Source of the DNA: Methanosarcina sp. KYL-1
Lineage (GTDB): Archaea; Halobacteriota; Methanosarcinia; Methanosarcinales; Methanosarcinaceae
Length of the DNA stretch: 64,000 nucleotides
Reading direction: 5' to 3'
Assembly (NCBI RefSeq): GCF_024372725.1
Contig: NZ_VOUA01000005.1
Coordinates: 62,001-126,000 of the forward strand
Under the pieces are notes generated by a model. That model was not told the origin of the DNA, searched no databases, and saw only the letters and a program-made list of their open reading frames with translations. The translations under genes were made by a program, and so were the position numbers. This document shows, piece by piece, positions 1 through 64,000 of this stretch (the stretch's first letter is position 1; each line of letters begins with the position of its first letter).

Positions 1-114
1 AAAGAGTTTCCCGGCAACGATAGACTCTGGCACAGATATCACAGGGATGTGTTTTTTCTCGCCTTCGGTCAGGTTTTTTGGGTCTACCGGTTTGTTGATT
101 TTCCCTTCTGGCAC
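1..114 (-). CDS. Superoxide reductase (neelaredoxin/desulfoferrodoxin C-terminal type), truncated by window edge
   Basis: Only the first 38 codons are present; the gene runs off the left edge. The visible N-terminus contains the segment EKKHIPVISVPESIVAGK, which resembles the start of class II superoxide reductases (neelaredoxin), where the His of the KH(I/V)PVI motif is an iron ligand. Such enzymes reduce superoxide to peroxide with electrons from rubredoxin-like donors. I chose the GTG at 114 because a GGAGG lies eight bases upstream and no ATG is in frame. It starts 24 bases after the AhpD-like gene ends, so the two are probably cotranscribed. The family call rests on a short stretch. Confidence 0.6.
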   Translation of the reverse strand, partial: MPEGKINKPVDPKNLTEGEKKHIPVISVPESIVAGKLF

Positions 115-137
115 TATGTTCCCCTCCGCTCCTGATT

Positions 138-491
138 TTATTTTTCCTTCAGAAGCTTCAGGGCATCCCTGCAGGCAGCCACCGCCGGGGCTCCGGAGGT
201 TATGAAGATTACGTCCAGGGTTTCCATTATCTCTTCTTTGGTTGCCCCGTTCTTAAGTGCACTTTTCATCTGGGCCACGGTGCAGGACTCGCACTGCTTT
301 GAAGCCACAACTGCCAGGGCCATAAGGATCTTCACCTTTGCCGGCAGGGCTCCGTCTGTCAGGATCTTGTGGTCGCATCTCCTGTACTTGTGCAGGAATT
401 CTGGGTCGAGTTCTCCAAGTGTTTCCAGAATATGGGGGGTGAACCCCATTTTTTCTCCCATACTTTCCAGTATCTCTTCGTGTTCTGCCAT
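138..491 (-). CDS. Carboxymuconolactone decarboxylase / AhpD-like protein
   Basis: A protein of about 117 residues with the AhpD-type core: a CESC motif (CxxC) followed by a helix and the typical G-A-T-K-E-E-I segment. In AhpD the CxxC pair carries out peroxide-linked or disulfide redox chemistry. Members of this small family in methanogens are usually of unproven substrate. The open frame extends to a GTG at 509, but the ATG at 491 has a GGAGG eight bases upstream and is the better start. Neighbours (superoxide reductase downstream, desulforedoxin-like protein upstream) point to oxidative-stress defence. A 12-bp tandem repeat begins just upstream of its leader. Confidence 0.85.
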
Positions 492-518
492 TCTTCTGAC
501 CTCCACCACTTTGTAATT

Positions 519-578
519 AACAGCTATTGTAACAGCTATTGTAACAGCTATTGTAACAGCTATTGTAACAGCTATTGT
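519..578. repeat. 12-bp tandem repeat, five copies
   Basis: Five perfect copies of aacagctattgt run from 519 to 578. The array sits about 30 bases upstream of the ATG of the AhpD-like gene (minus strand), so it lies in that gene's promoter or leader. There are no spacers, so it is not a CRISPR. Confidence 0.95.
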
Positions 579-687
579 CTGTTGGTTGAATATTTATCTA
601 ATTCGATATATATGTTCTCTGAAACCTGAAATGCGGCAATAGGGCTGTTCCTGCCCTCAATCCGCAGCTTTTCACGGTCTAGCTTTT

Positions 688-912
688 TCAGACGCAGAAT
701 CCGTCTTCCAGGATAGTATCGACGCATTCCTTGCACATCATCCTGGGCAGCCCCTTCTTAAGCGTCTTGTGGGGAAGCGGGTATCCCCCTCCTTTCATGG
801 GAAATTCCACCTGCTTGATGTGCTCCATACAGAGTCCTTTCCCGCAAATGATGCAGACGCCCACGGCTTCAGAATCTTTATTTTCTTCAAGGCAATCGTA
901 ACATTTCAGCAT
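688..912 (-). CDS. DUF2180 family small zinc-binding protein (copy 1)
   Basis: A small cysteine-rich protein of about 74 residues. It has three putative metal-binding parts: CYDC near the N-terminus, CIICGKGLC followed by H, and MCKEC near the C-terminus, which resembles a treble-clef or double zinc finger. The pattern matches DUF2180, a family known from methanogens with no assigned function. The frame opens at 939, but a GAGGTGG sits six bases before the ATG at 912, so translation most likely starts there. It follows a paralogue at 923-1153 with the same layout. The pair looks like a tandem duplication that has since diverged. Confidence 0.75.
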   Translation of the reverse strand: MLKCYDCLEENKDSEAVGVCIICGKGLCMEHIKQVEFPMKGGGYPLPHKTLKKGLPRMMCKECVDTILEDGFCV

Positions 913-922
913 CATAACCACC

Positions 923-1153
923 TCAACAGACCTCATCAAACAGGCAGTTTTCCTTCAATGCTTCATGGCAGGGAACGCAGACAATCCTTTTGATGTGTTC
1001 CCTGTCAGGTTTCAGCTCGATCGGATAGTCCCCTTCCCATGCCGGGGTTTCCTCGTGGATCAGGTGGGCTTTACATACCCCTCTTCCGCATACAATACAA
1101 ATCGCAACTGCGTCCGTATCCTTGCCTTCTCTGGCACATTCATAACATTTCAT
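923..1153 (-). CDS. DUF2180 family small zinc-binding protein (copy 2)
   Basis: A 76-residue protein with the same cysteine layout as its neighbour: CYEC at the N-terminus, CIVCGRGVC then H, and CVPC near the end. It probably binds one or two zinc ions, possibly for protein-protein contacts. Function is unknown. The start at 1153 is preceded by GGGGG with six-base spacing. It is about 10 bases upstream of the other DUF2180 gene, indicating a shared transcript. Sequence identity between the two is mostly in the metal-binding positions. Confidence 0.75.
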   Translation of the reverse strand: MKCYECAREGKDTDAVAICIVCGRGVCKAHLIHEETPAWEGDYPIELKPDREHIKRIVCVPCHEALKENCLFDEVC

Positions 1154-1431
1154 CGATTTCCCCCTGGATCAAAAAGTTTGTATAAAAGTTTGTATCTTTG
1201 GTCACCAATTTTCAGGTTTTAATTCATGCTTGTTGGTCAACTTCTTTATCGGTTAACTTCTAAAGATGCCTGATCATCAATATTTTCCAAAAATATTTTC
1301 TTACACTATTTTCTAAAAAATGGTCTTTCTTTTACAGTTCAACCCCCATGTCCCATGAAATATTTTCCATTCGCAGTTAGGACCCGGCGTCTCATGAAAA
1401 TTTTCAAGTCTCCGGGTTTTTCATGCTCCTC

Positions 1432-1560
1432 TTACTCTCCCTTTAAAAGGGTCATGTCTTCCCCGCAGCAGACAAGTGTCCCACCGCCGACTTTCGTTAC
1501 GACTACTTCGTTGCCGCAAATCTCGCAACGGTACTTTTCCCCTGCAGCCGATACAGCCAT
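1432..1560 (-). CDS. Stand-alone desulforedoxin-like protein (42 aa)
   Basis: A 42-residue protein read on the minus strand. It has two Cys pairs, CEIC near residue 11 and adjacent cysteines CC near residue 31, spaced as in the desulforedoxin (Dx) FeS4 domain found at the N-terminus of desulfoferrodoxin. The ending GEDMTLLKGE matches the usual Dx ending. It has an excellent ribosome binding site (AGGAGGTG, eight bases before the ATG). Dx proteins hold one iron in a tetracysteinyl site and transfer electrons. Its position upstream of a neelaredoxin-type superoxide reductase suggests it could donate electrons to that enzyme. Confidence 0.8.
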   Translation of the reverse strand: MAVSAAGEKYRCEICGNEVVVTKVGGGTLVCCGEDMTLLKGE

Positions 1561-1830
1561 GGCTCTTCCACCTCCTTTCCGCTTCTTAGAGTTTATTTTT
1601 TACAAATTCAACTCTTCTATAAGCATTCTACAAGGACCGTCCCCACGGTCCTGTTTCCCTTAGACGCCACTCTGATTATTTGTTAATTATCCATATAATG
1701 ACCATTCTTCGTATATAATTATAGGGATTTTTCAGAAAGTTAGTGCCTATTTTACCCCGGGATTGACGAAGGGTTCTACATATTTTCATTCATCAAGTAG
1801 CGGTTTTTGAGGTTTTATGATCCCTTTCTT

Positions 1831-1945
1831 TTCGGTTCCTTTCTCTTCTTTTCGGTTCCTTTCTCTTCTTTTCGGTTCCTTTCTCTTCTTTTCGGTTCCT
1901 TTCTCTTCTTTTCGGTTCCTTTCTTTTCTTTTCGGTCCTTTTCTT
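1831..1945. repeat. 20-bp tandem repeat, about 5.5 copies
   Basis: The unit ttcggttcctttctcttctt repeats from 1831. The first four copies are perfect, the fifth has one change, and a sixth is partial. The array is noncoding and strongly pyrimidine-rich on the plus strand. It lies between the divergent desulforedoxin-like and mer genes. The rest of 1561-1830 shows no recognisable gene. Confidence 0.9.
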
Positions 1946-2194
1946 TTTCCATTTTTTTCATGGGGGCATGCGGATTTCGGGGGCCATTCATCTTATAATA
2001 TAAAACTTTTCCTCAGTCCGGACTGGACACGTCTTTAAAAAAAAGTTAGTTTTTCTTTTTCAGCCCCTAAAGCGTCCCTCTTCGGAATCGGCTTTCTGAA
2101 TGCTCTCCTCTGGAAAAGGTTTTTAAGTTCGCTCATTTCTCTTACTGAATGGGTAAGGTTCTAATCTGTCTTTGATGTAGAGCAGGCGGGATGT

Positions 2195-3388
<1,194 letters not shown>

Positions 3389-3448
3389 TTTTTTAAATAC
3401 ATCTTGCATAAACATTTTTTATTTGTTTAATTCCATTTTGAAAAAAAT

Positions 3449-3465
3449 CTTGCCTTTGAGGCAAG
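3449..3465 (+). promoter_or_regulatory. Small perfect hairpin in the fpoF leader
   Basis: CTTGCC and GGCAAG form a perfect 6-bp stem around a 5-base loop, ending about 15 bases before the GGAGGT of fpoF. U-rich runs lie upstream at about 3390 and 3415. It could be an RNA processing or stability element between mer and fpoF, or the remains of a terminator structure. The role is inferred. Confidence 0.45.
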
Positions 3466-3491
3466 TACATCAAGGCGTTGGAGGTAACTGA

Positions 3492-4535
3492 TTGCCACCA
3501 AAAATAGCAGAAGTCATTGAATATGACGTATGCGCAGCCTGTGGGGCATGCGAAGCCGTATGCCCTATCGGGGCTGTTACCGTGAAGAAGGCGGCAGAAA
3601 TTCGAGATCCGAACGATCTGTCCCTGTACGAGAAAGGGGCCGGATACCAGGTCTGTGAAGGGTGCTTCACTTGCGGCAGGGTATGTCCCGTAGTGGACGG
3701 TTTCATTGAGGACGAGCTTGCAAATGTGCGCAGTTTCTTTGCTGCAAAGGCTAAAGATTCCAAAGGAAGCCAGGACGGAGGAACATCCACTGCAATCCTT
3801 AAAGCCCTCTTCAGGAAAGGAGAAATCGACTGTGCCGTCGGGATAACCAGAAACGAGAAATGGGAACCCGAAGTGGTCCTGCTGACAAGCGAGGAAGATG
3901 TAGAGCGGACAAGAGGGACCAAGTATACCTCAGACCCCATACTTTCAGCCCTCAGGGAAGCCTTTGACAAGTACGACCGGATTGCGGTCGTGGGCGTGCC
4001 CTGCCAGGCCCATGCGGCAAGGCTGATCCGGGAAAACGTAAATGAAAAGATCGTGCTCATTGTGGGTCTGCTCTGTATGGAAAGTTTCCACCATGACGTG
4101 ATGCTTGAAAAGATCGTCCCCGAGATCCTTCAGGTCAAGCTCGAAGATATCTGGAAGATGGAGTTCACCAAGGGCAAGTTCTGGGTCTACACAAATGACG
4201 GAGAAGTCCACTCCGTGCCCATCAAGGACGTCGCCAGGTTCGCAAGGAACCCCTGCCACCACTGCTGTGACTACACCTCGGTTTTTGCCGACATCTCGGT
4301 AGGTTCGGTCGGTGCTGCTGACGGGTGGAACTCAGTCTTTATCAGGACCGAGATCGGTGAAAAGTATTTCGACCTCGTCCGTGAAGACCTGGAGATCAAC
4401 GAAGACCCGAAGCCCGGGCTTGAACTTGTCGGAAAACTTATAGATATGAAGCGCAAGGGCAATGCCGAGCACTATGTCGAAGTCTGTGAGAAATTCAGCT
4501 TCGAGGCAGCAGGCATCCGCAAGGAAACAATCTGA
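3492..4535 (+). CDS. fpoF: F420H2 dehydrogenase subunit FpoF (FrhB-like iron-sulfur flavoprotein)
   Basis: A 347-residue FrhB/FpoF-family protein. The N-terminus carries two [4Fe-4S] motifs, Cys14-17-20-24 and Cys55-58-61-65, followed by the FrhB N- and C-terminal domains that bind FAD and F420. FpoF is the input module that oxidises F420H2 for the membrane Fpo complex and can also work as a soluble F420H2:ferredoxin oxidoreductase. In Methanosarcina it is coded apart from the fpo operon beside mer, as here. Translation starts at TTG 3492, six bases after GGAGGT. A soluble FrhB paralogue is the alternative, but context favours FpoF. Confidence 0.88.
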   Translation: MPPKIAEVIEYDVCAACGACEAVCPIGAVTVKKAAEIRDPNDLSLYEKGAGYQVCEGCFTCGRVCPVVDGFIEDELANVRSFFAAKAKDSKGSQDGGTSTAILKALFRKGEIDCAVGITRNEKWEPEVVLLTSEEDVERTRGTKYTSDPILSALREAFDKYDRIAVVGVPCQAHAARLIRENVNEKIVLIVGLLCMESFHHDVMLEKIVPEILQVKLEDIWKMEFTKGKFWVYTNDGEVHSVPIKDVARFARNPCHHCCDYTSVFADISVGSVGAADGWNSVFIRTEIGEKYFDLVREDLEINEDPKPGLELVGKLIDMKRKGNAEHYVEVCEKFSFEAAGIRKETI

Positions 4536-4562
4536 GCCCTTTGCTAAGCCCGAGAGTTATAT

Positions 4563-4602
4563 CAGATAAATCGAGTATCAGATAAATCGAGTATCAGATA
4601 AA
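4563..4602. repeat. 16-bp tandem repeat upstream of nadM
   Basis: The unit cagataaatcgagtat occurs twice perfectly and once partially between 4563 and 4602. It fills much of the fpoF-nadM gap and ends about 15 bases before the nadM ribosome binding site. Confidence 0.85.
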
Positions 4603-4631
4603 TAAAGTACAAATTCGAGGTGGAATCCGGG

Positions 4632-5153
4632 ATGATGCGAGCCTTTTACATCGGACGTTTTCAGCCGTATCATTTCGGGCACCATGCCGTAATAACCCGG
4701 ATTGCCGAAGAAGTGGATGAACTCGTCATAGGCATCGGAAGTGCCCAGAAAAGCCACGAAGCCACCGACCCGTTCACTGCAGGGGAAAGGGTGCTGATGC
4801 TCTACAACGCCCTTGAGAATCTCCCTATCCGCCATTACGTCGTCCCGATCGAAGATGTAAGATATAACTCAATCTGGGTCCACCACGTCGCTTCCAGGAC
4901 CCCCCGTTTTGACGTGGTGTACTCGAATAATCCTCTTGTCATCCAGCTCTTCCGGGAAGCCGGTTTCTGTGTAAAAGAATCGCCTCTCTATGTCCGGGAA
5001 AGGTATTCCGGAACCGAAATCCGGAGGCGGATGATCGCAGGAGAAAAGTGGGAACACCTGGTCCCGAAACCCGTAGTTGAAGTCATCCGGGAAACTAACG
5101 GGATAAGCCGCCTCCGGAACGTTTCTGCCAGCGACAGCAACTTTTCTTTGTAA
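4632..5153 (+). CDS. nadM: Nicotinamide-nucleotide adenylyltransferase
   Basis: An archaeal NadM of about 173 residues. It transfers AMP from ATP to nicotinamide mononucleotide, making NAD+. The N-terminal GRFQPYHFGHH contains the nucleotidyltransferase HxGH motif, and YSGTEIRRRM near residue 130 corresponds to the second ATP-binding motif. The frame opens at GTG 4620, but GAGGTGG overlaps that codon and lies eight bases before the ATG at 4632, giving the expected start MMRAFYIGRFQP. The C-terminus has a short serine/asparagine-rich tail. A 16-bp unit (tccttaacaatacttt) is repeated just after the gene. Confidence 0.93.
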   Translation: MMRAFYIGRFQPYHFGHHAVITRIAEEVDELVIGIGSAQKSHEATDPFTAGERVLMLYNALENLPIRHYVVPIEDVRYNSIWVHHVASRTPRFDVVYSNNPLVIQLFREAGFCVKESPLYVRERYSGTEIRRRMIAGEKWEHLVPKPVVEVIRETNGISRLRNVSASDSNFSL

Positions 5154-5222
5154 TATTTCTCTTTGAAATTCTTCCTTAACAATACTTTCCTTAACAATAC
5201 TTTTCTCTGTAAGGTCAGCTTT

Positions 5223-5837
5223 TCAGGGTATCGAATCTATCCAGTCAAGGGAGCCCGGGCTGTATTCCTGCAGTTCGTCTTCTCTTCCGCTCAGGAGATG
5301 GTCTATGATTTTTTCCACGTCCCCTGCGGTCTCTTCCACTGCCCTGCCTGTGGTGTTTACTTCAAAAACCTTTTCGCACCATTCGAAGGCTTCTGCCAGG
5401 ATCACGTCAATTGCCTCGGCTTCTGCGTTTTCGTTTACCTTTTCTTCGGAATACCCGCGCTTCTCAAGCCTTTTTTGCAGCTCGGGAGGGTAGGCCCTGA
5501 GCACGATTACAATGTCCGTTATGTAGTGGGCAAGGTGGCTTTCGATGATGGTGATATTTTCCTTTTCATTTCCATTTCCGGTTTCTTTTCCGGCTTCTTC
5601 TCCAGTTTCTTTTCCGGTATCCTGCCCATTTTCTCCTTCGAGAATCCCGGAAAGGCGCTCCCTGATAAGTTCCATGTCAGCTACGACTGCGTCTCTTTCT
5701 TCATCGACTTCCGAGTAGAGGTGTTCCTGTTTGATCAGGTCATTGAGGTAGATTACTTTCCAGCCCCTGTGTTTTTCCAGGAGCCTGCTGACTGAAGTTT
5801 TCCCTGTGCCGGGAGTGCCTGTAAGTCCTATGAGCAT
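5223..5837 (-). CDS. AK6/Fap7-type adenylate kinase-like NTPase
   Basis: About 204 residues. The N-terminus MLIGLTGTPGTGKT holds a Walker A motif, as in archaeal AK6/Fap7-like kinases. These use ATP to phosphorylate AMP and, in Fap7, help small ribosomal subunit maturation. The family is normally about 180 residues; the extra length comes from a low-complexity Gly/Glu/Lys/Thr insert (ETGKETGEEAGKETG) near residue 110 that looks like short-repeat expansion. The open frame runs on to 6056, but the added 73 residues are unlike the family, so I start at the ATG at 5837. No clear ribosome binding site precedes it; it may be leaderless. Confidence 0.8.
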   Translation of the reverse strand: MLIGLTGTPGTGKTSVSRLLEKHRGWKVIYLNDLIKQEHLYSEVDEERDAVVADMELIRERLSGILEGENGQDTGKETGEEAGKETGNGNEKENITIIESHLAHYITDIVIVLRAYPPELQKRLEKRGYSEEKVNENAEAEAIDVILAEAFEWCEKVFEVNTTGRAVEETAGDVEKIIDHLLSGREDELQEYSPGSLDWIDSIP

Positions 5838-6354
5838 GGAGAGGGAAATGGGACTTATCGCAGTTATACTTAATGCCGGCTCTGGAGGAACTGGCTGCCG
5901 GGGATTGCCGTGCCAGCATTTGTCTCCTTCAGCTTTTCGGGTCCCCGCAATCTCACCGGGCGCTGTGTCGGCCGGCCTTTTCCTGAAAGTTAATAAAAAA
6001 AGTGAAAGCTCAGACTTTTTCTGTCCTTTCAAAGCGTAACTCTCTAAAAGTTCCATTCAGAGGTCGAATAGTGAACTACCAGCTGCTGAACTCTGGCGGG
6101 GATGAAAAACGGTGCAATCTATGATTAATGGGTTCAGGACTTTGAAGCTTAAATATGTTTTTTCTGGATGGCTTTTTTCTTTTTTTCCTCTTTTTTCAGG
6201 GTTTACAGGGAAAAACCGCACTGCGTGCGGGGGCAATAACGGTTTTAATACGGTATTCCGGTTGTTTCGGTTTCCTTATCAATTTTCTTCATTTTCCCTT
6301 TTTAAAATTCCTCTGTTCTTCTCCATTTTCCCTTTTTTGTAATTTGCCCCTCTC
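5838..6354. other. Intergenic stretch without a recognised gene
   Basis: About 500 bases between two minus-strand genes. It contains the open but implausible N-terminal extension of the AK6-like gene and a T-rich segment (6155-6350) after the end of the PEP-utilising gene. I see no RNA gene or repeat. Confidence 0.5.
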
Positions 6355-8724
6355 TTAAAGGTCCCGTCTCTTAAGCACCGTCACAATCCCAAGGTAGCCG
6401 TCCACGGACAGGTAGTCCCCGTTTTTTATGAGTTTTGTTGCATCAGGGACCCCGGTTATGCAGGGGATTCCGTATTCCCTTGCAATAATTGCCCCGTGGA
6501 TCAGCATCCCTCCTCTCCGCTCCACGATTGCGGCGCAGAGGGGCACGACAAAGGTCATGTTAGGATCCACAGCGTCGCATATCAGGACTTCTCCTGCCTT
6601 GAGGTCGAAAAGGTCGGAATCTTTCAGGATTACCCGGGCATGCCCCTCGGCTGTCCCGGGCCCTGAGGGGTTGCCGAGGAGCTGCCTGGGCCTGACATTT
6701 TCTTTCGTTATTCCCGCTGTTCCCGGAATTTGAGGTTTTCGGGGGAGTTTTTCAGGTCCGGGGCGATAGGCGGGGTTGCAGAGGGCTTTTGTCAGCTCTT
6801 TTACCAGTGCCGGTTCGCGGAATGTCCTTGCCGGAGGGATTTCGGGTTCTTTCAGGCCTCTTTTTTCCAGTCTTTTTCTGCCTTCAAGGAAGGCCCTTTG
6901 AAGTTCGGCCTCGATTTTTCCCAGGTATATGTTGTCGTCATCCCTCAGACGGTAGCTTGCCCTGGCCAGGTCCAGCAGTTCGGCTGCAAACTTTTGTTTT
7001 TCATCTTCGAAACTGGACAGGAATTTTTCTTTCAGGCGCCGGATCCGGTCCGGGTCTTTTTTCCCGGCAACCGGAGGAAGCAGGGGGCGAGATGCCATTT
7101 CAAGGAGCAGCCTGTAAAGGCCCTCCTTTGCTTCAGGGCTTTCAGAATAGCTTCCCCCGTATCTGGAGATGAAGGCTTCAAGTTCTTTTCGGAATTCATT
7201 TTCAAGTTCGGTTTCATTTTCAAGTTCGGTTTCATTTTCAAGTTCGGTTTCATTTTCAAGTTCGGTTTCATTTTCAAGTTCGGTTTCATTTTCAAGTTCG
7301 GTTTCGTTTTCCTGAACGGGTTCTTCTTTATCTTTATTCTCTTTAAATGCTGAAAGTCCCTTCAGGAGTTCGGGTTTTTCCCGGAGCCTCCCTGCCATCT
7401 CTTCAAGCTTCCGGTTCCGCTCCAGGCTCAACATCTCCGTGCCGGAAAGGAGGTCCGCAAACTCGTAGGGATCTTTTGGGTTTACGGTTTCGTTGTAGAC
7501 TTTCCCGAAGAGGCGGGCCCCGTGGGCAAAGGGGATGAACTCTTCCCAGTAGATATCGTGCCACTTCCGGTAGATTTCAGCCCTTTTTTCGATTTCTTCC
7601 GCAAGGGCGGGGTCAGAGGTGGCGGAAAGGTTTTCTTTTTCAAGGTCAAGGGCTTCAGCCTGCATTGCAGGAATGTACTTTTCCTCAATGGCAGCCCTGA
7701 GTTCTTTCAGGTTTTCGAAGCTGCGCCTGAGGCTCAGGTACCAGCGCCTTTTTTCGTCCCTGTCCTCCTGCAGGAGCGTGGTGATCGGCCGAGACTGCAG
7801 GGTGTAGAGGGTTGATTCCCGGAAGGTCCACTCAACGTCCTGAGGAGTTCCGAAAAGGGCCTCTGCTTTTCCGGTAAGTGAATAGACTTCCAGGACCTCT
7901 TCCGGGGTAAGAGGCGGTTTCTTTTTCAGTGCCTCGGGCAGGTTTTTCAGTTCAGTTCCTTCTTCTCCCCTGCTTTCATTCCCGGCTACAACAGTTTTTT
8001 CCCTTTCTGCCGGCATGTGGGTTTTTATGTCTCCTGTCTCCCTGGAAAGGGTCCAGCGGTCAGGTTCCACGGTGCCGTCCACAAGCCCTTTGTTCAGGCC
8101 GTAAACGGCTTCTACCACGGCTTCTGATTTGTTTTCGGGGCTCATCCCAAAGGCTACGCCTGAGCTCCTTCCTTCCACGGTCTCCTGGACCAGGACAGCC
8201 ATTGCGCTGTTGAAAATGTCAAGCCCCATCTCTTTTCTGTAAAGGAGGGCCGTGTCCGACCAGAGGGAAGCCCAGACCAGGCGGAGGTGCCGGAGGATTT
8301 CAGGAGTCCCGCGGATGTTCACGTATGAGGCATGCACCCCGGCAAAAGAGGTTTTTGCGGTATCTTCTCCAGGGGCAGAGGAACGGACAGCAACCGCCTT
8401 TTTCCCGAAGCGGCGGAAAAGTTCCGCTTCAAGTTCTTTTTCCATCTCCGGAGGGAGAGGGGTCCGGGCAAACATGAGCTTGATTTTTTCCGAAAGGTCC
8501 CAGAGCTCTTCCCAGCGCATCTCCTCAAAGGGCTTGCGGTTCATCTCAAGGAGGATTCTGCCCCTAAGCCCGGTCCTGTCCACGTACTCGTTATAGGCTG
8601 TGGTGCTAATGCAGGTTCCCGGAGGCACGATCATGCCGTTTCGGTGCAGGAAACCCAGAGCCGAAGCTTTTCCCCCGCACAGCTTTCCGGAATTTCCCCT
8701 GAGCTCCTCGATGGGAATGAGCAA
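6355..8724 (-). CDS. PEP-utilising phosphotransferase, rifampicin-phosphotransferase/PpsA-like
   Basis: A 789-residue protein. Residues 1-320 form a PEP synthase-type ATP-grasp domain (GGKASALGFL, AVRSSAPGEDTAKTSFAG, QSRPITT). The C-terminal 100 residues form the mobile phosphohistidine domain with GGMLIHGAIIAREYGIP near residue 745. The TIM-barrel PEP/pyruvate domain of true PEP synthase is absent. A helical middle region takes its place, the layout of rifampicin phosphotransferase, which phosphorylates a small molecule with ATP. The middle carries an expanded Glu/Asn/Thr repeat. The TTG start at 8724 directly abuts GGGGAGG; an ATT at 8718 has better spacing. The substrate is unknown. Confidence 0.8.
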   Translation of the reverse strand: MLIPIEELRGNSGKLCGGKASALGFLHRNGMIVPPGTCISTTAYNEYVDRTGLRGRILLEMNRKPFEEMRWEELWDLSEKIKLMFARTPLPPEMEKELEAELFRRFGKKAVAVRSSAPGEDTAKTSFAGVHASYVNIRGTPEILRHLRLVWASLWSDTALLYRKEMGLDIFNSAMAVLVQETVEGRSSGVAFGMSPENKSEAVVEAVYGLNKGLVDGTVEPDRWTLSRETGDIKTHMPAEREKTVVAGNESRGEEGTELKNLPEALKKKPPLTPEEVLEVYSLTGKAEALFGTPQDVEWTFRESTLYTLQSRPITTLLQEDRDEKRRWYLSLRRSFENLKELRAAIEEKYIPAMQAEALDLEKENLSATSDPALAEEIEKRAEIYRKWHDIYWEEFIPFAHGARLFGKVYNETVNPKDPYEFADLLSGTEMLSLERNRKLEEMAGRLREKPELLKGLSAFKENKDKEEPVQENETELENETELENETELENETELENETELENETELENEFRKELEAFISRYGGSYSESPEAKEGLYRLLLEMASRPLLPPVAGKKDPDRIRRLKEKFLSSFEDEKQKFAAELLDLARASYRLRDDDNIYLGKIEAELQRAFLEGRKRLEKRGLKEPEIPPARTFREPALVKELTKALCNPAYRPGPEKLPRKPQIPGTAGITKENVRPRQLLGNPSGPGTAEGHARVILKDSDLFDLKAGEVLICDAVDPNMTFVVPLCAAIVERRGGMLIHGAIIAREYGIPCITGVPDATKLIKNGDYLSVDGYLGIVTVLKRRDL
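7199..7306. repeat. 18-bp in-frame tandem repeat within the PEP-utilising gene
   Basis: Six copies of an 18-bp unit (ttttcaagttcggtttca, last copy one change) lie inside the coding region and encode six repeats of the hexapeptide ETELEN in the linker region. Because the unit is a multiple of three, copy-number change would alter linker length without a frameshift. Confidence 0.95.
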
Positions 8725-8779
8725 CCTCCCCGTAGCCGACCCCCCTACTCAAAAATAAAAAACTGAAATCGTAAAATAG

Positions 8780-9301
8780 TTAGACCGAAACTTCCACAAC
8801 GTGCTGGAAGCGGGTCACAACGATGTATTTTTCAACGTGGATTTTCAGGAACGCATTCGTGGGTGAGTGCAGGAAGTCCACAAGGTGCGGGTGTTTCATA
8901 AGGTAGATGTTTTCCATTATCTTGCGCTCGAAATCCTCTACAGGCTCAATCTTTCCCATGGCCGTTACGGCTACGGCATCCCGAAAGTCCTCGATTGTAT
9001 TTTTCCGGTTGTCAATAAGCAGGGAAACTACCGGGTTTGCCGAGAGGTTTTCGTATTTCCGGGTGGCTTTCGTGGTTGAAAAGAGGATATATTTCAGCTT
9101 CTCGTCCGAGGCAAAGGCTACAAGGCTCACGTAGGGGGCCGTTTCACTCTGTGTTGCCAGCACTGCAAGGGGCTGGGTTTCAAAAAGCTTTCTCAGCTTC
9201 CCGAGCAGCTCCACTTTATCCAGCCCGATGCTTTCCACAGGAGCTTTTCCTTCCTGCTCTTCCAGTTCGTGGGAAAGAAGGGATGCAATTTCATCTTTCA
9301 T
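8780..9301 (-). CDS. Pyridoxamine 5'-phosphate oxidase-like FMN-binding protein
   Basis: About 173 residues with the split-barrel PNPOx-like fold: QPLAVLATQSETAPYVSLVAFA, then LKYILFSTTKATRKYENLSANPVVSLLIDN, the usual FMN-binding strand-turn pattern. Related archaeal proteins bind FMN or F420, but the substrate is not predictable here. Residues 1-35 form a helical N-terminal extension. The frame begins at 9310, but the ATG at 9301 has AAGGA nine bases upstream. An 11-bp tandem repeat fills its leader about 40 bases upstream. Confidence 0.82.
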   Translation of the reverse strand: MKDEIASLLSHELEEQEGKAPVESIGLDKVELLGKLRKLFETQPLAVLATQSETAPYVSLVAFASDEKLKYILFSTTKATRKYENLSANPVVSLLIDNRKNTIEDFRDAVAVTAMGKIEPVEDFERKIMENIYLMKHPHLVDFLHSPTNAFLKIHVEKYIVVTRFQHVVEVSV

Positions 9302-9341
9302 GCTAACCATTCCTTCATGTTATAGATTTTCTGCAAGCTTT

Positions 9342-9439
9342 CCTGTACTTTTCTGTACTTTTCCTGTACTTTTCCTGTACTTTTCCTGTACTTTTCCTGT
9401 ACTTTTCCTGTACTTTTCCTGTACTTTTCCTGTACTTTT
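9342..9439. repeat. 11-bp tandem repeat, nine copies
   Basis: Nine copies of cctgtactttt (one shortened by a base) run from 9342 to 9439. The array lies between the cytochrome b5-like gene and the PNPOx-like gene, in the leader of the latter (minus strand). Confidence 0.95.
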
Positions 9440-9463
9440 CCTTTAATTTTTCATGATAACGAA

Positions 9464-9700
9464 TCATTCCTTCAGGGTCCCCACAATCGGATAATTTTCA
9501 AAGACTTCCGGGCCGTGTGGGGCTTCATCGTCCATAACCTCAGAAAGGTCCTGTCCGGCATCGTGAAGCCCCTGATGGGCACCATCTTCCCAGAGGTAGC
9601 TGTCCGATATATCGTAAACTTTGCCTTTGTAGGCAACATACATCTTTGTCCCATCTTTTCCATTGTATGCAGCAAGTTCTTCAGCTGTGTATTCTTTCAT
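9464..9700 (-). CDS. Cytochrome b5-like heme/steroid-binding domain protein
   Basis: A 78-residue protein with the cytochrome b5-like fold seen in short archaeal and bacterial forms: KEYTAEELAAYNGKDG, then MYVAYKGKVYDISDSYLW, GAHQGLHDAGQDLSEVMDDEAPHG. Classic cytochrome b5 uses two axial His ligands; here GAHQGLHDAG and APHG are candidates. It could bind heme or another hydrophobic ligand. It lacks a membrane anchor, so it is probably cytoplasmic. The first ATG (9706) is only two bases from AAAGGGG; the ATG at 9700 has eight-base spacing and is preferred. A 14-bp repeat begins just upstream of this site. Confidence 0.85.
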   Translation of the reverse strand: MKEYTAEELAAYNGKDGTKMYVAYKGKVYDISDSYLWEDGAHQGLHDAGQDLSEVMDDEAPHGPEVFENYPIVGTLKE

Positions 9701-9712
9701 TTCCATACCCCT

Positions 9713-9852
9713 TTGTTTTAGTGAACTTGTTTTAGTGAACTTGTTTTAGTGAACTTGTTTTAGTGAACTTGTTTTAGTGAACTTGTTTTAGTGAACTTGT
9801 TTTAGTGAACTTGTTTTAGTGAACTTGTTTTAGTGAACTTGTTTTAGTGAAC
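9713..9852. repeat. 14-bp tandem repeat, ten copies
   Basis: Ten perfect copies of ttgttttagtgaac span 9713-9852. On the minus strand the array ends within a few bases of the AAAGGGG ribosome binding site of the cytochrome b5-like gene, so it forms almost the whole gap to the SSP411-like gene. Confidence 0.97.
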
Positions 9853-9922
9853 CAGTTAGTAGAATCAGTTCGTTTGGTTACGCCCATTATTGCCTGGCTC
9901 CATTAATTCTGCATTTTCAGTG

Positions 9923-12025
9923 TCATACATTTAGCATTTTCAGCATTTCCCTGATCTCGGTGGTGGGGCGCTGGCATTCGTGGCTTTTGCATACGTATGC
10001 TGTGGCTTTTCCCTGGATGGGCACCTGCATTTTCGTATACGGTGCCAGTTCTGTGATGTCGAGTGCTTCTCCTTCTTCTCCTTCCTGCCTGAATATCAGG
10101 ACCTTGTTCGGGATGAAGTAAGTCCGGAGCTCTTCCAGCATATGTTTTGTATCCGGATCTCCGGGCTTCCCGGCAATGACCACTTCATATGCAGGGCCTG
10201 TCCTGAAGTCCAGGGCCGAAAGGAACTGGGTGTAGCCTGAAGGTATTTTTTGTACAAGTTTTGAAAAGGCGAGTTCCAGCCTTTCGGCCGTTTCTTCAAG
10301 GTCAGTGTCGGCTGTAATACGGGAAAGGCGCAGGAGATTGAGCATTTCTATGGAATTGCCGGAGGGTATAGCTGCGTCCGTAAATTCTTTTTTCTTGAAG
10401 ATCAGGGCTTCGCTGTCGTCGGCGGTGAAGAAAAGCCCACCCTGGGTTGTGTCCCAGAAATGCTCAAGAAGTTCCCGGTTAAGAGAGATAGCTGCTTTCA
10501 GGTAGCGAAGTTCGAACCCGGCTTCATAGAGTTCAAGGAGCCCGTGGACCAGGAAAGCATAATCGTCTGCAGTCCCGGCAATACCCGCAACTCCGTCCCT
10601 GTACCTGTGAAGCAGCCTTTTTTGGGGACTGTACAGGGTCTTCAGGATGAAATCCGCGGCTTTTTCGGCAGCTTTCAGGTATCTTTCCTCTCCGAAAGTC
10701 CGGAATCCTTTTGCAAGGGCTGCGATCATGAGGCCGTTCCAGTCTGTAAGGATTTTGTCGTCTCTGGAAGGCCTTTTACGCTTTTTCCGGGCTTCGTGGA
10801 GTTTTTCTCTGGCAAGTTTTACCCTGTCTTCGATTTCCTGAGGAGGGACGTTGAGTTTGGCTGAAAGCCCACCGGGGGAACGGGCCATGTAAAGGATGTT
10901 GGCTCCCGTTTTCTTTCCCCTGATTTCCTCTTCAAAATTGCCTTCTTCCTTGAGGTTGAACATTTTTATTATCAGGTCGGCTTCTTCGGGGTCCAGGGTG
11001 CTCTGCACTTCTTCTAAGGTCCAGAGGTAATACCTGCCTTCTTCCCCCTCCACATCCGCATCTTCTCCGCAGTAAAACCCGCCTTCAGGAGAGGTCAGGT
11101 CCCTTAGCACATAATCGAGGACCCCTCTGGCTGTTTCTCTGTACAGTTCATTTCCGGTCGCCTGGTAGGCTTCCGAATATGCACTTGCAAGAAGGGCCTG
11201 GTCGTAGAGCATCTTTTCAAAATGGGGGACTACCCACATGTCGTCTGTGGAGTAGCGGTGAAAGCCCGAGCCCAGGTGGTCGTGGATTCCACCTCTCTGC
11301 ATGTAATCCAGGGTGTGTTCCACCATATGGAGGGCTTCCGGGTTCCCGCTGCGCCGCCAGTATCGGAGCAAAAAGAAGAGTTTATGGGGAGCCGGGAACT
11401 TGGGGGCGCGTTCAAAACCTCCGTAGTTCCTGTCAAATGAATCAAGGAGTTCTTCATAGGCCTCCTGCAGAACTGCCTCTCCCAATCCTTCTCCTGCGGA
11501 CTCTGTGACCATGTTCTGGATGGTTGCCGTGATCTTTTCTGCTGAGTCGAGCACCTCTTCATGCTGCCTCTCCCATATTTCCTGTATCCTGGGTACCAGT
11601 TCCAGCATCCCGGTCTGGCTGAACCTGGTTTTTTTCGGGATATAGGTGCCTGCGAAAAAAGGTTTTTTGTCCGGGGTCATAATAATGTTAAGGGGCCAGC
11701 CTCCTCTCCCCAGGATGATCTGGCAGACCGTCATGTAAATGTTGTCAATGTCAGGCCGCTCTTCCCTGTCCACTTTTATGGAAACAAAAGCCCTGTTCAT
11801 GAGCTTTGCAACTTCATGGTCCTCAAAAGATTCATGCGCCATTACATGGCACCAATGGCAGGTGGAATAGCCAATGGAAAGGAAAATTGGCTTGTTTTCC
11901 TTTCTTGCTTTTTCAAAGGCTTCTTCTCCCCAGGGATACCAGTCCACAGGGTTGTATGCATGCTGCAGGAGATAGGGGCTTTTTTCATTGATCAGGCGGT
12001 TTGGTTGTATCTTTTCTTTTTCCAG
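9923..12025 (-). CDS. SSP411/YyaL-like protein: DUF255 thioredoxin domain fused to an alpha/alpha-toroid
   Basis: About 700 residues. The N-terminal thioredoxin-like domain (DUF255) carries the CHWC active-site motif in [16 protein letters not shown]. The rest resembles the six-hairpin glycosidase-like domain of the spermatogenesis-associated protein 20/YyaL family. Its role is not established; a redox or sugar-related function is proposed for relatives. The first standard start is GTG at 11947, but the frame stays open upstream and encodes the family hallmark [20 protein letters not shown]. The only well-placed start is CTG at 12025, six bases after GGAGGG. It lies just after the rhodanese gene, suggesting a redox/sulfur pair. 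Confidence 0.85.
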
Positions 12026-12047
12026 TTTGATCCCTCCGGCTATTCCT

Positions 12048-12647
12048 TCAGGTCTTCAGTTCTTTCCAGGCTAGCATCCCGCCTTTCAGGACTTTTACCT
12101 TCTCAAAACCTGCTCGGGTCAGGGTCCGGGCAGCGCTTGCAGCCCTTACGCCCGAACGGCAAACAGCAACGATTTCCCTATTTTTAATTCCATCAAGTTC
12201 CGAAAGCCTGCTTTCCAGGTTTGAAACCGGAATGTTAATAGAATTTTCCAGATGCCCGAGGTTTCCGGAAAGTTCCTTTGCTTCTCTCACATCCAGAATC
12301 AGGGGAGGGTTCCCGGAACCCAGGGCTGTCTTCAGTTCCGGGGCCGAAATCATCACAAAACCCGGAGTTTTTTCCCTCAGGATCTCAATCCCTTCAACAC
12401 TGCAAGCCCGGGAGTCTGGTGATTCTCCGGCTTCTTTCTCGTTCCGGGCACAGGCATCTCCGCCCTTCAGCATGTTCTTTACCCTCTCCAAAAGCCCCAT
12501 TGTCAGATAATCAACATTTTCGAACTTTTTTTTCCCATAGGAGTTACCCTGTTCCGGATTTACAGGTGCAGTATCCTCCGATCCCCTGATCCCCATAAGG
12601 CAGGCCCTGCAGGAATGGGGATTCCACTGTTCAAAATTAACGTCCAT
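12048..12647 (-). CDS. Rhodanese-like sulfurtransferase domain protein
   Basis: The C-terminal 110 residues form a single rhodanese domain: [19 protein letters not shown], then the active-site loop CRSGVR, ending in [18 protein letters not shown]. The Cys would carry a persulfide. The N-terminal part is less certain. The frame opens at TTG 12668; ATG at 12647 adds a Cys-containing segment (HSCRACLMG), ATG at 12500 gives [11 protein letters not shown], and ATG at 12473 has the best ribosome binding site (GGAGAGGG, eight bases away). The rhodanese domain is included in all versions. It ends 22 bases before the SSP411-like start, so the two likely form an operon. Confidence 0.8.
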
Positions 12648-12752
12648 TCCAACTACCCCATACTTCAACGGCTGATCTACCAGTATCCTGTCAATTCATC
12701 AAGTTTGTCTATCCGGTTGATTGTCTCATCCTGCTCAAATTTTGATGGATAG

Positions 12753-12800
12753 CAAATTCCCCTAACAACAAATTCCCCTAACAACAAATTCCCCTAACAA
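12753..12800. repeat. 16-bp tandem repeat, three copies
   Basis: Three perfect copies of caaattcccctaacaa with a partial fourth. It lies upstream of the rhodanese gene, in the 270-base gap before the DUF47 gene. Confidence 0.9.
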
Positions 12801-12939
12801 CAAATCTCCTGTTCCAATGACCCTTTAAGCTGAAAAATCAGGTGTATTTAAAATTCCCCATTTTAGATAGTCTCCCCCTGAATATCAATATATCGGTATT
12901 TCCGGGAGCCGTTTTTTGGGTTTCTTCCTTCGGATTTTT

Positions 12940-13632
12940 TCAGCGCCGGAGCAGCATGGTCCTGAGGGTATCTGCAGCGGCAGCTGCCCTGTCGGCAACA
13001 TCCCCTATTTTATCAACAAGAATCGTAAGGTGGCAGATCCCTGCTCCTCCGAAAGTCTTTTCGTTTGCAAAGATTTTTTTCAAAAGCTCGCTTTCGATAA
13101 GATCCACTTCATGTTCTAGTTTTTCTACCTGTGGGACGAGAGTAAGGATCTCTCTTATATTATCCTGCCCTCCGGGCTTGTTGAGAAATCCATAGAAACC
13201 GGACAGGAGCCTCTCATTGACACTGATGGTCTCCAGGGTGGCAGTTGCAAGCCTTAGAAAACCTCTTTTCATGTCTTCGGGAAGATTATCGGGCCTTAGC
13301 GTAAGCCAGTATGCAGCACTCTGGGCTTTGTTCAGGATTTCGTCCTGTTGATTTAAAAAAAACAGAAGGTCTTTTGAATCCACAGGCAGTAGCAAGGATG
13401 AAGGGAGGTTTTTCCTTATTTCCTGCTTTATAGCGTCGGCTTCTGTTTCCAGCAGGTCAACCTCGGAGCTTTTGAGCTCTACGAGTTCCATGTTCCCGGC
13501 GCAGTACGCTTCCACTCCTTCTTTCAGTTTCCAGGCTGCAAGAACCCCTTTTCCTGCATGTTCTTCAAAGGGAAGGGGTGGCATCTTTGAAAACAGTCCG
13601 ATCAGGGAACGGATAAAATCCCTGTACTTCAT
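12940..13632 (-). CDS. DUF47 / PhoU-like phosphate transport regulator
   Basis: About 230 residues, almost all helical, with two PhoU-like helical bundles. The start MKYRDFIRSLIGLFSKMPPLPFEEH and ending DKIGDVADRAAAAADTLRTMLLRR are typical of the DUF47 family (TIGR00153). These usually partner a PiT-type phosphate permease and are thought to regulate it. No permease gene is next to it here, which is unusual. The frame opens at 13740, but ATG 13632 follows a G-rich ribosome binding site and starts at the conserved N-terminus. Confidence 0.82.
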   Translation of the reverse strand: MKYRDFIRSLIGLFSKMPPLPFEEHAGKGVLAAWKLKEGVEAYCAGNMELVELKSSEVDLLETEADAIKQEIRKNLPSSLLLPVDSKDLLFFLNQQDEILNKAQSAAYWLTLRPDNLPEDMKRGFLRLATATLETISVNERLLSGFYGFLNKPGGQDNIREILTLVPQVEKLEHEVDLIESELLKKIFANEKTFGGAGICHLTILVDKIGDVADRAAAAADTLRTMLLRR

Positions 13633-13860
13633 TCCATTAATCCCCCCGGAAGTCCATAACGTCCTTACACTCTTTGCAGTGAAGAGCTCCCCACGCGTAT
13701 TTCCGAATTTCCCCCGTTTTCGGAATTTTGTTTCTTTCAATACTTCATTTTTTCAATACTTCATTTCTTTCGGTACTCTATTGTTACAATATTATTATGG
13801 ATTTATGGGACCTGAAGGATATGAATGTTCTCTCCAGCTAACCTGTGCCCTCAGGAGTTT

Positions 13861-14838
13861 TCAAGATACGCCCTGCTTTTTCAAGGGCTGCAGTTTTCCC
13901 AACTCCTCTAGTTTTTCCCCGTATTTGCCAGTTCTGAACATATTCACAACTTTTGAGAACCGGTATGAATGCTCTTTCCTTTTTTCAGCTTTTCGGGCCT
14001 GGTAGACTCTTATTGAGCGGAGGATGTCGATTTTTCTGAATTCTGGCCAGAAAGGAGCGCAAAAGTAAGCTGCACACTCGCTCCCGTTCGCCTGCCAGGG
14101 CAGGAAATTGGAAACTCTCTCATCCCCTCCTGTGCGGATGATAAGGTCTACGTTAGGAACCGATACACCGGGGGCCGGGTAAAGGTGTCTTGAGATAAGG
14201 TCTTCATCCACTTCTTCAAGGGAGAGATTTCCTTCCTGAATACAGTATGCAATCTCCTTGACTGCCTGGGTAATGTCCTGTCTTCCTCCATATGCAATGG
14301 CCACGTTAAGGTTAAATTTTCCATAATGTTGGGTGGCTTTCTCTATCTTTTCAATGGACTCGTTCAGGAAAACGGGCAGTTTTGACCTGTCCCCTATCAC
14401 CCTGACCTGCATTTCTTTCTTGTGAGTCCTGGGGTCTGAATAAATTTTCAGGAACTTTTCGTTTATGAGCTTGAAAAGCCCGTCCACCTCTTCTTCTGGT
14501 CGGTGGAAATTTTCGGTGGAAAAGGCATAGAGAGTTAGCTGCTTCACTCCTATTTCATAGCACCATTCGATAACCTGCTCTGTAACCTCAGCTCCCATTG
14601 AGTGCCCGTAGCTGCGCGCTTTCCCCAGTTGCCCCGCATACCTGCGGTTTCCGTCCATGATCACGGCGATGTGGGAGGGTATTTCTGAATTCTGGATTTC
14701 CTTTTCGAGCCTCCGCTCATATTCCCGATAAAATAAGCGGAAGATCCGTTTTTTCATGAAACGAAGCCCGGCCCTGAAGATTCCCGGGTTCCATAATCCC
14801 TTTTTCACGCTCTTTATGTGCTTTCCCCCTGAATACAT
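13861..14838 (-). CDS. uppS: Isoprenyl (cis-prenyl) diphosphate synthase
   Basis: A 325-residue cis-prenyltransferase that extends allylic diphosphates with isopentenyl diphosphate, making the long polyprenyl (dolichol-type) carrier used for glycan and protein glycosylation. Conserved parts are visible: [12 protein letters not shown] with the catalytic Asp, [11 protein letters not shown], and [15 protein letters not shown]. The protein is longer than bacterial UppS because of an N-terminal helical extension of about 50 residues and a basic C-terminal tail. It may supply the lipid carrier for the glycan genes at 37-46 kb. Several degenerate 16-bp repeats overlap its start and leader. Confidence 0.92.
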
Positions 14839-14898
14839 AGCGACTTTAGTGCATGGTGACTCTAATGCATGGTAACTCTAATGCATAGTGACTTAATG
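14836..14898. repeat. Degenerate 16-bp tandem repeat in the uppS leader
   Basis: Four imperfect copies of a catggtgactctaatg-like unit run from the uppS start codon outward. The ATG of uppS lies in the first copy, so the array may have formed by slippage around the translation start. Confidence 0.8.
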
Positions 14899-15068
14899 AT
14901 CTTTATATATTCTTCTCCTTTGTGGGCTTATTGTCTTTCTGTTTAAATTATTTAATCTTTCTTTTGTTGATAAACCTTCGGAAAACTAATTTTATTAAAT
15001 GAATCTATAATTGAGGAAAATATATTCTATCTGGTATTCATGTTATCAAAAACATATTCAATATTATT

Positions 15069-15133
15069 AAGTGTTATTTCTTGTAAGTGTTATTTCTTGT
15101 AAGTGTTATTTCTTGTAAATGTTCGTTTCTTGT
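15069..15133. repeat. 16-bp tandem repeat, three perfect copies plus one degenerate
   Basis: Three perfect copies of aagtgttatttcttgt (15069-15116) followed by a diverged fourth. It lies in the AT-rich 14.9-15.4 kb gap between uppS and the DUF2551 gene. Confidence 0.9.
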
Positions 15134-15247
15134 AAATGTTTGATCTTCCGGGTTCTACTGAAAAAACCTCGATAATGCCATCTTAATAAATAAAGCAATA
15201 AAAGCACTAAAAAATTACCCCTTTTCAATAGGGCACAAATTAATTTT

Positions 15248-15355
15248 TCAGGGCAGCAGCCTTTCTATCATTTCGGCCTTCATCTCTAAGAGGCCGGGGA
15301 TGCCCAGCACCTGAAGTTTTGCCCCTGTTTCGCTGGCGTCTTTGCAGGACAAAAC
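15248..15355 (-). pseudogene. Short coding remnant (C-terminal fragment)
   Basis: A 35-codon minus-strand stretch ending in a stop (15248-15250) reads like a real protein C-terminus, with GAKLQVLGIPGLLEMKAEM and coding-type third-position bias. An in-frame stop two codons upstream of this stretch, and the lack of a credible start, suggest the rest of the gene is lost. I do not recognise the family. Confidence 0.4.
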
Positions 15356-15412
15356 AGGGCTTCAAAAAGTCATCACAAAAACAGGATTGAAAGTAACTTC
15401 GCAACTTGCGGC

Positions 15413-15682
15413 TCAGTAGTTTTCAAGCACGGCGCCGACGACTGTTTTGTAGTTGTCTTTCAGGGAATAGACGTTGTGGTCTCCTGTAACATTTATGCTC
15501 AGGATACCTAACCTCGTGTTCATTAGCCCGACCATGGCTGACACTCCCCGGTAGCTTACTTCGAAGTTTCCTCTGTCGAGGAACTCATAAACTTCACCGG
15601 TGGTGAACTTGCCTCCGGTCAGGAAGAGATTGAGCACAACCTTGCGTATCCCGCTCTCGTCCCTGCCGAGATACTTAATCAA
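15413..15682 (-). CDS. DUF2551 family winged-helix-like protein
   Basis: Resembles DUF2551, a small family of methanogens: KYLGRDESGIRKVVLNLFL, GGKFTTGEVYEFLDRG, GVSAMVGLMNTRLGIL. The pattern suggests a winged-helix DNA-binding fold and so a possible transcription regulator, which is inferred. The first standard start is TTG at 15682 (89 residues). The frame is open further upstream and a GAGGTG sits seven bases before a CTG at 15715, which would add 11 residues (LQTTEERVRAR) that extend the first helix. Function is unknown. Confidence 0.7.
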   Translation of the reverse strand: MIKYLGRDESGIRKVVLNLFLTGGKFTTGEVYEFLDRGNFEVSYRGVSAMVGLMNTRLGILSINVTGDHNVYSLKDNYKTVVGAVLENY

Positions 15683-15715
15683 TCTCGCTCTTACCCTTTC
15701 TTCCGTTGTTTGCAG

Positions 15716-16526
15716 TTTCTGACACCTCAGTTAATGATAATTTGAATTATTATTGATTCTGGATTATATTACACATTACTATTTGATTCTAAGCTATAAA
15801 GGTATGCGACACGCCTTTCAGGGCAGTGAGAATCGAATACCCTATATCCTTATCGTTTATATATTTTAGGATTACTTTTTTTGGATTATTTATATTGGAG
15901 TATAGAAAGGCGTGAAGAATTCCCTGAGAACAGAATACTCCGAACTTTTTAATTAACCGGAAGTGCAAAATTACGGCAGTCCATTGCTATATGGTCTATT
16001 TATTATAGGATCTACAAAAAATACCTCCGGAAAACCTGTGTCTCTGAGGTTCAAGGGCCACTGAAATATTTGAAGATAATTGATCTCAAAAATAATCTTC
16101 CAAAAATAGTCTGTCTACGGGCTGGATTCCGGAACAACGTCCATGCTTCTGAGGATGCGGCACATGAAGCTTTCTCGTCGCAGCAGTATACCCCGTGGGT
16201 CCAAAACCAACGTTCAGGGAGTTTAAGTTTTCAAAGGTATTTTTCATGAATGCCAGTTATACCCGGTCGTCGTAACTTTTTCAGAAACAGTTCTTAGAAA
16301 CTCGAATCCCAAAACTATTTACTCTTTTTTAACTATTACTTCTTATTAAATTGATGTACAAGTTCGGGGTATACAGTTCTTTTGGGGGGCAATTTTTGAG
16401 TTATATCCTTAAATTCTCAATACACAGGCATAAATAGCCACTTCTTTCTGCTGTTAGGTCCTGTTAAAATTAAGATAAATTTGCTTAAATAATGATTTAT
16501 TCAGGGATAAATTAGATGGGTTTATA
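15716..16526. other. 810-base AT-rich intergenic region
   Basis: No gene was recognised. The AT-rich sequence separates the minus-strand housekeeping block from the plus-strand accessory cluster. A short GC-richer stretch (16120-16215) could be a degraded coding fragment, but it has no consistent frame. Confidence 0.45.
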
Positions 16527-17048
16527 ATGTTAATTTTCGGTCATATTGGGGTAACAGTTGGGATATTCATCTTACTTGAACGAATCGTTCCATCTCTCAG
16601 AGGCAGGTTTGCTTACTTCTACATAGCTCTTGGAGCACTGCTGCCCGACCTTCTTGATAAACCAATAGGCAGGGTGATCTTTGCCGAGAGCATTGCAAAT
16701 GGCCGTCTTCTGGGGCATACGCTTGCATTTTGTTTTTTTATTGCTTTGCTGGGTTATTATCAATACGGGAAGAGCAAAGATATACGTGTGTTTCTGGTGT
16801 CTGGAGCTTGTTTTCTTCACCTGCTTGAAGACCGAATGTGGGCAACACCTCATGTTTTTTTCTGGCCGGTTTTTGGCTGGGAGTTTCCCGTTGGCTCTTA
16901 TACAGGCAACGTGTTTGATTACTTCATTAAAATGTTCCGAATCGGGTATGTTCCGTCTCTTTGCCCCTGTTTCATCACCGAATTTATTGGTTTCATCATA
17001 GCGGCATTTATACTTGGAAATTACCTCCGGCACAGGCGAGCCCTTTGA
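16527..17048 (+). CDS. Membrane-bound DUF457/YdjM-like putative metal-dependent hydrolase
   Basis: A 173-residue polytopic membrane protein with about four to five hydrophobic segments. Conserved polar positions resemble the YdjM/DUF457 family: FGHIGVT at the N-terminus, GALLPDLLDKPIG, NGRLLGHTL and HLLEDRMW, giving the His/Asp set proposed to bind metal. Relatives are linked to membrane or lipid-related stress. It lies 90 bases upstream of the phosphopantetheinyl transferase and has the same direction, so it may belong to the cluster or be the last gene before it. Confidence 0.75.
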   Translation: MLIFGHIGVTVGIFILLERIVPSLRGRFAYFYIALGALLPDLLDKPIGRVIFAESIANGRLLGHTLAFCFFIALLGYYQYGKSKDIRVFLVSGACFLHLLEDRMWATPHVFFWPVFGWEFPVGSYTGNVFDYFIKMFRIGYVPSLCPCFITEFIGFIIAAFILGNYLRHRRAL

Positions 17049-17137
17049 TTGCTCTCTTCAAGTATTTGAAAACTATGGATTCATACCTTTATTTCTCTTA
17101 TATCAGGATTATTGTAGTAGACAGCTCGTGAACTGGC

Positions 17138-17815
17138 ATGCAAACCAAAATAAAGATACCATCCACCACTTCTCTGGAACATGTGCCCCACTTATGGGAG
17201 CAAAATGATGTTCTTATCTTTCTGATTGATCTGGATAGCTACAACACACTGAGTACGGAACACCTTGACGGCATCGAAAAGGAATATCTGGAGAGGTTAC
17301 AAACCAGGCATTTCAAGAAAAGGTATACTGCATCCAGACTGGTCCTGAAATGTATTCTGTGCCGCCTCCTTAATGAACGGTCCGTCTCCGATATAGTTAC
17401 GTATAAGGACGAATATGGAAAAGTCCATGTGCGTGGCCATGAAGAATTGCACATATGCATCTCATATACTGGAAATATTGTCGCGCTTGCAATATCAAAG
17501 GTTGAGGTCGGGGTTGATATGGAGCTTAAAAGAATGCTGTCTCTTTCAAACATTTCAAAATATCTGTATACAAAACCTTTAGATGCCGATAAGTCCGGAA
17601 GCAATCTCGACCTTTTAACGACGTGGACCCTGAAAGAAGCGTATTGTAAGTTTTCGAATAAAAGTATTTTTTCCAATTTCAATAAAGAAATGGATTTTAG
17701 CAATGTCTGCAGTTCAAGTTATATTATAAACAATATATATATTCTTGCTATAATTACTGATTCTAATCGGTATACGCTCAAGATCTGCCGGCTTCAGAAA
17801 ATTTCCTTCCTGTAA
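17138..17815 (+). CDS. Sfp-type 4'-phosphopantetheinyl transferase
   Basis: A 225-residue protein with the Sfp-superfamily signature: VGVDMEL (Asp127 and Glu129, magnesium ligands) and WTLKEAYCKF (Trp163, Lys166, Glu167, Lys171). ISYTGNIVALAI corresponds to the usual SHS/A-containing strand. These enzymes transfer phosphopantetheine from CoA to a Ser of a carrier protein. Archaea make lipids without acyl carrier protein, so such a gene is unusual in a methanogen. An acyl carrier protein lies 600 bases downstream and is the obvious substrate. The C-terminal 40 residues are less conserved. The start lacks a strong ribosome binding site. Confidence 0.88.
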   Translation: MQTKIKIPSTTSLEHVPHLWEQNDVLIFLIDLDSYNTLSTEHLDGIEKEYLERLQTRHFKKRYTASRLVLKCILCRLLNERSVSDIVTYKDEYGKVHVRGHEELHICISYTGNIVALAISKVEVGVDMELKRMLSLSNISKYLYTKPLDADKSGSNLDLLTTWTLKEAYCKFSNKSIFSNFNKEMDFSNVCSSSYIINNIYILAIITDSNRYTLKICRLQKISFL

Positions 17816-18333
17816 AGATAAATCCTGTAAAGATAATTCCTGTAAAGAACAATTTTTTCAATTTTGTATCATCATAAAAAATTAAGATCTATTTTTTTGA
17901 ACTTTTCAAGAAACATTATTCCAAAAATTATTTCAGAAATTTTATTTCAATATCTATTTATTTTTTGGTACCTTATGTTACATGCTTATCTCTAACTATA
18001 CAAGCCTTTCCTTACAGGCAAAAAATTAAGCAAAAAAGAGTGGGAATTTAATACATGAAATAGGCATTAATCTATAGATACAAATTTAAGTGCAATGGAG
18101 TGCGGTTTTTCAACATTTAAAGTTATTAAAGCCCGATTTATTCATGATCGGGTGGAACAGGGGGTATGAGTTTATATGGAAAAGTCTCGCCGTAGCTTGT
18201 TTTATCCTTCCGGTTTTTAATTCATAAGTTTTGGTAGGGACGGTTGTAAAATGAAGCAGGGAACAATATAAATAATCGATTATACGTAAATAATAATGGG
18301 GATATTCTTACCGTAAAGGTGTTTATTAATCGC
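17816..18333. other. Intergenic region between PPTase and ACP genes
   Basis: About 500 bases with no recognised gene. Shortly after the PPTase stop there are repeated aatcctgtaaagata-like motifs. Near 18267-18297 there is an AT-rich TATA-like tract (aatataaataatcg, tatacgtaaataata) that may be the promoter of the ACP operon. Confidence 0.45.
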
Positions 18334-18401
18334 GACCATTGGTCTACTGTGGTCATTGGTCCACTGCGATCATTGATCCCGGGGGCTCATTGGTCCGCTA
18401 A
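18334..18401 (+). promoter_or_regulatory. Four 17-bp direct repeats upstream of the ACP gene
   Basis: Four imperfect copies with an exact 17-bp period start at 18334, 18351, 18368 and 18385. Each contains a core like (g)tcattggtcc. They lie between a TATA-like tract and the ACP start, about 25 bases from it. They could be operator sites for a regulator binding on nearly the same helix face, or a minisatellite like others in this window. Confidence 0.6.
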
Positions 18402-18424
18402 ATAAAGCAGGGGGTTAAGGTTAC

Positions 18425-18670
18425 ATGGGACAGATAATGAATGATATACTTGATTATCTGAAGGACAACTCTTTTATTGACAGGGAATCCAGTTTAAATT
18501 CCAGCGACTCACTGACACAGAACGGCATCATGGATTCGATCGGGCTGCTTGAATTGATGGACCATATCTGTGAAAAGTATTCTATAGAAATTCCTGAAGA
18601 CATGTTGACGCCGGAAAATTTTGACTCGTTGCAGGGGATCAATGACCTTATAGTTAAACTGACGAAGTGA
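18425..18670 (+). CDS. Acyl carrier protein (phosphopantetheine-binding)
   Basis: An 81-residue acidic four-helix carrier protein. MDSIGLLELMDHI contains the attachment site, Ser38, in the DS(I/L)xLLEL motif. Carrier proteins hold acyl or aminoacyl groups as thioesters. Its stop overlaps the first codons of the next open frame, so it is translationally coupled to the adenylate-forming ligase. Short carrier proteins coupled to a ligase resemble the DltC/DltA arrangement and those in some O-antigen loci. No beta-ketoacyl synthase gene is visible nearby. Confidence 0.9.
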   Translation: MGQIMNDILDYLKDNSFIDRESSLNSSDSLTQNGIMDSIGLLELMDHICEKYSIEIPEDMLTPENFDSLQGINDLIVKLTK

Positions 18671-18675
18671 AAATT

Positions 18676-20154
18676 ATGAGGATTGATGCCTATATCGCAG
18701 AATACGCCAGAAAAACTCCTCCTCAAATTGCTCTGGAAGAGGGGAAAAAATCCATCTCCTACAGGTGTCTTGATGAGGATATAAACACCATTGCTTCTTC
18801 ACTTATGGATTTTGGACATTGCAGATTTGCAATACTGGCAGAGTCCGGCATACAATATATTAAGATGCTAATGGCGGTATACCGTTCGGACAACATTGCG
18901 ATACCTCTGCCAATTGAAATGCCGAAGTTCAGTCTGGAAAGGATCCTTGATACTGCTCATATCAACAACATAATTGCAACAGAAACACAGTATTCAAGGT
19001 TTGGGGAGGATTTTTTTGAGCGTTTTGGAACTGTGCTCGTTTTTTCAAATGATACTTCCGTAGAGACCCGGCGTAAAAGGATCGCAACAGAAACAAATAA
19101 TCCCGAATTGAGGCTGGTGCTGTATACATCAGGTACGACAGGCACTCCTAAAGGGGTCATGTTAAGTGACAGAAACCTGGTATCAAATGCAGAATCGATA
19201 ATAAATGTACTTGGTATAAAATCTAATGATAAAGCAGCACTGGTAATATCCCCACATCATGCTTTTGGGAATTCCATTATCGATTCCCACCTGATGGCTG
19301 GCGGATCCATCGGAATAGGGACCATGAATTTTATGGAATCTACTTTCAGCCTGATAGAATCAGGAGTATCCATATTCTATGGAGTGCCCAGTACTTATCG
19401 TATACTCCTCCGGTATCCTGAGAGGTTCAGAGTGGCGTTTGGGAATGTCAGGACTGCTGCATCTGCAGGTGGGGGTATGGATCTGGCAACAGTCAAAAAT
19501 ATGAGGGATTTATGCTCTAACATCGAGATCCTGCCAATGTACGGTCAGACCGAAGCCACGGCAAGGCTGGCATACCTGCCGCCGGAGGACGTTGATGAGT
19601 TCGTTGACACAATAGGTAGACCGATTCCCGGGGTCATGCTGGAAGTATTCGGGGATGACAACAGGTCAGTAGAACCGAACATCACAGGTGAACTGGTTGC
19701 CAGGGGCGAAAATATCCTATTAGGTTACCTGGATGATGCAATCACCACTGAGAAAAAAATAATCGATGGGTGGATGCATACGGGGGACCTTGCACAAAAA
19801 TTGCCCAATGGTTATTTCAGACTATTGGGCCGCAAGGACGACCTTATAAAAATAGGGGACCATCGTGTAAATCCAAGAGAAGTTGAAAAACTTATCGAGA
19901 ACAACAATGATGTCTCCAGGGTTTTTGTTGTACCTGTTTCCCACGAGCTCCTGGGGACTGCAATCAGCCTTATGGTCATACCGACAGCAGGGACGGAAAT
20001 CGATACTCTGTTTTCGTTTTGCAGGAAGAACCTTCCCGGTTACCTGTATCCTACGGAGATACTTTTCATCGACAATCTTCCCCTGACAGAGAATGGGAAA
20101 ATATCCAATCGATCTATTATGGAGGAATACCAGAATGTCAAAAGTAGTATGTAA
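18676..20154 (+). CDS. Adenylate-forming (AMP-binding) ligase
   Basis: About 492 residues of the ANL superfamily (acyl-CoA synthetase/NRPS adenylation). Visible core motifs: YTSGTTGTPKG near residue 152 (A3), PMYGQTEAT (A5), HTGDLAQKL (A7), GRKDDLIKIGDHRVNPREVE (A8) and the A10 Lys in LTENGKIS. It would activate a carboxylic acid as the AMP ester and load it onto the neighbouring carrier protein. The substrate cannot be read from sequence. The frame opens at GTG 18667; ATG 18676 is the more natural start. The end overlaps the next gene by 20 bases. Confidence 0.9.
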   Translation: MRIDAYIAEYARKTPPQIALEEGKKSISYRCLDEDINTIASSLMDFGHCRFAILAESGIQYIKMLMAVYRSDNIAIPLPIEMPKFSLERILDTAHINNIIATETQYSRFGEDFFERFGTVLVFSNDTSVETRRKRIATETNNPELRLVLYTSGTTGTPKGVMLSDRNLVSNAESIINVLGIKSNDKAALVISPHHAFGNSIIDSHLMAGGSIGIGTMNFMESTFSLIESGVSIFYGVPSTYRILLRYPERFRVAFGNVRTAASAGGGMDLATVKNMRDLCSNIEILPMYGQTEATARLAYLPPEDVDEFVDTIGRPIPGVMLEVFGDDNRSVEPNITGELVARGENILLGYLDDAITTEKKIIDGWMHTGDLAQKLPNGYFRLLGRKDDLIKIGDHRVNPREVEKLIENNNDVSRVFVVPVSHELLGTAISLMVIPTAGTEIDTLFSFCRKNLPGYLYPTEILFIDNLPLTENGKISNRSIMEEYQNVKSSM

Positions 20155-21166
20155 AAAATGTGTTCTGGATTCGAGCATTCCGGGAATAATTATCAATGAG
20201 GGCAGCGGGCTCTGTCATTTCTGCGAGACGTATACTCCCCTTTCCTCACAGGAGAAGGATGAGTGCCTGGCCAGGATGGAAACACTCTTTGAGGAACGTG
20301 GGGGAAGAAGCAAGTACGACGTTATTTTTGCACTTTCCGGGGGGAAGGATTCTTCATACACTCTTTATAAACTAAAAAATGAATACCCCTTCCTGAAGGT
20401 CCTGGCTGTACAGTTCGATAATGGGTTTACATCCGATAATGCAATAGCAAATGCCAGGAAGATGTGTGAAATCACAGGATCCGACTATTTCAAACTGGCT
20501 GTGGAAAAGGAGATACTGTACGATACGTTCCGAAAGGCTGCTGAATCCAGCGATGCGTTCTCGAAGTTTGCCAAATACCGGGCAAGTGACATATGCAACA
20601 CCTGCATCAGTATAATCAAACAGAAATTGATAGAACAGGCCATCGTTCAGAACGCGCCTTTCATTATGTTTGCCTTTACGGCCGGGCAGGCCCCTCATCC
20701 CATAATCAATTTGACCTCTAAATTTATACAGTTATCAAGGAACCTTTTTGAGAAGCAACTTCAAAATATGGGCATAGATGACAGGGATGAGCGTTTCCTC
20801 ATTAAAAATTCAGTTATTGGGAACATGGGCAAAGATGCCCCAAGCATCCTGCATCCACTATGCCTGTGGGATTATAACGAAGATGCAATCCTGAAGACCC
20901 TTGTAGAGATAGGATGGAACCCTCCGGATATCAATGACAGCAATTCAACCAACTGTACATTGAACTCCTTTGCCTGTTATAATCATCTGGAAAAATACGG
21001 GTTCCATCCATATGCCTTTGACATAGCAGGACTTGTCCGAAGTGGGGATATGTCCAGGGAGGAAGGACTGGAAAAACTTCATCATGAGCTTTCACAGCCG
21101 CTGATAGAGGAAGCTGCAAATAAACTTAAATTACAGGTTGGGGACTCAAACATGTTATTGCTATAA
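20135..21166 (+). CDS. PP-loop ATPase, N-acetyl sugar amidotransferase (WbpG/PseA)-like
   Basis: About 343 residues. The N-terminus has two CxxC pairs (CKKC, then CHFC about 24 residues on), followed by the PP-loop LSGGKDSSYTL. A further CNTC lies near residue 160. This matches the N-acetyl sugar amidotransferase group, enzymes that adenylate a carbonyl and add ammonia to make an amidine. No HisH/HisF-type ammonia partners are visible here. GGAGG nine bases before the ATG at 20135 fixes the start, inside the end of the ligase gene. The substrate may be a sugar or the carrier-bound acyl group. Confidence 0.82.
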   Translation: MSKVVCKKCVLDSSIPGIIINEGSGLCHFCETYTPLSSQEKDECLARMETLFEERGGRSKYDVIFALSGGKDSSYTLYKLKNEYPFLKVLAVQFDNGFTSDNAIANARKMCEITGSDYFKLAVEKEILYDTFRKAAESSDAFSKFAKYRASDICNTCISIIKQKLIEQAIVQNAPFIMFAFTAGQAPHPIINLTSKFIQLSRNLFEKQLQNMGIDDRDERFLIKNSVIGNMGKDAPSILHPLCLWDYNEDAILKTLVEIGWNPPDINDSNSTNCTLNSFACYNHLEKYGFHPYAFDIAGLVRSGDMSREEGLEKLHHELSQPLIEEAANKLKLQVGDSNMLLL

Positions 21167-21199
21167 TCTTATTTTCTAGTCGTTGTAGGGGGGAAAATA

Positions 21200-22192
21200 A
21201 TGCAAATAATGGATGAACTGAATGTGCAGATAGTGGATAAACTGAATGGAGACATTGAAAATCTATCCTTAAGGCTCAGAGGATTTATCAAAGACCAGGT
21301 TTCGGGTTTTAAGAAAAAAGGAGTAGTTATGGGGGTTTCAGGAGGCATTGATTCAGCTGTAGCCCTTACTCTTTGCGTACGGGAACTGGGGAAAGACAAT
21401 GTGTACGGCTTGCTCCTTCCTGAAAAAGAATCGGCTCCTTCCAGCAAAACCCTGGGGGCAGAGGTTTGTGAAAGCCTCGGAGTGGCGTATGAAGAGGTTT
21501 CGATCTCTCCAATATTGAAATCACTTGATATCTATGATAAGAAAGAACAGATCATAAAGAGAACCTGTCCGGAATATGACTCCGGGATACACAAAACATC
21601 GCTGGTACTGCCCGATTTCCTGAATCAGGGACTGTTAAACGTTCCGTATATAAAGTTGATAAAGGACGGCGAAGAAGTTGCAAAGTACAGGTTGAAGGCA
21701 AAAGATTATCTGGAACTGATCGGGTTGCAGAATGTCAAGCAGCGGTCCAGAATGATTGTCCAGTATATGTATGCTGAGAAGATGAACTACGCCGTTTGCG
21801 GAACAACCAACAAGACCGAAATGGTCCTGGGCCAGTTTGTGAAATACGGAGACGGGGGCGTTGATATTGAACCCCTGGCGGATTGCTATAAGACCCAGGT
21901 TTATGCTCTGGCAAAATATCTCAATGTCAACGAAGCGATTATACAGCGGCCTCCAAGTGCTGACACCTGGAGCCATTACACCTCTGACCAGGACTTCTAC
22001 TGGCGCATGCCCATTCATATCATGGACCAATTACTGTATGCCTGGGAACATGAACTACCTGTAGAGGTTATTGAAAAGAACACCGAACTGTCCAGAGAGA
22101 CCATACTCAAGGCTCAAAGACATATTGATAGAATAAAAGATACCACCGAATATGTGCGGGCAGTCCCACCGATCTGCTATGTGGGGAAGTAA
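21200..22192 (+). CDS. NAD synthetase (NadE)-like ammonia-dependent amide synthase
   Basis: About 330 residues. It shows the NadE core: GVSGGIDSAVALTLC (PP-loop), KQRSRMIVQYMYAEKM, and CGTTNKTEMVLGQFVKYGDGG. These bind ATP and form an adenylated carboxylate, then an amide. It is longer than most archaeal ammonia-type NadE enzymes (about 250-270), with an insert near 125-165. It lies within a biosynthetic operon rather than near NAD genes, so it may amidate a different carboxylate. A role in plain NAD synthesis cannot be excluded. GGGGGG six bases upstream supports the start. Confidence 0.82.
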   Translation: MQIMDELNVQIVDKLNGDIENLSLRLRGFIKDQVSGFKKKGVVMGVSGGIDSAVALTLCVRELGKDNVYGLLLPEKESAPSSKTLGAEVCESLGVAYEEVSISPILKSLDIYDKKEQIIKRTCPEYDSGIHKTSLVLPDFLNQGLLNVPYIKLIKDGEEVAKYRLKAKDYLELIGLQNVKQRSRMIVQYMYAEKMNYAVCGTTNKTEMVLGQFVKYGDGGVDIEPLADCYKTQVYALAKYLNVNEAIIQRPPSADTWSHYTSDQDFYWRMPIHIMDQLLYAWEHELPVEVIEKNTELSRETILKAQRHIDRIKDTTEYVRAVPPICYVGK

Positions 22193-22245
22193 GTTGCAAT
22201 AGTAAGTTGCAGTATGTTCTCGAGAGGTGAGCCAGAGGGCGGAAA

Positions 22246-22986
22246 ATGCTTACAGGCAAAGTTGTACTGGTCACAGGAGCAAGCCGGGGAATCGGAAGAG
22301 CTATAGCCTTGCTGGCAGCAGAGAACCATGCACATGTGATCATAAACTACAACAAGAGTCAGGAGCAGGCAGTTGAACTGTTGGAGCTTATTTGTGGAAA
22401 AGGGCTTCATGCTTCAATGATCAGGGCAAATGTCTCATCCGAAGACGATGTCAGAGAAATGTTCCGGTCTCTTACGGAGATACATTCCAGGCTCGATGTG
22501 CTGGTAAACAATGCAGGAATCATGCAAAATAACCTTCTGATGCTGAGCAATACGGAACTTTTTGACCGTACCATAGAGACCAACCTGAAGGGGACGTTTC
22601 TGTGTACCAGGTACGCATCGAATATTATGAGGAAGCAGGGGTCCGGAAGAATCATTAATCTATCGTCCACCATAGGGCTCAACGGAAATGCCGGGCAGAC
22701 TGTATATTCTGCCAGCAAGGCAGGTGTTGTTGGATTTACAAAATCTGCTGCACAGGAACTGGGCAGATATGGGATCACAGTCAATGCTATTGCCCCCGGT
22801 TTTGTTGAGACTGACCTGATCAAAGGCCTCAAACCCGAAATTCGAGAAAAAATCATAGCCAATATCGCCCTTGGACGGATTGGTAAGCCCGAAGATGTCG
22901 CAAAGGTAGCATTGTTTTTGGGTTCGGACCTTGGGAGTTATGTCAGTGGTGAGGTCATTGTGGTGGATGGTTGCCGTATGATGTGA
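22246..22986 (+). CDS. FabG-like 3-oxoacyl-[ACP] reductase (SDR family)
   Basis: A 246-residue classical short-chain dehydrogenase. The nucleotide-binding motif TGASRGIG is near residue 10, NNAG near 90, catalytic Ser in NLSSTIG and YSASK near residues 150-155, and the usual APGFVETDL. It closely resembles FabG, which reduces a 3-oxoacyl group on a carrier protein with NADPH. With the ACP and ligase upstream, reduction of a carrier-bound oxoacyl group is the simplest reading, but sugar or other ketone substrates are possible. Confidence 0.9.
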   Translation: MLTGKVVLVTGASRGIGRAIALLAAENHAHVIINYNKSQEQAVELLELICGKGLHASMIRANVSSEDDVREMFRSLTEIHSRLDVLVNNAGIMQNNLLMLSNTELFDRTIETNLKGTFLCTRYASNIMRKQGSGRIINLSSTIGLNGNAGQTVYSASKAGVVGFTKSAAQELGRYGITVNAIAPGFVETDLIKGLKPEIREKIIANIALGRIGKPEDVAKVALFLGSDLGSYVSGEVIVVDGCRMM

Positions 22987-23144
22987 TTGTTATCTACATC
23001 GTACTGTCATAGATTTTGCATCCTTTCATGAAGTGGTGCAGAATTGAAAAAAAATCCATAAAAAATTCCATGAAAAGGGATTCAAAAAATGGGTTCTGAA
23101 ACGGGTTTATAAAATGGTTCAAAATTTTAATCCGATGTGTGACC

Positions 23145-24281
23145 ATGAACTCCAGAGTTTCCATCGTTCGCTGCTGCGATTATTCAAACGTAAGAGGTTC
23201 AATCGAAGAAGCAATTGAACTTATCGGTGGCCTTGATAAGGTTATAGCTCAGGGTTCCCGCGTACTGCTCAAACCTAATGTACTTGCCATCAGGCCTCCG
23301 GAAGATGCCGTCACCACCCACCCGGCAGTGGTATCTGCGATGTGTGAACTGGTCTCAGAGCTTGGGGGTATCCCGGTTATAGGGGATGGCTCCGGAGTTA
23401 CAAGGCCTGATTCCACTGCCACCGCAGAAGCATTCAGGGTATCAGGAATCGAAGATGCAGCTTCCGGTTGCGGGGCTGAGCTCATCAATTTCGAGCAATC
23501 AGGTTTTGTCGAGGTTGATATTCCCGATGCCAGGCAGTTTTCGCGTCTGTACATTTCGAAGGCCGTACTTGAGGCTGACGTAATTATCTCACTTCCAAAA
23601 CTCAAGACCCATGAGCTTACACTTTACACAGGAGCGGTCAAAAACTTTTTTGGCACTGTGCCTCGAAAAAACCGCAAACAAGCGCATTTCCTGGAAGACC
23701 GCGACCTTTTTGGGGAAGCGGTTGTAGATATATATTCTTTTATCAAACCTCATCTTGCAGTCATGGATGGTGTGGTGGGGATGGAGGGGGACGGCCCTTC
23801 CAGGGGTACCCCGGCATATGCAGGAGTAATTATGGCAAGTTATGACTGTGTAGCACTGGATGTGGTGGCATCGGAACTCATAGGGTTCGACCCATTGAAG
23901 ATCCCGACAAACCGGGCTGCACTTGCAAGGGGACTCGGCACCGGGCATCCTGAACTTGTAGGAACACCATTGGAGGAGGTACAGGTCAGGTTCAAAAAAC
24001 CAGCCGGAGGGGTCACTGCCATCATACCGCCATTCCTTCGAAGGGTGCTTAGAAGGCATTTTACTGTAAAGCCATTTATCAACACTTCAAGTTGTGCGCT
24101 TTGTAAAGCATGCGTTTTGAACTGTTCGGCAAATGCCATCGAAGAAGTGGATGGGGTACTTAGTATAGACGACGAAAAATGCATCCTGTGCTATTGTTGC
24201 CGCGAGTTGTGCCCGAATGATGCGGTAGAAATCAAAAAATCATTGCTTGTAAAGATTGCCAGCAGGAGTAAAAACCGGTAA
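23145..24281 (+). CDS. DUF362 protein with C-terminal 2x[4Fe-4S] ferredoxin domain
   Basis: About 378 residues. Residues 1-300 form a DUF362 domain (VLLKPNVLA, ISLPKLKTHELTLYTGAVKN). The C-terminus has two CxxCxxCxxxC motifs, CALCKACVLNCS and CILCYCCRELCP, each for a [4Fe-4S] cluster. The function of the family is unknown; it probably does an electron-transfer or reductive step. It lies about 150 bases after the reductase gene, same strand. No clear ribosome binding site is seen; the frame opens at GTG 23139 and ATG 23145 is preferred. Confidence 0.85.
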   Translation: MNSRVSIVRCCDYSNVRGSIEEAIELIGGLDKVIAQGSRVLLKPNVLAIRPPEDAVTTHPAVVSAMCELVSELGGIPVIGDGSGVTRPDSTATAEAFRVSGIEDAASGCGAELINFEQSGFVEVDIPDARQFSRLYISKAVLEADVIISLPKLKTHELTLYTGAVKNFFGTVPRKNRKQAHFLEDRDLFGEAVVDIYSFIKPHLAVMDGVVGMEGDGPSRGTPAYAGVIMASYDCVALDVVASELIGFDPLKIPTNRAALARGLGTGHPELVGTPLEEVQVRFKKPAGGVTAIIPPFLRRVLRRHFTVKPFINTSSCALCKACVLNCSANAIEEVDGVLSIDDEKCILCYCCRELCPNDAVEIKKSLLVKIASRSKNR

Positions 24282-24374
24282 AAATGTTTGTTTCAAAACC
24301 ATCGTTTGTTTTAATATCGTCCACTATTAATTTTGGTTGGGCACAGGAAATAGGTATTTATTGCTAGAAGAGTA

Positions 24375-25067
24375 ATGGTAAGTGAGTTGGGATTTTTACG
24401 GCAAGATGGGGGCACTACTGTGATATCTAACAGAGATAGGGTTACTTATAATGAAGTGGCTGATTATTATAATAGCAATAAAGTCCTTTTTGGAATAAAA
24501 TTTCTTAAAAATTGGTTTTTGGAGCGGCTTGCATCAAGTTTTCCTGTTCCTTCCTGGAGAGCGAAACTGCATAAGATGCGGGGTGTAAATGTCGGGAAGA
24601 ATGTATACATAGGTTATGATGTTATTTTTGACAGGATTCACCCTGAATTAATTACAATAGGGGATTATGCTGAAATTGGTGACCGGTGTATACTATCTGC
24701 CCACACAAGAGGCAGTTTAACCACAAGAGATGCTTATCCAAGAAGCACAGCTCCCATAAATATAGGAAATGGGGTTTCTATTAATCCGGGCTGTATAATC
24801 ACTCAGGGGGTCGAAATTGGAGAAAATTCCATTATAGGAATCGGATCTGTAGTTAGTCGCGATATCTCTCCAAATAGTCTTGCTCTTGGCTTTCCGGCTC
24901 GAGTCATAAAAAAGCTTGATGTTGGGCCTTGGGGGGCAGCTGCTGAAAACCATACACAAAAGGATGACTCCCATCTCCATCAGAATAAATCGAATGATGC
25001 TGTTTCATCAGATCTTCCCAGCGACTCAGCCCCACGAAAGGGTGCTGTTGGTGAGATAAAAATTTGA
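24375..25067 (+). CDS. Left-handed beta-helix (hexapeptide repeat) acyltransferase
   Basis: About 230 residues. The central part has hexapeptide repeats typical of O-acetyltransferases (VNVGKNVYIGYDVIF, ITIGDYAEIGDRCIL, INIGNGVSINPGC, GENSIIGIGSVVSRDI, ending GFPARVIKKL). Such proteins trimerise and transfer acetyl or other acyl groups from CoA to sugars or other hydroxyls or amines. The N-terminal 70 residues and the Asp/Ser/His-rich tail are not part of the core. In this context it likely modifies a surface sugar. Composition is more AT-rich than the preceding operon. Confidence 0.85.
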   Translation: MVSELGFLRQDGGTTVISNRDRVTYNEVADYYNSNKVLFGIKFLKNWFLERLASSFPVPSWRAKLHKMRGVNVGKNVYIGYDVIFDRIHPELITIGDYAEIGDRCILSAHTRGSLTTRDAYPRSTAPINIGNGVSINPGCIITQGVEIGENSIIGIGSVVSRDISPNSLALGFPARVIKKLDVGPWGAAAENHTQKDDSHLHQNKSNDAVSSDLPSDSAPRKGAVGEIKI

Positions 25068-25118
25068 TTTTGGAAGTTTTTCGATTAGTTATTGAGAAAA
25101 AACAAAAAGGAGTGTGGA

Positions 25119-25170
25119 AGGATGTACCATGCCATCATTAAATGAGGATGTACCATGTCATCATTAAATG
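25119..25170. repeat. 26-bp tandem duplication over the acyltransferase start
   Basis: A 26-bp segment (aggatgtaccatgccatcat... ) occurs twice back to back, 25119-25144 and 25145-25170, with one base change. Each copy holds an ATG in the same context. The second (25155) starts the acyltransferase 3 gene; the first opens only a short frame. Confidence 0.9.
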
Positions 25171-26309
25171 ATAAACTGACTCATATAGAAGAAATTGTTT
25201 ACTTAAGAGGATTTTCCATTCTTGCAGTTATTGCAATTCATACATCAGGTTATTTCAGTAAAGTTTCTACTCCAAATCTAACTGTTATTATTAACCTGGT
25301 AATAGGTGTCTTTTCTCACTTTGCTGTTCCGATGTTTATTTTCATATCCGGGTTTGTTTTAAGCCTCAAATACCGTGAAAATATTCATAAAATAAATTTT
25401 GTCAAAAAAAGAATGAAATCTATAGTACCTCAATATCTGATTTTTTCATTTGTTTATCTCATAATGAAAGAGTTTCACACTTTATATGCAAGTTTGCTGG
25501 GATTGCCTTCGGTAAGTGGTGTTTCTGAAAGACTTTCTATAGGTATTATTCTATTCAAATTATTAACCGGGAGTAGCTGTTTTCACTTGTGGTTTATTAT
25601 ATTAATTATCCAATTTTATCTTTTGTATCCCTTCATCATAAAAGTCTATACTAAATATTCTCAAAAAAATAGTATCATGTTGTTAATGCTCATCGCCTAT
25701 TTTACCCAGGTAATCTGGGAAATCTATATTCTTGACTTAAATAATAGGGCGTCTTTGAACCTTCAATTTATAAATTATATTTATTTGCCGTCTTATACCT
25801 TCTATTTTATAGCGGGAATTTACTTTTCTCAACATTTTGAAGCCATAATGAGCATGATTTCAAAATACAAAATAAACATAGTCGTGTTATCTATTATTAT
25901 AATTTTAACTGTTGTCAGCTCTTATTTGACTTTCGAGATATACTATGGATCTCTTAATGAAACGCATCCCTACTCTTCCTTAATATTGATCTTTATTAGT
26001 CCTATATATTACTCATCAATTTGTTTGATCCTTATTACCATTGCTAGAAAATTAACCCGGCAAAATACTGTTTATTCTGTTACCATTCATCGATTTGGAG
26101 AATACTCTTTTGGAATATACTTGATCCATGGTGTTTTTTTATATTGTATACTTGCTCTACTGAATGTATTTGGTGTAACCCCTAAATCTTTCATTTTTTA
26201 TCCTTTATATACCATCATGGTTACCGGGCTAAGTTACACCAGTGTATGCCTTTTGAATCGTCTACCTTTAGGCAGCTATGTTATCGGGCAGTCCAGAAAA
26301 TCAAATTAA
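25155..26309 (+). CDS. Acyltransferase 3 (OafA/YrhL-type) membrane protein
   Basis: A 384-residue protein with about ten transmembrane helices. The N-terminal YLRGFSILAVIAIHTSGYF carries the conserved Arg and His of acyltransferase family 3, followed by FAVPMFIFISGFVLSLKYR. These membrane enzymes move acyl groups (acetyl, succinyl and others) onto surface polysaccharides or lipids. It could use an acyl group made by the carrier-protein cluster, but this is inference. The coding region is AT-rich. Confidence 0.88.
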   Translation: MSSLNDKLTHIEEIVYLRGFSILAVIAIHTSGYFSKVSTPNLTVIINLVIGVFSHFAVPMFIFISGFVLSLKYRENIHKINFVKKRMKSIVPQYLIFSFVYLIMKEFHTLYASLLGLPSVSGVSERLSIGIILFKLLTGSSCFHLWFIILIIQFYLLYPFIIKVYTKYSQKNSIMLLMLIAYFTQVIWEIYILDLNNRASLNLQFINYIYLPSYTFYFIAGIYFSQHFEAIMSMISKYKINIVVLSIIIILTVVSSYLTFEIYYGSLNETHPYSSLILIFISPIYYSSICLILITIARKLTRQNTVYSVTIHRFGEYSFGIYLIHGVFLYCILALLNVFGVTPKSFIFYPLYTIMVTGLSYTSVCLLNRLPLGSYVIGQSRKSN

Positions 26310-27433
26310 TTATTCGGTGTACGCTAGATTTTTTCCCCAAATTTTGAATTTTATTGTTGATTGAGCCTCACCATTGTAGTGAAACTCAACCCGCTAAAGT
26401 CTGGGTAACATCAATCAAAAACTTCCATCTGGCTAATATGCTAACTATCTCATTACTGAAGTTATAATGAATGCTCTCTTAGCTCTGAATCCATTAATCA
26501 TCTTGGCTGCTATGGTCTTATTGCCGGTATATTTGATGTGCTTCTTCTGTCAGGAGAGTCATAGAGTTAATGATTTAAATTGAAGGAAATAAAATTGAAG
26601 GAAATAAGATAGAGGCATTAATCCTGGATGAGGAATCCATTAAAGTCTTAAACTCATCGGAGAAAAATACTACAAATCGGATACGTAGGTGACTTTCCGC
26701 AGATGTCATCTCGAATAGAACATTTTTTACGCTATCGTTTTTGGATAATTGCTCAAAAATTCACAATTATTATCTCAACTGAATCTTCGGAAAATAGAAG
26801 TTGGAAACTTTCACCGAAAGGCACAGGGCCGAGAAGTGTGGAACATTTCAAAAACACATTTTAGACTTACCAGGGCAGTTTTCAGAGATAAACTATAGCA
26901 AGAAAAAGTATGAAAATTGAAAAGACATCTGCGGAAAGCGGGAATATACAAACAAAGAAGATAGATAAAAAAGATGCTATAGGATAATGAAATAAATTAA
27001 CTTCTACAAAACCCAAATTCATATACGAGAACACACTGATTGAGTTATTGTATACGAATAAAATAAATTATGCTACCTTCAACAATATCATCAAGCAAAA
27101 GGTGTAAAAGGAACGCAGTCTCGGCAAAAAGACCCAGATCTATGGCCCTACCGAACTTCCTTTATATTATGTATCTGAAAAACGTTCAAATAGGATTGCA
27201 GAAACGTGGAATAAATTTTAATGTGTTGGGATCGGGCCGACCCAACAGTATTTTATAAGGCAACCTGAATATTCCAACAGTAGATTATTATATGTAATGT
27301 TTTGGTTTTTCCCTCTCAGCTTCTGTTTTGATGACAATGGCAGTATCAGAGGTATGTATTTGCATATCGACTCCTACCTGTGTGTCCATCAAAGCATCGC
27401 AGTCTGGTATGAACCTGTGGGGAAGACTGTAGT
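26310..27433. other. 1.1-kb intergenic region with MITE and debris
   Basis: No intact gene was found. The stretch contains a MITE-like element (26693-26938). Short coding-like fragments near 26480-26560 and 27040-27230 have no continuous frame and could be old insertion-sequence remains. The right end (27300-27433) follows the beta-helix gene and partly resembles the corresponding flank at 29965-30151. Confidence 0.5.
26693..26938 (+). mobile_element. MITE-like element, copy A
   Basis: A 246-bp element bounded by perfect 14-bp terminal inverted repeats: ctttccgcagatgt at 26693-26706 and acatctgcggaaag at 26925-26938. It has no coding frame. The whole length aligns with the reverse complement of 58146-58389, including inner blocks such as ataattgctcaaaaat, attatctcaactgaatc and gtgggacatttcaaaaaca-like. 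This is what is expected of a nonautonomous transposon. No clear target-site duplication is visible for this copy. Confidence 0.8.
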
Positions 27434-28918
27434 TTAGTTGGAAATGCTTCTGGAGGCTTCGTTTGTGTTGCCGTATCGTCCAATATTGATCCGGTCTCCG
27501 TTTGATTCAGGTTCATTACGGTAATCTGACAGAGAATATCCGGCATCAATTAGTGGGCTTGTTTCATTATCAAATACCCACTCGTTCTCAAACCAGTGTC
27601 CTGAAGCACTCTTCAGGTGGTAATCGTTTTTCGAGGGGTCTACAAAGAGGGGGTCACTCAGAATATCATCTAACTGTGAGATTCCCGGGCCTACATATGA
27701 ACCGCCTGTATTGTTGTTGAAACAGTTGTTTTCGGATTTAATTGCGTATTTGCCCGAAGCCGTGTCCTGAACCCAGATCCCGGCCGCTGCATGGTCGTCC
27801 TGGTTAAGGATAATGTTATTTCTTACCGTTGCTGTAAAGGTTTCACTCATTTGATATTTGCTTGAGTATTTCCAGAACTTAATTCCAGCATGTCCGCCAT
27901 TATCAATTATGTTGTTCTCAATTCTGGTATTATCAAACTGACTAATTATGATACCCGCATTGCTGTATCCGGTATCTACCCAGTACTGGCCAACATTCTT
28001 GAATATATTGTGGTGAATGTATACATCTTGGCCACGCTTTACATTATCGTTATCGTAGCCAAACATCCAGATCCCAGCACCGTTCAGCGTGTGCAGGACA
28101 TTGTTATAAATCTCAATATCATCCATTGCATAGCTATTTGTTTTTTGTATTTCAATACCCGGACCTGTTGAAGACCCGCTGCTAAGCTTATATTCCGAAT
28201 GTATGAGATTGTCGTGAAGTTTTGCGTTGTTTGAATTTGTTAATCTTAGAGCACTATTTGTCCGCGTGAAAATATCGTTGTTAGCGGCTACAATGTTGTT
28301 CGAGTACATGCAGTACAGTGCATCATGGCCAAGCTGGTAAACGGTATTGTTAACGAAATTTACATTATCTACATTTTCCACCTTAAGGCCGTCACCGCAG
28401 CCGTGATGCAAATACATATTCTCTACTGTAATGTCGGAGGACTTGGTGAAATGCATTAAATTATAATATCCTCTTCCTAACCTGCTGCTTCCTAAGGACA
28501 TCTGTTTTTCACTGTTACCATCAATCTCAAAACCCCGGATGGTAATATTGTCATTTCCGGCCGAATCCCGGTTTTTAATCAGGGGAACCAACGTCTTCCA
28601 ACCTGCTTCATCGGCTAATTTAATACAGGCGTCCGAATCACCTTCAAGTATTGTGTTATCCCCGATGAGGAGGGTACTGTCTATTACGTATGTGAAAGGT
28701 CCTTTAAGGTAAACAGTTGTATATTGTGGGTTGTCTGCTACGAATTTAAGGGCTTCATTTATCTGCACATGGTCATCTTTTCCATCGCAGTTAAAGTCTC
28801 CACTGCCATCTCCGGCAACATAAACGGTTGGTGCCGTCGGCGCGGCTAAAGTAGTGGGAATGCCTGTTAGAAGGAGACTTGTTAGTAGAAATAGGGTTCC
28901 TAATTTTCGTTTTAACAT
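27434..28918 (-). CDS. Secreted right-handed beta-helix protein (disaggregatase-related), short form 1
   Basis: A 494-residue secreted protein with a signal peptide (Lys/Arg then LFLLTSLLLTGIPTTLA). It follows with VYVAGDGSGDFNCDGKDDH and a long right-handed parallel beta-helix with many NN turns (SNNIVAANNDIF, NTRIENNIIDNGGHAG), as in pectate-lyase-like enzymes. It matches the N-terminal part of the 1176-residue protein at 32187-35717 nearly along its length, but stops at EASRSISN without the C-terminal repeats. It may bind or cut the methanochondroitin-like cell envelope polysaccharide. Possibly a truncated copy, though the frame is intact. Confidence 0.85.
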   Translation of the reverse strand: MLKRKLGTLFLLTSLLLTGIPTTLAAPTAPTVYVAGDGSGDFNCDGKDDHVQINEALKFVADNPQYTTVYLKGPFTYVIDSTLLIGDNTILEGDSDACIKLADEAGWKTLVPLIKNRDSAGNDNITIRGFEIDGNSEKQMSLGSSRLGRGYYNLMHFTKSSDITVENMYLHHGCGDGLKVENVDNVNFVNNTVYQLGHDALYCMYSNNIVAANNDIFTRTNSALRLTNSNNAKLHDNLIHSEYKLSSGSSTGPGIEIQKTNSYAMDDIEIYNNVLHTLNGAGIWMFGYDNDNVKRGQDVYIHHNIFKNVGQYWVDTGYSNAGIIISQFDNTRIENNIIDNGGHAGIKFWKYSSKYQMSETFTATVRNNIILNQDDHAAAGIWVQDTASGKYAIKSENNCFNNNTGGSYVGPGISQLDDILSDPLFVDPSKNDYHLKSASGHWFENEWVFDNETSPLIDAGYSLSDYRNEPESNGDRINIGRYGNTNEASRSISN

Positions 28919-29392
28919 TTAATCACCTTTATTTGGGTTGGATCATATAGGGTTTTTTTGGGATATTCATTTATTGAATTTTATATTATATCTTTATTAT
29001 ATTGTCTGTAACATTGAATACTTCTGCAAGGTTTGATTCTAATCTTTTTCAGATCTTTTTTCGGTTTCTTTTGGGTTCTTACCCGCTGCTTGAAGAAAGT
29101 ATCCACTCTTCAGCTCTAACTTTCTAAACCGTATTTTATCTGATGAGGGCTGAATATAAAGCCTCAGCCTATTAATTTTAAATGAAAATTCGTTATATTT
29201 AACAGGATTTCTTTATTTCCCTTTTTCTGGGTTATACCTCCTGTTTGGCTGGATTGTTCCCTTCAATCGATCAACTCTGTAAATTCATCTGTATTCAGTC
29301 TTTGGTTATATTTCTCGAGTTGACTTCGCTCTTTTATTCCAGCATATTATAAAATATTTTTGGTATAACTCTCAGATTTTTAATCTGTTTGC
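28919..29392. repeat. Duplicated 5' flank of beta-helix genes (copy 1)
   Basis: About 470 bases upstream of the 27434-28918 gene are closely similar to 35718-36185, upstream of the large disaggregatase-like gene. The similarity covers ribosome binding site, promoter and beyond, so gene and regulatory region were duplicated together. It includes the shared attaattttaaatgaaaatt tract and T-rich segments. Confidence 0.85.
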
Positions 29393-30151
29393 TACTGTGC
29401 CTTAATTTTGCAGGTTAAAGTCACATATTTCCGGTATCTGCAAGCAAAACATAATCAAACAGAATGATCAATATGTATCTACGGAGGTCGTTTTTTCATG
29501 CCCTCATTATCTTCTCCAAATATGAAATTGATTAATATATTTTTTGACAAGATAGATATTTTTTTAAATAAAAATTAAAATAGATAATAGTACATTTGTT
29601 TCAAGGTACGCTGATGGTAAAAAATAGGTAACGTATCTGGGTATATGGTGTTTCTCGCTGAAAGTTGCTAGAATTCCTTCTATAACTGACAAGTTGTTTT
29701 CCGGATTGCAAACCTGTATGACCTGATTTTGCAGAAAGCTACTTCTCAGTATACTAAGGATCATCAACCATTTCAAGAGCAGTCCCTGAACGGCCTTCTT
29801 ATCTTCAGGTTTTCTTTCTGCTCTTTTTGCGGCGACTCCGGGTTTTAGGTTTTTAACACAAAAAAGTCCGTAGAAGGAGGTTTACTTCTTTTCCACTGTT
29901 TTGGTTTGAAGCGAGTTTCTAAGGCTGCAATCTTTCATCAAGCTTTAACTTGAGATTTTGAAGTTTCCTTCTCCTTCTGTTTTGATGCCAATTTTCAGCA
30001 TCAGTATGTATTTGCTTCGACAACTGTTACTATCAGCGTCACATTATCTGCACCCACAGGGTCTTGTGTACGCTGGATTACTGCTCCACCGCTGCCACGC
30101 AGGTATCTTTAAAAGATCACCGTCTTGTCTGAGCCTTCGGAAGACTGCAGG
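29393..30151. other. Intergenic region, no confident gene
   Basis: About 760 AT-rich bases. A weak minus-strand frame (29564-29776) lacks a ribosome binding site and recognisable domains. The stretch 29965-30151 partly resembles 27300-27433 downstream of the related gene, consistent with shared 3' flanks of the duplicated genes. Confidence 0.45.
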
Positions 30152-31657
30152 TTAATTGGAAATGCTTCTGGAGGCTTCGTTTGTGTTGCCGTATCGTCCA
30201 ATATTGACCCGGTCCCCGTTTGATTCAGGTTCATTCCGGTAATCTGATATTGAATGTCCGGAATCAATCAATGAACTTGTTTCATCATCAAATACCCATC
30301 CGTTTTCAGACCAGCGTCCTGCAACGCTCTTCAAGTGGTAATCGTTTTTTGAGGGGTCCGCAAAGAGAGGGTCGGCCTGAATATCATTAGATTGGGTGAT
30401 GCCTGGACCTGCATATGAACCACCTCTGTTGTTGTAAAAGCAATTATTCTCAGATACAATTTTGTATTTATTTGCTGTGTCATCCTGAACCCATATTCCT
30501 GCCGCAGTATGGTCATCGTGATTGAGGATAATGTTATTTCTTAAAGTTGCTGTAAAAGTTCCACTCATTTGATATTGGCTCGAGTATTTCCAGAATTTGA
30601 TCCCGGCATGTCCACCATCATCAATCACGTTATTCTCAATCCTGGTGTTATCAAACTGACTTATTACAATGGCCGCATTACTGTATCCCGTATCTTTCCA
30701 ATATTGTCCAACATCACGGAATATATTATTATGTATGTACACATCACTGCCACGTATTCTCTTATCATGGCCATACATAAAAATGCCAGCGCCGTTAAGC
30801 GTATGTATCTCATTATTAAAAATCTCTATATCATCCATTAAGTAGTTATTTGTCTTTTGTAATTGAATGCCGGGGCCTGTTGAATACCCACTAAATTCTG
30901 AATGTATGATATTGTTGTAAAATTTTGCATGGTTTGAATTTGATAATCTAAGAGCACTGTTTGTTCTCGTGAAAATATCATTGTTAGCGGCTATAATATT
31001 GTTCGAATAAAGACAATAAACTACGTCATGCCCAAGTTTATATACAATATTGTTCTCGAAAATGACATTGTCTGAATACTCTACTTTCAATCCATCATTG
31101 CAACCATGATGCAGATACATATTCTGCACTTTGATGTTAGTGGACTTGCTAAAATACATCATTGTATAATATGAATTTCCCAACCTTCTACTTCCTAATG
31201 ACATCTGTTCTTCGCTGTTACCATCAATCTCAAAACCTTGAATCGTAATATTTTTGTTTCCAGATGAATCCCGGTTTTTAATCAGGGGAATCGCTTTTGC
31301 CCAACCTGCCGAATTGGGTATCGTAATACATGCATCTGAATCGCCCTCAAGTATTGTGTCATCACCGATAAGAAGGGTGTCGTTTATTACGTATTTGAAG
31401 GGCCCCTTAAGGTATACGGTTGTGAATTCAGGGTTTTCTTCTACAAAATTAAGAGCTTCATTTATTTGCAAATGGTCATCAGTGCCGTCACAATTATAAT
31501 CTCCGCTGCCATCTCCAGCAACATATACTGTTAGCTCCTTTGTAGTTGGGTTATTAAAGATTGTAGTTGGGTTAAAGATAATACTGGCAGAGATTGCTAT
31601 CAAAAGAATAAAAATTACAATATATCTCTTTATTTTTGAATCCCAACTAATACCCAT
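30152..31657 (-). CDS. Secreted right-handed beta-helix protein (disaggregatase-related), short form 2
   Basis: About 501 residues. An N-terminal membrane anchor or signal (YIVIFILLIAISASIIF) replaces the signal peptide of the other paralogues. The rest is the same beta-helix core: VYVAGDGSGDYNCDG, NTRIENNVIDDGGHAG, ending EASRSISN. It is more diverged than the other two copies and has its own leader. ATG 31657 is chosen because AGAGGG lies seven bases upstream; the frame opens at 31690. Likely exported and held at the membrane, acting on envelope polysaccharide. Confidence 0.83.
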   Translation of the reverse strand: MGISWDSKIKRYIVIFILLIAISASIIFNPTTIFNNPTTKELTVYVAGDGSGDYNCDGTDDHLQINEALNFVEENPEFTTVYLKGPFKYVINDTLLIGDDTILEGDSDACITIPNSAGWAKAIPLIKNRDSSGNKNITIQGFEIDGNSEEQMSLGSRRLGNSYYTMMYFSKSTNIKVQNMYLHHGCNDGLKVEYSDNVIFENNIVYKLGHDVVYCLYSNNIIAANNDIFTRTNSALRLSNSNHAKFYNNIIHSEFSGYSTGPGIQLQKTNNYLMDDIEIFNNEIHTLNGAGIFMYGHDKRIRGSDVYIHNNIFRDVGQYWKDTGYSNAAIVISQFDNTRIENNVIDDGGHAGIKFWKYSSQYQMSGTFTATLRNNIILNHDDHTAAGIWVQDDTANKYKIVSENNCFYNNRGGSYAGPGITQSNDIQADPLFADPSKNDYHLKSVAGRWSENGWVFDDETSSLIDSGHSISDYRNEPESNGDRVNIGRYGNTNEASRSISN

Positions 31658-32186
31658 AAGTTTTCCCTCTTGTATTTTCCAACATCTCAAAGTAAAGCTA
31701 TTATGATATGTTTTTTAGTTCAAAAAAGGTTATCTGTTGGTTGGGAAGCTTATGCTTTTCCGGTTTTGTAGAAAACCTATCTAAATCAACTGCAAGAGGC
31801 CGAAAATTAGTACGTAATAGAATATCAGGCCATTCAGTTCAAATTAATTCAGATTCTTTATTCCAGAGTATTTTCAGGAGGATTTATTCCAGAGGATTTC
31901 TACAGAGCCACTTTTCAATGATTCAATTTCTTTTTCAAGTGACATTGCCGCAAAAATTCCAGTTGGCCGATAACTATTCGGTGTAATATGTGATAAATGG
32001 AAGAAGTTAGGGTGTCTCAAAAAAGCCATCTTGATAAATATTGTTTTTGAAGAAAATTCCTGCAAAATAGTCCAACAATAAAAATCTGCTGAGGAAAAAT
32101 TAACTCTAAAAATTAGCAGCACAGGAAGGATTTCTCCATCTGTGCGGTTTTTTTTCGGTTTATTAATGTCTGATACTGCGAAAATT
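31658..32186. other. Intergenic region, no recognised gene
   Basis: About 500 AT-rich bases between two beta-helix genes. It shares a segment like caaaaaagccatcttgataa (32020s) with 15170-15190, hinting at a dispersed short repeat. I see no coding or RNA gene. Confidence 0.4.
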
Positions 32187-35100
32187 TTATGCTTTTTCCA
32201 ATATTAACTTTGGCCTCTGGTTTTCATCTTCATAGTCGCTGCTGTAGAATGCCACGTAGTTTTTGCTTTCTATGCGGGCTTTAATCAGGAACCCGGTGTT
32301 TTCGTACTTCCCGCTTACGTACTCATTCACAAGGTCGGTGACGTCCAGTTCATGGTAACTGTTGTCAGGGGCCTCGCTTCCATTGAGGGTAAGGGTTGCG
32401 TAGGGGGTGCTGCCCTGAGCTACGTTGTTCTTATCAAACCAGTCTCCACCTGCATGGTCCCACGGGTTGTTAAGGTCCCAGTTGTTCCAGGTCACGTAAT
32501 CCGGGTTCCAGACTTTCGGCCGGTAGATTTCGACAATTGTGTCCTCTGGCCTTTCAATTCCGGCAGGGTAGTACCAGAAGAGAGAAAGGGTAGCTTTTTC
32601 GAGAGTTTTCTCACTGTCGTATTCGCTTAAGTCGAATAAGAGCAGGTCTCTGTAGGCACCAACTCCGTCCCTTCCTCCGAGGTCTATATACCTCACGTCC
32701 TTGAAGGCCGTATTAGGGGACCCTTCACGAAGGCGGCTGTCCAGAAGATCACTAAGGACAACAGGTTCCGAAACTGGTTTCTGTGTTATGTTGAGTTTCG
32801 GTGTGCATCCTTCGATTCCGCAATCGCTGCTGTAGAAGGCTATGTAGTTTCCGCTTTCATTGCGGGCTTTAATCAGGAATCCGGTGTTTTCGTACTTCCC
32901 ACTTACGTATTCTTTCATAAGGTCGGTGACATCAAGCTCATAGTAACCATTGCCAGGTACGTCACTTCCCTTGAGGGTCAGTGTTGCGTAAGGAGCACTT
33001 CCCTGGGAGACACCGTCCTTATCGAACCAGTCTCCTCCGGCATTTTCCCACGGCTTATTAAGGTCCCGGTTGTTCCAGGTCACAGAATCGGGGTTCCAGG
33101 TTTCAGGCCTGTAGATTTCTACAATGGTATCTTCTGGCCTTTCTGTCCCGGCAGGGTAGTACCAGAAAAGGGAAAGGTTAGCCTTTTCGATAGTCTCCGC
33201 ACTGTCGTATTCACTTAAGTTGAACAGGAGCAGGCCTCTGTATGCACCGACTTTGTCTCTTCCTCCGAGATCTATATAGCGCAAGTCCTTGAAGACTGTA
33301 TCAGGTGAAGCTTCACGGAGGCGGTTATCCTGAAGGTCACTGAGGGTGACAGGTTCAGTTATTTTTTTCTGTGTTATGTCAAGTTTCGGTTTGCATCCTT
33401 CGATTTCGTAGTCGCTGCTGTAGAAAGCTATATAGTTTCCGCTTTCACTGCGGTCTTTTATCAGGAATCCGGCGTTCTCGTACTCTCCGCTAACATATTC
33501 TTTCACAAGGTCGGTTACATCCAGCTCGTGGTAACCATCGTCAGCGAAGTCACTTCCATTAAAGGTAATTGTTGCATAGGGGGTGCTGCCCTGGGAGATG
33601 TTGTTCTTATCATACCAGTCTCCTCCTGCATTGTCCCACGGGTTGTTAAGGTCCCGGTTGTTCCAGCTCACGTAGTTCGGGTTCCACTCCTCAGGCCTGT
33701 AAATTTCCACTATGGTGTCCTCCGGCCTCACATTACTTTTCGGATAATACCAGAAGAGTGAAAGAGTTGCTTTGTCTATTGTCTCCGCATCGCTGTATGC
33801 ACTCAGGTCAAACCATAAGACATCTCTGTACCTTCCCTTCCCGCTTATTTCTCCAATATCGATGTAGTTGTTGTCTCCTATTACTGCATCAGGTGAAGCT
33901 TCACGGAGGCGGTTGTCATATATCTCTTCATTGGGGACAGGGTTTTCTCCACTTACTACGACGGTAATGGTGGCTTCCTTTGAGTCGGAAAGTTTTCCGT
34001 CGCTTGTAGTGAATGTCACTTTGTATGTTCCTGCTTGGCCCTCTGTCGGAGTCCAGGTGAAAGAACCTGATTCACTGTTAAGGTTTGCACCCACAGGGAG
34101 GTTTGAAGCTGAATATGTAAGGCTGTCTCCATCCGCATCCGTAGCTTTCACTGTGAAAGTCAGGGTGCTGCCTTCTTCAACTGTTTGACTGGTAATTGAG
34201 TCCATTACCGGAGCATTGTTGGCCGGAATCGTGCCGCTTGATCCGGATAATGATGCATATTTTGTGTTTCCGTATCTTCCGATGTTGATTCTGTTTCCGT
34301 TGTCTTCAGGTTCATTGGAATAATCTGAAGAGGTATATCCTCCATCGATGCAGGGGGAACTTACTGTATCTGCTGCCCATGTTTTTCCATCCCAGTGTCC
34401 GCTTTTGGACTTCAGATGGTAGTCGTTTTTCGAGGGGTTTACAAAGAGAGGGTCAGTCAGAATATCATTTGATCGGGTAATGCCCGGACCTAAGTACGAG
34501 CCGCCTGCATTGTTATAGAAACAGTTGTTTTCGGATTTAATTGCGTATTTGCCCGAAGCCGTGTCCTGGACCCATATCCCGGCTGCTTCATGGTCATCGT
34601 GGTTGAGAACAACGTTATTCCTTACAGTTGCTGTAAAGGTTCCGCTCATCTGATATTGGCTTGAATATTTCCAGAATTTTATTCCGGCATGCCCGCCGTT
34701 ATCAAATACGTTGTTTTCAATTCTGGTATTATCAAACTGGCTGATTATGATGCCCGCATTGCTGTATCCGGTATCTACCCAGTACTGGCCAACATTCTTA
34801 AATATATTATGGTGGATGTACACATCACTGCCACGCTTAACGTTATCGTTGTCGTAACCAAACATCCAGATCCCGGCACCGTTCAGCGTGTGGAGAACAT
34901 TGTCAAAAACCTCAATATCTCCCATTGTATAGCCATTTGTTTTTTGTATTTCAATGCCAGGGCCTGTTGAAGACCCGCTGCTAAGCTTATATTCCGAATG
35001 TATGAGATTGTCGTGAAGTTTTGCGTTGTTTGAATTTGTCAATCTCAGTGCACTGTTTGTCCGCGTAAAAATATCGTTGTTAGCGGCTACAATGTTTTTT

Positions 35101-35717
35101 GAATAAATGCAGTACAGTGCATCATGACCAAGCTGGTAAACGGTATTGTCAATGAAATTTACATTATCTACATTTTCCACTTTAAGACCGTCACCACAGC
35201 CGTGATGCAAATACATGTTCTCTACTGTAATGTCGGAGGACTTGGTGAAATGCATTAAATTATAATATCCTCTTCCTAACCTGCTACTTCCTAAGGACAT
35301 CTGTTTTTCGCTGTTACCATTAATCTCAAAACCCCGGATGGTAATATGGTCATTTCCGGCCGAATCCCGGTTTTTAATCAGGGGAACCAACGTCGCCCAA
35401 CCTGCTTCATCGGCTAATTTAATGCAAGCGTCCGAATCACCTTCGAGTATTGTATTATCTCCGATGAGAAGGGTACTGTCTATAACGTATGTGAAGGGGC
35501 CTTTAAGGTAAACAGTTGTAAATTGTGGGTTGTCTGCTACGAATTTAAGGGCTGCATTTATCTGCACATGGTCATCTTTTCCATCACAGTTAAAGTCTCC
35601 ACTGCCATCTCCGGCAACATAAACGATTGGTGCCGCCGGCGCGGCTAAAGTAGTGGGAATACCTGTTAGGAGGAGACTTGTTAGTAGAAATAGGGCTCCT
35701 AATTTTCGTTTTAACAT
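32187..35717 (-). CDS. Disaggregatase-like secreted protein: beta-helix, cadherin-like domain and three DNRLRE repeats
   Basis: A 1176-residue secreted protein. In order: signal peptide (about 1-25); right-handed beta-helix (about 30-485); an Ig/cadherin-like He_PIG-type domain (about 500-600, ITSQTVEEGSTLTFTV, ATDADGDSLTYS); then three repeats of about 190 residues, each starting (D)NRLRE(A/G)SP. The last are the disaggregatase-related repeats known from Methanosarcina. Disaggregatase breaks down the methanochondroitin matrix and frees single cells from aggregates. A surface polysaccharide lyase or binding role is therefore likely, with the repeats as carbohydrate-binding modules. No C-terminal anchor is visible. 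Confidence 0.88.
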   Translation of the reverse strand: MLKRKLGALFLLTSLLLTGIPTTLAAPAAPIVYVAGDGSGDFNCDGKDDHVQINAALKFVADNPQFTTVYLKGPFTYVIDSTLLIGDNTILEGDSDACIKLADEAGWATLVPLIKNRDSAGNDHITIRGFEINGNSEKQMSLGSSRLGRGYYNLMHFTKSSDITVENMYLHHGCGDGLKVENVDNVNFIDNTVYQLGHDALYCIYSKNIVAANNDIFTRTNSALRLTNSNNAKLHDNLIHSEYKLSSGSSTGPGIEIQKTNGYTMGDIEVFDNVLHTLNGAGIWMFGYDNDNVKRGSDVYIHHNIFKNVGQYWVDTGYSNAGIIISQFDNTRIENNVFDNGGHAGIKFWKYSSQYQMSGTFTATVRNNVVLNHDDHEAAGIWVQDTASGKYAIKSENNCFYNNAGGSYLGPGITRSNDILTDPLFVNPSKNDYHLKSKSGHWDGKTWAADTVSSPCIDGGYTSSDYSNEPEDNGNRINIGRYGNTKYASLSGSSGTIPANNAPVMDSITSQTVEEGSTLTFTVKATDADGDSLTYSASNLPVGANLNSESGSFTWTPTEGQAGTYKVTFTTSDGKLSDSKEATITVVVSGENPVPNEEIYDNRLREASPDAVIGDNNYIDIGEISGKGRYRDVLWFDLSAYSDAETIDKATLSLFWYYPKSNVRPEDTIVEIYRPEEWNPNYVSWNNRDLNNPWDNAGGDWYDKNNISQGSTPYATITFNGSDFADDGYHELDVTDLVKEYVSGEYENAGFLIKDRSESGNYIAFYSSDYEIEGCKPKLDITQKKITEPVTLSDLQDNRLREASPDTVFKDLRYIDLGGRDKVGAYRGLLLFNLSEYDSAETIEKANLSLFWYYPAGTERPEDTIVEIYRPETWNPDSVTWNNRDLNKPWENAGGDWFDKDGVSQGSAPYATLTLKGSDVPGNGYYELDVTDLMKEYVSGKYENTGFLIKARNESGNYIAFYSSDCGIEGCTPKLNITQKPVSEPVVLSDLLDSRLREGSPNTAFKDVRYIDLGGRDGVGAYRDLLLFDLSEYDSEKTLEKATLSLFWYYPAGIERPEDTIVEIYRPKVWNPDYVTWNNWDLNNPWDHAGGDWFDKNNVAQGSTPYATLTLNGSEAPDNSYHELDVTDLVNEYVSGKYENTGFLIKARIESKNYVAFYSSDYEDENQRPKLILEKA

Positions 35718-36185
35718 TTAATCACCTTTATTTGGGTTGGATCATATAGGGTTTTTTTGTAATATTTATGTGTTGAATTTTATATTGTATCTCTATAATA
35801 TTGTCTGTAACATTGAATACTTCTGCAAGGTTTGATCCTAATCTTTTTCAGATCTTCTTTCGGTTTCTTTTGGGTTCGCACCCGCTGCTTGAAGAAAGTC
35901 TCCACTCTTCAGCTCTAACTTCCTAAACCGTACTTTTTCTGATAAGGGCTGAATATAAAGCCTCAGCCTATTAATTTTAAATGAAAATTCGTTACATTTA
36001 ACAGGATTTCTTTATTTCCCTTTTTCTGGGTTATACCTCCTGTTTGGTTGGATGTTCCCTTTAAAAGATCAACTCTGTAAATTTGTCCATATTCAGTTTT
36101 TAGTTAAATTTTCCGAGTTGACTTCATTCTTTTATTTCAGCATAGTATAAAATATTTATGGTATATTTTTGAAATTTTTAATAAT
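35718..36185. repeat. Duplicated 5' flank of beta-helix genes (copy 2)
   Basis: This stretch upstream of the large disaggregatase-like gene is the counterpart of 28919-29392. Similarity falls away after a run like tttttgaaatttttaat. It includes the translation leader and probably the promoter. Confidence 0.85.
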
Positions 36186-37350
36186 CTATTATATTATTTT
36201 TGACTGTTTAAGGGTGTGGTCTCCTCATCCCGTAATGGGTACTTTTTACACAAATTAAGTTGCCATAATTTTTTGAATCAAATGAGTTACATTGATTCAG
36301 ATATGGTCAAACGGATTGAAGGCGACTTTGCTGATTTCAAAAATGAATTTTTTAGGGCTTGTGGAAGCATACCTTGCTGATTTGCTTTTTGAGGTCTAAA
36401 TCTTTATATTTTGCATTTGTGCAAATATTTTAAAAGTAGTGGCATTTATGGTTGCAGAACAAAACATCAGTTCTGGTGACAATATTTTACAATAGCCCCC
36501 TCTTTCTCTTGCTATTCATAGAAGGCTTTTGATTCTTTTTTTCATTAATCCTGTTATATATGGTCACATCATCTAATATTAAAGTTAAAAAACCGTATTT
36601 TAAGGCCCATGTCCTTGTGTATATATGGCAGTCCTCCATATAGTGTGCTTTCTTCGTAATTTGAAAATATGTTTTATTATGGATCTAACAGATCTGAGTT
36701 CTTTCCATTTAGTGATCAGTTATTTGAATTTTTCAAAGGTTGATAGAATCTATGGACCGAAAAGGTTTCCAGTCAATTATGGATTCAATTTTGGAGTGCT
36801 TATCTCAATTGATTGAATGCGTTTGTATTCCTCTTTGAGAACAAAATCAGTAAGGTTTTCACAAATTAAAATTAATTTTGTGAGATCTAAATCCCTACTG
36901 TGCACGCGCATAAGGAGTTTATCGAAAGTCTCTAAACCCCAAAAGAACATTTTTGAAGCAGTAAATCAAAAATAATTGATCTATTGGGAGGTCTGCATCG
37001 AAGATTTGATCGCAGTAGAGGAAAATCAAAAATCAGGGGCAGTATAAAGTGAGGTTGCAGATATAATTCGGAAATATTCAGGAGCATCATGAAATATAAA
37101 ATATGAAATAATTGAAAATCCGGAAGATAAGAAAAAGTCTCATATGAGTTCTGGATAGATGAGGATGATGCTAATAATTTTAAATATTCTAACAGGACTT
37201 TATCTCGCCTTACTTATATAAATTTTTTATATAAATGTATTTTTCTTAGCAAACCGTGCAACTATTTGTCGAAAAGGAACATATTCTTTGAATAAAATAT
37301 ATTCAACGGTGTCCGCTTTAGTGGATTTCAGATTTTAATCCTTTCGTCAC
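36186..37350. other. 1.2-kb AT-rich intergenic region
   Basis: No reliable gene. It contains stop-rich plus- and minus-strand fragments and a few coding-like shreds near 36980-37170. It separates the disaggregatase genes from the surface-glycan operon and may hold old insertion-sequence debris. Confidence 0.4.
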
Positions 37351-38625
37351 TTATTTTGCATATCTTTTGGAAGTGTATCTCTTTACGTAATACATATTTA
37401 TTAAAGTTGTGAACAGCAACGAAATTGATGTGGCGCTTGCAGCTCCAATAAGTCCGAATCTTGGTATTAATAAAATATTCAATATTGTATTCAGCGCAGC
37501 ACATACAGCACTGATCTTGAATATGATCTGAACTTTTCCGATGCTTGCAAGGCACCCTCCTATTGATACAAATGTAGAATAAATGGAATACCCGATAAGC
37601 AATGTGATCATTGGTATATATGCAGGCAGAAATTCCTCTTTGAAGACCATCACGATCAAAAACTTTCCGAAGATTGCAAGTATAACTGAAATACAAACTG
37701 TTATTGCAAACGATTTGAACATTGTGTTTTTGATAAGTTGTTGGATTTTGTTTAAGTCTCCCTTTCCATAATAGGTTGCTATTGAAGGTGTTGTAACTCT
37801 CTGTAATGCCTGTGGTAATAAGATAACTCCTTGCATAAAGATGATCGCGACCTCATAATACCCCACCTCTGTCTCATCCATGAAATGGCCTATCAGCAAG
37901 CTGTCGATTTGTGTATTAATCATTCCAATGGAGTTTGCAAGGACAACATAGAACCCAAACCATGAGATTTCTTTAAGAACAGTACTTGTAAGTTTTGAAG
38001 GTCGAACTAAAAAGTTTCTTATAAATGTAAGGGAAAGCATGCCCACCAGGATTGTAGGAATCACGAAGCCAAGTACCGCACCCATAACATCCATGTTCAA
38101 CCGGAGTACAAGTATGATGGAGATCACCAGTACTGATACATTCTGGAAAATGTTTACAACAGCATACCATTTCATCTCCCTTAGGCCATTCAAAGTCCCA
38201 ATGACAACCTTCTGCATGGAGATAAAAGGGAAGCAGAGTGCTGTGATCTTTAAGAGGTTTGTCATCTCAGAGTTGTGGAAGAAATGAATGGAGATAATTT
38301 CGGAAAGAGTATATAGCAACAAACCCATTGCAGATCCGCTTATCATGGACCCAAGAATTCCGGAAGAAACGAATTCATTGATCTTTGGCAGATCATCCTG
38401 GTATTGAGCGACGTATTTGGTCAGGGCCGATCCTATGCCAAATGCTGCGAACTGCATGCCGAACATGTAGATGGTAAAGACCAGGGTGTAAAGACCAAGT
38501 CCTGAAGGGCCCAGTGATCTTCCTAGCACTATTCTAAGTAGCAGGTGTGCAAAAGAGGCTGTTGCGAAACTGACGAACGACCATTGGACGTCTTTCATAG
38601 TTTTGCTGAATTTTAGGCTGAACAT
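37351..38625 (-). CDS. Polysaccharide flippase (Wzx/MATE-like)
   Basis: About 424 residues with 12 or more hydrophobic segments. It belongs to the oligosaccharide-flippase (PST) family: N-terminal amphipathic start followed by LRIVLGRSLGPSGLGLYTLVF, and a basic C-terminus. It would move lipid-linked sugar units across the membrane for surface polysaccharide assembly. It is the last gene of the minus-strand glycan operon. The frame opens at 38676; ATG 38625 is a more typical N-terminus, but neither has a strong ribosome binding site. Confidence 0.85.
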   Translation of the reverse strand: MFSLKFSKTMKDVQWSFVSFATASFAHLLLRIVLGRSLGPSGLGLYTLVFTIYMFGMQFAAFGIGSALTKYVAQYQDDLPKINEFVSSGILGSMISGSAMGLLLYTLSEIISIHFFHNSEMTNLLKITALCFPFISMQKVVIGTLNGLREMKWYAVVNIFQNVSVLVISIILVLRLNMDVMGAVLGFVIPTILVGMLSLTFIRNFLVRPSKLTSTVLKEISWFGFYVVLANSIGMINTQIDSLLIGHFMDETEVGYYEVAIIFMQGVILLPQALQRVTTPSIATYYGKGDLNKIQQLIKNTMFKSFAITVCISVILAIFGKFLIVMVFKEEFLPAYIPMITLLIGYSIYSTFVSIGGCLASIGKVQIIFKISAVCAALNTILNILLIPRFGLIGAASATSISLLFTTLINMYYVKRYTSKRYAK

Positions 38626-38773
38626 GGGTTGGCCTTTGAAATTATAATAGTTAATTGCAGATTGGACCCCTATCACATAAATGTTTAGGCAGTGTTGCTG
38701 CTTTACTGAATTTTACTGTAATGAAACATTTTTAGTCGTGTGTTCCCATTTTCCTCGATTATTTTACTATGAG

Positions 38774-40519
38774 TTAAGATTTAAAAATCTCAATATTAAC
38801 TGAGTCATATATCTTATTCACCGACTTATCATTTCTGAATCTATCAAAGTCTTCTTTAGTAAACCTTCCAACGGCCTTATAGCCAGGGACTTCTTGATAC
38901 AGCAATTCATCTATTGTTAAAATAATAACATATGTTCCTTTGCCCAATCCTAAATTGACATCCATAAAGTTTCCCGAGCTATTTAAATAACCGAAATGGT
39001 CAGCTGTATTATTCTGGCCGTATCTTCTTTCTTGATCGCCAAGTATGGCCTGAAATCTGTTTATCTGGCTCATTGGAGCACTAACAATTGACTCGTCTTT
39101 CACTTCATAAAACCAGTCCATTCCCTGTACTTCATTATGTGTAAGGGCAACGTTTGTACGATATACATTTGGAGAATCAAGGCATCCAAATAGGCTTAAA
39201 GTCCAGATAAACGAAAGGATCCCACAAACTATTAACAGCTTATACAAAGATTTTGAATTTTCCAAAAAAAGCAGGTATAAAGCACAGGCAAATAGAGGTA
39301 TCTGGGCATAAACTACAAAATTTAAATTCATAACTCTATCCGGCTGATGAGAGATTATCGGGTTGAGTAATAATATCATTTGTATAATCAACAGTAGTAA
39401 ATAAAATGTTAATAAATATGGATAGTTTTTAAGGGTATTTACTTTTAACAAATCTTTTCGGAAATATAAGTAAATTATCGAAATAAGGATGATAAGTGTA
39501 GGAATTAAATACCGACCATAAAAAAAACTAAACAATTGTATGTAATCAAAAAAATCAAAATTAAGTTTTGCCAATTTGTCGGTAGTTTCTACAAAGACCG
39601 GTTCTGTAATTCGATTTATAAAACTGACGTAGCTTTTTTCAAACCTTATAATTATAATTTCACTATATATATACCAAAAAATGAAAGAGACAATTAATAT
39701 TAAGTAACTATATACTTTAATTTTTGGAATCTTCAATACCTCTATATTTGAGCTTGATATGTATTTTGGTATTAAGTGAAATAAAAAAACAACAAACAGG
39801 AAATATACAATAAAAGGGTGGGTAAAGGGTATAAGTAACGTCATTAAAACAAATATTATTGAATATGAGGTGTCATTATACCTCCCAAGATATTTGTAAA
39901 AATAACATAAATACAAAGGCATAAATGCAAAAAAAAGTGCATGAGGGACATTCAAATAATTGTATATTCCTATATACAGGATAAAAGAAGAAACAAGTAC
40001 TAAGGAATGAATACAAGAATTGGAAAATAATTCTCTTGAATACAGGTAAATCCCGGAAATAAACACAAATGAAAAAATTATTGGAATAATGAAAGACGTT
40101 TCATGTGCTTCTAAATCAGAAATCACCGATATGCTAGCACCAATGATATGACTGGCAGGATATATATTCCAGCTTCCGAAATGCCCTGAAGTTGCAATAT
40201 GCAGATATTCTCCAATGTAGCCCATGTCATCGGCACGACCCATTGAATAATATCCCAGCATATAAGGTATGATCAATATTTCAAAGTGGTTTAAACAAAG
40301 GATAAGAGTACCCACTTTTTTCATTCCATTTAAAACTAAAAATGTTGCTACCAAATAACAAATTATTAAACCTAAATAAAAACTTAGTGGAAGCATCGAA
40401 TATATATCTACAACGTATCCGACCGGTTGAACATTCCTGAGCAGGAATAAATTCCTACTCTGAAGAATAAAGCAGAATATTGACAACAATGTAAATATTT
40501 GATTTTTTTTCATCTGCAT
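38774..40519 (-). CDS. Large polytopic membrane protein, possible GT-C glycosyltransferase or polysaccharide polymerase
   Basis: A 581-residue protein with about 11-13 transmembrane helices and a soluble C-terminal domain of about 110 residues. The loop GRADDMGYIGEYLHIATSGHFG after the third to fourth helix has adjacent acidic residues, as in the catalytic loop of GT-C transferases. An O-antigen polymerase-like role is an alternative, since it lies beside the flippase. The start ATG follows a G-rich ribosome binding site. AT-rich composition matches its neighbours. Confidence 0.7.
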   Translation of the reverse strand: MQMKKNQIFTLLSIFCFILQSRNLFLLRNVQPVGYVVDIYSMLPLSFYLGLIICYLVATFLVLNGMKKVGTLILCLNHFEILIIPYMLGYYSMGRADDMGYIGEYLHIATSGHFGSWNIYPASHIIGASISVISDLEAHETSFIIPIIFSFVFISGIYLYSRELFSNSCIHSLVLVSSFILYIGIYNYLNVPHALFFAFMPLYLCYFYKYLGRYNDTSYSIIFVLMTLLIPFTHPFIVYFLFVVFLFHLIPKYISSSNIEVLKIPKIKVYSYLILIVSFIFWYIYSEIIIIRFEKSYVSFINRITEPVFVETTDKLAKLNFDFFDYIQLFSFFYGRYLIPTLIILISIIYLYFRKDLLKVNTLKNYPYLLTFYLLLLIIQMILLLNPIISHQPDRVMNLNFVVYAQIPLFACALYLLFLENSKSLYKLLIVCGILSFIWTLSLFGCLDSPNVYRTNVALTHNEVQGMDWFYEVKDESIVSAPMSQINRFQAILGDQERRYGQNNTADHFGYLNSSGNFMDVNLGLGKGTYVIILTIDELLYQEVPGYKAVGRFTKEDFDRFRNDKSVNKIYDSVNIEIFKS

Positions 40520-40554
40520 AAGGAACCCCCACCATATAAATTCCCACCAGTTGA

Positions 40555-41751
40555 TTAGACGTCAAGATTAATAAACCCAACTTCGGAATAAATATTTGCT
40601 ATCTTTCTGGCTATAACGTCCCAGGTAAATTGTTCTGAATATTCCTTAATCTTAATATTGTCCCATTCTTTATTCAGTGCTAGCAAAATGTTTTCTTCTA
40701 GCTCTTTTGTTCTCCCAGTTTCACACAGCAATCCATAATCATCGGAAGTGATTATTTCAGGAACGCCGCCTACCTTCGTACCAACGAATGGTTTTCCACA
40801 TCCCAAGCATTCAAACATAACTGTTGGGTTCCCTTCATTTAAGCTCGGCAACACAAACACATCACATGCATTTAACCAGATGGGAATCTCATCATGTGGT
40901 CTGCTACCCACTACTTTCACATAATCCTGTAAGCCTCTTGATACAATCTGTTTTTTTAATTTTTTTTCTAAAACCCCTCCACCGACTATATAACACTGGA
41001 CGTCGTTTCTACGTTTCACAACTTCGCCCATAGCTTCAATCAGATATTTGTGCCCTTTGATCTCAAGCAGGCTCCCAACCGTTAAGATGATTTTTTTACC
41101 ATGGGGTATATTTAGTGCATTTCTACACTTTTTTTGATCCTCTGGATAAAATAAATCATCCCTGTAACCATTTGGCAGAACTGTGACAGGGGTTTTTACA
41201 GTTAGTTTTCTTATACATTCTAGGTTGCTTTTGCTCACTGTAATTATATGATCTGCTGAGTTAAGCACATATTCTATTCTTTCCTTCCATTCTTCATCCT
41301 TAAATGGTAAATTATAAATGTCATAGCCATGTGTAGTAACCACAAACGGTACACTATATTTTTCTTTAATCTTTGCACCAACATACCCAGATGACCACGT
41401 GAAGTGAGAATGGATTATATTAAATTCTACTTTCTTCTTGTTTATTGTGTTCTCCACAGCTTTATAATGTTTTTCGCCGAGCCTTTTGTACTGCGCATCA
41501 AGTGGTGCATATATAATCTTGGTTGGCCATACCTTTATATTAGGGGGAATGTTGGTTTTATCAATTTTGTGATCCAGTTTAAATATATCCAGGTAGGGAA
41601 TTGTGATGTATTTAGAAATTTCTGCAATGGGGTTTGACCTGACTAAAACAGAGCATTCGTTAAAATACTTGCATAAACTGTTAATAGACTCTTTTTGGAA
41701 AGAATTGTATGAATGCACTACAAATAATATATTATCGTTTGAATGAATCAA
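40555..41751 (-). CDS. Family 4 (GT-B fold) glycosyltransferase
   Basis: A 398-residue glycosyltransferase of the GT4 family. The C-terminal domain has GSLLEIKGHKYLIEAM, VKVVGSRPHDEIP and LPSLNEGNPTVMFECLGCGKP, the E-x7-E motif that binds the nucleotide sugar. The N-terminal domain carries the acceptor region (FNIIHSHFTWSSGYVG, TTHGYDIYN). It would add a sugar to a lipid-linked chain on the inner membrane face. It starts with TTG at 41751, with AAGGGG seven bases upstream. Confidence 0.9.
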   Translation of the reverse strand: MIHSNDNILFVVHSYNSFQKESINSLCKYFNECSVLVRSNPIAEISKYITIPYLDIFKLDHKIDKTNIPPNIKVWPTKIIYAPLDAQYKRLGEKHYKAVENTINKKKVEFNIIHSHFTWSSGYVGAKIKEKYSVPFVVTTHGYDIYNLPFKDEEWKERIEYVLNSADHIITVSKSNLECIRKLTVKTPVTVLPNGYRDDLFYPEDQKKCRNALNIPHGKKIILTVGSLLEIKGHKYLIEAMGEVVKRRNDVQCYIVGGGVLEKKLKKQIVSRGLQDYVKVVGSRPHDEIPIWLNACDVFVLPSLNEGNPTVMFECLGCGKPFVGTKVGGVPEIITSDDYGLLCETGRTKELEENILLALNKEWDNIKIKEYSEQFTWDVIARKIANIYSEVGFINLDV

Positions 41752-41932
41752 AAAATATCCCCTTCTAATTTAATGCGTTTATTGTATCCAGATCCCCGAG
41801 TTTGAAATCCTTCCAATTTCCCCTCTTTTTTCAAGGCAGGATTTTAATGAGACCTGATCCGTTTTTTGTATGCTGGATCGAAAATCATATTATCTAGCTG
41901 ATGCACACAAAGCAACATACTTTTATTCAAGC

Positions 41933-42973
41933 TCATGGCCCCCTCCCATAAGTCAAATAATTCTCCACAAATTCTACCATAAAGGAAGTAACATCAATTT
42001 TGTCTCTTATCAGCCCCTCTCTCTTTTTACCCCAATCACTCTTGGAATTTGGATTTTTGACCAGTTCGATTGCTTTTTTGAGGGCTTCATCAGAATCATT
42101 GTAATTTAATACCAATCCATATTTCTCTTCGAGCTCTATGAAATTGCCCATTGTCCCGACAAGAGATGAAACGTAAATAGAGGGAGTACCCAGAATGGCA
42201 CCTTCAACTGCTGTTGTTCCTCCATCCCCGACATATAAACTGGCATAATAAAGTAAATCATGTAACTTGTCTGGTGAAGTTTTAATACGATATTTATCAA
42301 GTGCATCATCCAATTTACTTTCAGAAGTAATTAATACCTTCCCATACTTCTCAAGCTCTTTTACAAACTCAATTTTGTTTTGTATTCCATGATGACCAAT
42401 ATCATGAGCTGCACTCCAGGATACAAATCTCAAAATTATGAAAGTATCATCCTCATGTAACCCTAATTCACTTAGAACTTCGGGATTAGGTGTAAAGTAA
42501 TTTGGATGTAAATATGCTAGTTCATGGTAGCCATTATACCGGATTTGTTTTTTTCCAAAATCCTTTTTAAAACACGAAGGAGTAAGAACCACATTTGTAA
42601 ATGGAGTTGTAATCATGTTAGTTAATTTTGCATGTTCTGTGTCTGTAAAAGTAATTGATTTTGCTTTTGTGATTTTTGAAATGTGTGCACCAAATATGTT
42701 TCCGATGCCAACGATTATATCTATATCATATTTTCTTTGTGTTTTGTAAGTTTTCAAATCCCCTTTAATTAGCAGGTTTGCATACCCCAATAAGTCCTTG
42801 GCACTTTTTCCATAAACTTCATATTTCAAATTATATCTATTCAAAAGATCTATTGTGACATCCTTATCAATAGTGTTTATATATATTCTGTGACCACGCT
42901 TTTGCATTTCCCATATGAAATTTTTAAGAAAATGAACATGTGCCGGATGACCAATATCAACTAGAATTTTCAT
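41933..42973 (-). CDS. DUF354 family GT-B-like protein
   Basis: A 346-residue protein. The start MKILVDIGHPAHVHFLKNF and GGTTAVEGAILGTPSIYVSS are typical of DUF354, a GT-B-fold family related to UDP-GlcNAc 2-epimerase and MurG-type transferases. Members are common in archaeal surface-glycan loci but not biochemically defined. GGGG before the ATG supports the start. It lies in the operon between the GT4 transferase and the DegT aminotransferase. Confidence 0.82.
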   Translation of the reverse strand: MKILVDIGHPAHVHFLKNFIWEMQKRGHRIYINTIDKDVTIDLLNRYNLKYEVYGKSAKDLLGYANLLIKGDLKTYKTQRKYDIDIIVGIGNIFGAHISKITKAKSITFTDTEHAKLTNMITTPFTNVVLTPSCFKKDFGKKQIRYNGYHELAYLHPNYFTPNPEVLSELGLHEDDTFIILRFVSWSAAHDIGHHGIQNKIEFVKELEKYGKVLITSESKLDDALDKYRIKTSPDKLHDLLYYASLYVGDGGTTAVEGAILGTPSIYVSSLVGTMGNFIELEEKYGLVLNYNDSDEALKKAIELVKNPNSKSDWGKKREGLIRDKIDVTSFMVEFVENYLTYGRGP

Positions 42974-43027
42974 AAAAATATCCCCATTTAATTTTGTATA
43001 TTTGACAAATATTGATATTCTTGAATT

Positions 43028-44224
43028 TCATAAGTGAGGCCAATGATTTAGTAGATCGATGATTTTGTCAAGATTTCTTTTGTTAATATTTGGATGAGTG
43101 GGGATGGTCAAGGTTTTATTTGCCATTTTTTCAGCTATCGTGTAGTCTGGGGATTTCTCGTTGAACAGTTGTGGAAGTGAGGATGTAATGTATGGAGTTA
43201 CTTCTATCCCCGACCTTACGAAAGCATTTATCAGGTTCTTTCGATCCTCTCTATCTATATTTTCAAAGTATATTGGAAAACGTGAAAAGGTCGGTTTCAT
43301 ATGCTCAGGTACTTCTGGAAACAACAAGCCATTCCGGTCTAAATTATTCATCAGATAACTGGCATTTTTAATCCTTGCATTATTATAAACGTCTAACTTG
43401 GAAAGCTGCTGTAAGCCCAGAGTAGCCTGAAATTCTGTATACTTATACGTTAATCCCTGGACCTCAGAATATGTGGTTGAACGTGTTTCCCCCAGATTTT
43501 TATTCCCCATTATTCTATATACTGATGAGTAAAAAAAGTTAACGTTGCAAAGAGAATATCCGATCATGTACGCAAATGTTTTTGTTTGATGTATTATCCC
43601 ATATTTTTTAAAAGTATCATTGATTGCAGATATCTTATATGAAACCTCTCTGTTATTGGTACAAACAATGCCACCATGAATCGTAGTGATTGGTTTTCCC
43701 ATATTCAAACTGAATAATCCGGCATCTCCAAAAGTACCGACTTTCTTCCCTTTAAATTCAGCACCAAATGACTGGCAAGCGTCCTCAATCACAAAGGCTC
43801 CATGCTCATGGGAAATTTCTGTGATCTCATCTATGGAGCAAGGATAACCGAACATGTGGGCTGCAATCACAACCTTAGTGTTACTTGATATTTTGTCACG
43901 AAGGTTGTCTGGATCTATATTGTATGTGTATGGCTCGATGTCAACAAATTTGAGCTTAAAACCCATCTCATTAACAAGTCTAGGGATATCTTCACAGGTG
44001 TATGCAGGAATAATTACCTCATCACCTTTTTTTAAATCACATGCTTTCAGTATGGTATACAACCCGGAAAAACCGGAACTTGTAAGATTCACATACCTGC
44101 AATTCAGATAATTAGAGATTTCATCTCGAAATGTTGCACAGCCCGTTGAATTATTCGTTAAATATGTGAAAGCGGTTTTCAAAATTTCCTGTGGATAAAT
44201 GGGCGCTTGAGAAATTGAGATCAT
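43028..44224 (-). CDS. DegT/DnrJ/EryC1/StrS family sugar aminotransferase
   Basis: A 398-residue PLP enzyme. Conserved parts: LTSSGFSGLYTILKACDLKKGDEVI, the Asp-containing EDACQSFGAEFKG, and the presumed PLP-binding Lys in SLNMGKPITTIHGG. These enzymes transfer an amino group from glutamate to a keto-sugar nucleotide, making an amino sugar. This fits the deacetylase and acyltransferases around it: an amino group is a natural place for an acyl group. Start has GGAG seven bases upstream. Confidence 0.88.
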   Translation of the reverse strand: MISISQAPIYPQEILKTAFTYLTNNSTGCATFRDEISNYLNCRYVNLTSSGFSGLYTILKACDLKKGDEVIIPAYTCEDIPRLVNEMGFKLKFVDIEPYTYNIDPDNLRDKISSNTKVVIAAHMFGYPCSIDEITEISHEHGAFVIEDACQSFGAEFKGKKVGTFGDAGLFSLNMGKPITTIHGGIVCTNNREVSYKISAINDTFKKYGIIHQTKTFAYMIGYSLCNVNFFYSSVYRIMGNKNLGETRSTTYSEVQGLTYKYTEFQATLGLQQLSKLDVYNNARIKNASYLMNNLDRNGLLFPEVPEHMKPTFSRFPIYFENIDREDRKNLINAFVRSGIEVTPYITSSLPQLFNEKSPDYTIAEKMANKTLTIPTHPNINKRNLDKIIDLLNHWPHL

Positions 44225-44340
44225 TGCATGACTCCTAACCTGTCCCGTTCAATATCAATGCTATAGCAACATGTCCTAAATTTGCGACTTTAACTCTTTA
44301 TTACTTTTATTCTCGGTGAGGGATTTACGTATATAATACA

Positions 44341-45378
44341 TCACGGCACCTCCCTCCTGATATTCGGCCCGATTCGGGTTGTCCATGTTAAGGGTAATCT
44401 ACTCCATATCTTTGCATGTTTCCTGTATTCATCCTGGGGTGGTTTTGGGATCTTTGTCGGGGGATAATAACAGTAATTTAATGGAAATTCGGTACAACCC
44501 CAACGAGATTTAAATACATGGTTCCCGGAATTAACCAGACTTCTTCCAAAATCAACCCATAACATATTATTCTCAGATGCGTATTCCACACAATTCCAGT
44601 ACATGAAATCATTAGGAGCATAATTTAAAAAGTCAGGCAGGGATGCTCCCCATGCTGTAATCAAAACATCTTTGAATGTAAGGAGATAGAAAGCAGCTAT
44701 CGGGAGGTCACCTAAATTTGCTCTGGTAATAAGGGTCTTATCAGGGAAATGCTTAAGTATGCTTTTAAAAAATTCCTGATCATGGATAGGGGTGCCCAGA
44801 CGCTTCATACTCCACGAATATATCTCGTAGAATTTTGAGACCCCATCTAAGCTTGAATCAACTTCGTGTTTTAAATCACTTTTTTTTCCTTTTCTTATTC
44901 TATTTCTAACATTTCTGTTCATTTTGTTCCATATTTGATCATGCCCTCCGGAAACATCTAAAAGAAAAGTAGAGTAGTTTCTTGTGAAGATGAGGTTTCC
45001 ATGATTATTATTTTTGAAACTTCGAAACTCACAATAATCTACTCCCAGTTTATTTCCAATATCAATTGCCTCATCATTTAGTGCTTTCCCGATAAGCTCA
45101 TCAACAGCACAAACGCCTCCATAAGGAGCAAACGGAACAGATACAAGCCGTCTTCCAAAAAATATACTGGTCATATAAAATAGCGGTAAAATGCCAACTA
45201 TGTCTCCCTCATCATCTTCCGCAAATAAATAGTACGGTTCATGGTCATAGGTCTCCTGGATGACCTTCTTCCACCCAATCTGGTGATAAAACGTGGTGCT
45301 ATCATTTCTCGTGACAAAGTCTTCCCATTTTTTTTCATCTCTTGGTCTCAATAGTTTAATCTCGAATTCCATAATCAT
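44341..45378 (-). CDS. FemAB-like GNAT-fold aminoacyl/acyltransferase
   Basis: A 345-residue protein of the FemAB-related group (BioF2-like acetyltransferase domain): TFYHQIGWKKVIQETYDHEPYY, RLVSVPFAPYGGVC, MNRNVRNRIRKGKKSD, ADLPIAAF-like strand, and FGRSLVNSGNHVFKSRWG. In bacteria FemX-type enzymes add amino acids from aminoacyl-tRNA to cell-wall precursors; related ones lie in exopolysaccharide loci. Here it may put an aminoacyl group on a surface sugar. The start overlaps the end of the upstream deacetylase by about 20 bases, so they are cotranslated. Confidence 0.83.
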   Translation of the reverse strand: MIMEFEIKLLRPRDEKKWEDFVTRNDSTTFYHQIGWKKVIQETYDHEPYYLFAEDDEGDIVGILPLFYMTSIFFGRRLVSVPFAPYGGVCAVDELIGKALNDEAIDIGNKLGVDYCEFRSFKNNNHGNLIFTRNYSTFLLDVSGGHDQIWNKMNRNVRNRIRKGKKSDLKHEVDSSLDGVSKFYEIYSWSMKRLGTPIHDQEFFKSILKHFPDKTLITRANLGDLPIAAFYLLTFKDVLITAWGASLPDFLNYAPNDFMYWNCVEYASENNMLWVDFGRSLVNSGNHVFKSRWGCTEFPLNYCYYPPTKIPKPPQDEYRKHAKIWSRLPLTWTTRIGPNIRREVP

Positions 45379-46273
45379 TACCTAACAGATCCCTTAGGGG
45401 AATTTTGTCTACATTGTCTAAATTTTTCAACACATAACGGATCCTTTTTTCAACGATTTTCCCTTTTAGAATCCAGTATAAAGGTCTCCCATTCCCAATA
45501 GCAGGAAATTTTTCAGTAGAAATATCAATTGGATGAAAATAAAAAATCGTATGGCCTCTACTCAAACTCTGCTTCAGCCCTTTATATATTAGATGAGAAC
45601 CTAAAAACCTCAGCATTGGTCCACCTGAAGTCGGGATCTTGATCCCCATATCATAATATGCCCATGGAAACTCAACAAAATTCCTGTTTTTAGTTGGTTC
45701 CAGACTACCTGGAGCTGGGTAATAAGGGATAGAAGAAACACCTTTAAGAGGAGAGCCTGATTTATTATACAGAGAATTTACAGTCACTGATGAATCGTAC
45801 TTGAATCCAATTTTTTCGAGTGAATCAAGCATCCATCCTGCAACGAATGCATTAGGAGCCCGGTATCCAATTACTTCCTGCCCGGAAATCCTTTCAAGTA
45901 TTTTCTTTGCCTTCAGGGTGGTTGCCTCAAATTCTTCAATGCTCGTCAAAGGTTCTTTTGTCCTTGGATCGATACAGCATGCGTGGTCCGCACCATGGCA
46001 TGCAATTTCATGCCCTCTTTCGGAAACCAATTCTATGAGTCCCGGGTAATGATCTGCAACATCCGCAACAACAAAAAACGTAGCAGTTATGTTAAATTCA
46101 TCAAGAATATCCAGTATTTTTCTTGTCGGCTCACTCAAGTAATCGTATCTTTTGTTCCATTTTTCAAAAAACTCGTTTACATCTTTATAAACAGAAAAAC
46201 TGGACCCACAAACAGATGGTATATGGTACCAGTCTTCAAGGTCAACTGTAATTGATAAACTACTATTTCTCAT
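45356..46273 (-). CDS. NodB-like polysaccharide deacetylase (XrtA/DUF3473-type)
   Basis: About 305 residues. It starts SLSITVDLEDWYHIPSV with the catalytic Asp, then CHGADH with metal-binding His, GYRAPN, and a C-terminal part like DUF3473 (HTIFYFHPIDIST). It deacetylates N-acetyl sugars in a polysaccharide or precursor. It resembles deacetylases of bacterial exopolysaccharide/exosortase loci. The frame opens upstream to 46468, but that part is made of a 101-bp duplicated sequence and is not family-like, so I start at ATG 46273. It is the first gene of the minus-strand operon. Confidence 0.88.
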   Translation of the reverse strand: MRNSSLSITVDLEDWYHIPSVCGSSFSVYKDVNEFFEKWNKRYDYLSEPTRKILDILDEFNITATFFVVADVADHYPGLIELVSERGHEIACHGADHACCIDPRTKEPLTSIEEFEATTLKAKKILERISGQEVIGYRAPNAFVAGWMLDSLEKIGFKYDSSVTVNSLYNKSGSPLKGVSSIPYYPAPGSLEPTKNRNFVEFPWAYYDMGIKIPTSGGPMLRFLGSHLIYKGLKQSLSRGHTIFYFHPIDISTEKFPAIGNGRPLYWILKGKIVEKRIRYVLKNLDNVDKIPLRDLLGNDYGIRD

Positions 46274-46277
46274 ACTT

Positions 46278-46480
46278 AGCATACTCTGATTCCCGCTACG
46301 GCGTTTCATCAAAATCTTTTTCCCGAAATTGACTGCAAGATCCCTGAATAACATAGACCCTTTCCAGCAATACTTGGAGAGCATACTCTTGTTCTCACAA
46401 CTGAGTTTCATCAATTTTTGTCTCAAAATTGACTGCAAGACCCACTGAATAACATAGACCCTGTACAATTCGTAAATGCG
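46278..46480. repeat. About 101-bp imperfect tandem duplication upstream of the deacetylase
   Basis: Two copies (about 46278-46378 and 46379-46480) share blocks such as gtttcatcaa, aaattgactgcaaga and ctgaataacatagaccct with the same spacing. They make up the region just upstream of the operon's first gene and so include the probable promoter/leader. Confidence 0.75.
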
Positions 46481-46522
46481 GATCGTTCTCAGCTTGCAGC
46501 TCTTTGTGAAATCTTCCCTATT

Positions 46523-46660
46523 TTATCGGAATAGGCCGATGGCCTCTTCGGGATCTCTGCCGATCTTGCTTAAAGTCTCGGAGTGATGGCTGATATTCTG
46601 GCCCATGTCCCTTATCCGGCGTATAATGTCGATCTGCCTTACAGAGTTGGAGGAACTTAT
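46523..46660 (-). pseudogene. Small coding remnant
   Basis: The last 45 codons of a lost gene appear on the minus strand: VRQIDIIRRIRDMGQNISHH and SKIGRDPEEAIGLF, ending in a stop at 46523. The sequence has coding-type composition, and a frame break lies upstream around 46660. The family is not recognised. Confidence 0.4.
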
Positions 46661-47068
46661 TGATTATGAAATCACAATTTTCAATGGCAATCGTCAGAGG
46701 CACCATAGCGAATTTTTGTGGCGTTGTAAAGCGTTTCACTTCCTCCGTCCTGTGATTTCTCAACTTTCATCCACGTTCATCCCGGTATCATATCCCGGTA
46801 TCATTCTCATCATTTTCTCTCCTGCAGGTTTTGTATTTGCAGGTTTTGCAGTTCCATCCAGCAGACGTTATAATCGGTTTCTCGCTCCCGGATCGCTATC
46901 TCTGGAGCTGATCGACAGGTCCATTGGAAGGATTCGATTTGCTGTTTCGGAGGCAAGCTATTAGCTGGTAACACGCTTTGTGTAAGTTTCGATCGCTTTT
47001 CTTGCAGGTTCTGTTGTCTACAGCAGCCTGGGAACAGAACTCGGATCTTGACAGACACTTTGTTCGTA
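46661..47068. other. Degraded intergenic region
   Basis: About 400 bases between the remnant and the small frame at 47069. It contains coding-like pieces in changing frames, including short repeats of ttgcaggttttgcag type near 46825-46850. No intact gene. Confidence 0.4.
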
Positions 47069-47221
47069 TTACAATACATCCAAAATGATTGCCAGCCCCA
47101 CATCCTTTTTTGCGAGCATCAAAGCCGTCCCCACGATAACAGCTGTCCCTATGGCAACTTCCTTCTCAGGAATCTGAAGTATCACAGTAACCTTAGGTGA
47201 AGCATCCCCCGATAAATTCAT
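47069..47221 (-). CDS. Putative 50-residue protein or gene fragment
   Basis: An open frame of 50 codons from ATG 47221 to TAA 47069. It encodes MNLSGDASPKVTVILQIPEK and then a hydrophobic stretch (VAIGTAVIVGTALMLA) ending in LAIILDVL. Codon use looks real. GTGGAG lies just before the ATG, spaced too closely for a normal site. It may be the end of a decayed gene or a small membrane protein. Confidence 0.35.
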   Translation of the reverse strand: MNLSGDASPKVTVILQIPEKEVAIGTAVIVGTALMLAKKDVGLAIILDVL

Positions 47222-47817
47222 GCTCCACTGACAAGGCTTAACTTAAGCAGTACATGATGCCTAAATAATTTCAGCTTCTGGAAGATAAGTCCAGATACAA
47301 CTTCGAATTTGCGCTAATAATCCCCTAATTATTTATCCTGCAAACTTCAGCTAAAATCTGCTCACTTATCTTGTTCTCAAAGTTATGGCTGAATTGGATA
47401 TACTATTTGGAAAAATAAATAATTTTGGAAACAATGTTTCCGAAAAATGTTGCCTAATAATATAAATATCAAGAAGTAATGGTGAAAACTCCCATTATTT
47501 AGTTGCTGTCTCCAAAAAAGGAAACGAAAGGCAATATTGAAGAAAATAGTCGGGGCACTCAAGCTAAAAATCTGCAAAAATCTTTTTTACGCTAAGAGCT
47601 AACAAAAGTTTGATTGTTGATGTTGGGGGAGCCCAACTATAAGAAGCTCAAGAATCAGGATACCCTTCTTTTTGGATACTTACTCGAATCTAATATGAAT
47701 AAACGTATTTGAAATTCTTTGAATAACAGGCAAAAACAAATGAAAGCACCTTCCAAACACCGGTACTTTCCTCCATAATAAATTAAAAGAAGTCATAAAT
47801 TAAAACGTATTACCTGC
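47222..47817. other. 600-base AT-rich intergenic region
   Basis: No gene recognised. The sequence is AT-rich with many stops in all frames. It separates the surface-glycan locus from core genes. Confidence 0.45.
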
Positions 47818-48045
47818 ATGCAAACGAATTACAAATATTCTGTCATTTTAAAAACAACAACTGCAAGTAAAGTGTATAAAAGTGGAATAATCCCCATATC
47901 TAATGAAGTTTCCAGAGTCTTGTCCCATAATTTTGATGTAGATATAACTTCCCTAAAAGAAAAGAGTAAGATCAGGCCGATCGTCGATATATATCCATAT
48001 TCCGGCATTCCCGGAGAAGTTGTCATTGAAACCGTACCGCATTGA
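47818..48045 (+). CDS. Hypothetical small protein (75 aa)
   Basis: An open frame of 75 codons (MQTNYKYSVILKTTTASKVY, ending IPGEVVIETVPH). It looks like a mixed alpha/beta peptide with alternating charged and hydrophobic residues. There is no clear ribosome binding site and no recognised family. It stands alone, convergent with the radical SAM gene. Could be real or chance. Confidence 0.4.
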   Translation: MQTNYKYSVILKTTTASKVYKSGIIPISNEVSRVLSHNFDVDITSLKEKSKIRPIVDIYPYSGIPGEVVIETVPH

Positions 48046-48364
48046 ATAACATTCTGTGATACTATGCTTACAAGCATCTAATTCCCCCATGCTGGCTGCC
48101 AATTGAATTGGTTCGCCAGATACCCCTGCCTGATATCCTTATCTCCCTGCCAGGTACCCCTTACCTGATTCTCAGGGCTGCATAAGGCTTGCAAAAGGCC
48201 TTCAAAAAGGCCGGAAATATGGTGCAAATATGAGCTTAATAAAGAGAGTAAAATGATTCTATATATAACTTCTTTCAAAAATAATAAATTATTTTATAAA
48301 CAATTAAAATGTACAATTTGGAAGCTATTCTGGCAGGAAAATAGTAATATTAAGGCGCTTGTTT
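48046..48364. other. Intergenic region
   Basis: About 320 bases with no recognised gene. It contains small repeats of a gccagatacccctgcctgat/ccaggtaccccttacctgat kind near 48113-48172. Confidence 0.4.
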
Positions 48365-49480
48365 TTAAAGAGGGATAATTTCGACAAGCATCCCGCCCTC
48401 AAAAGGATACCGCTCGATTATGGAAAGTCTGGCTTCGCACACCTTCATCTCTTCCTTCAGAACTTCTTCTTCTTCCTTTTTCATTTTCAGTTCGTTTTTC
48501 AGTTCTTCTTTCAGCACTCCCTTTAACTCCTCAAGCACCCACCAGGCTATTTCGATTTTTCCATTTTTTGCTTCAAAGAGCTCTTCAGGGACCTCTGCCT
48601 CCTGCAGGACCTTTTTTACAAGTTCCTGGTCTCCTCCCTCAATCACGCCATACATGAGAGTACCATCTTCCGTGATTTCATCAAATTCCCTTGCCGTATT
48701 CTTTGCAATTCTCTGGAGCCTTTTTCTGAGCTGGACGGCATCCTTGTAGGTTGAAGAACAGAAGTGCACTTTTTTTCCGGAGCATAAGGCGGCTTTTGCG
48801 TATTCCCGGGATCCGGCTGCAGCGTTTGAGCTGTCGGATTCAAGGGAGAGGCCGCGGCCAAGGAGGGCTCTGGAATTATTATCGGAGAACTCAAGCTCGT
48901 TAAGATTCAGGAAAATCCCTGTTTCCTCTGCGAATGAGGCTGCCTTTTCCGCACCTCTAAGGGCCGGTATCTCTATTCCTGTTTCGATTCCCAGATCCTT
49001 TGCATTCCGGATAGCTTCAGCATAGGGGCTTTGTTTCAGGGCTTCCCAGCTCTCCTGTGGAGGGTGGAAACGGATCTCGTCCAGGCCTGCATCCGCGAGT
49101 TTTTTAAGTTTTTCCCTTTCAGGGGCCAGGGAGGTGTAAAGGTGGATGTGGTGTTCGCTTCCGAAAGCAGATTTCAAAAGCCGGATGTAATGCAGGACTC
49201 TCTCGGTTTTCAGCAGGGGTTCTCCGCCTGTGATCCCTGTCCCCAGGGCATCCATAAGCTCCGCTTCTTCCAGCACGTCAGAATCGCTTTCTACAGGCCT
49301 TTCGTTTGCGAAGACCACGTCTTTTCCCCGCCTTTCGTCGGAAAGGGGGCAGTAAAAACAGCTTTTCGGGCAGAGGCCTGTTACAAAGAGCACCATCTTT
49401 GCGCCCTCCTGGCAGAGCTTGCAGCCTTCAGAGAGGTAATTGTAAAATGAGCCGGTTTCGTCTTCCATGTATTTTTCCAT
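48365..49480 (-). CDS. Radical SAM protein, archaeal COG2108-like
   Basis: About 371 residues. The N-terminal half carries the radical SAM motif CPKSCFYC, preceded by two Cys (EGCKLCQEGAK), and GTGITGGEPLLKTERV. These bind a [4Fe-4S] cluster and S-adenosylmethionine. The C-terminal part is charged, with a Lys/Glu-rich segment near residue 325-345 that may be coiled coil. Substrate unknown; the extra N-terminal Cys pair is typical of this archaeal group. A second in-frame ATG lies four codons in. Confidence 0.83.
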   Translation of the reverse strand: MEKYMEDETGSFYNYLSEGCKLCQEGAKMVLFVTGLCPKSCFYCPLSDERRGKDVVFANERPVESDSDVLEEAELMDALGTGITGGEPLLKTERVLHYIRLLKSAFGSEHHIHLYTSLAPEREKLKKLADAGLDEIRFHPPQESWEALKQSPYAEAIRNAKDLGIETGIEIPALRGAEKAASFAEETGIFLNLNELEFSDNNSRALLGRGLSLESDSSNAAAGSREYAKAALCSGKKVHFCSSTYKDAVQLRKRLQRIAKNTAREFDEITEDGTLMYGVIEGGDQELVKKVLQEAEVPEELFEAKNGKIEIAWWVLEELKGVLKEELKNELKMKKEEEEVLKEEMKVCEARLSIIERYPFEGGMLVEIIPL

Positions 49481-49636
49481 GCCTGTGCTTGCATATTCTT
49501 TTTTCTTATATAAGGCTTGTTTTCTGGCATGTTTTTAAACCCTTTTTTCCCCCTGTAAGGAGACCCGCGGAAAAGGGGATTCTATCCGCCGGAATCAGAA
49601 ACTAATATATGTATCAGGCCCTAATGCTCAGTTATA

Positions 49637-49822
49637 ATGTCCGAGAAAAGTGGATACGTCGTGGTCTTTGGCTGCAAAAGATGCGGGAAATGCAAAAACG
49701 TTTGCCCTTCGGATGCTATCTACGAGGAAAACGAACTTGCAAAAATCGACCAGGGAAAATGTACCCTTTGCATGAAGTGTATTGATGAGTGTACCAACAG
49801 GTCAATCATCTATATGGAATGA
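49637..49822 (+). CDS. 2x[4Fe-4S] ferredoxin
   Basis: A 61-residue ferredoxin with two complete cluster motifs: CKRCGKCKNVCP and CTLCMKCIDECT. It is a small soluble electron carrier. It is divergently transcribed from the radical SAM gene, with a gap of about 150 bases. It could serve as electron donor for it, but ferredoxins have many partners. Confidence 0.93.
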   Translation: MSEKSGYVVVFGCKRCGKCKNVCPSDAIYEENELAKIDQGKCTLCMKCIDECTNRSIIYME

Positions 49823-49904
49823 GAACTGAAATTAGCTGAAACTTGATTTCGCTGAAACCTGGAATTAGAATGAGACCTGAAGTGAGGTGCCAAGCCTGGA
49901 AAAC

Positions 49905-50606
49905 ATGCCGATCAGGAGAAAAATCATTGATATTACCGTCCCCCTTTCTCCCTCTACCCGGGTCTTTCCCGGAGACCCGGTGCCTTTCGTAGAAAAAGTC
50001 TGCACCCTTGAAAAGGAGGGGTGTGCAGTGTCCAGGCTCAGTTTCGGGAGCCATACAGGTACCCATGTTGATGCTCCTTCCCACGTCCTGCAGAACGGGC
50101 TGGCGGTTGATAAACTGGAGCTCGAAGGCCTGGTGGGGGAGGCCCTGGTACTCGACTTATCTTCTGTGAAAGGTGCACTGAAAGAAGAGATTCTCAAAGC
50201 CGAATTTGAAAAAGCAGCTGTTTTCGGGTGTGCAAAAGTCCTCCTCCTGAAAACAAAAGGCCGGCTTTTTAGGGGAGAAAAGGGCTTGAAGGCCGCAGGC
50301 CCCCGGGATGGAATGCCGGAGGCTGAAGAGGGGTTTGAGGACTCCGCTTACCTCGATGAAAGCGGAGCGGCCCTGATCGTTAAAAAAGGTTTCAGGACCG
50401 TCGGAATCGACAATTTTTCAGTGGACAGCCTCGCTTCGGAACCCCTTCCTGCCCACAGGACACTGCTTTCAAACCGAATTAATATTGTTGAGTGCCTGGA
50501 TCTCAGTTCGGTGGAGGCCGGGATTTACTTTTTTATCTGCCTCCCTCTGAAAATCGAAGGCTGTGACGGGGCTCCGGCCCGGGCCGTGCTGATTTCCTAC
50601 CTATGA
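49905..50606 (+). CDS. Cyclase/kynurenine formamidase-like metal-dependent hydrolase
   Basis: About 233 residues of the cyclase family (PF04199). IDITVPLSPSTRVFPGDP near the start and HTGTHVDAPSH near residue 60 carry the metal-binding His and Asp. The C-terminal GIDNFSVDS and the ending are normal for the family. Members hydrolyse amides or make cyclic products; the substrate here is unknown. The frame opens at GTG 49887, which follows a weak GAAGTGAG; ATG 49905 gives the more typical N-terminus. Both are possible. Confidence 0.85.
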   Translation: MPIRRKIIDITVPLSPSTRVFPGDPVPFVEKVCTLEKEGCAVSRLSFGSHTGTHVDAPSHVLQNGLAVDKLELEGLVGEALVLDLSSVKGALKEEILKAEFEKAAVFGCAKVLLLKTKGRLFRGEKGLKAAGPRDGMPEAEEGFEDSAYLDESGAALIVKKGFRTVGIDNFSVDSLASEPLPAHRTLLSNRINIVECLDLSSVEAGIYFFICLPLKIEGCDGAPARAVLISYL

Positions 50607-50622
50607 ATTTCATCTCCGGTTT

Positions 50623-51222
50623 TCAGAAATGAGACATTGTATACCTTTTTCCGTCTTCATAAACCAGTTCGAAGACGAATTCGCCTGAAACCGGGTATTC
50701 GATCACAACTCCTTCTGCTTCAGGGGCCGGAGACGTTTCATTGTTTCCCGGGTTTTTTGCAGGGGCCCACTTCCCATCTTTGTCCGGAAAACCTGCAGCA
50801 AAGCGAACAGTTTCTCCCTCCATAAGAATCCGGTTTTTGATCCCGTTTTTATACTGGTAAATCAGGGTATTGTTTTCCAGGGTCCATTCCGAGTCGCTGA
50901 AGTTCCCGTTGCAGTCAGGGTCAGGGTCAACCCCGAAACTCAGGTAGCTGACCGAGGGTGGGAGGGAGAAAGTAAGGGTGCACATGCTTCCTTCTGGACT
51001 GCGGCTGTCTTCAAGTTCCCGCGCGTACCCACCCTGGATCGAGCGAAGGGAAAGAGCGGCGTCTTCTACCTGGGCTTTGACCTCCGCTTCCTCCAGCAGG
51101 GGCGATGCGCCCTGCCAGGCCTGGGCCAGGAGCAGCAAAACAGCGGCAAGAAGCCCCATGTAAACTACCAGTTTAAGGGGAATCGTGTCTGCGGCCCGGG
51201 TGTCGGAGAAGAAACGTTTCAT
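50623..51222 (-). CDS. Pilin-like membrane-anchored hypothetical protein
   Basis: A 199-residue protein. A short basic/polar head (MKRFFSDTRAADTIPLK) precedes one long hydrophobic helix (LVVYMGLLAAVLLLLAQAW), then a beta-rich extracellular domain. This is the plan of archaeal pilin-like proteins, but I cannot confirm a class III signal peptidase site. No family assigned. The gene is convergent with the cyclase. Confidence 0.65.
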   Translation of the reverse strand: MKRFFSDTRAADTIPLKLVVYMGLLAAVLLLLAQAWQGASPLLEEAEVKAQVEDAALSLRSIQGGYARELEDSRSPEGSMCTLTFSLPPSVSYLSFGVDPDPDCNGNFSDSEWTLENNTLIYQYKNGIKNRILMEGETVRFAAGFPDKDGKWAPAKNPGNNETSPAPEAEGVVIEYPVSGEFVFELVYEDGKRYTMSHF

Positions 51223-51398
51223 CTCCTGAAGAATATGTGGTCTCAGGTAAAAAAATTTTAGCCCAGTTCCCTCTTTCTCTTCTATATAACTATTTTCTGT
51301 ATATAAATGCGCAAAAGGAAAAGTTGAAGGATAAAGGACAGATAAGTATTAAAGAAGGAAAGAAGGAAAGCTTGAAATACTAAGAAATTTTTGGAAGC

Positions 51399-51432
<34 letters not shown>

Positions 51433-51459
51433 AAAGGATCAAGATATGGAGGGCTTGGA

Positions 51460-51915
51460 ATAAACGAGGAATGTGACGAAAACCTGCTCTGCATCCCTTT
51501 TTCGGATGAGCAGCTTAAGGATCTCAAAAAGTATGCTGCCCTGAACGATATGGAGGTGGAAGAATTCTTAAAAAACGTTTGCCTGACTTTCTGTCTTCAG
51601 CAGATGGAACATTACCAGGGGCAGATGCCCGAAGCTGCAGTCGGGGCAAAACCGGAGGAAGACCGGAAAGAAGAGCCCAGAAAATCTGCGGCCGCGGAGA
51701 AAATACCAACTTCTAAAGAACTTTTGGAAGCCCCCCTTGTGCTTGACCAGCAGTGCATAATGGACCTCTTTACGATAAAGAGGCAGTTCCGCCATGCTTC
51801 GAACAACCAGATCATCATGGTTGCCCTGAAAATGGGCCTTAACCAGCTCAGTTTAGCTCTTGACATGCTCAGCCGCAAACTTGAAGATGAAACTCCCAGG
51901 GAAACCGGAAAATAA
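51460..51915 (+). CDS. Hypothetical protein, possible non-ATG start
   Basis: The first ATG (51550) gives 121 residues (MEVEEFLKNVCLTFCLQQME...). The frame is open for 30 or more codons upstream and encodes coding-like sequence (LLCIPFSDEQLKDLKKYAAL), so the true start is probably earlier. A GGAGGG at 51448-51453 is spaced six bases from ATA at 51460; no ATG, GTG or TTG is available in frame there. A frameshift with the ATG at 51446 is another possibility. The protein has a helical N-terminus, a Pro/Glu/Lys linker and a helical C-terminus; family unknown. Confidence 0.6.
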   Translation: MNEECDENLLCIPFSDEQLKDLKKYAALNDMEVEEFLKNVCLTFCLQQMEHYQGQMPEAAVGAKPEEDRKEEPRKSAAAEKIPTSKELLEAPLVLDQQCIMDLFTIKRQFRHASNNQIIMVALKMGLNQLSLALDMLSRKLEDETPRETGK

Positions 51916-52032
51916 ATGAGAAGAAACTGGAAAAAAGAGCGGGTATATTAATAACTTAATTAAAAAACTTGAAGAAAAAAAGTTGAAGAAAAAGACTGAA
52001 AGAAAAACTGAGAGAACTGGATAACTGGCATT

Positions 52033-54301
<2,269 letters not shown>

Positions 54302-54369
54302 TTATATACGTTTGCTTTACTCGCTGTTTTTAGTTTTTACTCGTGGTTTTTTTGTTTTATCCGAAGCGA

Positions 54370-57300
54370 TCAAAATTTCTCCAGTTTTTCTATGCGTTCC
54401 TCCATCAGTTCGGGAGAGAGCAGGTCCTTTTCAAGCCTCTCTTTAAATTCGTCAAGCAGGGATGCAGGCACCTCGAACTCCGGAGGAGGCGGGGTAAGGG
54501 TTTCAAGTTCGAGCTCTCCAGTCCCTTTTCTGGCTGCCCTAAGTCCCGGAAAGAGCAGGATAAGGAGCAAAAACAGAATGAAAATTACATATTCCCTGCC
54601 GTAATGTGCCCAGGAAACCGAAACTGCCCCAAAGGGTGTAAAGCGGGAGAAAAAAGCCTGTGCAGGTGCTGCCAGCCAGGATACGAACGGGAGGGTGGAG
54701 GCTGCGGGGTGGGAAAGCAGCAGGCTGAAGATAAGGACGGCGAGGGCTGCAAAAACTGCTTTTTTGAGCAGGCCGTGTTTTTTCGAAGCAAGCCACCATT
54801 CCCACAGGGAAGGCTTCAGGGGGCCTGAGCGGAGGCTTTCAAGGAGCAGGGCTGCAGGCTTTTTTATTTCCTGCGAGGGTCCGAGTTTCAGGGCTTCTTC
54901 GAGCCTTTCTGCAGCTTTGTGGAAGTACCGGATTTTCCAGTGAAAAAAACCCAGGAAATAGAGGCACAGGGATTTGAGTTCTTTGTCTTCGCTAAATTCT
55001 ATGTATTCAGCTTCCCCGGAAAGGACGGTTTTTTCAAGTTTTCCGATTGCAGCGAGAAGCATGTGCCTGAAGCGCGGGTTTTCCGGCCCGAAGGATACAT
55101 CGGCGTAGAGGTACCTGGCGTAGGCGTCCCAGAGCAGGAGTTTCGGGTCTGCGGTGTCCAGGGCAAGGGCTTTTCCAAAAGACTCCAGGGCATCTTCAAA
55201 GGCTTGCTCTTCAAGCTCTATCCTGCCTTTCAGGCTCCTCGAAAAAGCATTCTCGTGGTTTTCGGCTATTGAAGCTTCCACCTCTTTGAGGGCTCCCCTG
55301 CTGTTCCCAAGTTTGAAATACAGTTCTGCAAGCCCGTTTCTGGCATGGAAGTTTTTCGGGTTTGCCTCAACGGCTTTCCTGTAAGCCTCTACTGCCCTTT
55401 CATACCTGCCCAGCCTGGAGTAGGCAAATCCCTGAAGGCAGGAGAGCAGGTCATGTTCAGTGTCCGGGACTGCAATTTTCTCCAGGGTTTCAGCAGCTTT
55501 GTCGAATTCCTGCATCCGGATGAGGGCAAAGGCTTTCAGGGCCAATGCCGGGATATTTTCCGGATCTGAAGAAAGAACCCGGCCAAAGGCTTTCCTTGCT
55601 TTTTCCCATTCTCCCATGTGGGCAAAGACAATGCCTTTTCCAAGGCAGGAGGTCTCTCCGTTTCCCGAAAGCTTCCGGGCATGTTCGAAGGCTTCCAGGG
55701 CTTCTCCGTAAAGGCCGAGTGCATCAAGGGCAAAGCCTCTAGTGCACCAGAGCACTTTGAACAGGGCCTTTCTTCCGGCCTGGCTTGAAATCCCTATGCT
55801 TGCGGTTTTTTCGGCGGCTTCGAAGGCCTCAAGCGCTTCTTCATATCTTTTGAGGTACATGAGGACAAGCCCCCTGTACAGCTCGGAAGAAAGGTCTCCC
55901 TGTCCAAGCCTCAATGCACTCTCAAAGGCTTTCAGGGATTCCTTATAATTCCCGAGTGCAGCAAGGGCAAGCCCCCTGTATCTCCACTCTTCGGCATCAA
56001 TGGTTTCTTCCGGGGCCGTCCCTGAGAGTTCCAGGTATTTCTTAAAAGCAATCTGGAGCCGGTTTTCAAGGGCTTCCTCATATTCTCTTTTTTGGCGTTT
56101 AAGCCGGGAAAGGGCAACTCCCCTGTTGTAGCGGGCAGGAAGGCTCCCGTGGTCAAGCCTCAGGAGCGTTTCGTAAGCTTCCAGGGCTTCCTTAAACTTC
56201 CCGAGTTCGCAGCACGCATTTCCCTTCCCGTTCCAGGCGAAGGCATTTTCGGGTTCAAGGGCAAGGGCTTTCTCAAAAGCCTCAAGGGCTTTTTCGTATT
56301 CCCCTGACTCATAATACACGGCTCCGATGCCGCTTAAGGTCCCGGAATCTTCCGGTTCCAGTTCCAGGGCTTTTTCGTAAGCCTTCAGGGCTTCGGCATA
56401 TTTCCGGAGGCCCGTAAGGGCATTTCCGAGCCCCTTCCAAAGCCTCGCGTCCCCTGCTTCGTATTCCAGGGTTTTTTTATAAGAACCGGCCGCTTCTTCA
56501 TACCTGGCAAGGGCTAGGAGTACACTCCCGAGGCTGCGCCGGGCCTCGGGGAGGGAACTGTCAAGCTCAAGGGCAGTTTCAAAGGCTTCCTGGGCCTCTT
56601 CATATTTTCCCATTTTTCCGAGCACTCTGCCCTTTTCGCTCCAGTAGCCTGCGTTTTCGGGTTCAAGGGCAAGGGCCTTTTCAAAGGTTTCCAGGGCTTC
56701 TTCGGGTTTCCCTAGCTCTCCCAGTACCTTTCCTTTTCCGGCCCAGGCAGGTGAAAAACCGGGGTTCAGCTCAAGGGCCTTTTCATAAGCCCTCAGGGCC
56801 TTTTCCAACTCTCCCAGGCTCAGGTAAACCTTTGCTTTCCCCTCCCAGGCCCCCGCATGCCCCGGTTCCAGTTCCAGGGCTTTTTCAAAGGCTTCTTCTG
56901 CTTTTTTGCTTTTCCCGAGGGAGTACAGGGCAAGCCCGCTATAGTACAGGGCTCCCGGGTTTCTGGAATTCAGTTCAAGGGCCTTCTCGAAAGCCGAAAG
57001 CGCCTTCTCATATTGCCCAAGCTGGTGGAAGGCAAGTCCCAGGTAGTGCCAGGTCCCGGCATCCTTTTCTTTTTTTTCGAGGACTTTTCCGAAGGCCTCA
57101 ACGGCTTCTTCTGCCCGTTTCAGGTAGCCAAGGGCAAGCCCTTTACAGTACAGGGCCTCCATATTTTCCGGCTCAAGGGCAAGCACTTTTTCAAAAGCTT
57201 TCAGTGCCTCTTCGGGCCTGTTCAGGTAACTCAGGGCGTTGCCTTTATAGTACCATGCCTGGGCATCTTCCGGGTTTATTTCAAGCACGGTATTGAATTC

Positions 57301-57402
57301 TTCCACAGCTTCTTCAAAGTGTTTCTCGGCTTCGGCATATTTTTTCAGGGAAAAAAGAGCAATGGCTTTACTGTACAGGGCTCTGGCATAGAGGGAGTAC
57401 AT
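54370..57402 (-). CDS. Large TPR-repeat protein with C-terminal membrane anchor
   Basis: A 1010-residue protein of about 20 or more tetratricopeptide repeats (typical EALEAFEKALELEPEN-type units, near-identical in places). Near the C-terminus (about 870-965) are two hydrophobic helices (AVFAALAVLIFSLLLS and YVIFILFLLLILLFPGL), then a charged cytoplasmic tail. TPR arrays serve as scaffolds for protein complexes. The similarity between repeats suggests recent expansion. AGAGG lies a few bases before the ATG. Neighbour genes do not indicate a partner. Confidence 0.88.
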   Translation of the reverse strand: MYSLYARALYSKAIALFSLKKYAEAEKHFEEAVEEFNTVLEINPEDAQAWYYKGNALSYLNRPEEALKAFEKVLALEPENMEALYCKGLALGYLKRAEEAVEAFGKVLEKKEKDAGTWHYLGLAFHQLGQYEKALSAFEKALELNSRNPGALYYSGLALYSLGKSKKAEEAFEKALELEPGHAGAWEGKAKVYLSLGELEKALRAYEKALELNPGFSPAWAGKGKVLGELGKPEEALETFEKALALEPENAGYWSEKGRVLGKMGKYEEAQEAFETALELDSSLPEARRSLGSVLLALARYEEAAGSYKKTLEYEAGDARLWKGLGNALTGLRKYAEALKAYEKALELEPEDSGTLSGIGAVYYESGEYEKALEAFEKALALEPENAFAWNGKGNACCELGKFKEALEAYETLLRLDHGSLPARYNRGVALSRLKRQKREYEEALENRLQIAFKKYLELSGTAPEETIDAEEWRYRGLALAALGNYKESLKAFESALRLGQGDLSSELYRGLVLMYLKRYEEALEAFEAAEKTASIGISSQAGRKALFKVLWCTRGFALDALGLYGEALEAFEHARKLSGNGETSCLGKGIVFAHMGEWEKARKAFGRVLSSDPENIPALALKAFALIRMQEFDKAAETLEKIAVPDTEHDLLSCLQGFAYSRLGRYERAVEAYRKAVEANPKNFHARNGLAELYFKLGNSRGALKEVEASIAENHENAFSRSLKGRIELEEQAFEDALESFGKALALDTADPKLLLWDAYARYLYADVSFGPENPRFRHMLLAAIGKLEKTVLSGEAEYIEFSEDKELKSLCLYFLGFFHWKIRYFHKAAERLEEALKLGPSQEIKKPAALLLESLRSGPLKPSLWEWWLASKKHGLLKKAVFAALAVLIFSLLLSHPAASTLPFVSWLAAPAQAFFSRFTPFGAVSVSWAHYGREYVIFILFLLLILLFPGLRAARKGTGELELETLTPPPPEFEVPASLLDEFKERLEKDLLSPELMEERIEKLEKF

Positions 57403-57600
57403 GTGGCCTCTGGAATCTGCGGTTAAAAAAATTTACATCAAATTATATATGCTCGCAGGTATAAATATGGGTGCAAAAGAGAGTTACTGATTCCGGATAC
57501 TCGGCCAGTTTTCTACAAAAGCATATTCATGAAACTAATAAATGTATGTTCAAAAGAATGGTCTTCAAAAATGTGGTATTCAGAAGGTTAGTTTTCGAGG

Positions 57601-57720
57601 AGTTATCTATTGAGAAGTTATCTATTGAGAAGTTATCTATTGAGAAGTTATCTATTGAGAAGTTATCTATTGAGAAGTTATCTATTGAGAAGTTATCTAT
57701 TGAGAAGTTATCTATTGAGA
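57601..57720. repeat. 15-bp tandem repeat, eight copies
   Basis: Eight perfect copies of agttatctattgaga span 57601-57720. It can be read as (IEKLS)n on one strand and (SIDNF)n on the other, but neither frame has a plausible gene. It lies between the TPR gene and the small gene at 57777, about 200 bases upstream of the TPR start. Confidence 0.97.
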
Positions 57721-57776
57721 AGTTAGCCTTCGGAAGTGAACCCACAGGTTTTGCTGGAGTGTTCTGAGGAATTTTT

Positions 57777-57938
57777 TTAATTTTCTTTTTCTGCCGGCAG
57801 CCTGATTATCAGCCTGACATCCTTTAAGGTAAGGTCCTTTATTATCAAAGGTCTTGGCCCCAGACCCTTTATTTTTAGTTTCTCTATGTGCATGTCCTTT
57901 ATTCTGATGATTTTTACCCTTGAGTTTTTCTCAGACAT
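57777..57938 (-). CDS. Small basic protein of unknown function (53 aa)
   Basis: An open frame from ATG 57938 (MSEKNSRVKIIRIKDMHIEK...) that has alternating hydrophobic/charged residues and internal near-repeats (IIRIKDMHI, PLIIKDLTLKDVRLIIRL), suggesting a small beta-rich protein. AAGGAGCGGGG upstream supports this start; the frame opens at 58061 without support. No family recognised. Confidence 0.55.
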   Translation of the reverse strand: MSEKNSRVKIIRIKDMHIEKLKIKGLGPRPLIIKDLTLKDVRLIIRLPAEKEN

Positions 57939-58145
57939 TGTTTTACCCCGCTCCTTGCCTGACAGCTTTCTCTTCACTGCAGGTCTTTGCCGGTACGATG
58001 TAAATATAATATTCCAGACATAAACGGTTTTCCGTTTGCTGGGGGTAAATCTTCCGGGCATCGAGTTGAGCCTGCTACATTTTCAAGCTTTTTCCGATGT
58101 ATTTCTATGAAAAGGCCGGTCGTGCAGGCACGACCGGTGAGCCCA

Positions 58146-58389
58146 CTTTCCGCAGATGTATTTTCAATTTTCGTCATTTTTTCCGCTATCGGTTTTTCTG
58201 AAAATTGCCTTGGTTATTCAAACGTTTGTTTTTGAAATGTCCCACACTTTTCGACCTCGTACCTTCATTGAAGGTTTCCAAATCCAGCTTCCCGGGGATT
58301 CAGTTGAGATAATTATTGTAGATTTTTGAGCAATTATTCAAAAGCGATAGCAGGAAAAATGTTATTTTTTCAAGAACATCTGCGGAAAG
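58146..58389 (-). mobile_element. MITE-like element, copy B
   Basis: A 244-bp element with the same 14-bp terminal inverted repeats (ctttccgcagatgt and acatctgcggaaag) as copy A at 26693-26938, in opposite orientation. Similarity extends over the full length. A possible short direct repeat ctcacc/ggtgag flanks it, which could be a target duplication, but the exact ends are uncertain. It is noncoding. Confidence 0.8.
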
Positions 58390-58599
58390 TCAGGGTGAGA
58401 GTATGGGGTTCTGCAAAATCATAGAAACCCGGAAGTCCGGATACTGAAGTAAAAATCCGGTTTAAATGCGGTTTGAATCCGGCTTAAAATGACTGAACTT
58501 CAAAATAACTATGAAAAAGAGCTGAAAATAGGTAAAAAAGCCCGCAGGAAACCCCTGCAGGCCGGTTGGAAAATAAGTTTGATGAATTCGCAAAACGGG

Positions 58600-58749
58600 T
58601 TATTTCTTGAATTCGGTGTAGCCGCACTTTCCGCAGGAAAGGCGGTTCTTGTGTTCGGCAAGGAATGTGCCGGGTCCGCACCTGGGACAGAACTGTTTAA
58701 GTCTCGTTACGGAATCGCCCTCGACCTTGTAGTAATCTTTAACTGCCAT
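58600..58749 (-). CDS. rps27ae: 30S ribosomal protein S27ae
   Basis: A 49-residue ribosomal protein with a four-Cys zinc ribbon: CPRCG near residue 21 and CGKCG near residue 39. [11 protein letters not shown] at the N-terminus and [16 protein letters not shown] at the end are typical of archaeal S27ae. The ATG at 58749 is seven bases from GAGGTG; another ATG at 58755 is too close. It lies 18 bases after S24e, in the same transcript, a standard archaeal arrangement. Confidence 0.95.
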
Positions 58750-58767
58750 TTTCATACACCTCAGGCT

Positions 58768-59073
58768 TTACTCTGCTTCTTCCTCAGCTTCTTCGCCGGG
58801 GGCGGGGTTTCTCTTCAGGACGTATTCGTTTTCGATCTGCTTCATGCGCTGTGCGTCTGAATAGAGCTTTGCATAGCCTTTTGCTTCCTGCATACCGTAT
58901 TCGGTGACGACCCTCTGGACGACCAGCAGTTCAAGGGGGGCGTTTAACAGGGCTGCGAGCTTGTTCCTGACATCACTTCTGGAAGGGGTCGAACCTTCAT
59001 ATTTCACAATGAAATCCAGTTCCCTTCTGTTTAAAAGTACGTTATTTTTGTCTTTAAGAATCCGTATGTCCAT
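58768..59073 (-). CDS. rps24e: 30S ribosomal protein S24e
   Basis: A 101-residue protein. [19 protein letters not shown] and [18 protein letters not shown] are characteristic of S24e, and the C-terminus is a Glu/Ala-rich tail. The gene start overlaps the end of the dephospho-CoA kinase gene by 20 bases, and GGAG precedes the ATG. It forms part of the rpoE1-spt4-kinase-S24e-S27ae string. Confidence 0.96.
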
Positions 59074-59641
59074 CTAAAATTCTCCGTAACTTATTCAATT
59101 CATTATTTTGATTTTGGCCGATAAGCTTTTCGAAAAGGACCCTGATTTCTTCCTTTTTCTTTTCAGTGACCTCAACAAAGACCACGCCCTCATCGGGCTG
59201 CCCGTACAGGACCACCGCTCCCAGGGGAGCCATAATGATCACTGGAAGGGTTGCCAGGTCTTCTTCTCCCCGGACAAGGATCCTGAGAGGGGTACTGGAT
59301 TCAAATGCCCCGGAAAGGGCTTTGATCAACTCATCGGTGATAATTCCTGCAGGGTTGTCCACCGAAACTTCAGTGTAGAGACCGTCTTTATTCCGGGTTG
59401 ACACGTCTTCGGAAACCGGTTTCCTTTTGGTCCGGTTGTCCACGATACAGAGGTCCGGAACAATCCCGGCTTCGAGCAGGTGGAAGGTAGTAACATCCCC
59501 CACGGATATAAGTTTTGTGGGGTTTGCGAGCTTTCCGGCAAACTTCTCTATGGTGTCCCTGCCCGTCCCCGTGTAGAGTGTGCCAAGGGGCTTTTTCATA
59601 AGTGGGCGAAGTTCTCTTGGAAGTTCGATGTGAACACTCAA
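59054..59641 (-). CDS. GTP-dependent dephospho-CoA kinase (DUF359)
   Basis: A 195-residue protein of the DUF359 family, the archaeal GTP-dependent dephospho-CoA kinase that performs the last step of coenzyme A synthesis. Visible: [43 protein letters not shown], and [20 protein letters not shown]. CoA is also the source of the phosphopantetheine used by the carrier-protein cluster. Start is TTG 59641, with AGGTG seven bases upstream, inside the rpoE2 stop region. Confidence 0.92.
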
Positions 59642-59642
59642 C

Positions 59643-59828
59643 TCAGCGCACCTTCAGAGCAAATTTATCCGAGATGTCTACCCCGAGCTTTTTTGCTATT
59701 TCCGAGCGTTCCGGGTCAAGGATAATCACAAGCCCACTCCATTCTTCCGCAAGGTCCGAAGTTCCGCAGATCGGGCAGGAGGGCCCTTCAAGGATCCTTA
59801 AACAGTGCCTGCAAACTCTTTCCGCCAT
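59643..59828 (-). CDS. spt4: Transcription elongation factor Spt4 / RNA polymerase subunit E''
   Basis: A 61-residue zinc protein with CRHC and CPICG pairs, and SGLVIILDPERSEIAKKLGV. This is archaeal Spt4, which pairs with Spt5 to keep RNA polymerase processive. Previously named RpoE''. GAGG lies before the ATG. It is directly downstream of the Rpo7 gene, the usual archaeal order. Confidence 0.95.
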   Translation of the reverse strand: MAERVCRHCLRILEGPSCPICGTSDLAEEWSGLVIILDPERSEIAKKLGVDISDKFALKVR

Positions 59829-59863
59829 GGCAAATCCTCTTCTTTTCCGGTTTAATTTCCTTT

Positions 59864-60448
59864 TCAGGCAGCCTCTTCGGCTGCAGCTTCATGCGGCTGT
59901 TTTTTCTTGCGGGCTTCTTCGAGCCACTGCAGTTTCCCAAGGGCAGTCTGGCGCATGGTAAGCCCGATCTTGCTGTCTTTCGGTTCTCTCTCATTGATGC
60001 TTACAGCAACAATCCGGGCCCGCACATGGTCTCCTTCGGAGATGGCCTTACCCCCGCCTTTGGTGACAAGCCTTGCGTTCTTGGCATCATATGAAATGAA
60101 GTCATCTGTGATCTGGCTGACGTGGAGGAGCCCGTCCATGGGCCCGAGCCCTATGAAGACCCCGAAGCCAACGGCTTCTACGACTTCGCCTTCGATGATT
60201 TCCTGAAGTTCGGGTACAAACATGACTGCCTCAAATGTCACGTCATAATATACGGCCCCGTCTCCTACGAGGATATGCCCTTCCCCGATCTCGTCGATCT
60301 TGCAAACTGCGACGAGGGCGCCCAGTTTCTTGTCAACCTGCCCCTCAAGTTTTTCCCTTAACGCGTTTTTTACGGTGGGCACCACATCTTCCCCGAGCAG
60401 GGTGGGAGGGATGCGGACCGTATCAACGAGTTTCATCATCTTATACAT
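59864..60448 (-). CDS. rpo7: RNA polymerase subunit Rpo7 (E')
   Basis: A 194-residue protein. The N-terminal RNP-like domain (MKLVDTVRIPPTLLGED) is followed by an S1-type domain (GEVVEAVGFGVFIGLGPMDGLLHVSQI). Rpo7 forms the stalk of archaeal RNA polymerase with Rpo4 and binds emerging RNA. The C-terminus is Ala/Glu-rich. The start at 60448 is preceded by GGGTGA; two in-frame ATGs follow within five codons. Confidence 0.95.
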   Translation of the reverse strand: MYKMMKLVDTVRIPPTLLGEDVVPTVKNALREKLEGQVDKKLGALVAVCKIDEIGEGHILVGDGAVYYDVTFEAVMFVPELQEIIEGEVVEAVGFGVFIGLGPMDGLLHVSQITDDFISYDAKNARLVTKGGGKAISEGDHVRARIVAVSINEREPKDSKIGLTMRQTALGKLQWLEEARKKKQPHEAAAEEAA

Positions 60449-60506
60449 CTGTTAATCACCCGTAAACACAATCTATTGCGACTCTGCAGGAATCCCCGGT
60501 GGGGTT

Positions 60507-60872
60507 TCAGGCTAGGTCCAGCCTGTTTTTCTGACGCAGAGATACTACCTGGATCCCCTTTTCAGCAAGCCTGTGCTTTAACCTTATATCGTTGGTCAGG
60601 ACCGCCGCTTCCATTTCTTCCGCAAGCTTCAGGATTATGTCGTCTGCAGGCCCTCTGACATTTATGCGTTTGCACCTGTCCAGCATGGACCTGGCGACCT
60701 TTGCGGCCATTTTGTCCGAACCTTTTTCCCGCTTTATGAGCTTTTCAATTTCAAATACAACCGCTTCCGGTACGAGAAATTCGTCAAACCCTAGCCTTTT
60801 CAGTTCTTCGAAGATATCCACTCCGAACTGGACAGGGATCATGAACCCGTTAGTATCGATTATGACCTTCAA
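60507..60872 (-). CDS. PIN-domain RNase-like protein (Fcf1/Nob1-type group)
   Basis: A 121-residue PIN domain. The acidic active-site residues are visible: IIDTNGF near the start, Glu in FEIEKLI, and [15 protein letters not shown] domains are metal-dependent RNases. Its fixed position between aIF2 gamma and Rpo7 suggests ribosome or RNA processing rather than a toxin-antitoxin role. Start is TTG 60872, which overlaps the aIF2 gamma stop (TTGA). Confidence 0.87.
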
Positions 60873-62095
60873 CTCTTGATTACCCCTACCCCGATAAGCC
60901 TCCAGCGGGAATCGATTCTCCTGCTGATGGCAACCCTTGCCCCGGTTGCTGCACTTACCGGGCGCTTGAGTGCTACCTGGGCTTCATTTTTCCGGGCGCT
61001 TGTGACCACTCCCACGGTTGTGGCGGTCCCTATGTTGAGCATGAGGGGTTCACTGGTCTTGATTTCATTGATCTTTTCTTCCCTGGTCACTCCAACGACC
61101 CTTTCGAGCAGGTGCAGTTCCATGACAAACTGGTGCCTGGTCTCGGGCAGGGTCCCGGGCGCGCCTGCGACCTGTCCGGTAAGGGAGTCGCCCTTGGTCA
61201 GGGTCGGGTCCAGAAGGGTTCCCACTGCCAGCAGGCCTCCGGGGGTTGCTTCTTCCACCCTGGTCGCTCCTGCATGGATGGATGAGACCGTGGTAAGGAT
61301 GGGGACCCATTTCGTGCTACCTTCAGTGGTGATCTTGAGCCCTGGCCTGATTTCCAGTTCGTCTCCCGGGTGCAGCACGCCTTCGGTCAGGGTGCCTCCG
61401 ATAACTCCTCCGCGGATCTCGTCTATGGAAGTCCCCGGCCTGTTGATGTCAAAGGACCGTGCAATAAGCATGTGGGCAGGCATGTCCACCTTGTGGACCG
61501 GAGTCGGGATCTGCTCTTCGAGGGTTTCGATCAGGACATCGATGTTTATGTTCTGCTGGGCAGAAATCGGAATGATGGGCGCATTTTCAGCAACCGTGCC
61601 CTTGACGAATTCCTTGATCTGGTGGTAGTGCTCGATCATCTCTTCCTTTGAGACCAGGTCGATTTTGTTCTGGACGATCACAATGTTTTCCATACCCATG
61701 ATGTCCAGAGCCATCAGGTGTTCCTTTGTCTGGGGCTGGGGGCATTCTTCGTTTGCGGCAATAACAAGCACCGCGCCGTCCATGATAGCAGCTCCGGAAA
61801 GCATGGTTGCCATCAGGGTCTCGTGCCCGGGAGCATCGACAAAGGATACGGTCCTGTGCACTTCCGTTTTCTCTCCGCAGTTCGGGCAGGTCTTTTCTAC
61901 CGTGTAACCCTGCGGGAGCGGGCATTTCGGGCATTTCATGAAAGTGGAGTCCGCATACCCCAGCCTGATCGAAATTCCTCGTTTTACTTCTTCACTATGC
62001 GTATCCGTCCACACGCCTGATAAGGCTTTAACAAGCGTGGTTTTTCCATGGTCGACATGGCCTACCATGCCGATATTAACACAGGGCTGACTCAA
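60869..62095 (-). CDS. eif2g: Translation initiation factor aIF2 subunit gamma
   Basis: A 408-residue GTPase. G1 [10 protein letters not shown], zinc knuckle CPKCPLPQ...CPNCG, G3 DAPGHE, G4 NKIDLV, then two beta-barrel domains. It brings initiator methionyl-tRNA to the small ribosomal subunit together with alpha and beta. Start is TTG 62095, with GGAGG ten bases upstream. It begins a long minus-strand string of translation and transcription genes down to S27ae. Confidence 0.97.
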
Positions 62096-62609
62096 GTTGT
62101 AATTTCCTCCAGTAGAATGGGATAATCTTATAAGGCAGGTCTTTTTCCGAAATAGGGTCGTAAGCGGGATTTTGCATTTCTGAATTCCGGGGGCTTGCAG
62201 GTTCCAATACTGATAATTTCGGTCCTGGTAATCTAATCCGTGATTCTAATTTGTGATTCTAATTCGTGATGTCCAGTATCCAATTAATTACTTCTTAATC
62301 CGTAGCTTTCCAATCCATAACTTCTTAATCCGAAGTTTGCGGCACGATTGTGAGCTGGAAAAGGATCTTTGTGGGTCCTTTATATAATTTTATGCCGATT
62401 CTTGCTGATTTATTATGGTGGTTTTTGAGCAGTTTCGGGACCCCGGAATGGTCCCCCGGACGGGTCCCGGTCCTGCATAATCGAAATCCGGATTACTCTA
62501 ATGCTAAATTTTTTATTGTGGTTTGAACCTGCAGATTCCGAGGATACTTTTAAAGTTTACGGTCTCCTGCACAATTCATATCTACTAATGCCGGAAAGCC
62601 TTAATAAAT
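62096..62609. other. Intergenic region upstream of aIF2 gamma
   Basis: About 510 bases holding the promoter of the aIF2 gamma operon. It contains short repeats (tgattctaattc-type near 62240-62265 and acttcttaatccgta-type near 62290-62340). No gene. Confidence 0.5.
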
Positions 62610-63773
62610 TTATGTGACGATCATGTCAAGTTTCTCAAGTTCCAGGGCGCGCCTGATCTCAAAGGCAAGCCTTCTTCCCGTGCTCATGGGCCTTCTCCAG
62701 AGAGAGTTGCCGTAAGAGTGCCCTACTGACATGTGCACGTTGGTCCCGCCGCCTACCCTCGGGGCGACGTCGTAGATGTAGAAGTTCAGGTCTTTGTCCA
62801 CGCAGGTCTGGAGGCAGAAGGGCCCGATAATCCCGGGGGCATAGTGTTCCTGGGTTGCCTTGACATATTTTTCTCCCATCTCGAAGACTTTTTCCAGCAG
62901 GGATTCCCGGAGTGTTGCAGAGTTGTGCCCGCAGACCGTGTATTCGGGAGTAAGCTGGTGCTCTGCGAGGGCCATCTGCTGGGGAGCCGGAAGTCTTACA
63001 TGCCCGTCAAGGCTTGTCTCAAAGCGCCAGTCAACCCCGAGGAGTTCTAACTTGCTCATTTTCGGCTCGATTGGGGAGTAGAACATGTCCAGGTTAAACA
63101 CGGGGCCAATGATGTAGCGCTCGATCCTGGCATTTTCAAGGGCTTCGGGGGTAATTACTCCCTGCTTTATGAGGGATTCGGATTTTTCCTGGTATTCCTT
63201 ATAGCTTGAGGCAGTAAAAAAGCCCCTTTCCAGCTTCTTGACCGCATGGGGAAGCTTGACCATGACAAGCTCGTTGATGTCCTTTGGGGACTCGAGCTTT
63301 TCCGGGAAGGGAAGCCCTGCCTTTTCCAGGATCCAGTAGTAGCTCTGCTGCTCGCTCCTCTCTTCGCTCCTTAGCAGGTTCCTGCTCCCAATCAGGGGGA
63401 CCCTGAAGTTCTCTTCGATCTCGTCGATGCTGCAGTATGAGGTAAAAGAACGGTTAGGGACAAAGAGCGTGTGGGAGTCAACCAGTTTCTGCTGGTTTTC
63501 CGGGAGGAGGATTTCGTTGTATTTTTTATAGATTACGGCCTCGTCAACGATTCCTCTCCGGACCTTTCCGTAGGAATCCCGCTGGGATTTAAAGTACTCA
63601 GTGTAGGTCTTTTCCCTGCCTGCCTGGCAGACGGCAAGGGTGTTGAAGTCCTCTTCGACTGCCCCATCGCAGATGTCGAGCCCGGAGTGGGAGGCAATCG
63701 TCCCGACCTTTATCTGATCAGCATACGCATAATAGTCTTCTACAATTTCCTGAATTTCTTTCCTGTCAATCAT
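62610..63773 (-). CDS. purP: PurP family: formate-dependent FAICAR synthetase
   Basis: A 387-residue ATP-grasp protein matching archaeal PurP, which uses formate and ATP to formylate AICAR in purine synthesis. Markers: IASHSGLDICDGAVEE, LIGSRNLLRSEER, and the C-terminal GGGTNVHMSVGHSYGNSLW. Methanogens often carry two PurP paralogues; only one appears to be the main enzyme, so this may be the secondary one. Start ATG 63773 follows GGGG. Confidence 0.88.
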   Translation of the reverse strand: MIDRKEIQEIVEDYYAYADQIKVGTIASHSGLDICDGAVEEDFNTLAVCQAGREKTYTEYFKSQRDSYGKVRRGIVDEAVIYKKYNEILLPENQQKLVDSHTLFVPNRSFTSYCSIDEIEENFRVPLIGSRNLLRSEERSEQQSYYWILEKAGLPFPEKLESPKDINELVMVKLPHAVKKLERGFFTASSYKEYQEKSESLIKQGVITPEALENARIERYIIGPVFNLDMFYSPIEPKMSKLELLGVDWRFETSLDGHVRLPAPQQMALAEHQLTPEYTVCGHNSATLRESLLEKVFEMGEKYVKATQEHYAPGIIGPFCLQTCVDKDLNFYIYDVAPRVGGGTNVHMSVGHSYGNSLWRRPMSTGRRLAFEIRRALELEKLDMIVT

Positions 63774-63858
63774 ATATAATGTCCCCCGGCTTTTTCCGGA
63801 TTTGGGGATGTTAAATCGTTTAAGTAGATAGTAATGTGAATAACATTCTGGATATTCT

Positions 63859-63934
63859 CAGTAAATGGTAATTGAGAATTTCACTGCTGGATATTTCAGT
63901 AAATGGCAATGGGGAATTTCATTGCTGGATATTA
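63859..63934. repeat. 38-bp tandem duplication upstream of purP
   Basis: Two near-identical 38-bp copies (63859-63896 and 63897-63934) beginning cagtaaatgg and containing gaatttca, tgctggatatt. They lie about 90-160 bases before the purP start, in its upstream region. Confidence 0.85.
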
Positions 63935-64000
63935 CAGGAGCTAATTATGATTTTGGAGTTTTATAATATCGAACATTATTTTCGATATTGAAGCTTTTTC

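Follow-up and report, generated by a model that had tools for sequence, protein, structure and literature searches.

The genes at positions 17138-24281 of the window (the whole stretch of DNA analysed, 64,000 nucleotides) almost certainly form a co-functional acyl carrier protein (ACP) pathway. Its five-gene core consists of a phosphopantetheinyl transferase (PPT), the ACP, an acid-activating ligase (LIG), a PP-loop enzyme (PPL) and a NadE-like enzyme (NADE), and it reaches both Methanosarcinaceae and Methanomicrobiales. A FabG-like protein (SDR), a DUF362-ferredoxin protein and a hexapeptide-repeat acyltransferase (HEX) are lineage-specific additions. The dedicated carrier-protein pathway of the original prediction is thus upheld, since ACP, PPL and NADE occur in identical sets of genomes and the locus encodes its own activating enzyme and PPTase.

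A carrier-protein gene cluster conserved in methanogens

The source genome (G000) comprises 4.04 Mb in 66 contigs, and its cluster-bearing relatives in the same genus are Methanosarcina in GTDB. The seven genes from PPT to DUF362 are all intact open reading frames pointing in one direction, as had been claimed. The features of the locus are as follows.

16527..17048, + strand: YdjM-type membrane protein, which adjoins the cluster also in sister genus g7 and Methanolobus
17138..17815, + strand: PPT, Sfp-type phosphopantetheinyl transferase
18425..18670, + strand: ACP, acyl carrier protein, Ser38 codon at about 18536-18538
18676..20154, + strand: LIG, acid-activating AMP-forming ligase (PF00501), alternative GTG start 18667
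20135..21166, + strand: PPL, PP-loop (AANH) enzyme, Zn-ribbon Cys6/9/27/30, SGGKDS 68-73, predicted [4Fe-4S] triad Cys154/Cys157/Cys274
20594..20605, + strand: PPL Cys154-Cys157 (CNTC) codons of the predicted Fe-S triad
20954..20956, + strand: PPL Cys274 codon, third predicted cluster ligand
21200..22192, + strand: NADE, NadE-like ammonia ligase of the PRK00876 subfamily, with an insertion missing in housekeeping NadE
22246..22986, + strand: SDR, FabG-like, kept in sister genera and not in other Methanosarcina
23145..24281, + strand: DUF362 protein with two C-terminal 4Fe-4S sites, alternative GTG start 23139, lineage-specific accessory
24375..25067, + strand: HEX, hexapeptide-repeat acyltransferase, co-conserved in Methanosarcina
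25155-26309: acyltransferase-3 (AT3) gene, not conserved with the unit
about 37.3-46.5 kb, - strand: glycan locus, not conserved with the unit

From ACP through HEX the intergenic gaps are small or negative, and the LIG and PPL genes share an overlap of about 20 nt, here as in relatives. PPT and ACP are separated by 610 bp, so that PPT may be transcribed separately from the genes that start with ACP. Translational coupling of the ligase to ACP, proposed from the sequence, is uncertain: it depends on an overlap of the GTG start with the ACP stop, and comparison with relatives places the conserved LIG start at the ATG at 18676.

In a search of 345 archaeal genomes of one phylum (E<=1e-40 for PPL, E<=1e-60 for NADE, E<=1e-6 for ACP), each of the three genes was found in 25 genomes and the three genome lists were identical; related genomes are not independent, hence no probability is attached to this co-occurrence. 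The 25 genomes span six genera. All three genes are missing from G014 (Methanosarcina) and from G237 (genus g5), both 99% complete, which indicates that their loss is coupled within genera. Protein-level comparison with the 30 remaining genomes of the genus found a close relative of LIG (about 74-80% identity) in most of them, but only a distant ligase in G014 and G016. The order PPT-ACP-LIG-PPL-NADE-DUF362-HEX is kept in 27 loci of the genus, with some members absent, chiefly in extra copies, and synteny extends to three sister genera. In Methanomicrobiales (Methanoregula, Methanoculleus and others), PPL, ACP and NADE stay neighbours, PPL and NADE being 46-61% identical to those of the window. 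These loci mostly have a divergent ligase (about 32% identity to LIG) and often a PPTase. All five core genes are found together in several of them, and ACP and PPL are adjacent in nearly all.

The conserved co-occurrence of seven families that had been expected therefore applies to the five core genes and not to FabG and DUF362. SDR scores 272 bits against TIGR01830, below the cut-off of 297.75, and passes the FabG-like SDR subfamily model PRK12826. No SDR orthologue was detected in 30 other Methanosarcina genomes, where the one relative (45%) lies on another contig of G024, although the gene is common to sister genera; a universal core role for FabG was consequently rejected, and with it the idea of FabG reduction as a general step. 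SDR lies between NADE and DUF362 in the window; in sister genera g5, g7, g8 and Methanolobus it immediately follows NADE, and the g5 loci lack DUF362 and HEX. The AF2 model of the DUF362 protein (pLDDT 43) was unusable. In Methanosarcina, the unit also includes HEX. None of the compared loci contains an equivalent of the AT3 gene, and neither this gene nor the glycan locus of the window is conserved with the cluster, so both were discarded as members. Recent import of the cluster into the genome is not supported either: the closeness of the cluster genes to sister genus g7 is shared by the neighbours p89 and SSP411, whereas UppS is closer to Methanosarcina.

The core proteins match the activities required of a carrier pathway. 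PPT matches PF01648 slightly below the Pfam cut-off (E=7.5e-5) and carries the Sfp-type motifs G-x-D-x-E and W-x-x-K-E (K to R in one relative), with G125/D127/E129 and W163/E167 invariant in 8 aligned sequences. ACP scores above the PF00550 cut-off, and D37-S38-I39 is invariant in 16 sequences. PPT and ACP are the sole PPTase and ACP matches in the genome, and housekeeping NadE and the PP-loop tRNA thiolase NcsA are encoded elsewhere in it, which refutes the caveat that these might be ordinary housekeeping copies. The only ketosynthase-family match in the whole genome is weak and partial, in agreement with the predicted lack of a ketosynthase. LIG belongs to PF00501 (5e-53). In amino-acid-activating A-domains an Asp holds the alpha-amine of the substrate; in an alignment of LIG to a gramicidin synthetase domain this position is a Gly, and the LIG substrate is thus probably not an alpha-amino acid. 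PDB neighbours gave no specific match for the substrate beyond this loss of the amine-binding Asp.

NadE-family enzymes turn an acyl adenylate and ammonia into an amide. NADE contains a PP-loop and scores 482 bits against NF002048 (PRK00876 'NAD(+) synthase'), above the cut-off of 313. A separate, shorter, ordinary NadE elsewhere in the genome means that NADE is not the sole NAD synthetase candidate. Moreover, an insertion of roughly 60 residues that housekeeping NadE lacks is common to NADE and to NadE paralogues of rhizobial plasmids. ACP and AsnB genes lie beside the rhizobial paralogues, with an annotated AMP-ligase in two of three regions. A housekeeping role for NADE was discarded on these grounds. 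The comparison defines an ACP-linked NadE-like subfamily, which carries the annotation 'NAD synthase' in archaea and rhizobia.

The PP-loop enzyme and its cysteine triad

The best NCBIfam family of PPL is WbuX (TIGR03573), with 108 bits against a cut-off of 203.2, and the protein has the WbuX traits of a four-Cys zinc motif and a PP-loop. The N-terminal zinc-type Cys4, the SGGxDS motif and Cys154/Cys157/Cys274 are present in 34 of 34 PPL relatives. Sixteen WbuX-family proteins above the cut-off, taken from the same genome set, served as control: each contains the PP-loop and almost every one the Cys4, whereas the triad (CxxC...C) is absent from all 16. By contrast, the same triad is found in both of two PP-loop domains embedded in bacterial NRPS-type proteins (Roseovarius and Streptomyces plasmids). 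In the tree, PPL and these embedded domains form one clade (SH-aLRT 96) separate from WbuX. Taken together, the score below cut-off, the triad and the tree led us to reject PPL as a WbpG/WbuX amidotransferase, and the earlier WbpG/PseA-like assignment with it. PPL defines a PP-loop subgroup whose closest curated name is 'N-acetyl sugar amidotransferase'.

Profile comparison with hhalign against NcsA, which this genome also encodes, aligned both its PP-loop and its CxxC with the corresponding motifs of PPL. The AF2 model of PPL (pLDDT 92) has the Legionella N-acetyl sugar amidotransferase (NASAT) as its best PDB fold (TM 0.67), followed by NcsA and TtuA with their Fe-S clusters (TM 0.35-0.39). 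PMC10607449 presents NASAT as a zinc protein, and a text search of the paper turned up no Fe-S cluster. The closthioamide enzyme CtaC is described in PMC6772006 with the TtcA/TtuA [4Fe-4S] motif; it needs D77, S78, C154, C157 and C284 and is active solely on carrier-bound substrate. D72, S73, C154, C157 and C274 of PPL match these positions, a likeness of motif positions and published description and not a sequence alignment. The genetic context of CtaC is also found here, with a carrier protein and an adenylating enzyme encoded beside PPL, and a PPTase in addition.

A second PP-loop group has a different CxxC...C triad and no known ACP link, so the triad alone is no proof of carrier dependence. 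The CtaC-type reading draws on the triad, on the common clade of PPL and NRPS-embedded domains, and on the linkage of PPL to ACP. On these sequence features, PPL is likely to be an Fe-S AANH enzyme that acts on a carrier-bound substrate.

A proposed pathway and its alternatives

We infer every catalytic step of the following pathway from the observed gene content, co-conservation and motifs. PPT would turn the lone ACP into its holo form. LIG would adenylate a carboxylic acid that has no alpha-amino group and load it onto ACP. NADE, with ATP and ammonia, would convert the free carboxylate of the acid to an amide, before or on the carrier; if NADE and LIG act on one and the same molecule, the simplest LIG substrate would be a dicarboxylic acid. 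PPL would then adenylate the amide oxygen of the ACP-held substrate, and the predicted [4Fe-4S] cluster at Cys154/157/274 would deliver sulfide to give a thioamide, as in CtaC. In some lineages SDR and DUF362-ferredoxin may modify the acyl group, and an acyltransferase (hexapeptide in Methanosarcina, GNAT in several Methanomicrobiales) would pass this group on to an acceptor, which may be a surface-glycan amino sugar. Such a carrier-tethered sequence of acid loading, amidation, O-to-S exchange on ACP and transfer is the likeliest of the readings and has, in our judgement, an even chance of being right; the chance that the product carries a thioamide or other sulfur group is likewise even. More tentatively, and with some doubt, this would be a methanogen thiotemplated thioamide pathway with a dedicated ACP and without NRPS/PKS, in which a single small acid is loaded, amidated and sulfurated and its thioamide group ends on a surface glycan or is released as a small molecule.

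Two observations run counter to the thioamide reading: the closest fold of PPL is that of the amidine-forming NASAT and not of NcsA/TtuA, and the AsnB that takes the place of PPL in rhizobial clusters would suit two nitrogen-adding steps. They favor a scheme in which PPL keeps the NASAT reaction on the ACP-bound amide made by NADE and adds ammonia, the product being an amidino-acyl group. WbuX as closest curated family is also consistent with it, and ammonia could supply both NADE and PPL. However, PPL misses the WbuX cut-off, its invariant triad is absent from 16 of 16 WbuX proteins and its clade is separate; furthermore, the Fe-S enzymes of the superfamily named in PMC6772006 (TtcA/TtuA/Ncs6 and CtaC) all insert sulfur. 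We therefore regard amidine formation as unlikely.

The destination of the product bears on a further alternative. The commonest Methanosarcina locus has unrelated flanking genes and no adjoining glycan genes. Three extra-copy loci (L030, L031 and L040, in G006 and G029), as read from the sequences, run straight into glycosyltransferase and flippase-type genes, and several Methanomicrobiales loci, which include a gene for a GNAT-like protein (about 375 residues), lie amid glycosyltransferases, flippases, deacetylases and sugar aminotransferases (DegT). The surface-sugar product suggested for the window thus draws nothing from the window itself, but gains indirect support from these extra copies in two Methanosarcina and from the Methanomicrobiales loci. 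A glycan acceptor is possible, at slightly less than even chances, with a free small molecule as the alternative. The same neighbours would also suit a scheme in which NADE and PPL form a uronamide and an acetamidino group on an NDP-sugar, with ACP, LIG and the acyltransferase separately making an N-acyl group for the same glycan. Since the commonest locus lacks adjoining glycan genes, and a carrier-bound substrate is suggested by ACP-PPL adjacency and by the presence of PPL relatives within NRPSs, we find this scheme improbable. Finally, that NADE is a spare NAD synthetase beside an ordinary acyl-modification operon agrees with its PRK00876 score, but is very hard to reconcile with the normal NadE elsewhere, the insertion shared with ACP-linked bacterial paralogues and the perfect co-occurrence with ACP and PPL.

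Comparison with known systems

To our knowledge, archaea generally make lipids without ACP; this group of methanogens retains one PPTase and one ACP within the present pathway. Should PPL prove to insert sulfur in a carrier-dependent manner, the range of thiotemplated chemistry would come to include archaea, and Methanosarcina, being amenable to genetics, would provide a simple system with a single acid in which to study it. Our literature search found no description of the cluster or of such carrier-tethered chemistry in archaea; the supplementary tables of PMC6772006 may list archaeal CtaC homologues, which its main text places mainly in anaerobic bacteria.

The asnB-ACP-ligase-nadE clusters of rhizobia (S. 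meliloti pSymB, Nitratireductor, Mesorhizobium) resemble the archaeal one in having an ACP, an AMP-ligase and a PRK00876-type NadE paralogue that carries the insertion of NADE, and differ by AsnB in the position of PPL; the literature search returned no product for them. NASAT proteins (WbuX/WbpG/PseA, 8WEX) share with PPL the overall fold, the N-terminal four-Cys zinc motif and the PP-loop, whereas PPL differs by its Fe-S-type triad, its score below the family cut-off and its link to ACP. The [4Fe-4S] tRNA thiolases TtuA/NcsA likewise have a PP-loop followed by a CxxC and a third Cys; the carrier-protein context and an overall fold nearer to NASAT set PPL apart. Like the closthioamide (cta) pathway, the cluster belongs to an anaerobic host, in this case an archaeon, and combines a carrier protein and a loading enzyme with a PP-loop enzyme that has a CxxC and a further, distant Cys. 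It lacks the ATP-grasp, peptidyl transferase and transglutaminase genes of that pathway and has NadE-like, SDR, DUF362 and acyltransferase genes instead.

Neighbouring genes and extra copies of the cluster

The carrier-protein cluster adjoins, in the window, the following gene:
16527-17048, YdjM-type membrane protein gene
The same kind of gene is also found next to the cluster in the sister genus g7 and in Methanolobus (L080-L082, L103 and L114). When compared by eye, c6, the gene located 3' of the hexapeptide-repeat acyltransferase gene in many Methanosarcina, looks similar to it.

Two and three cluster copies were detected in the genomes G006 and G029 (L030, L031, L034, L040 and L044), the ligase gene being broken in one copy (L044). 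The extra copies adjoin iorAB-like genes, as whole copies or fragments, and also glycosyltransferases. A contig labelled Thermoplasmata (L097), probably mis-binned or transferred, contains a Methanoregula-like cluster, whose PP-loop enzyme (PPL) shares 71% identity with the PPL encoded in a Methanoregula MAG.

Beta-helix proteins in the window

Close to the polysaccharide locus (about 37.3-46.5 kb) lie the genes for:
27434-35717, - strand, three large beta-helix proteins
Both of the two proteins scanned are disaggregatase-related.

Related PP-loop enzymes and rhizobial clusters

A second WbuX-like group (L157-L160, L162, L164 and L165) scores under the WbuX cut-off (TIGR03573, 203.2 bits), and its triad, CxxC ... 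DC, is unlike that of PPL. This group, also present in other Methanosarcina (G008, G010 and G021), may be another Fe-S PP-loop enzyme concealed by the WbuX name.

Rhizobial plasmids (L131, L132 and L133) carry asnB-ACP-ligase-nadE clusters, for which a literature search found no product. On S. meliloti pSymB, such a cluster adjoins minCDE.
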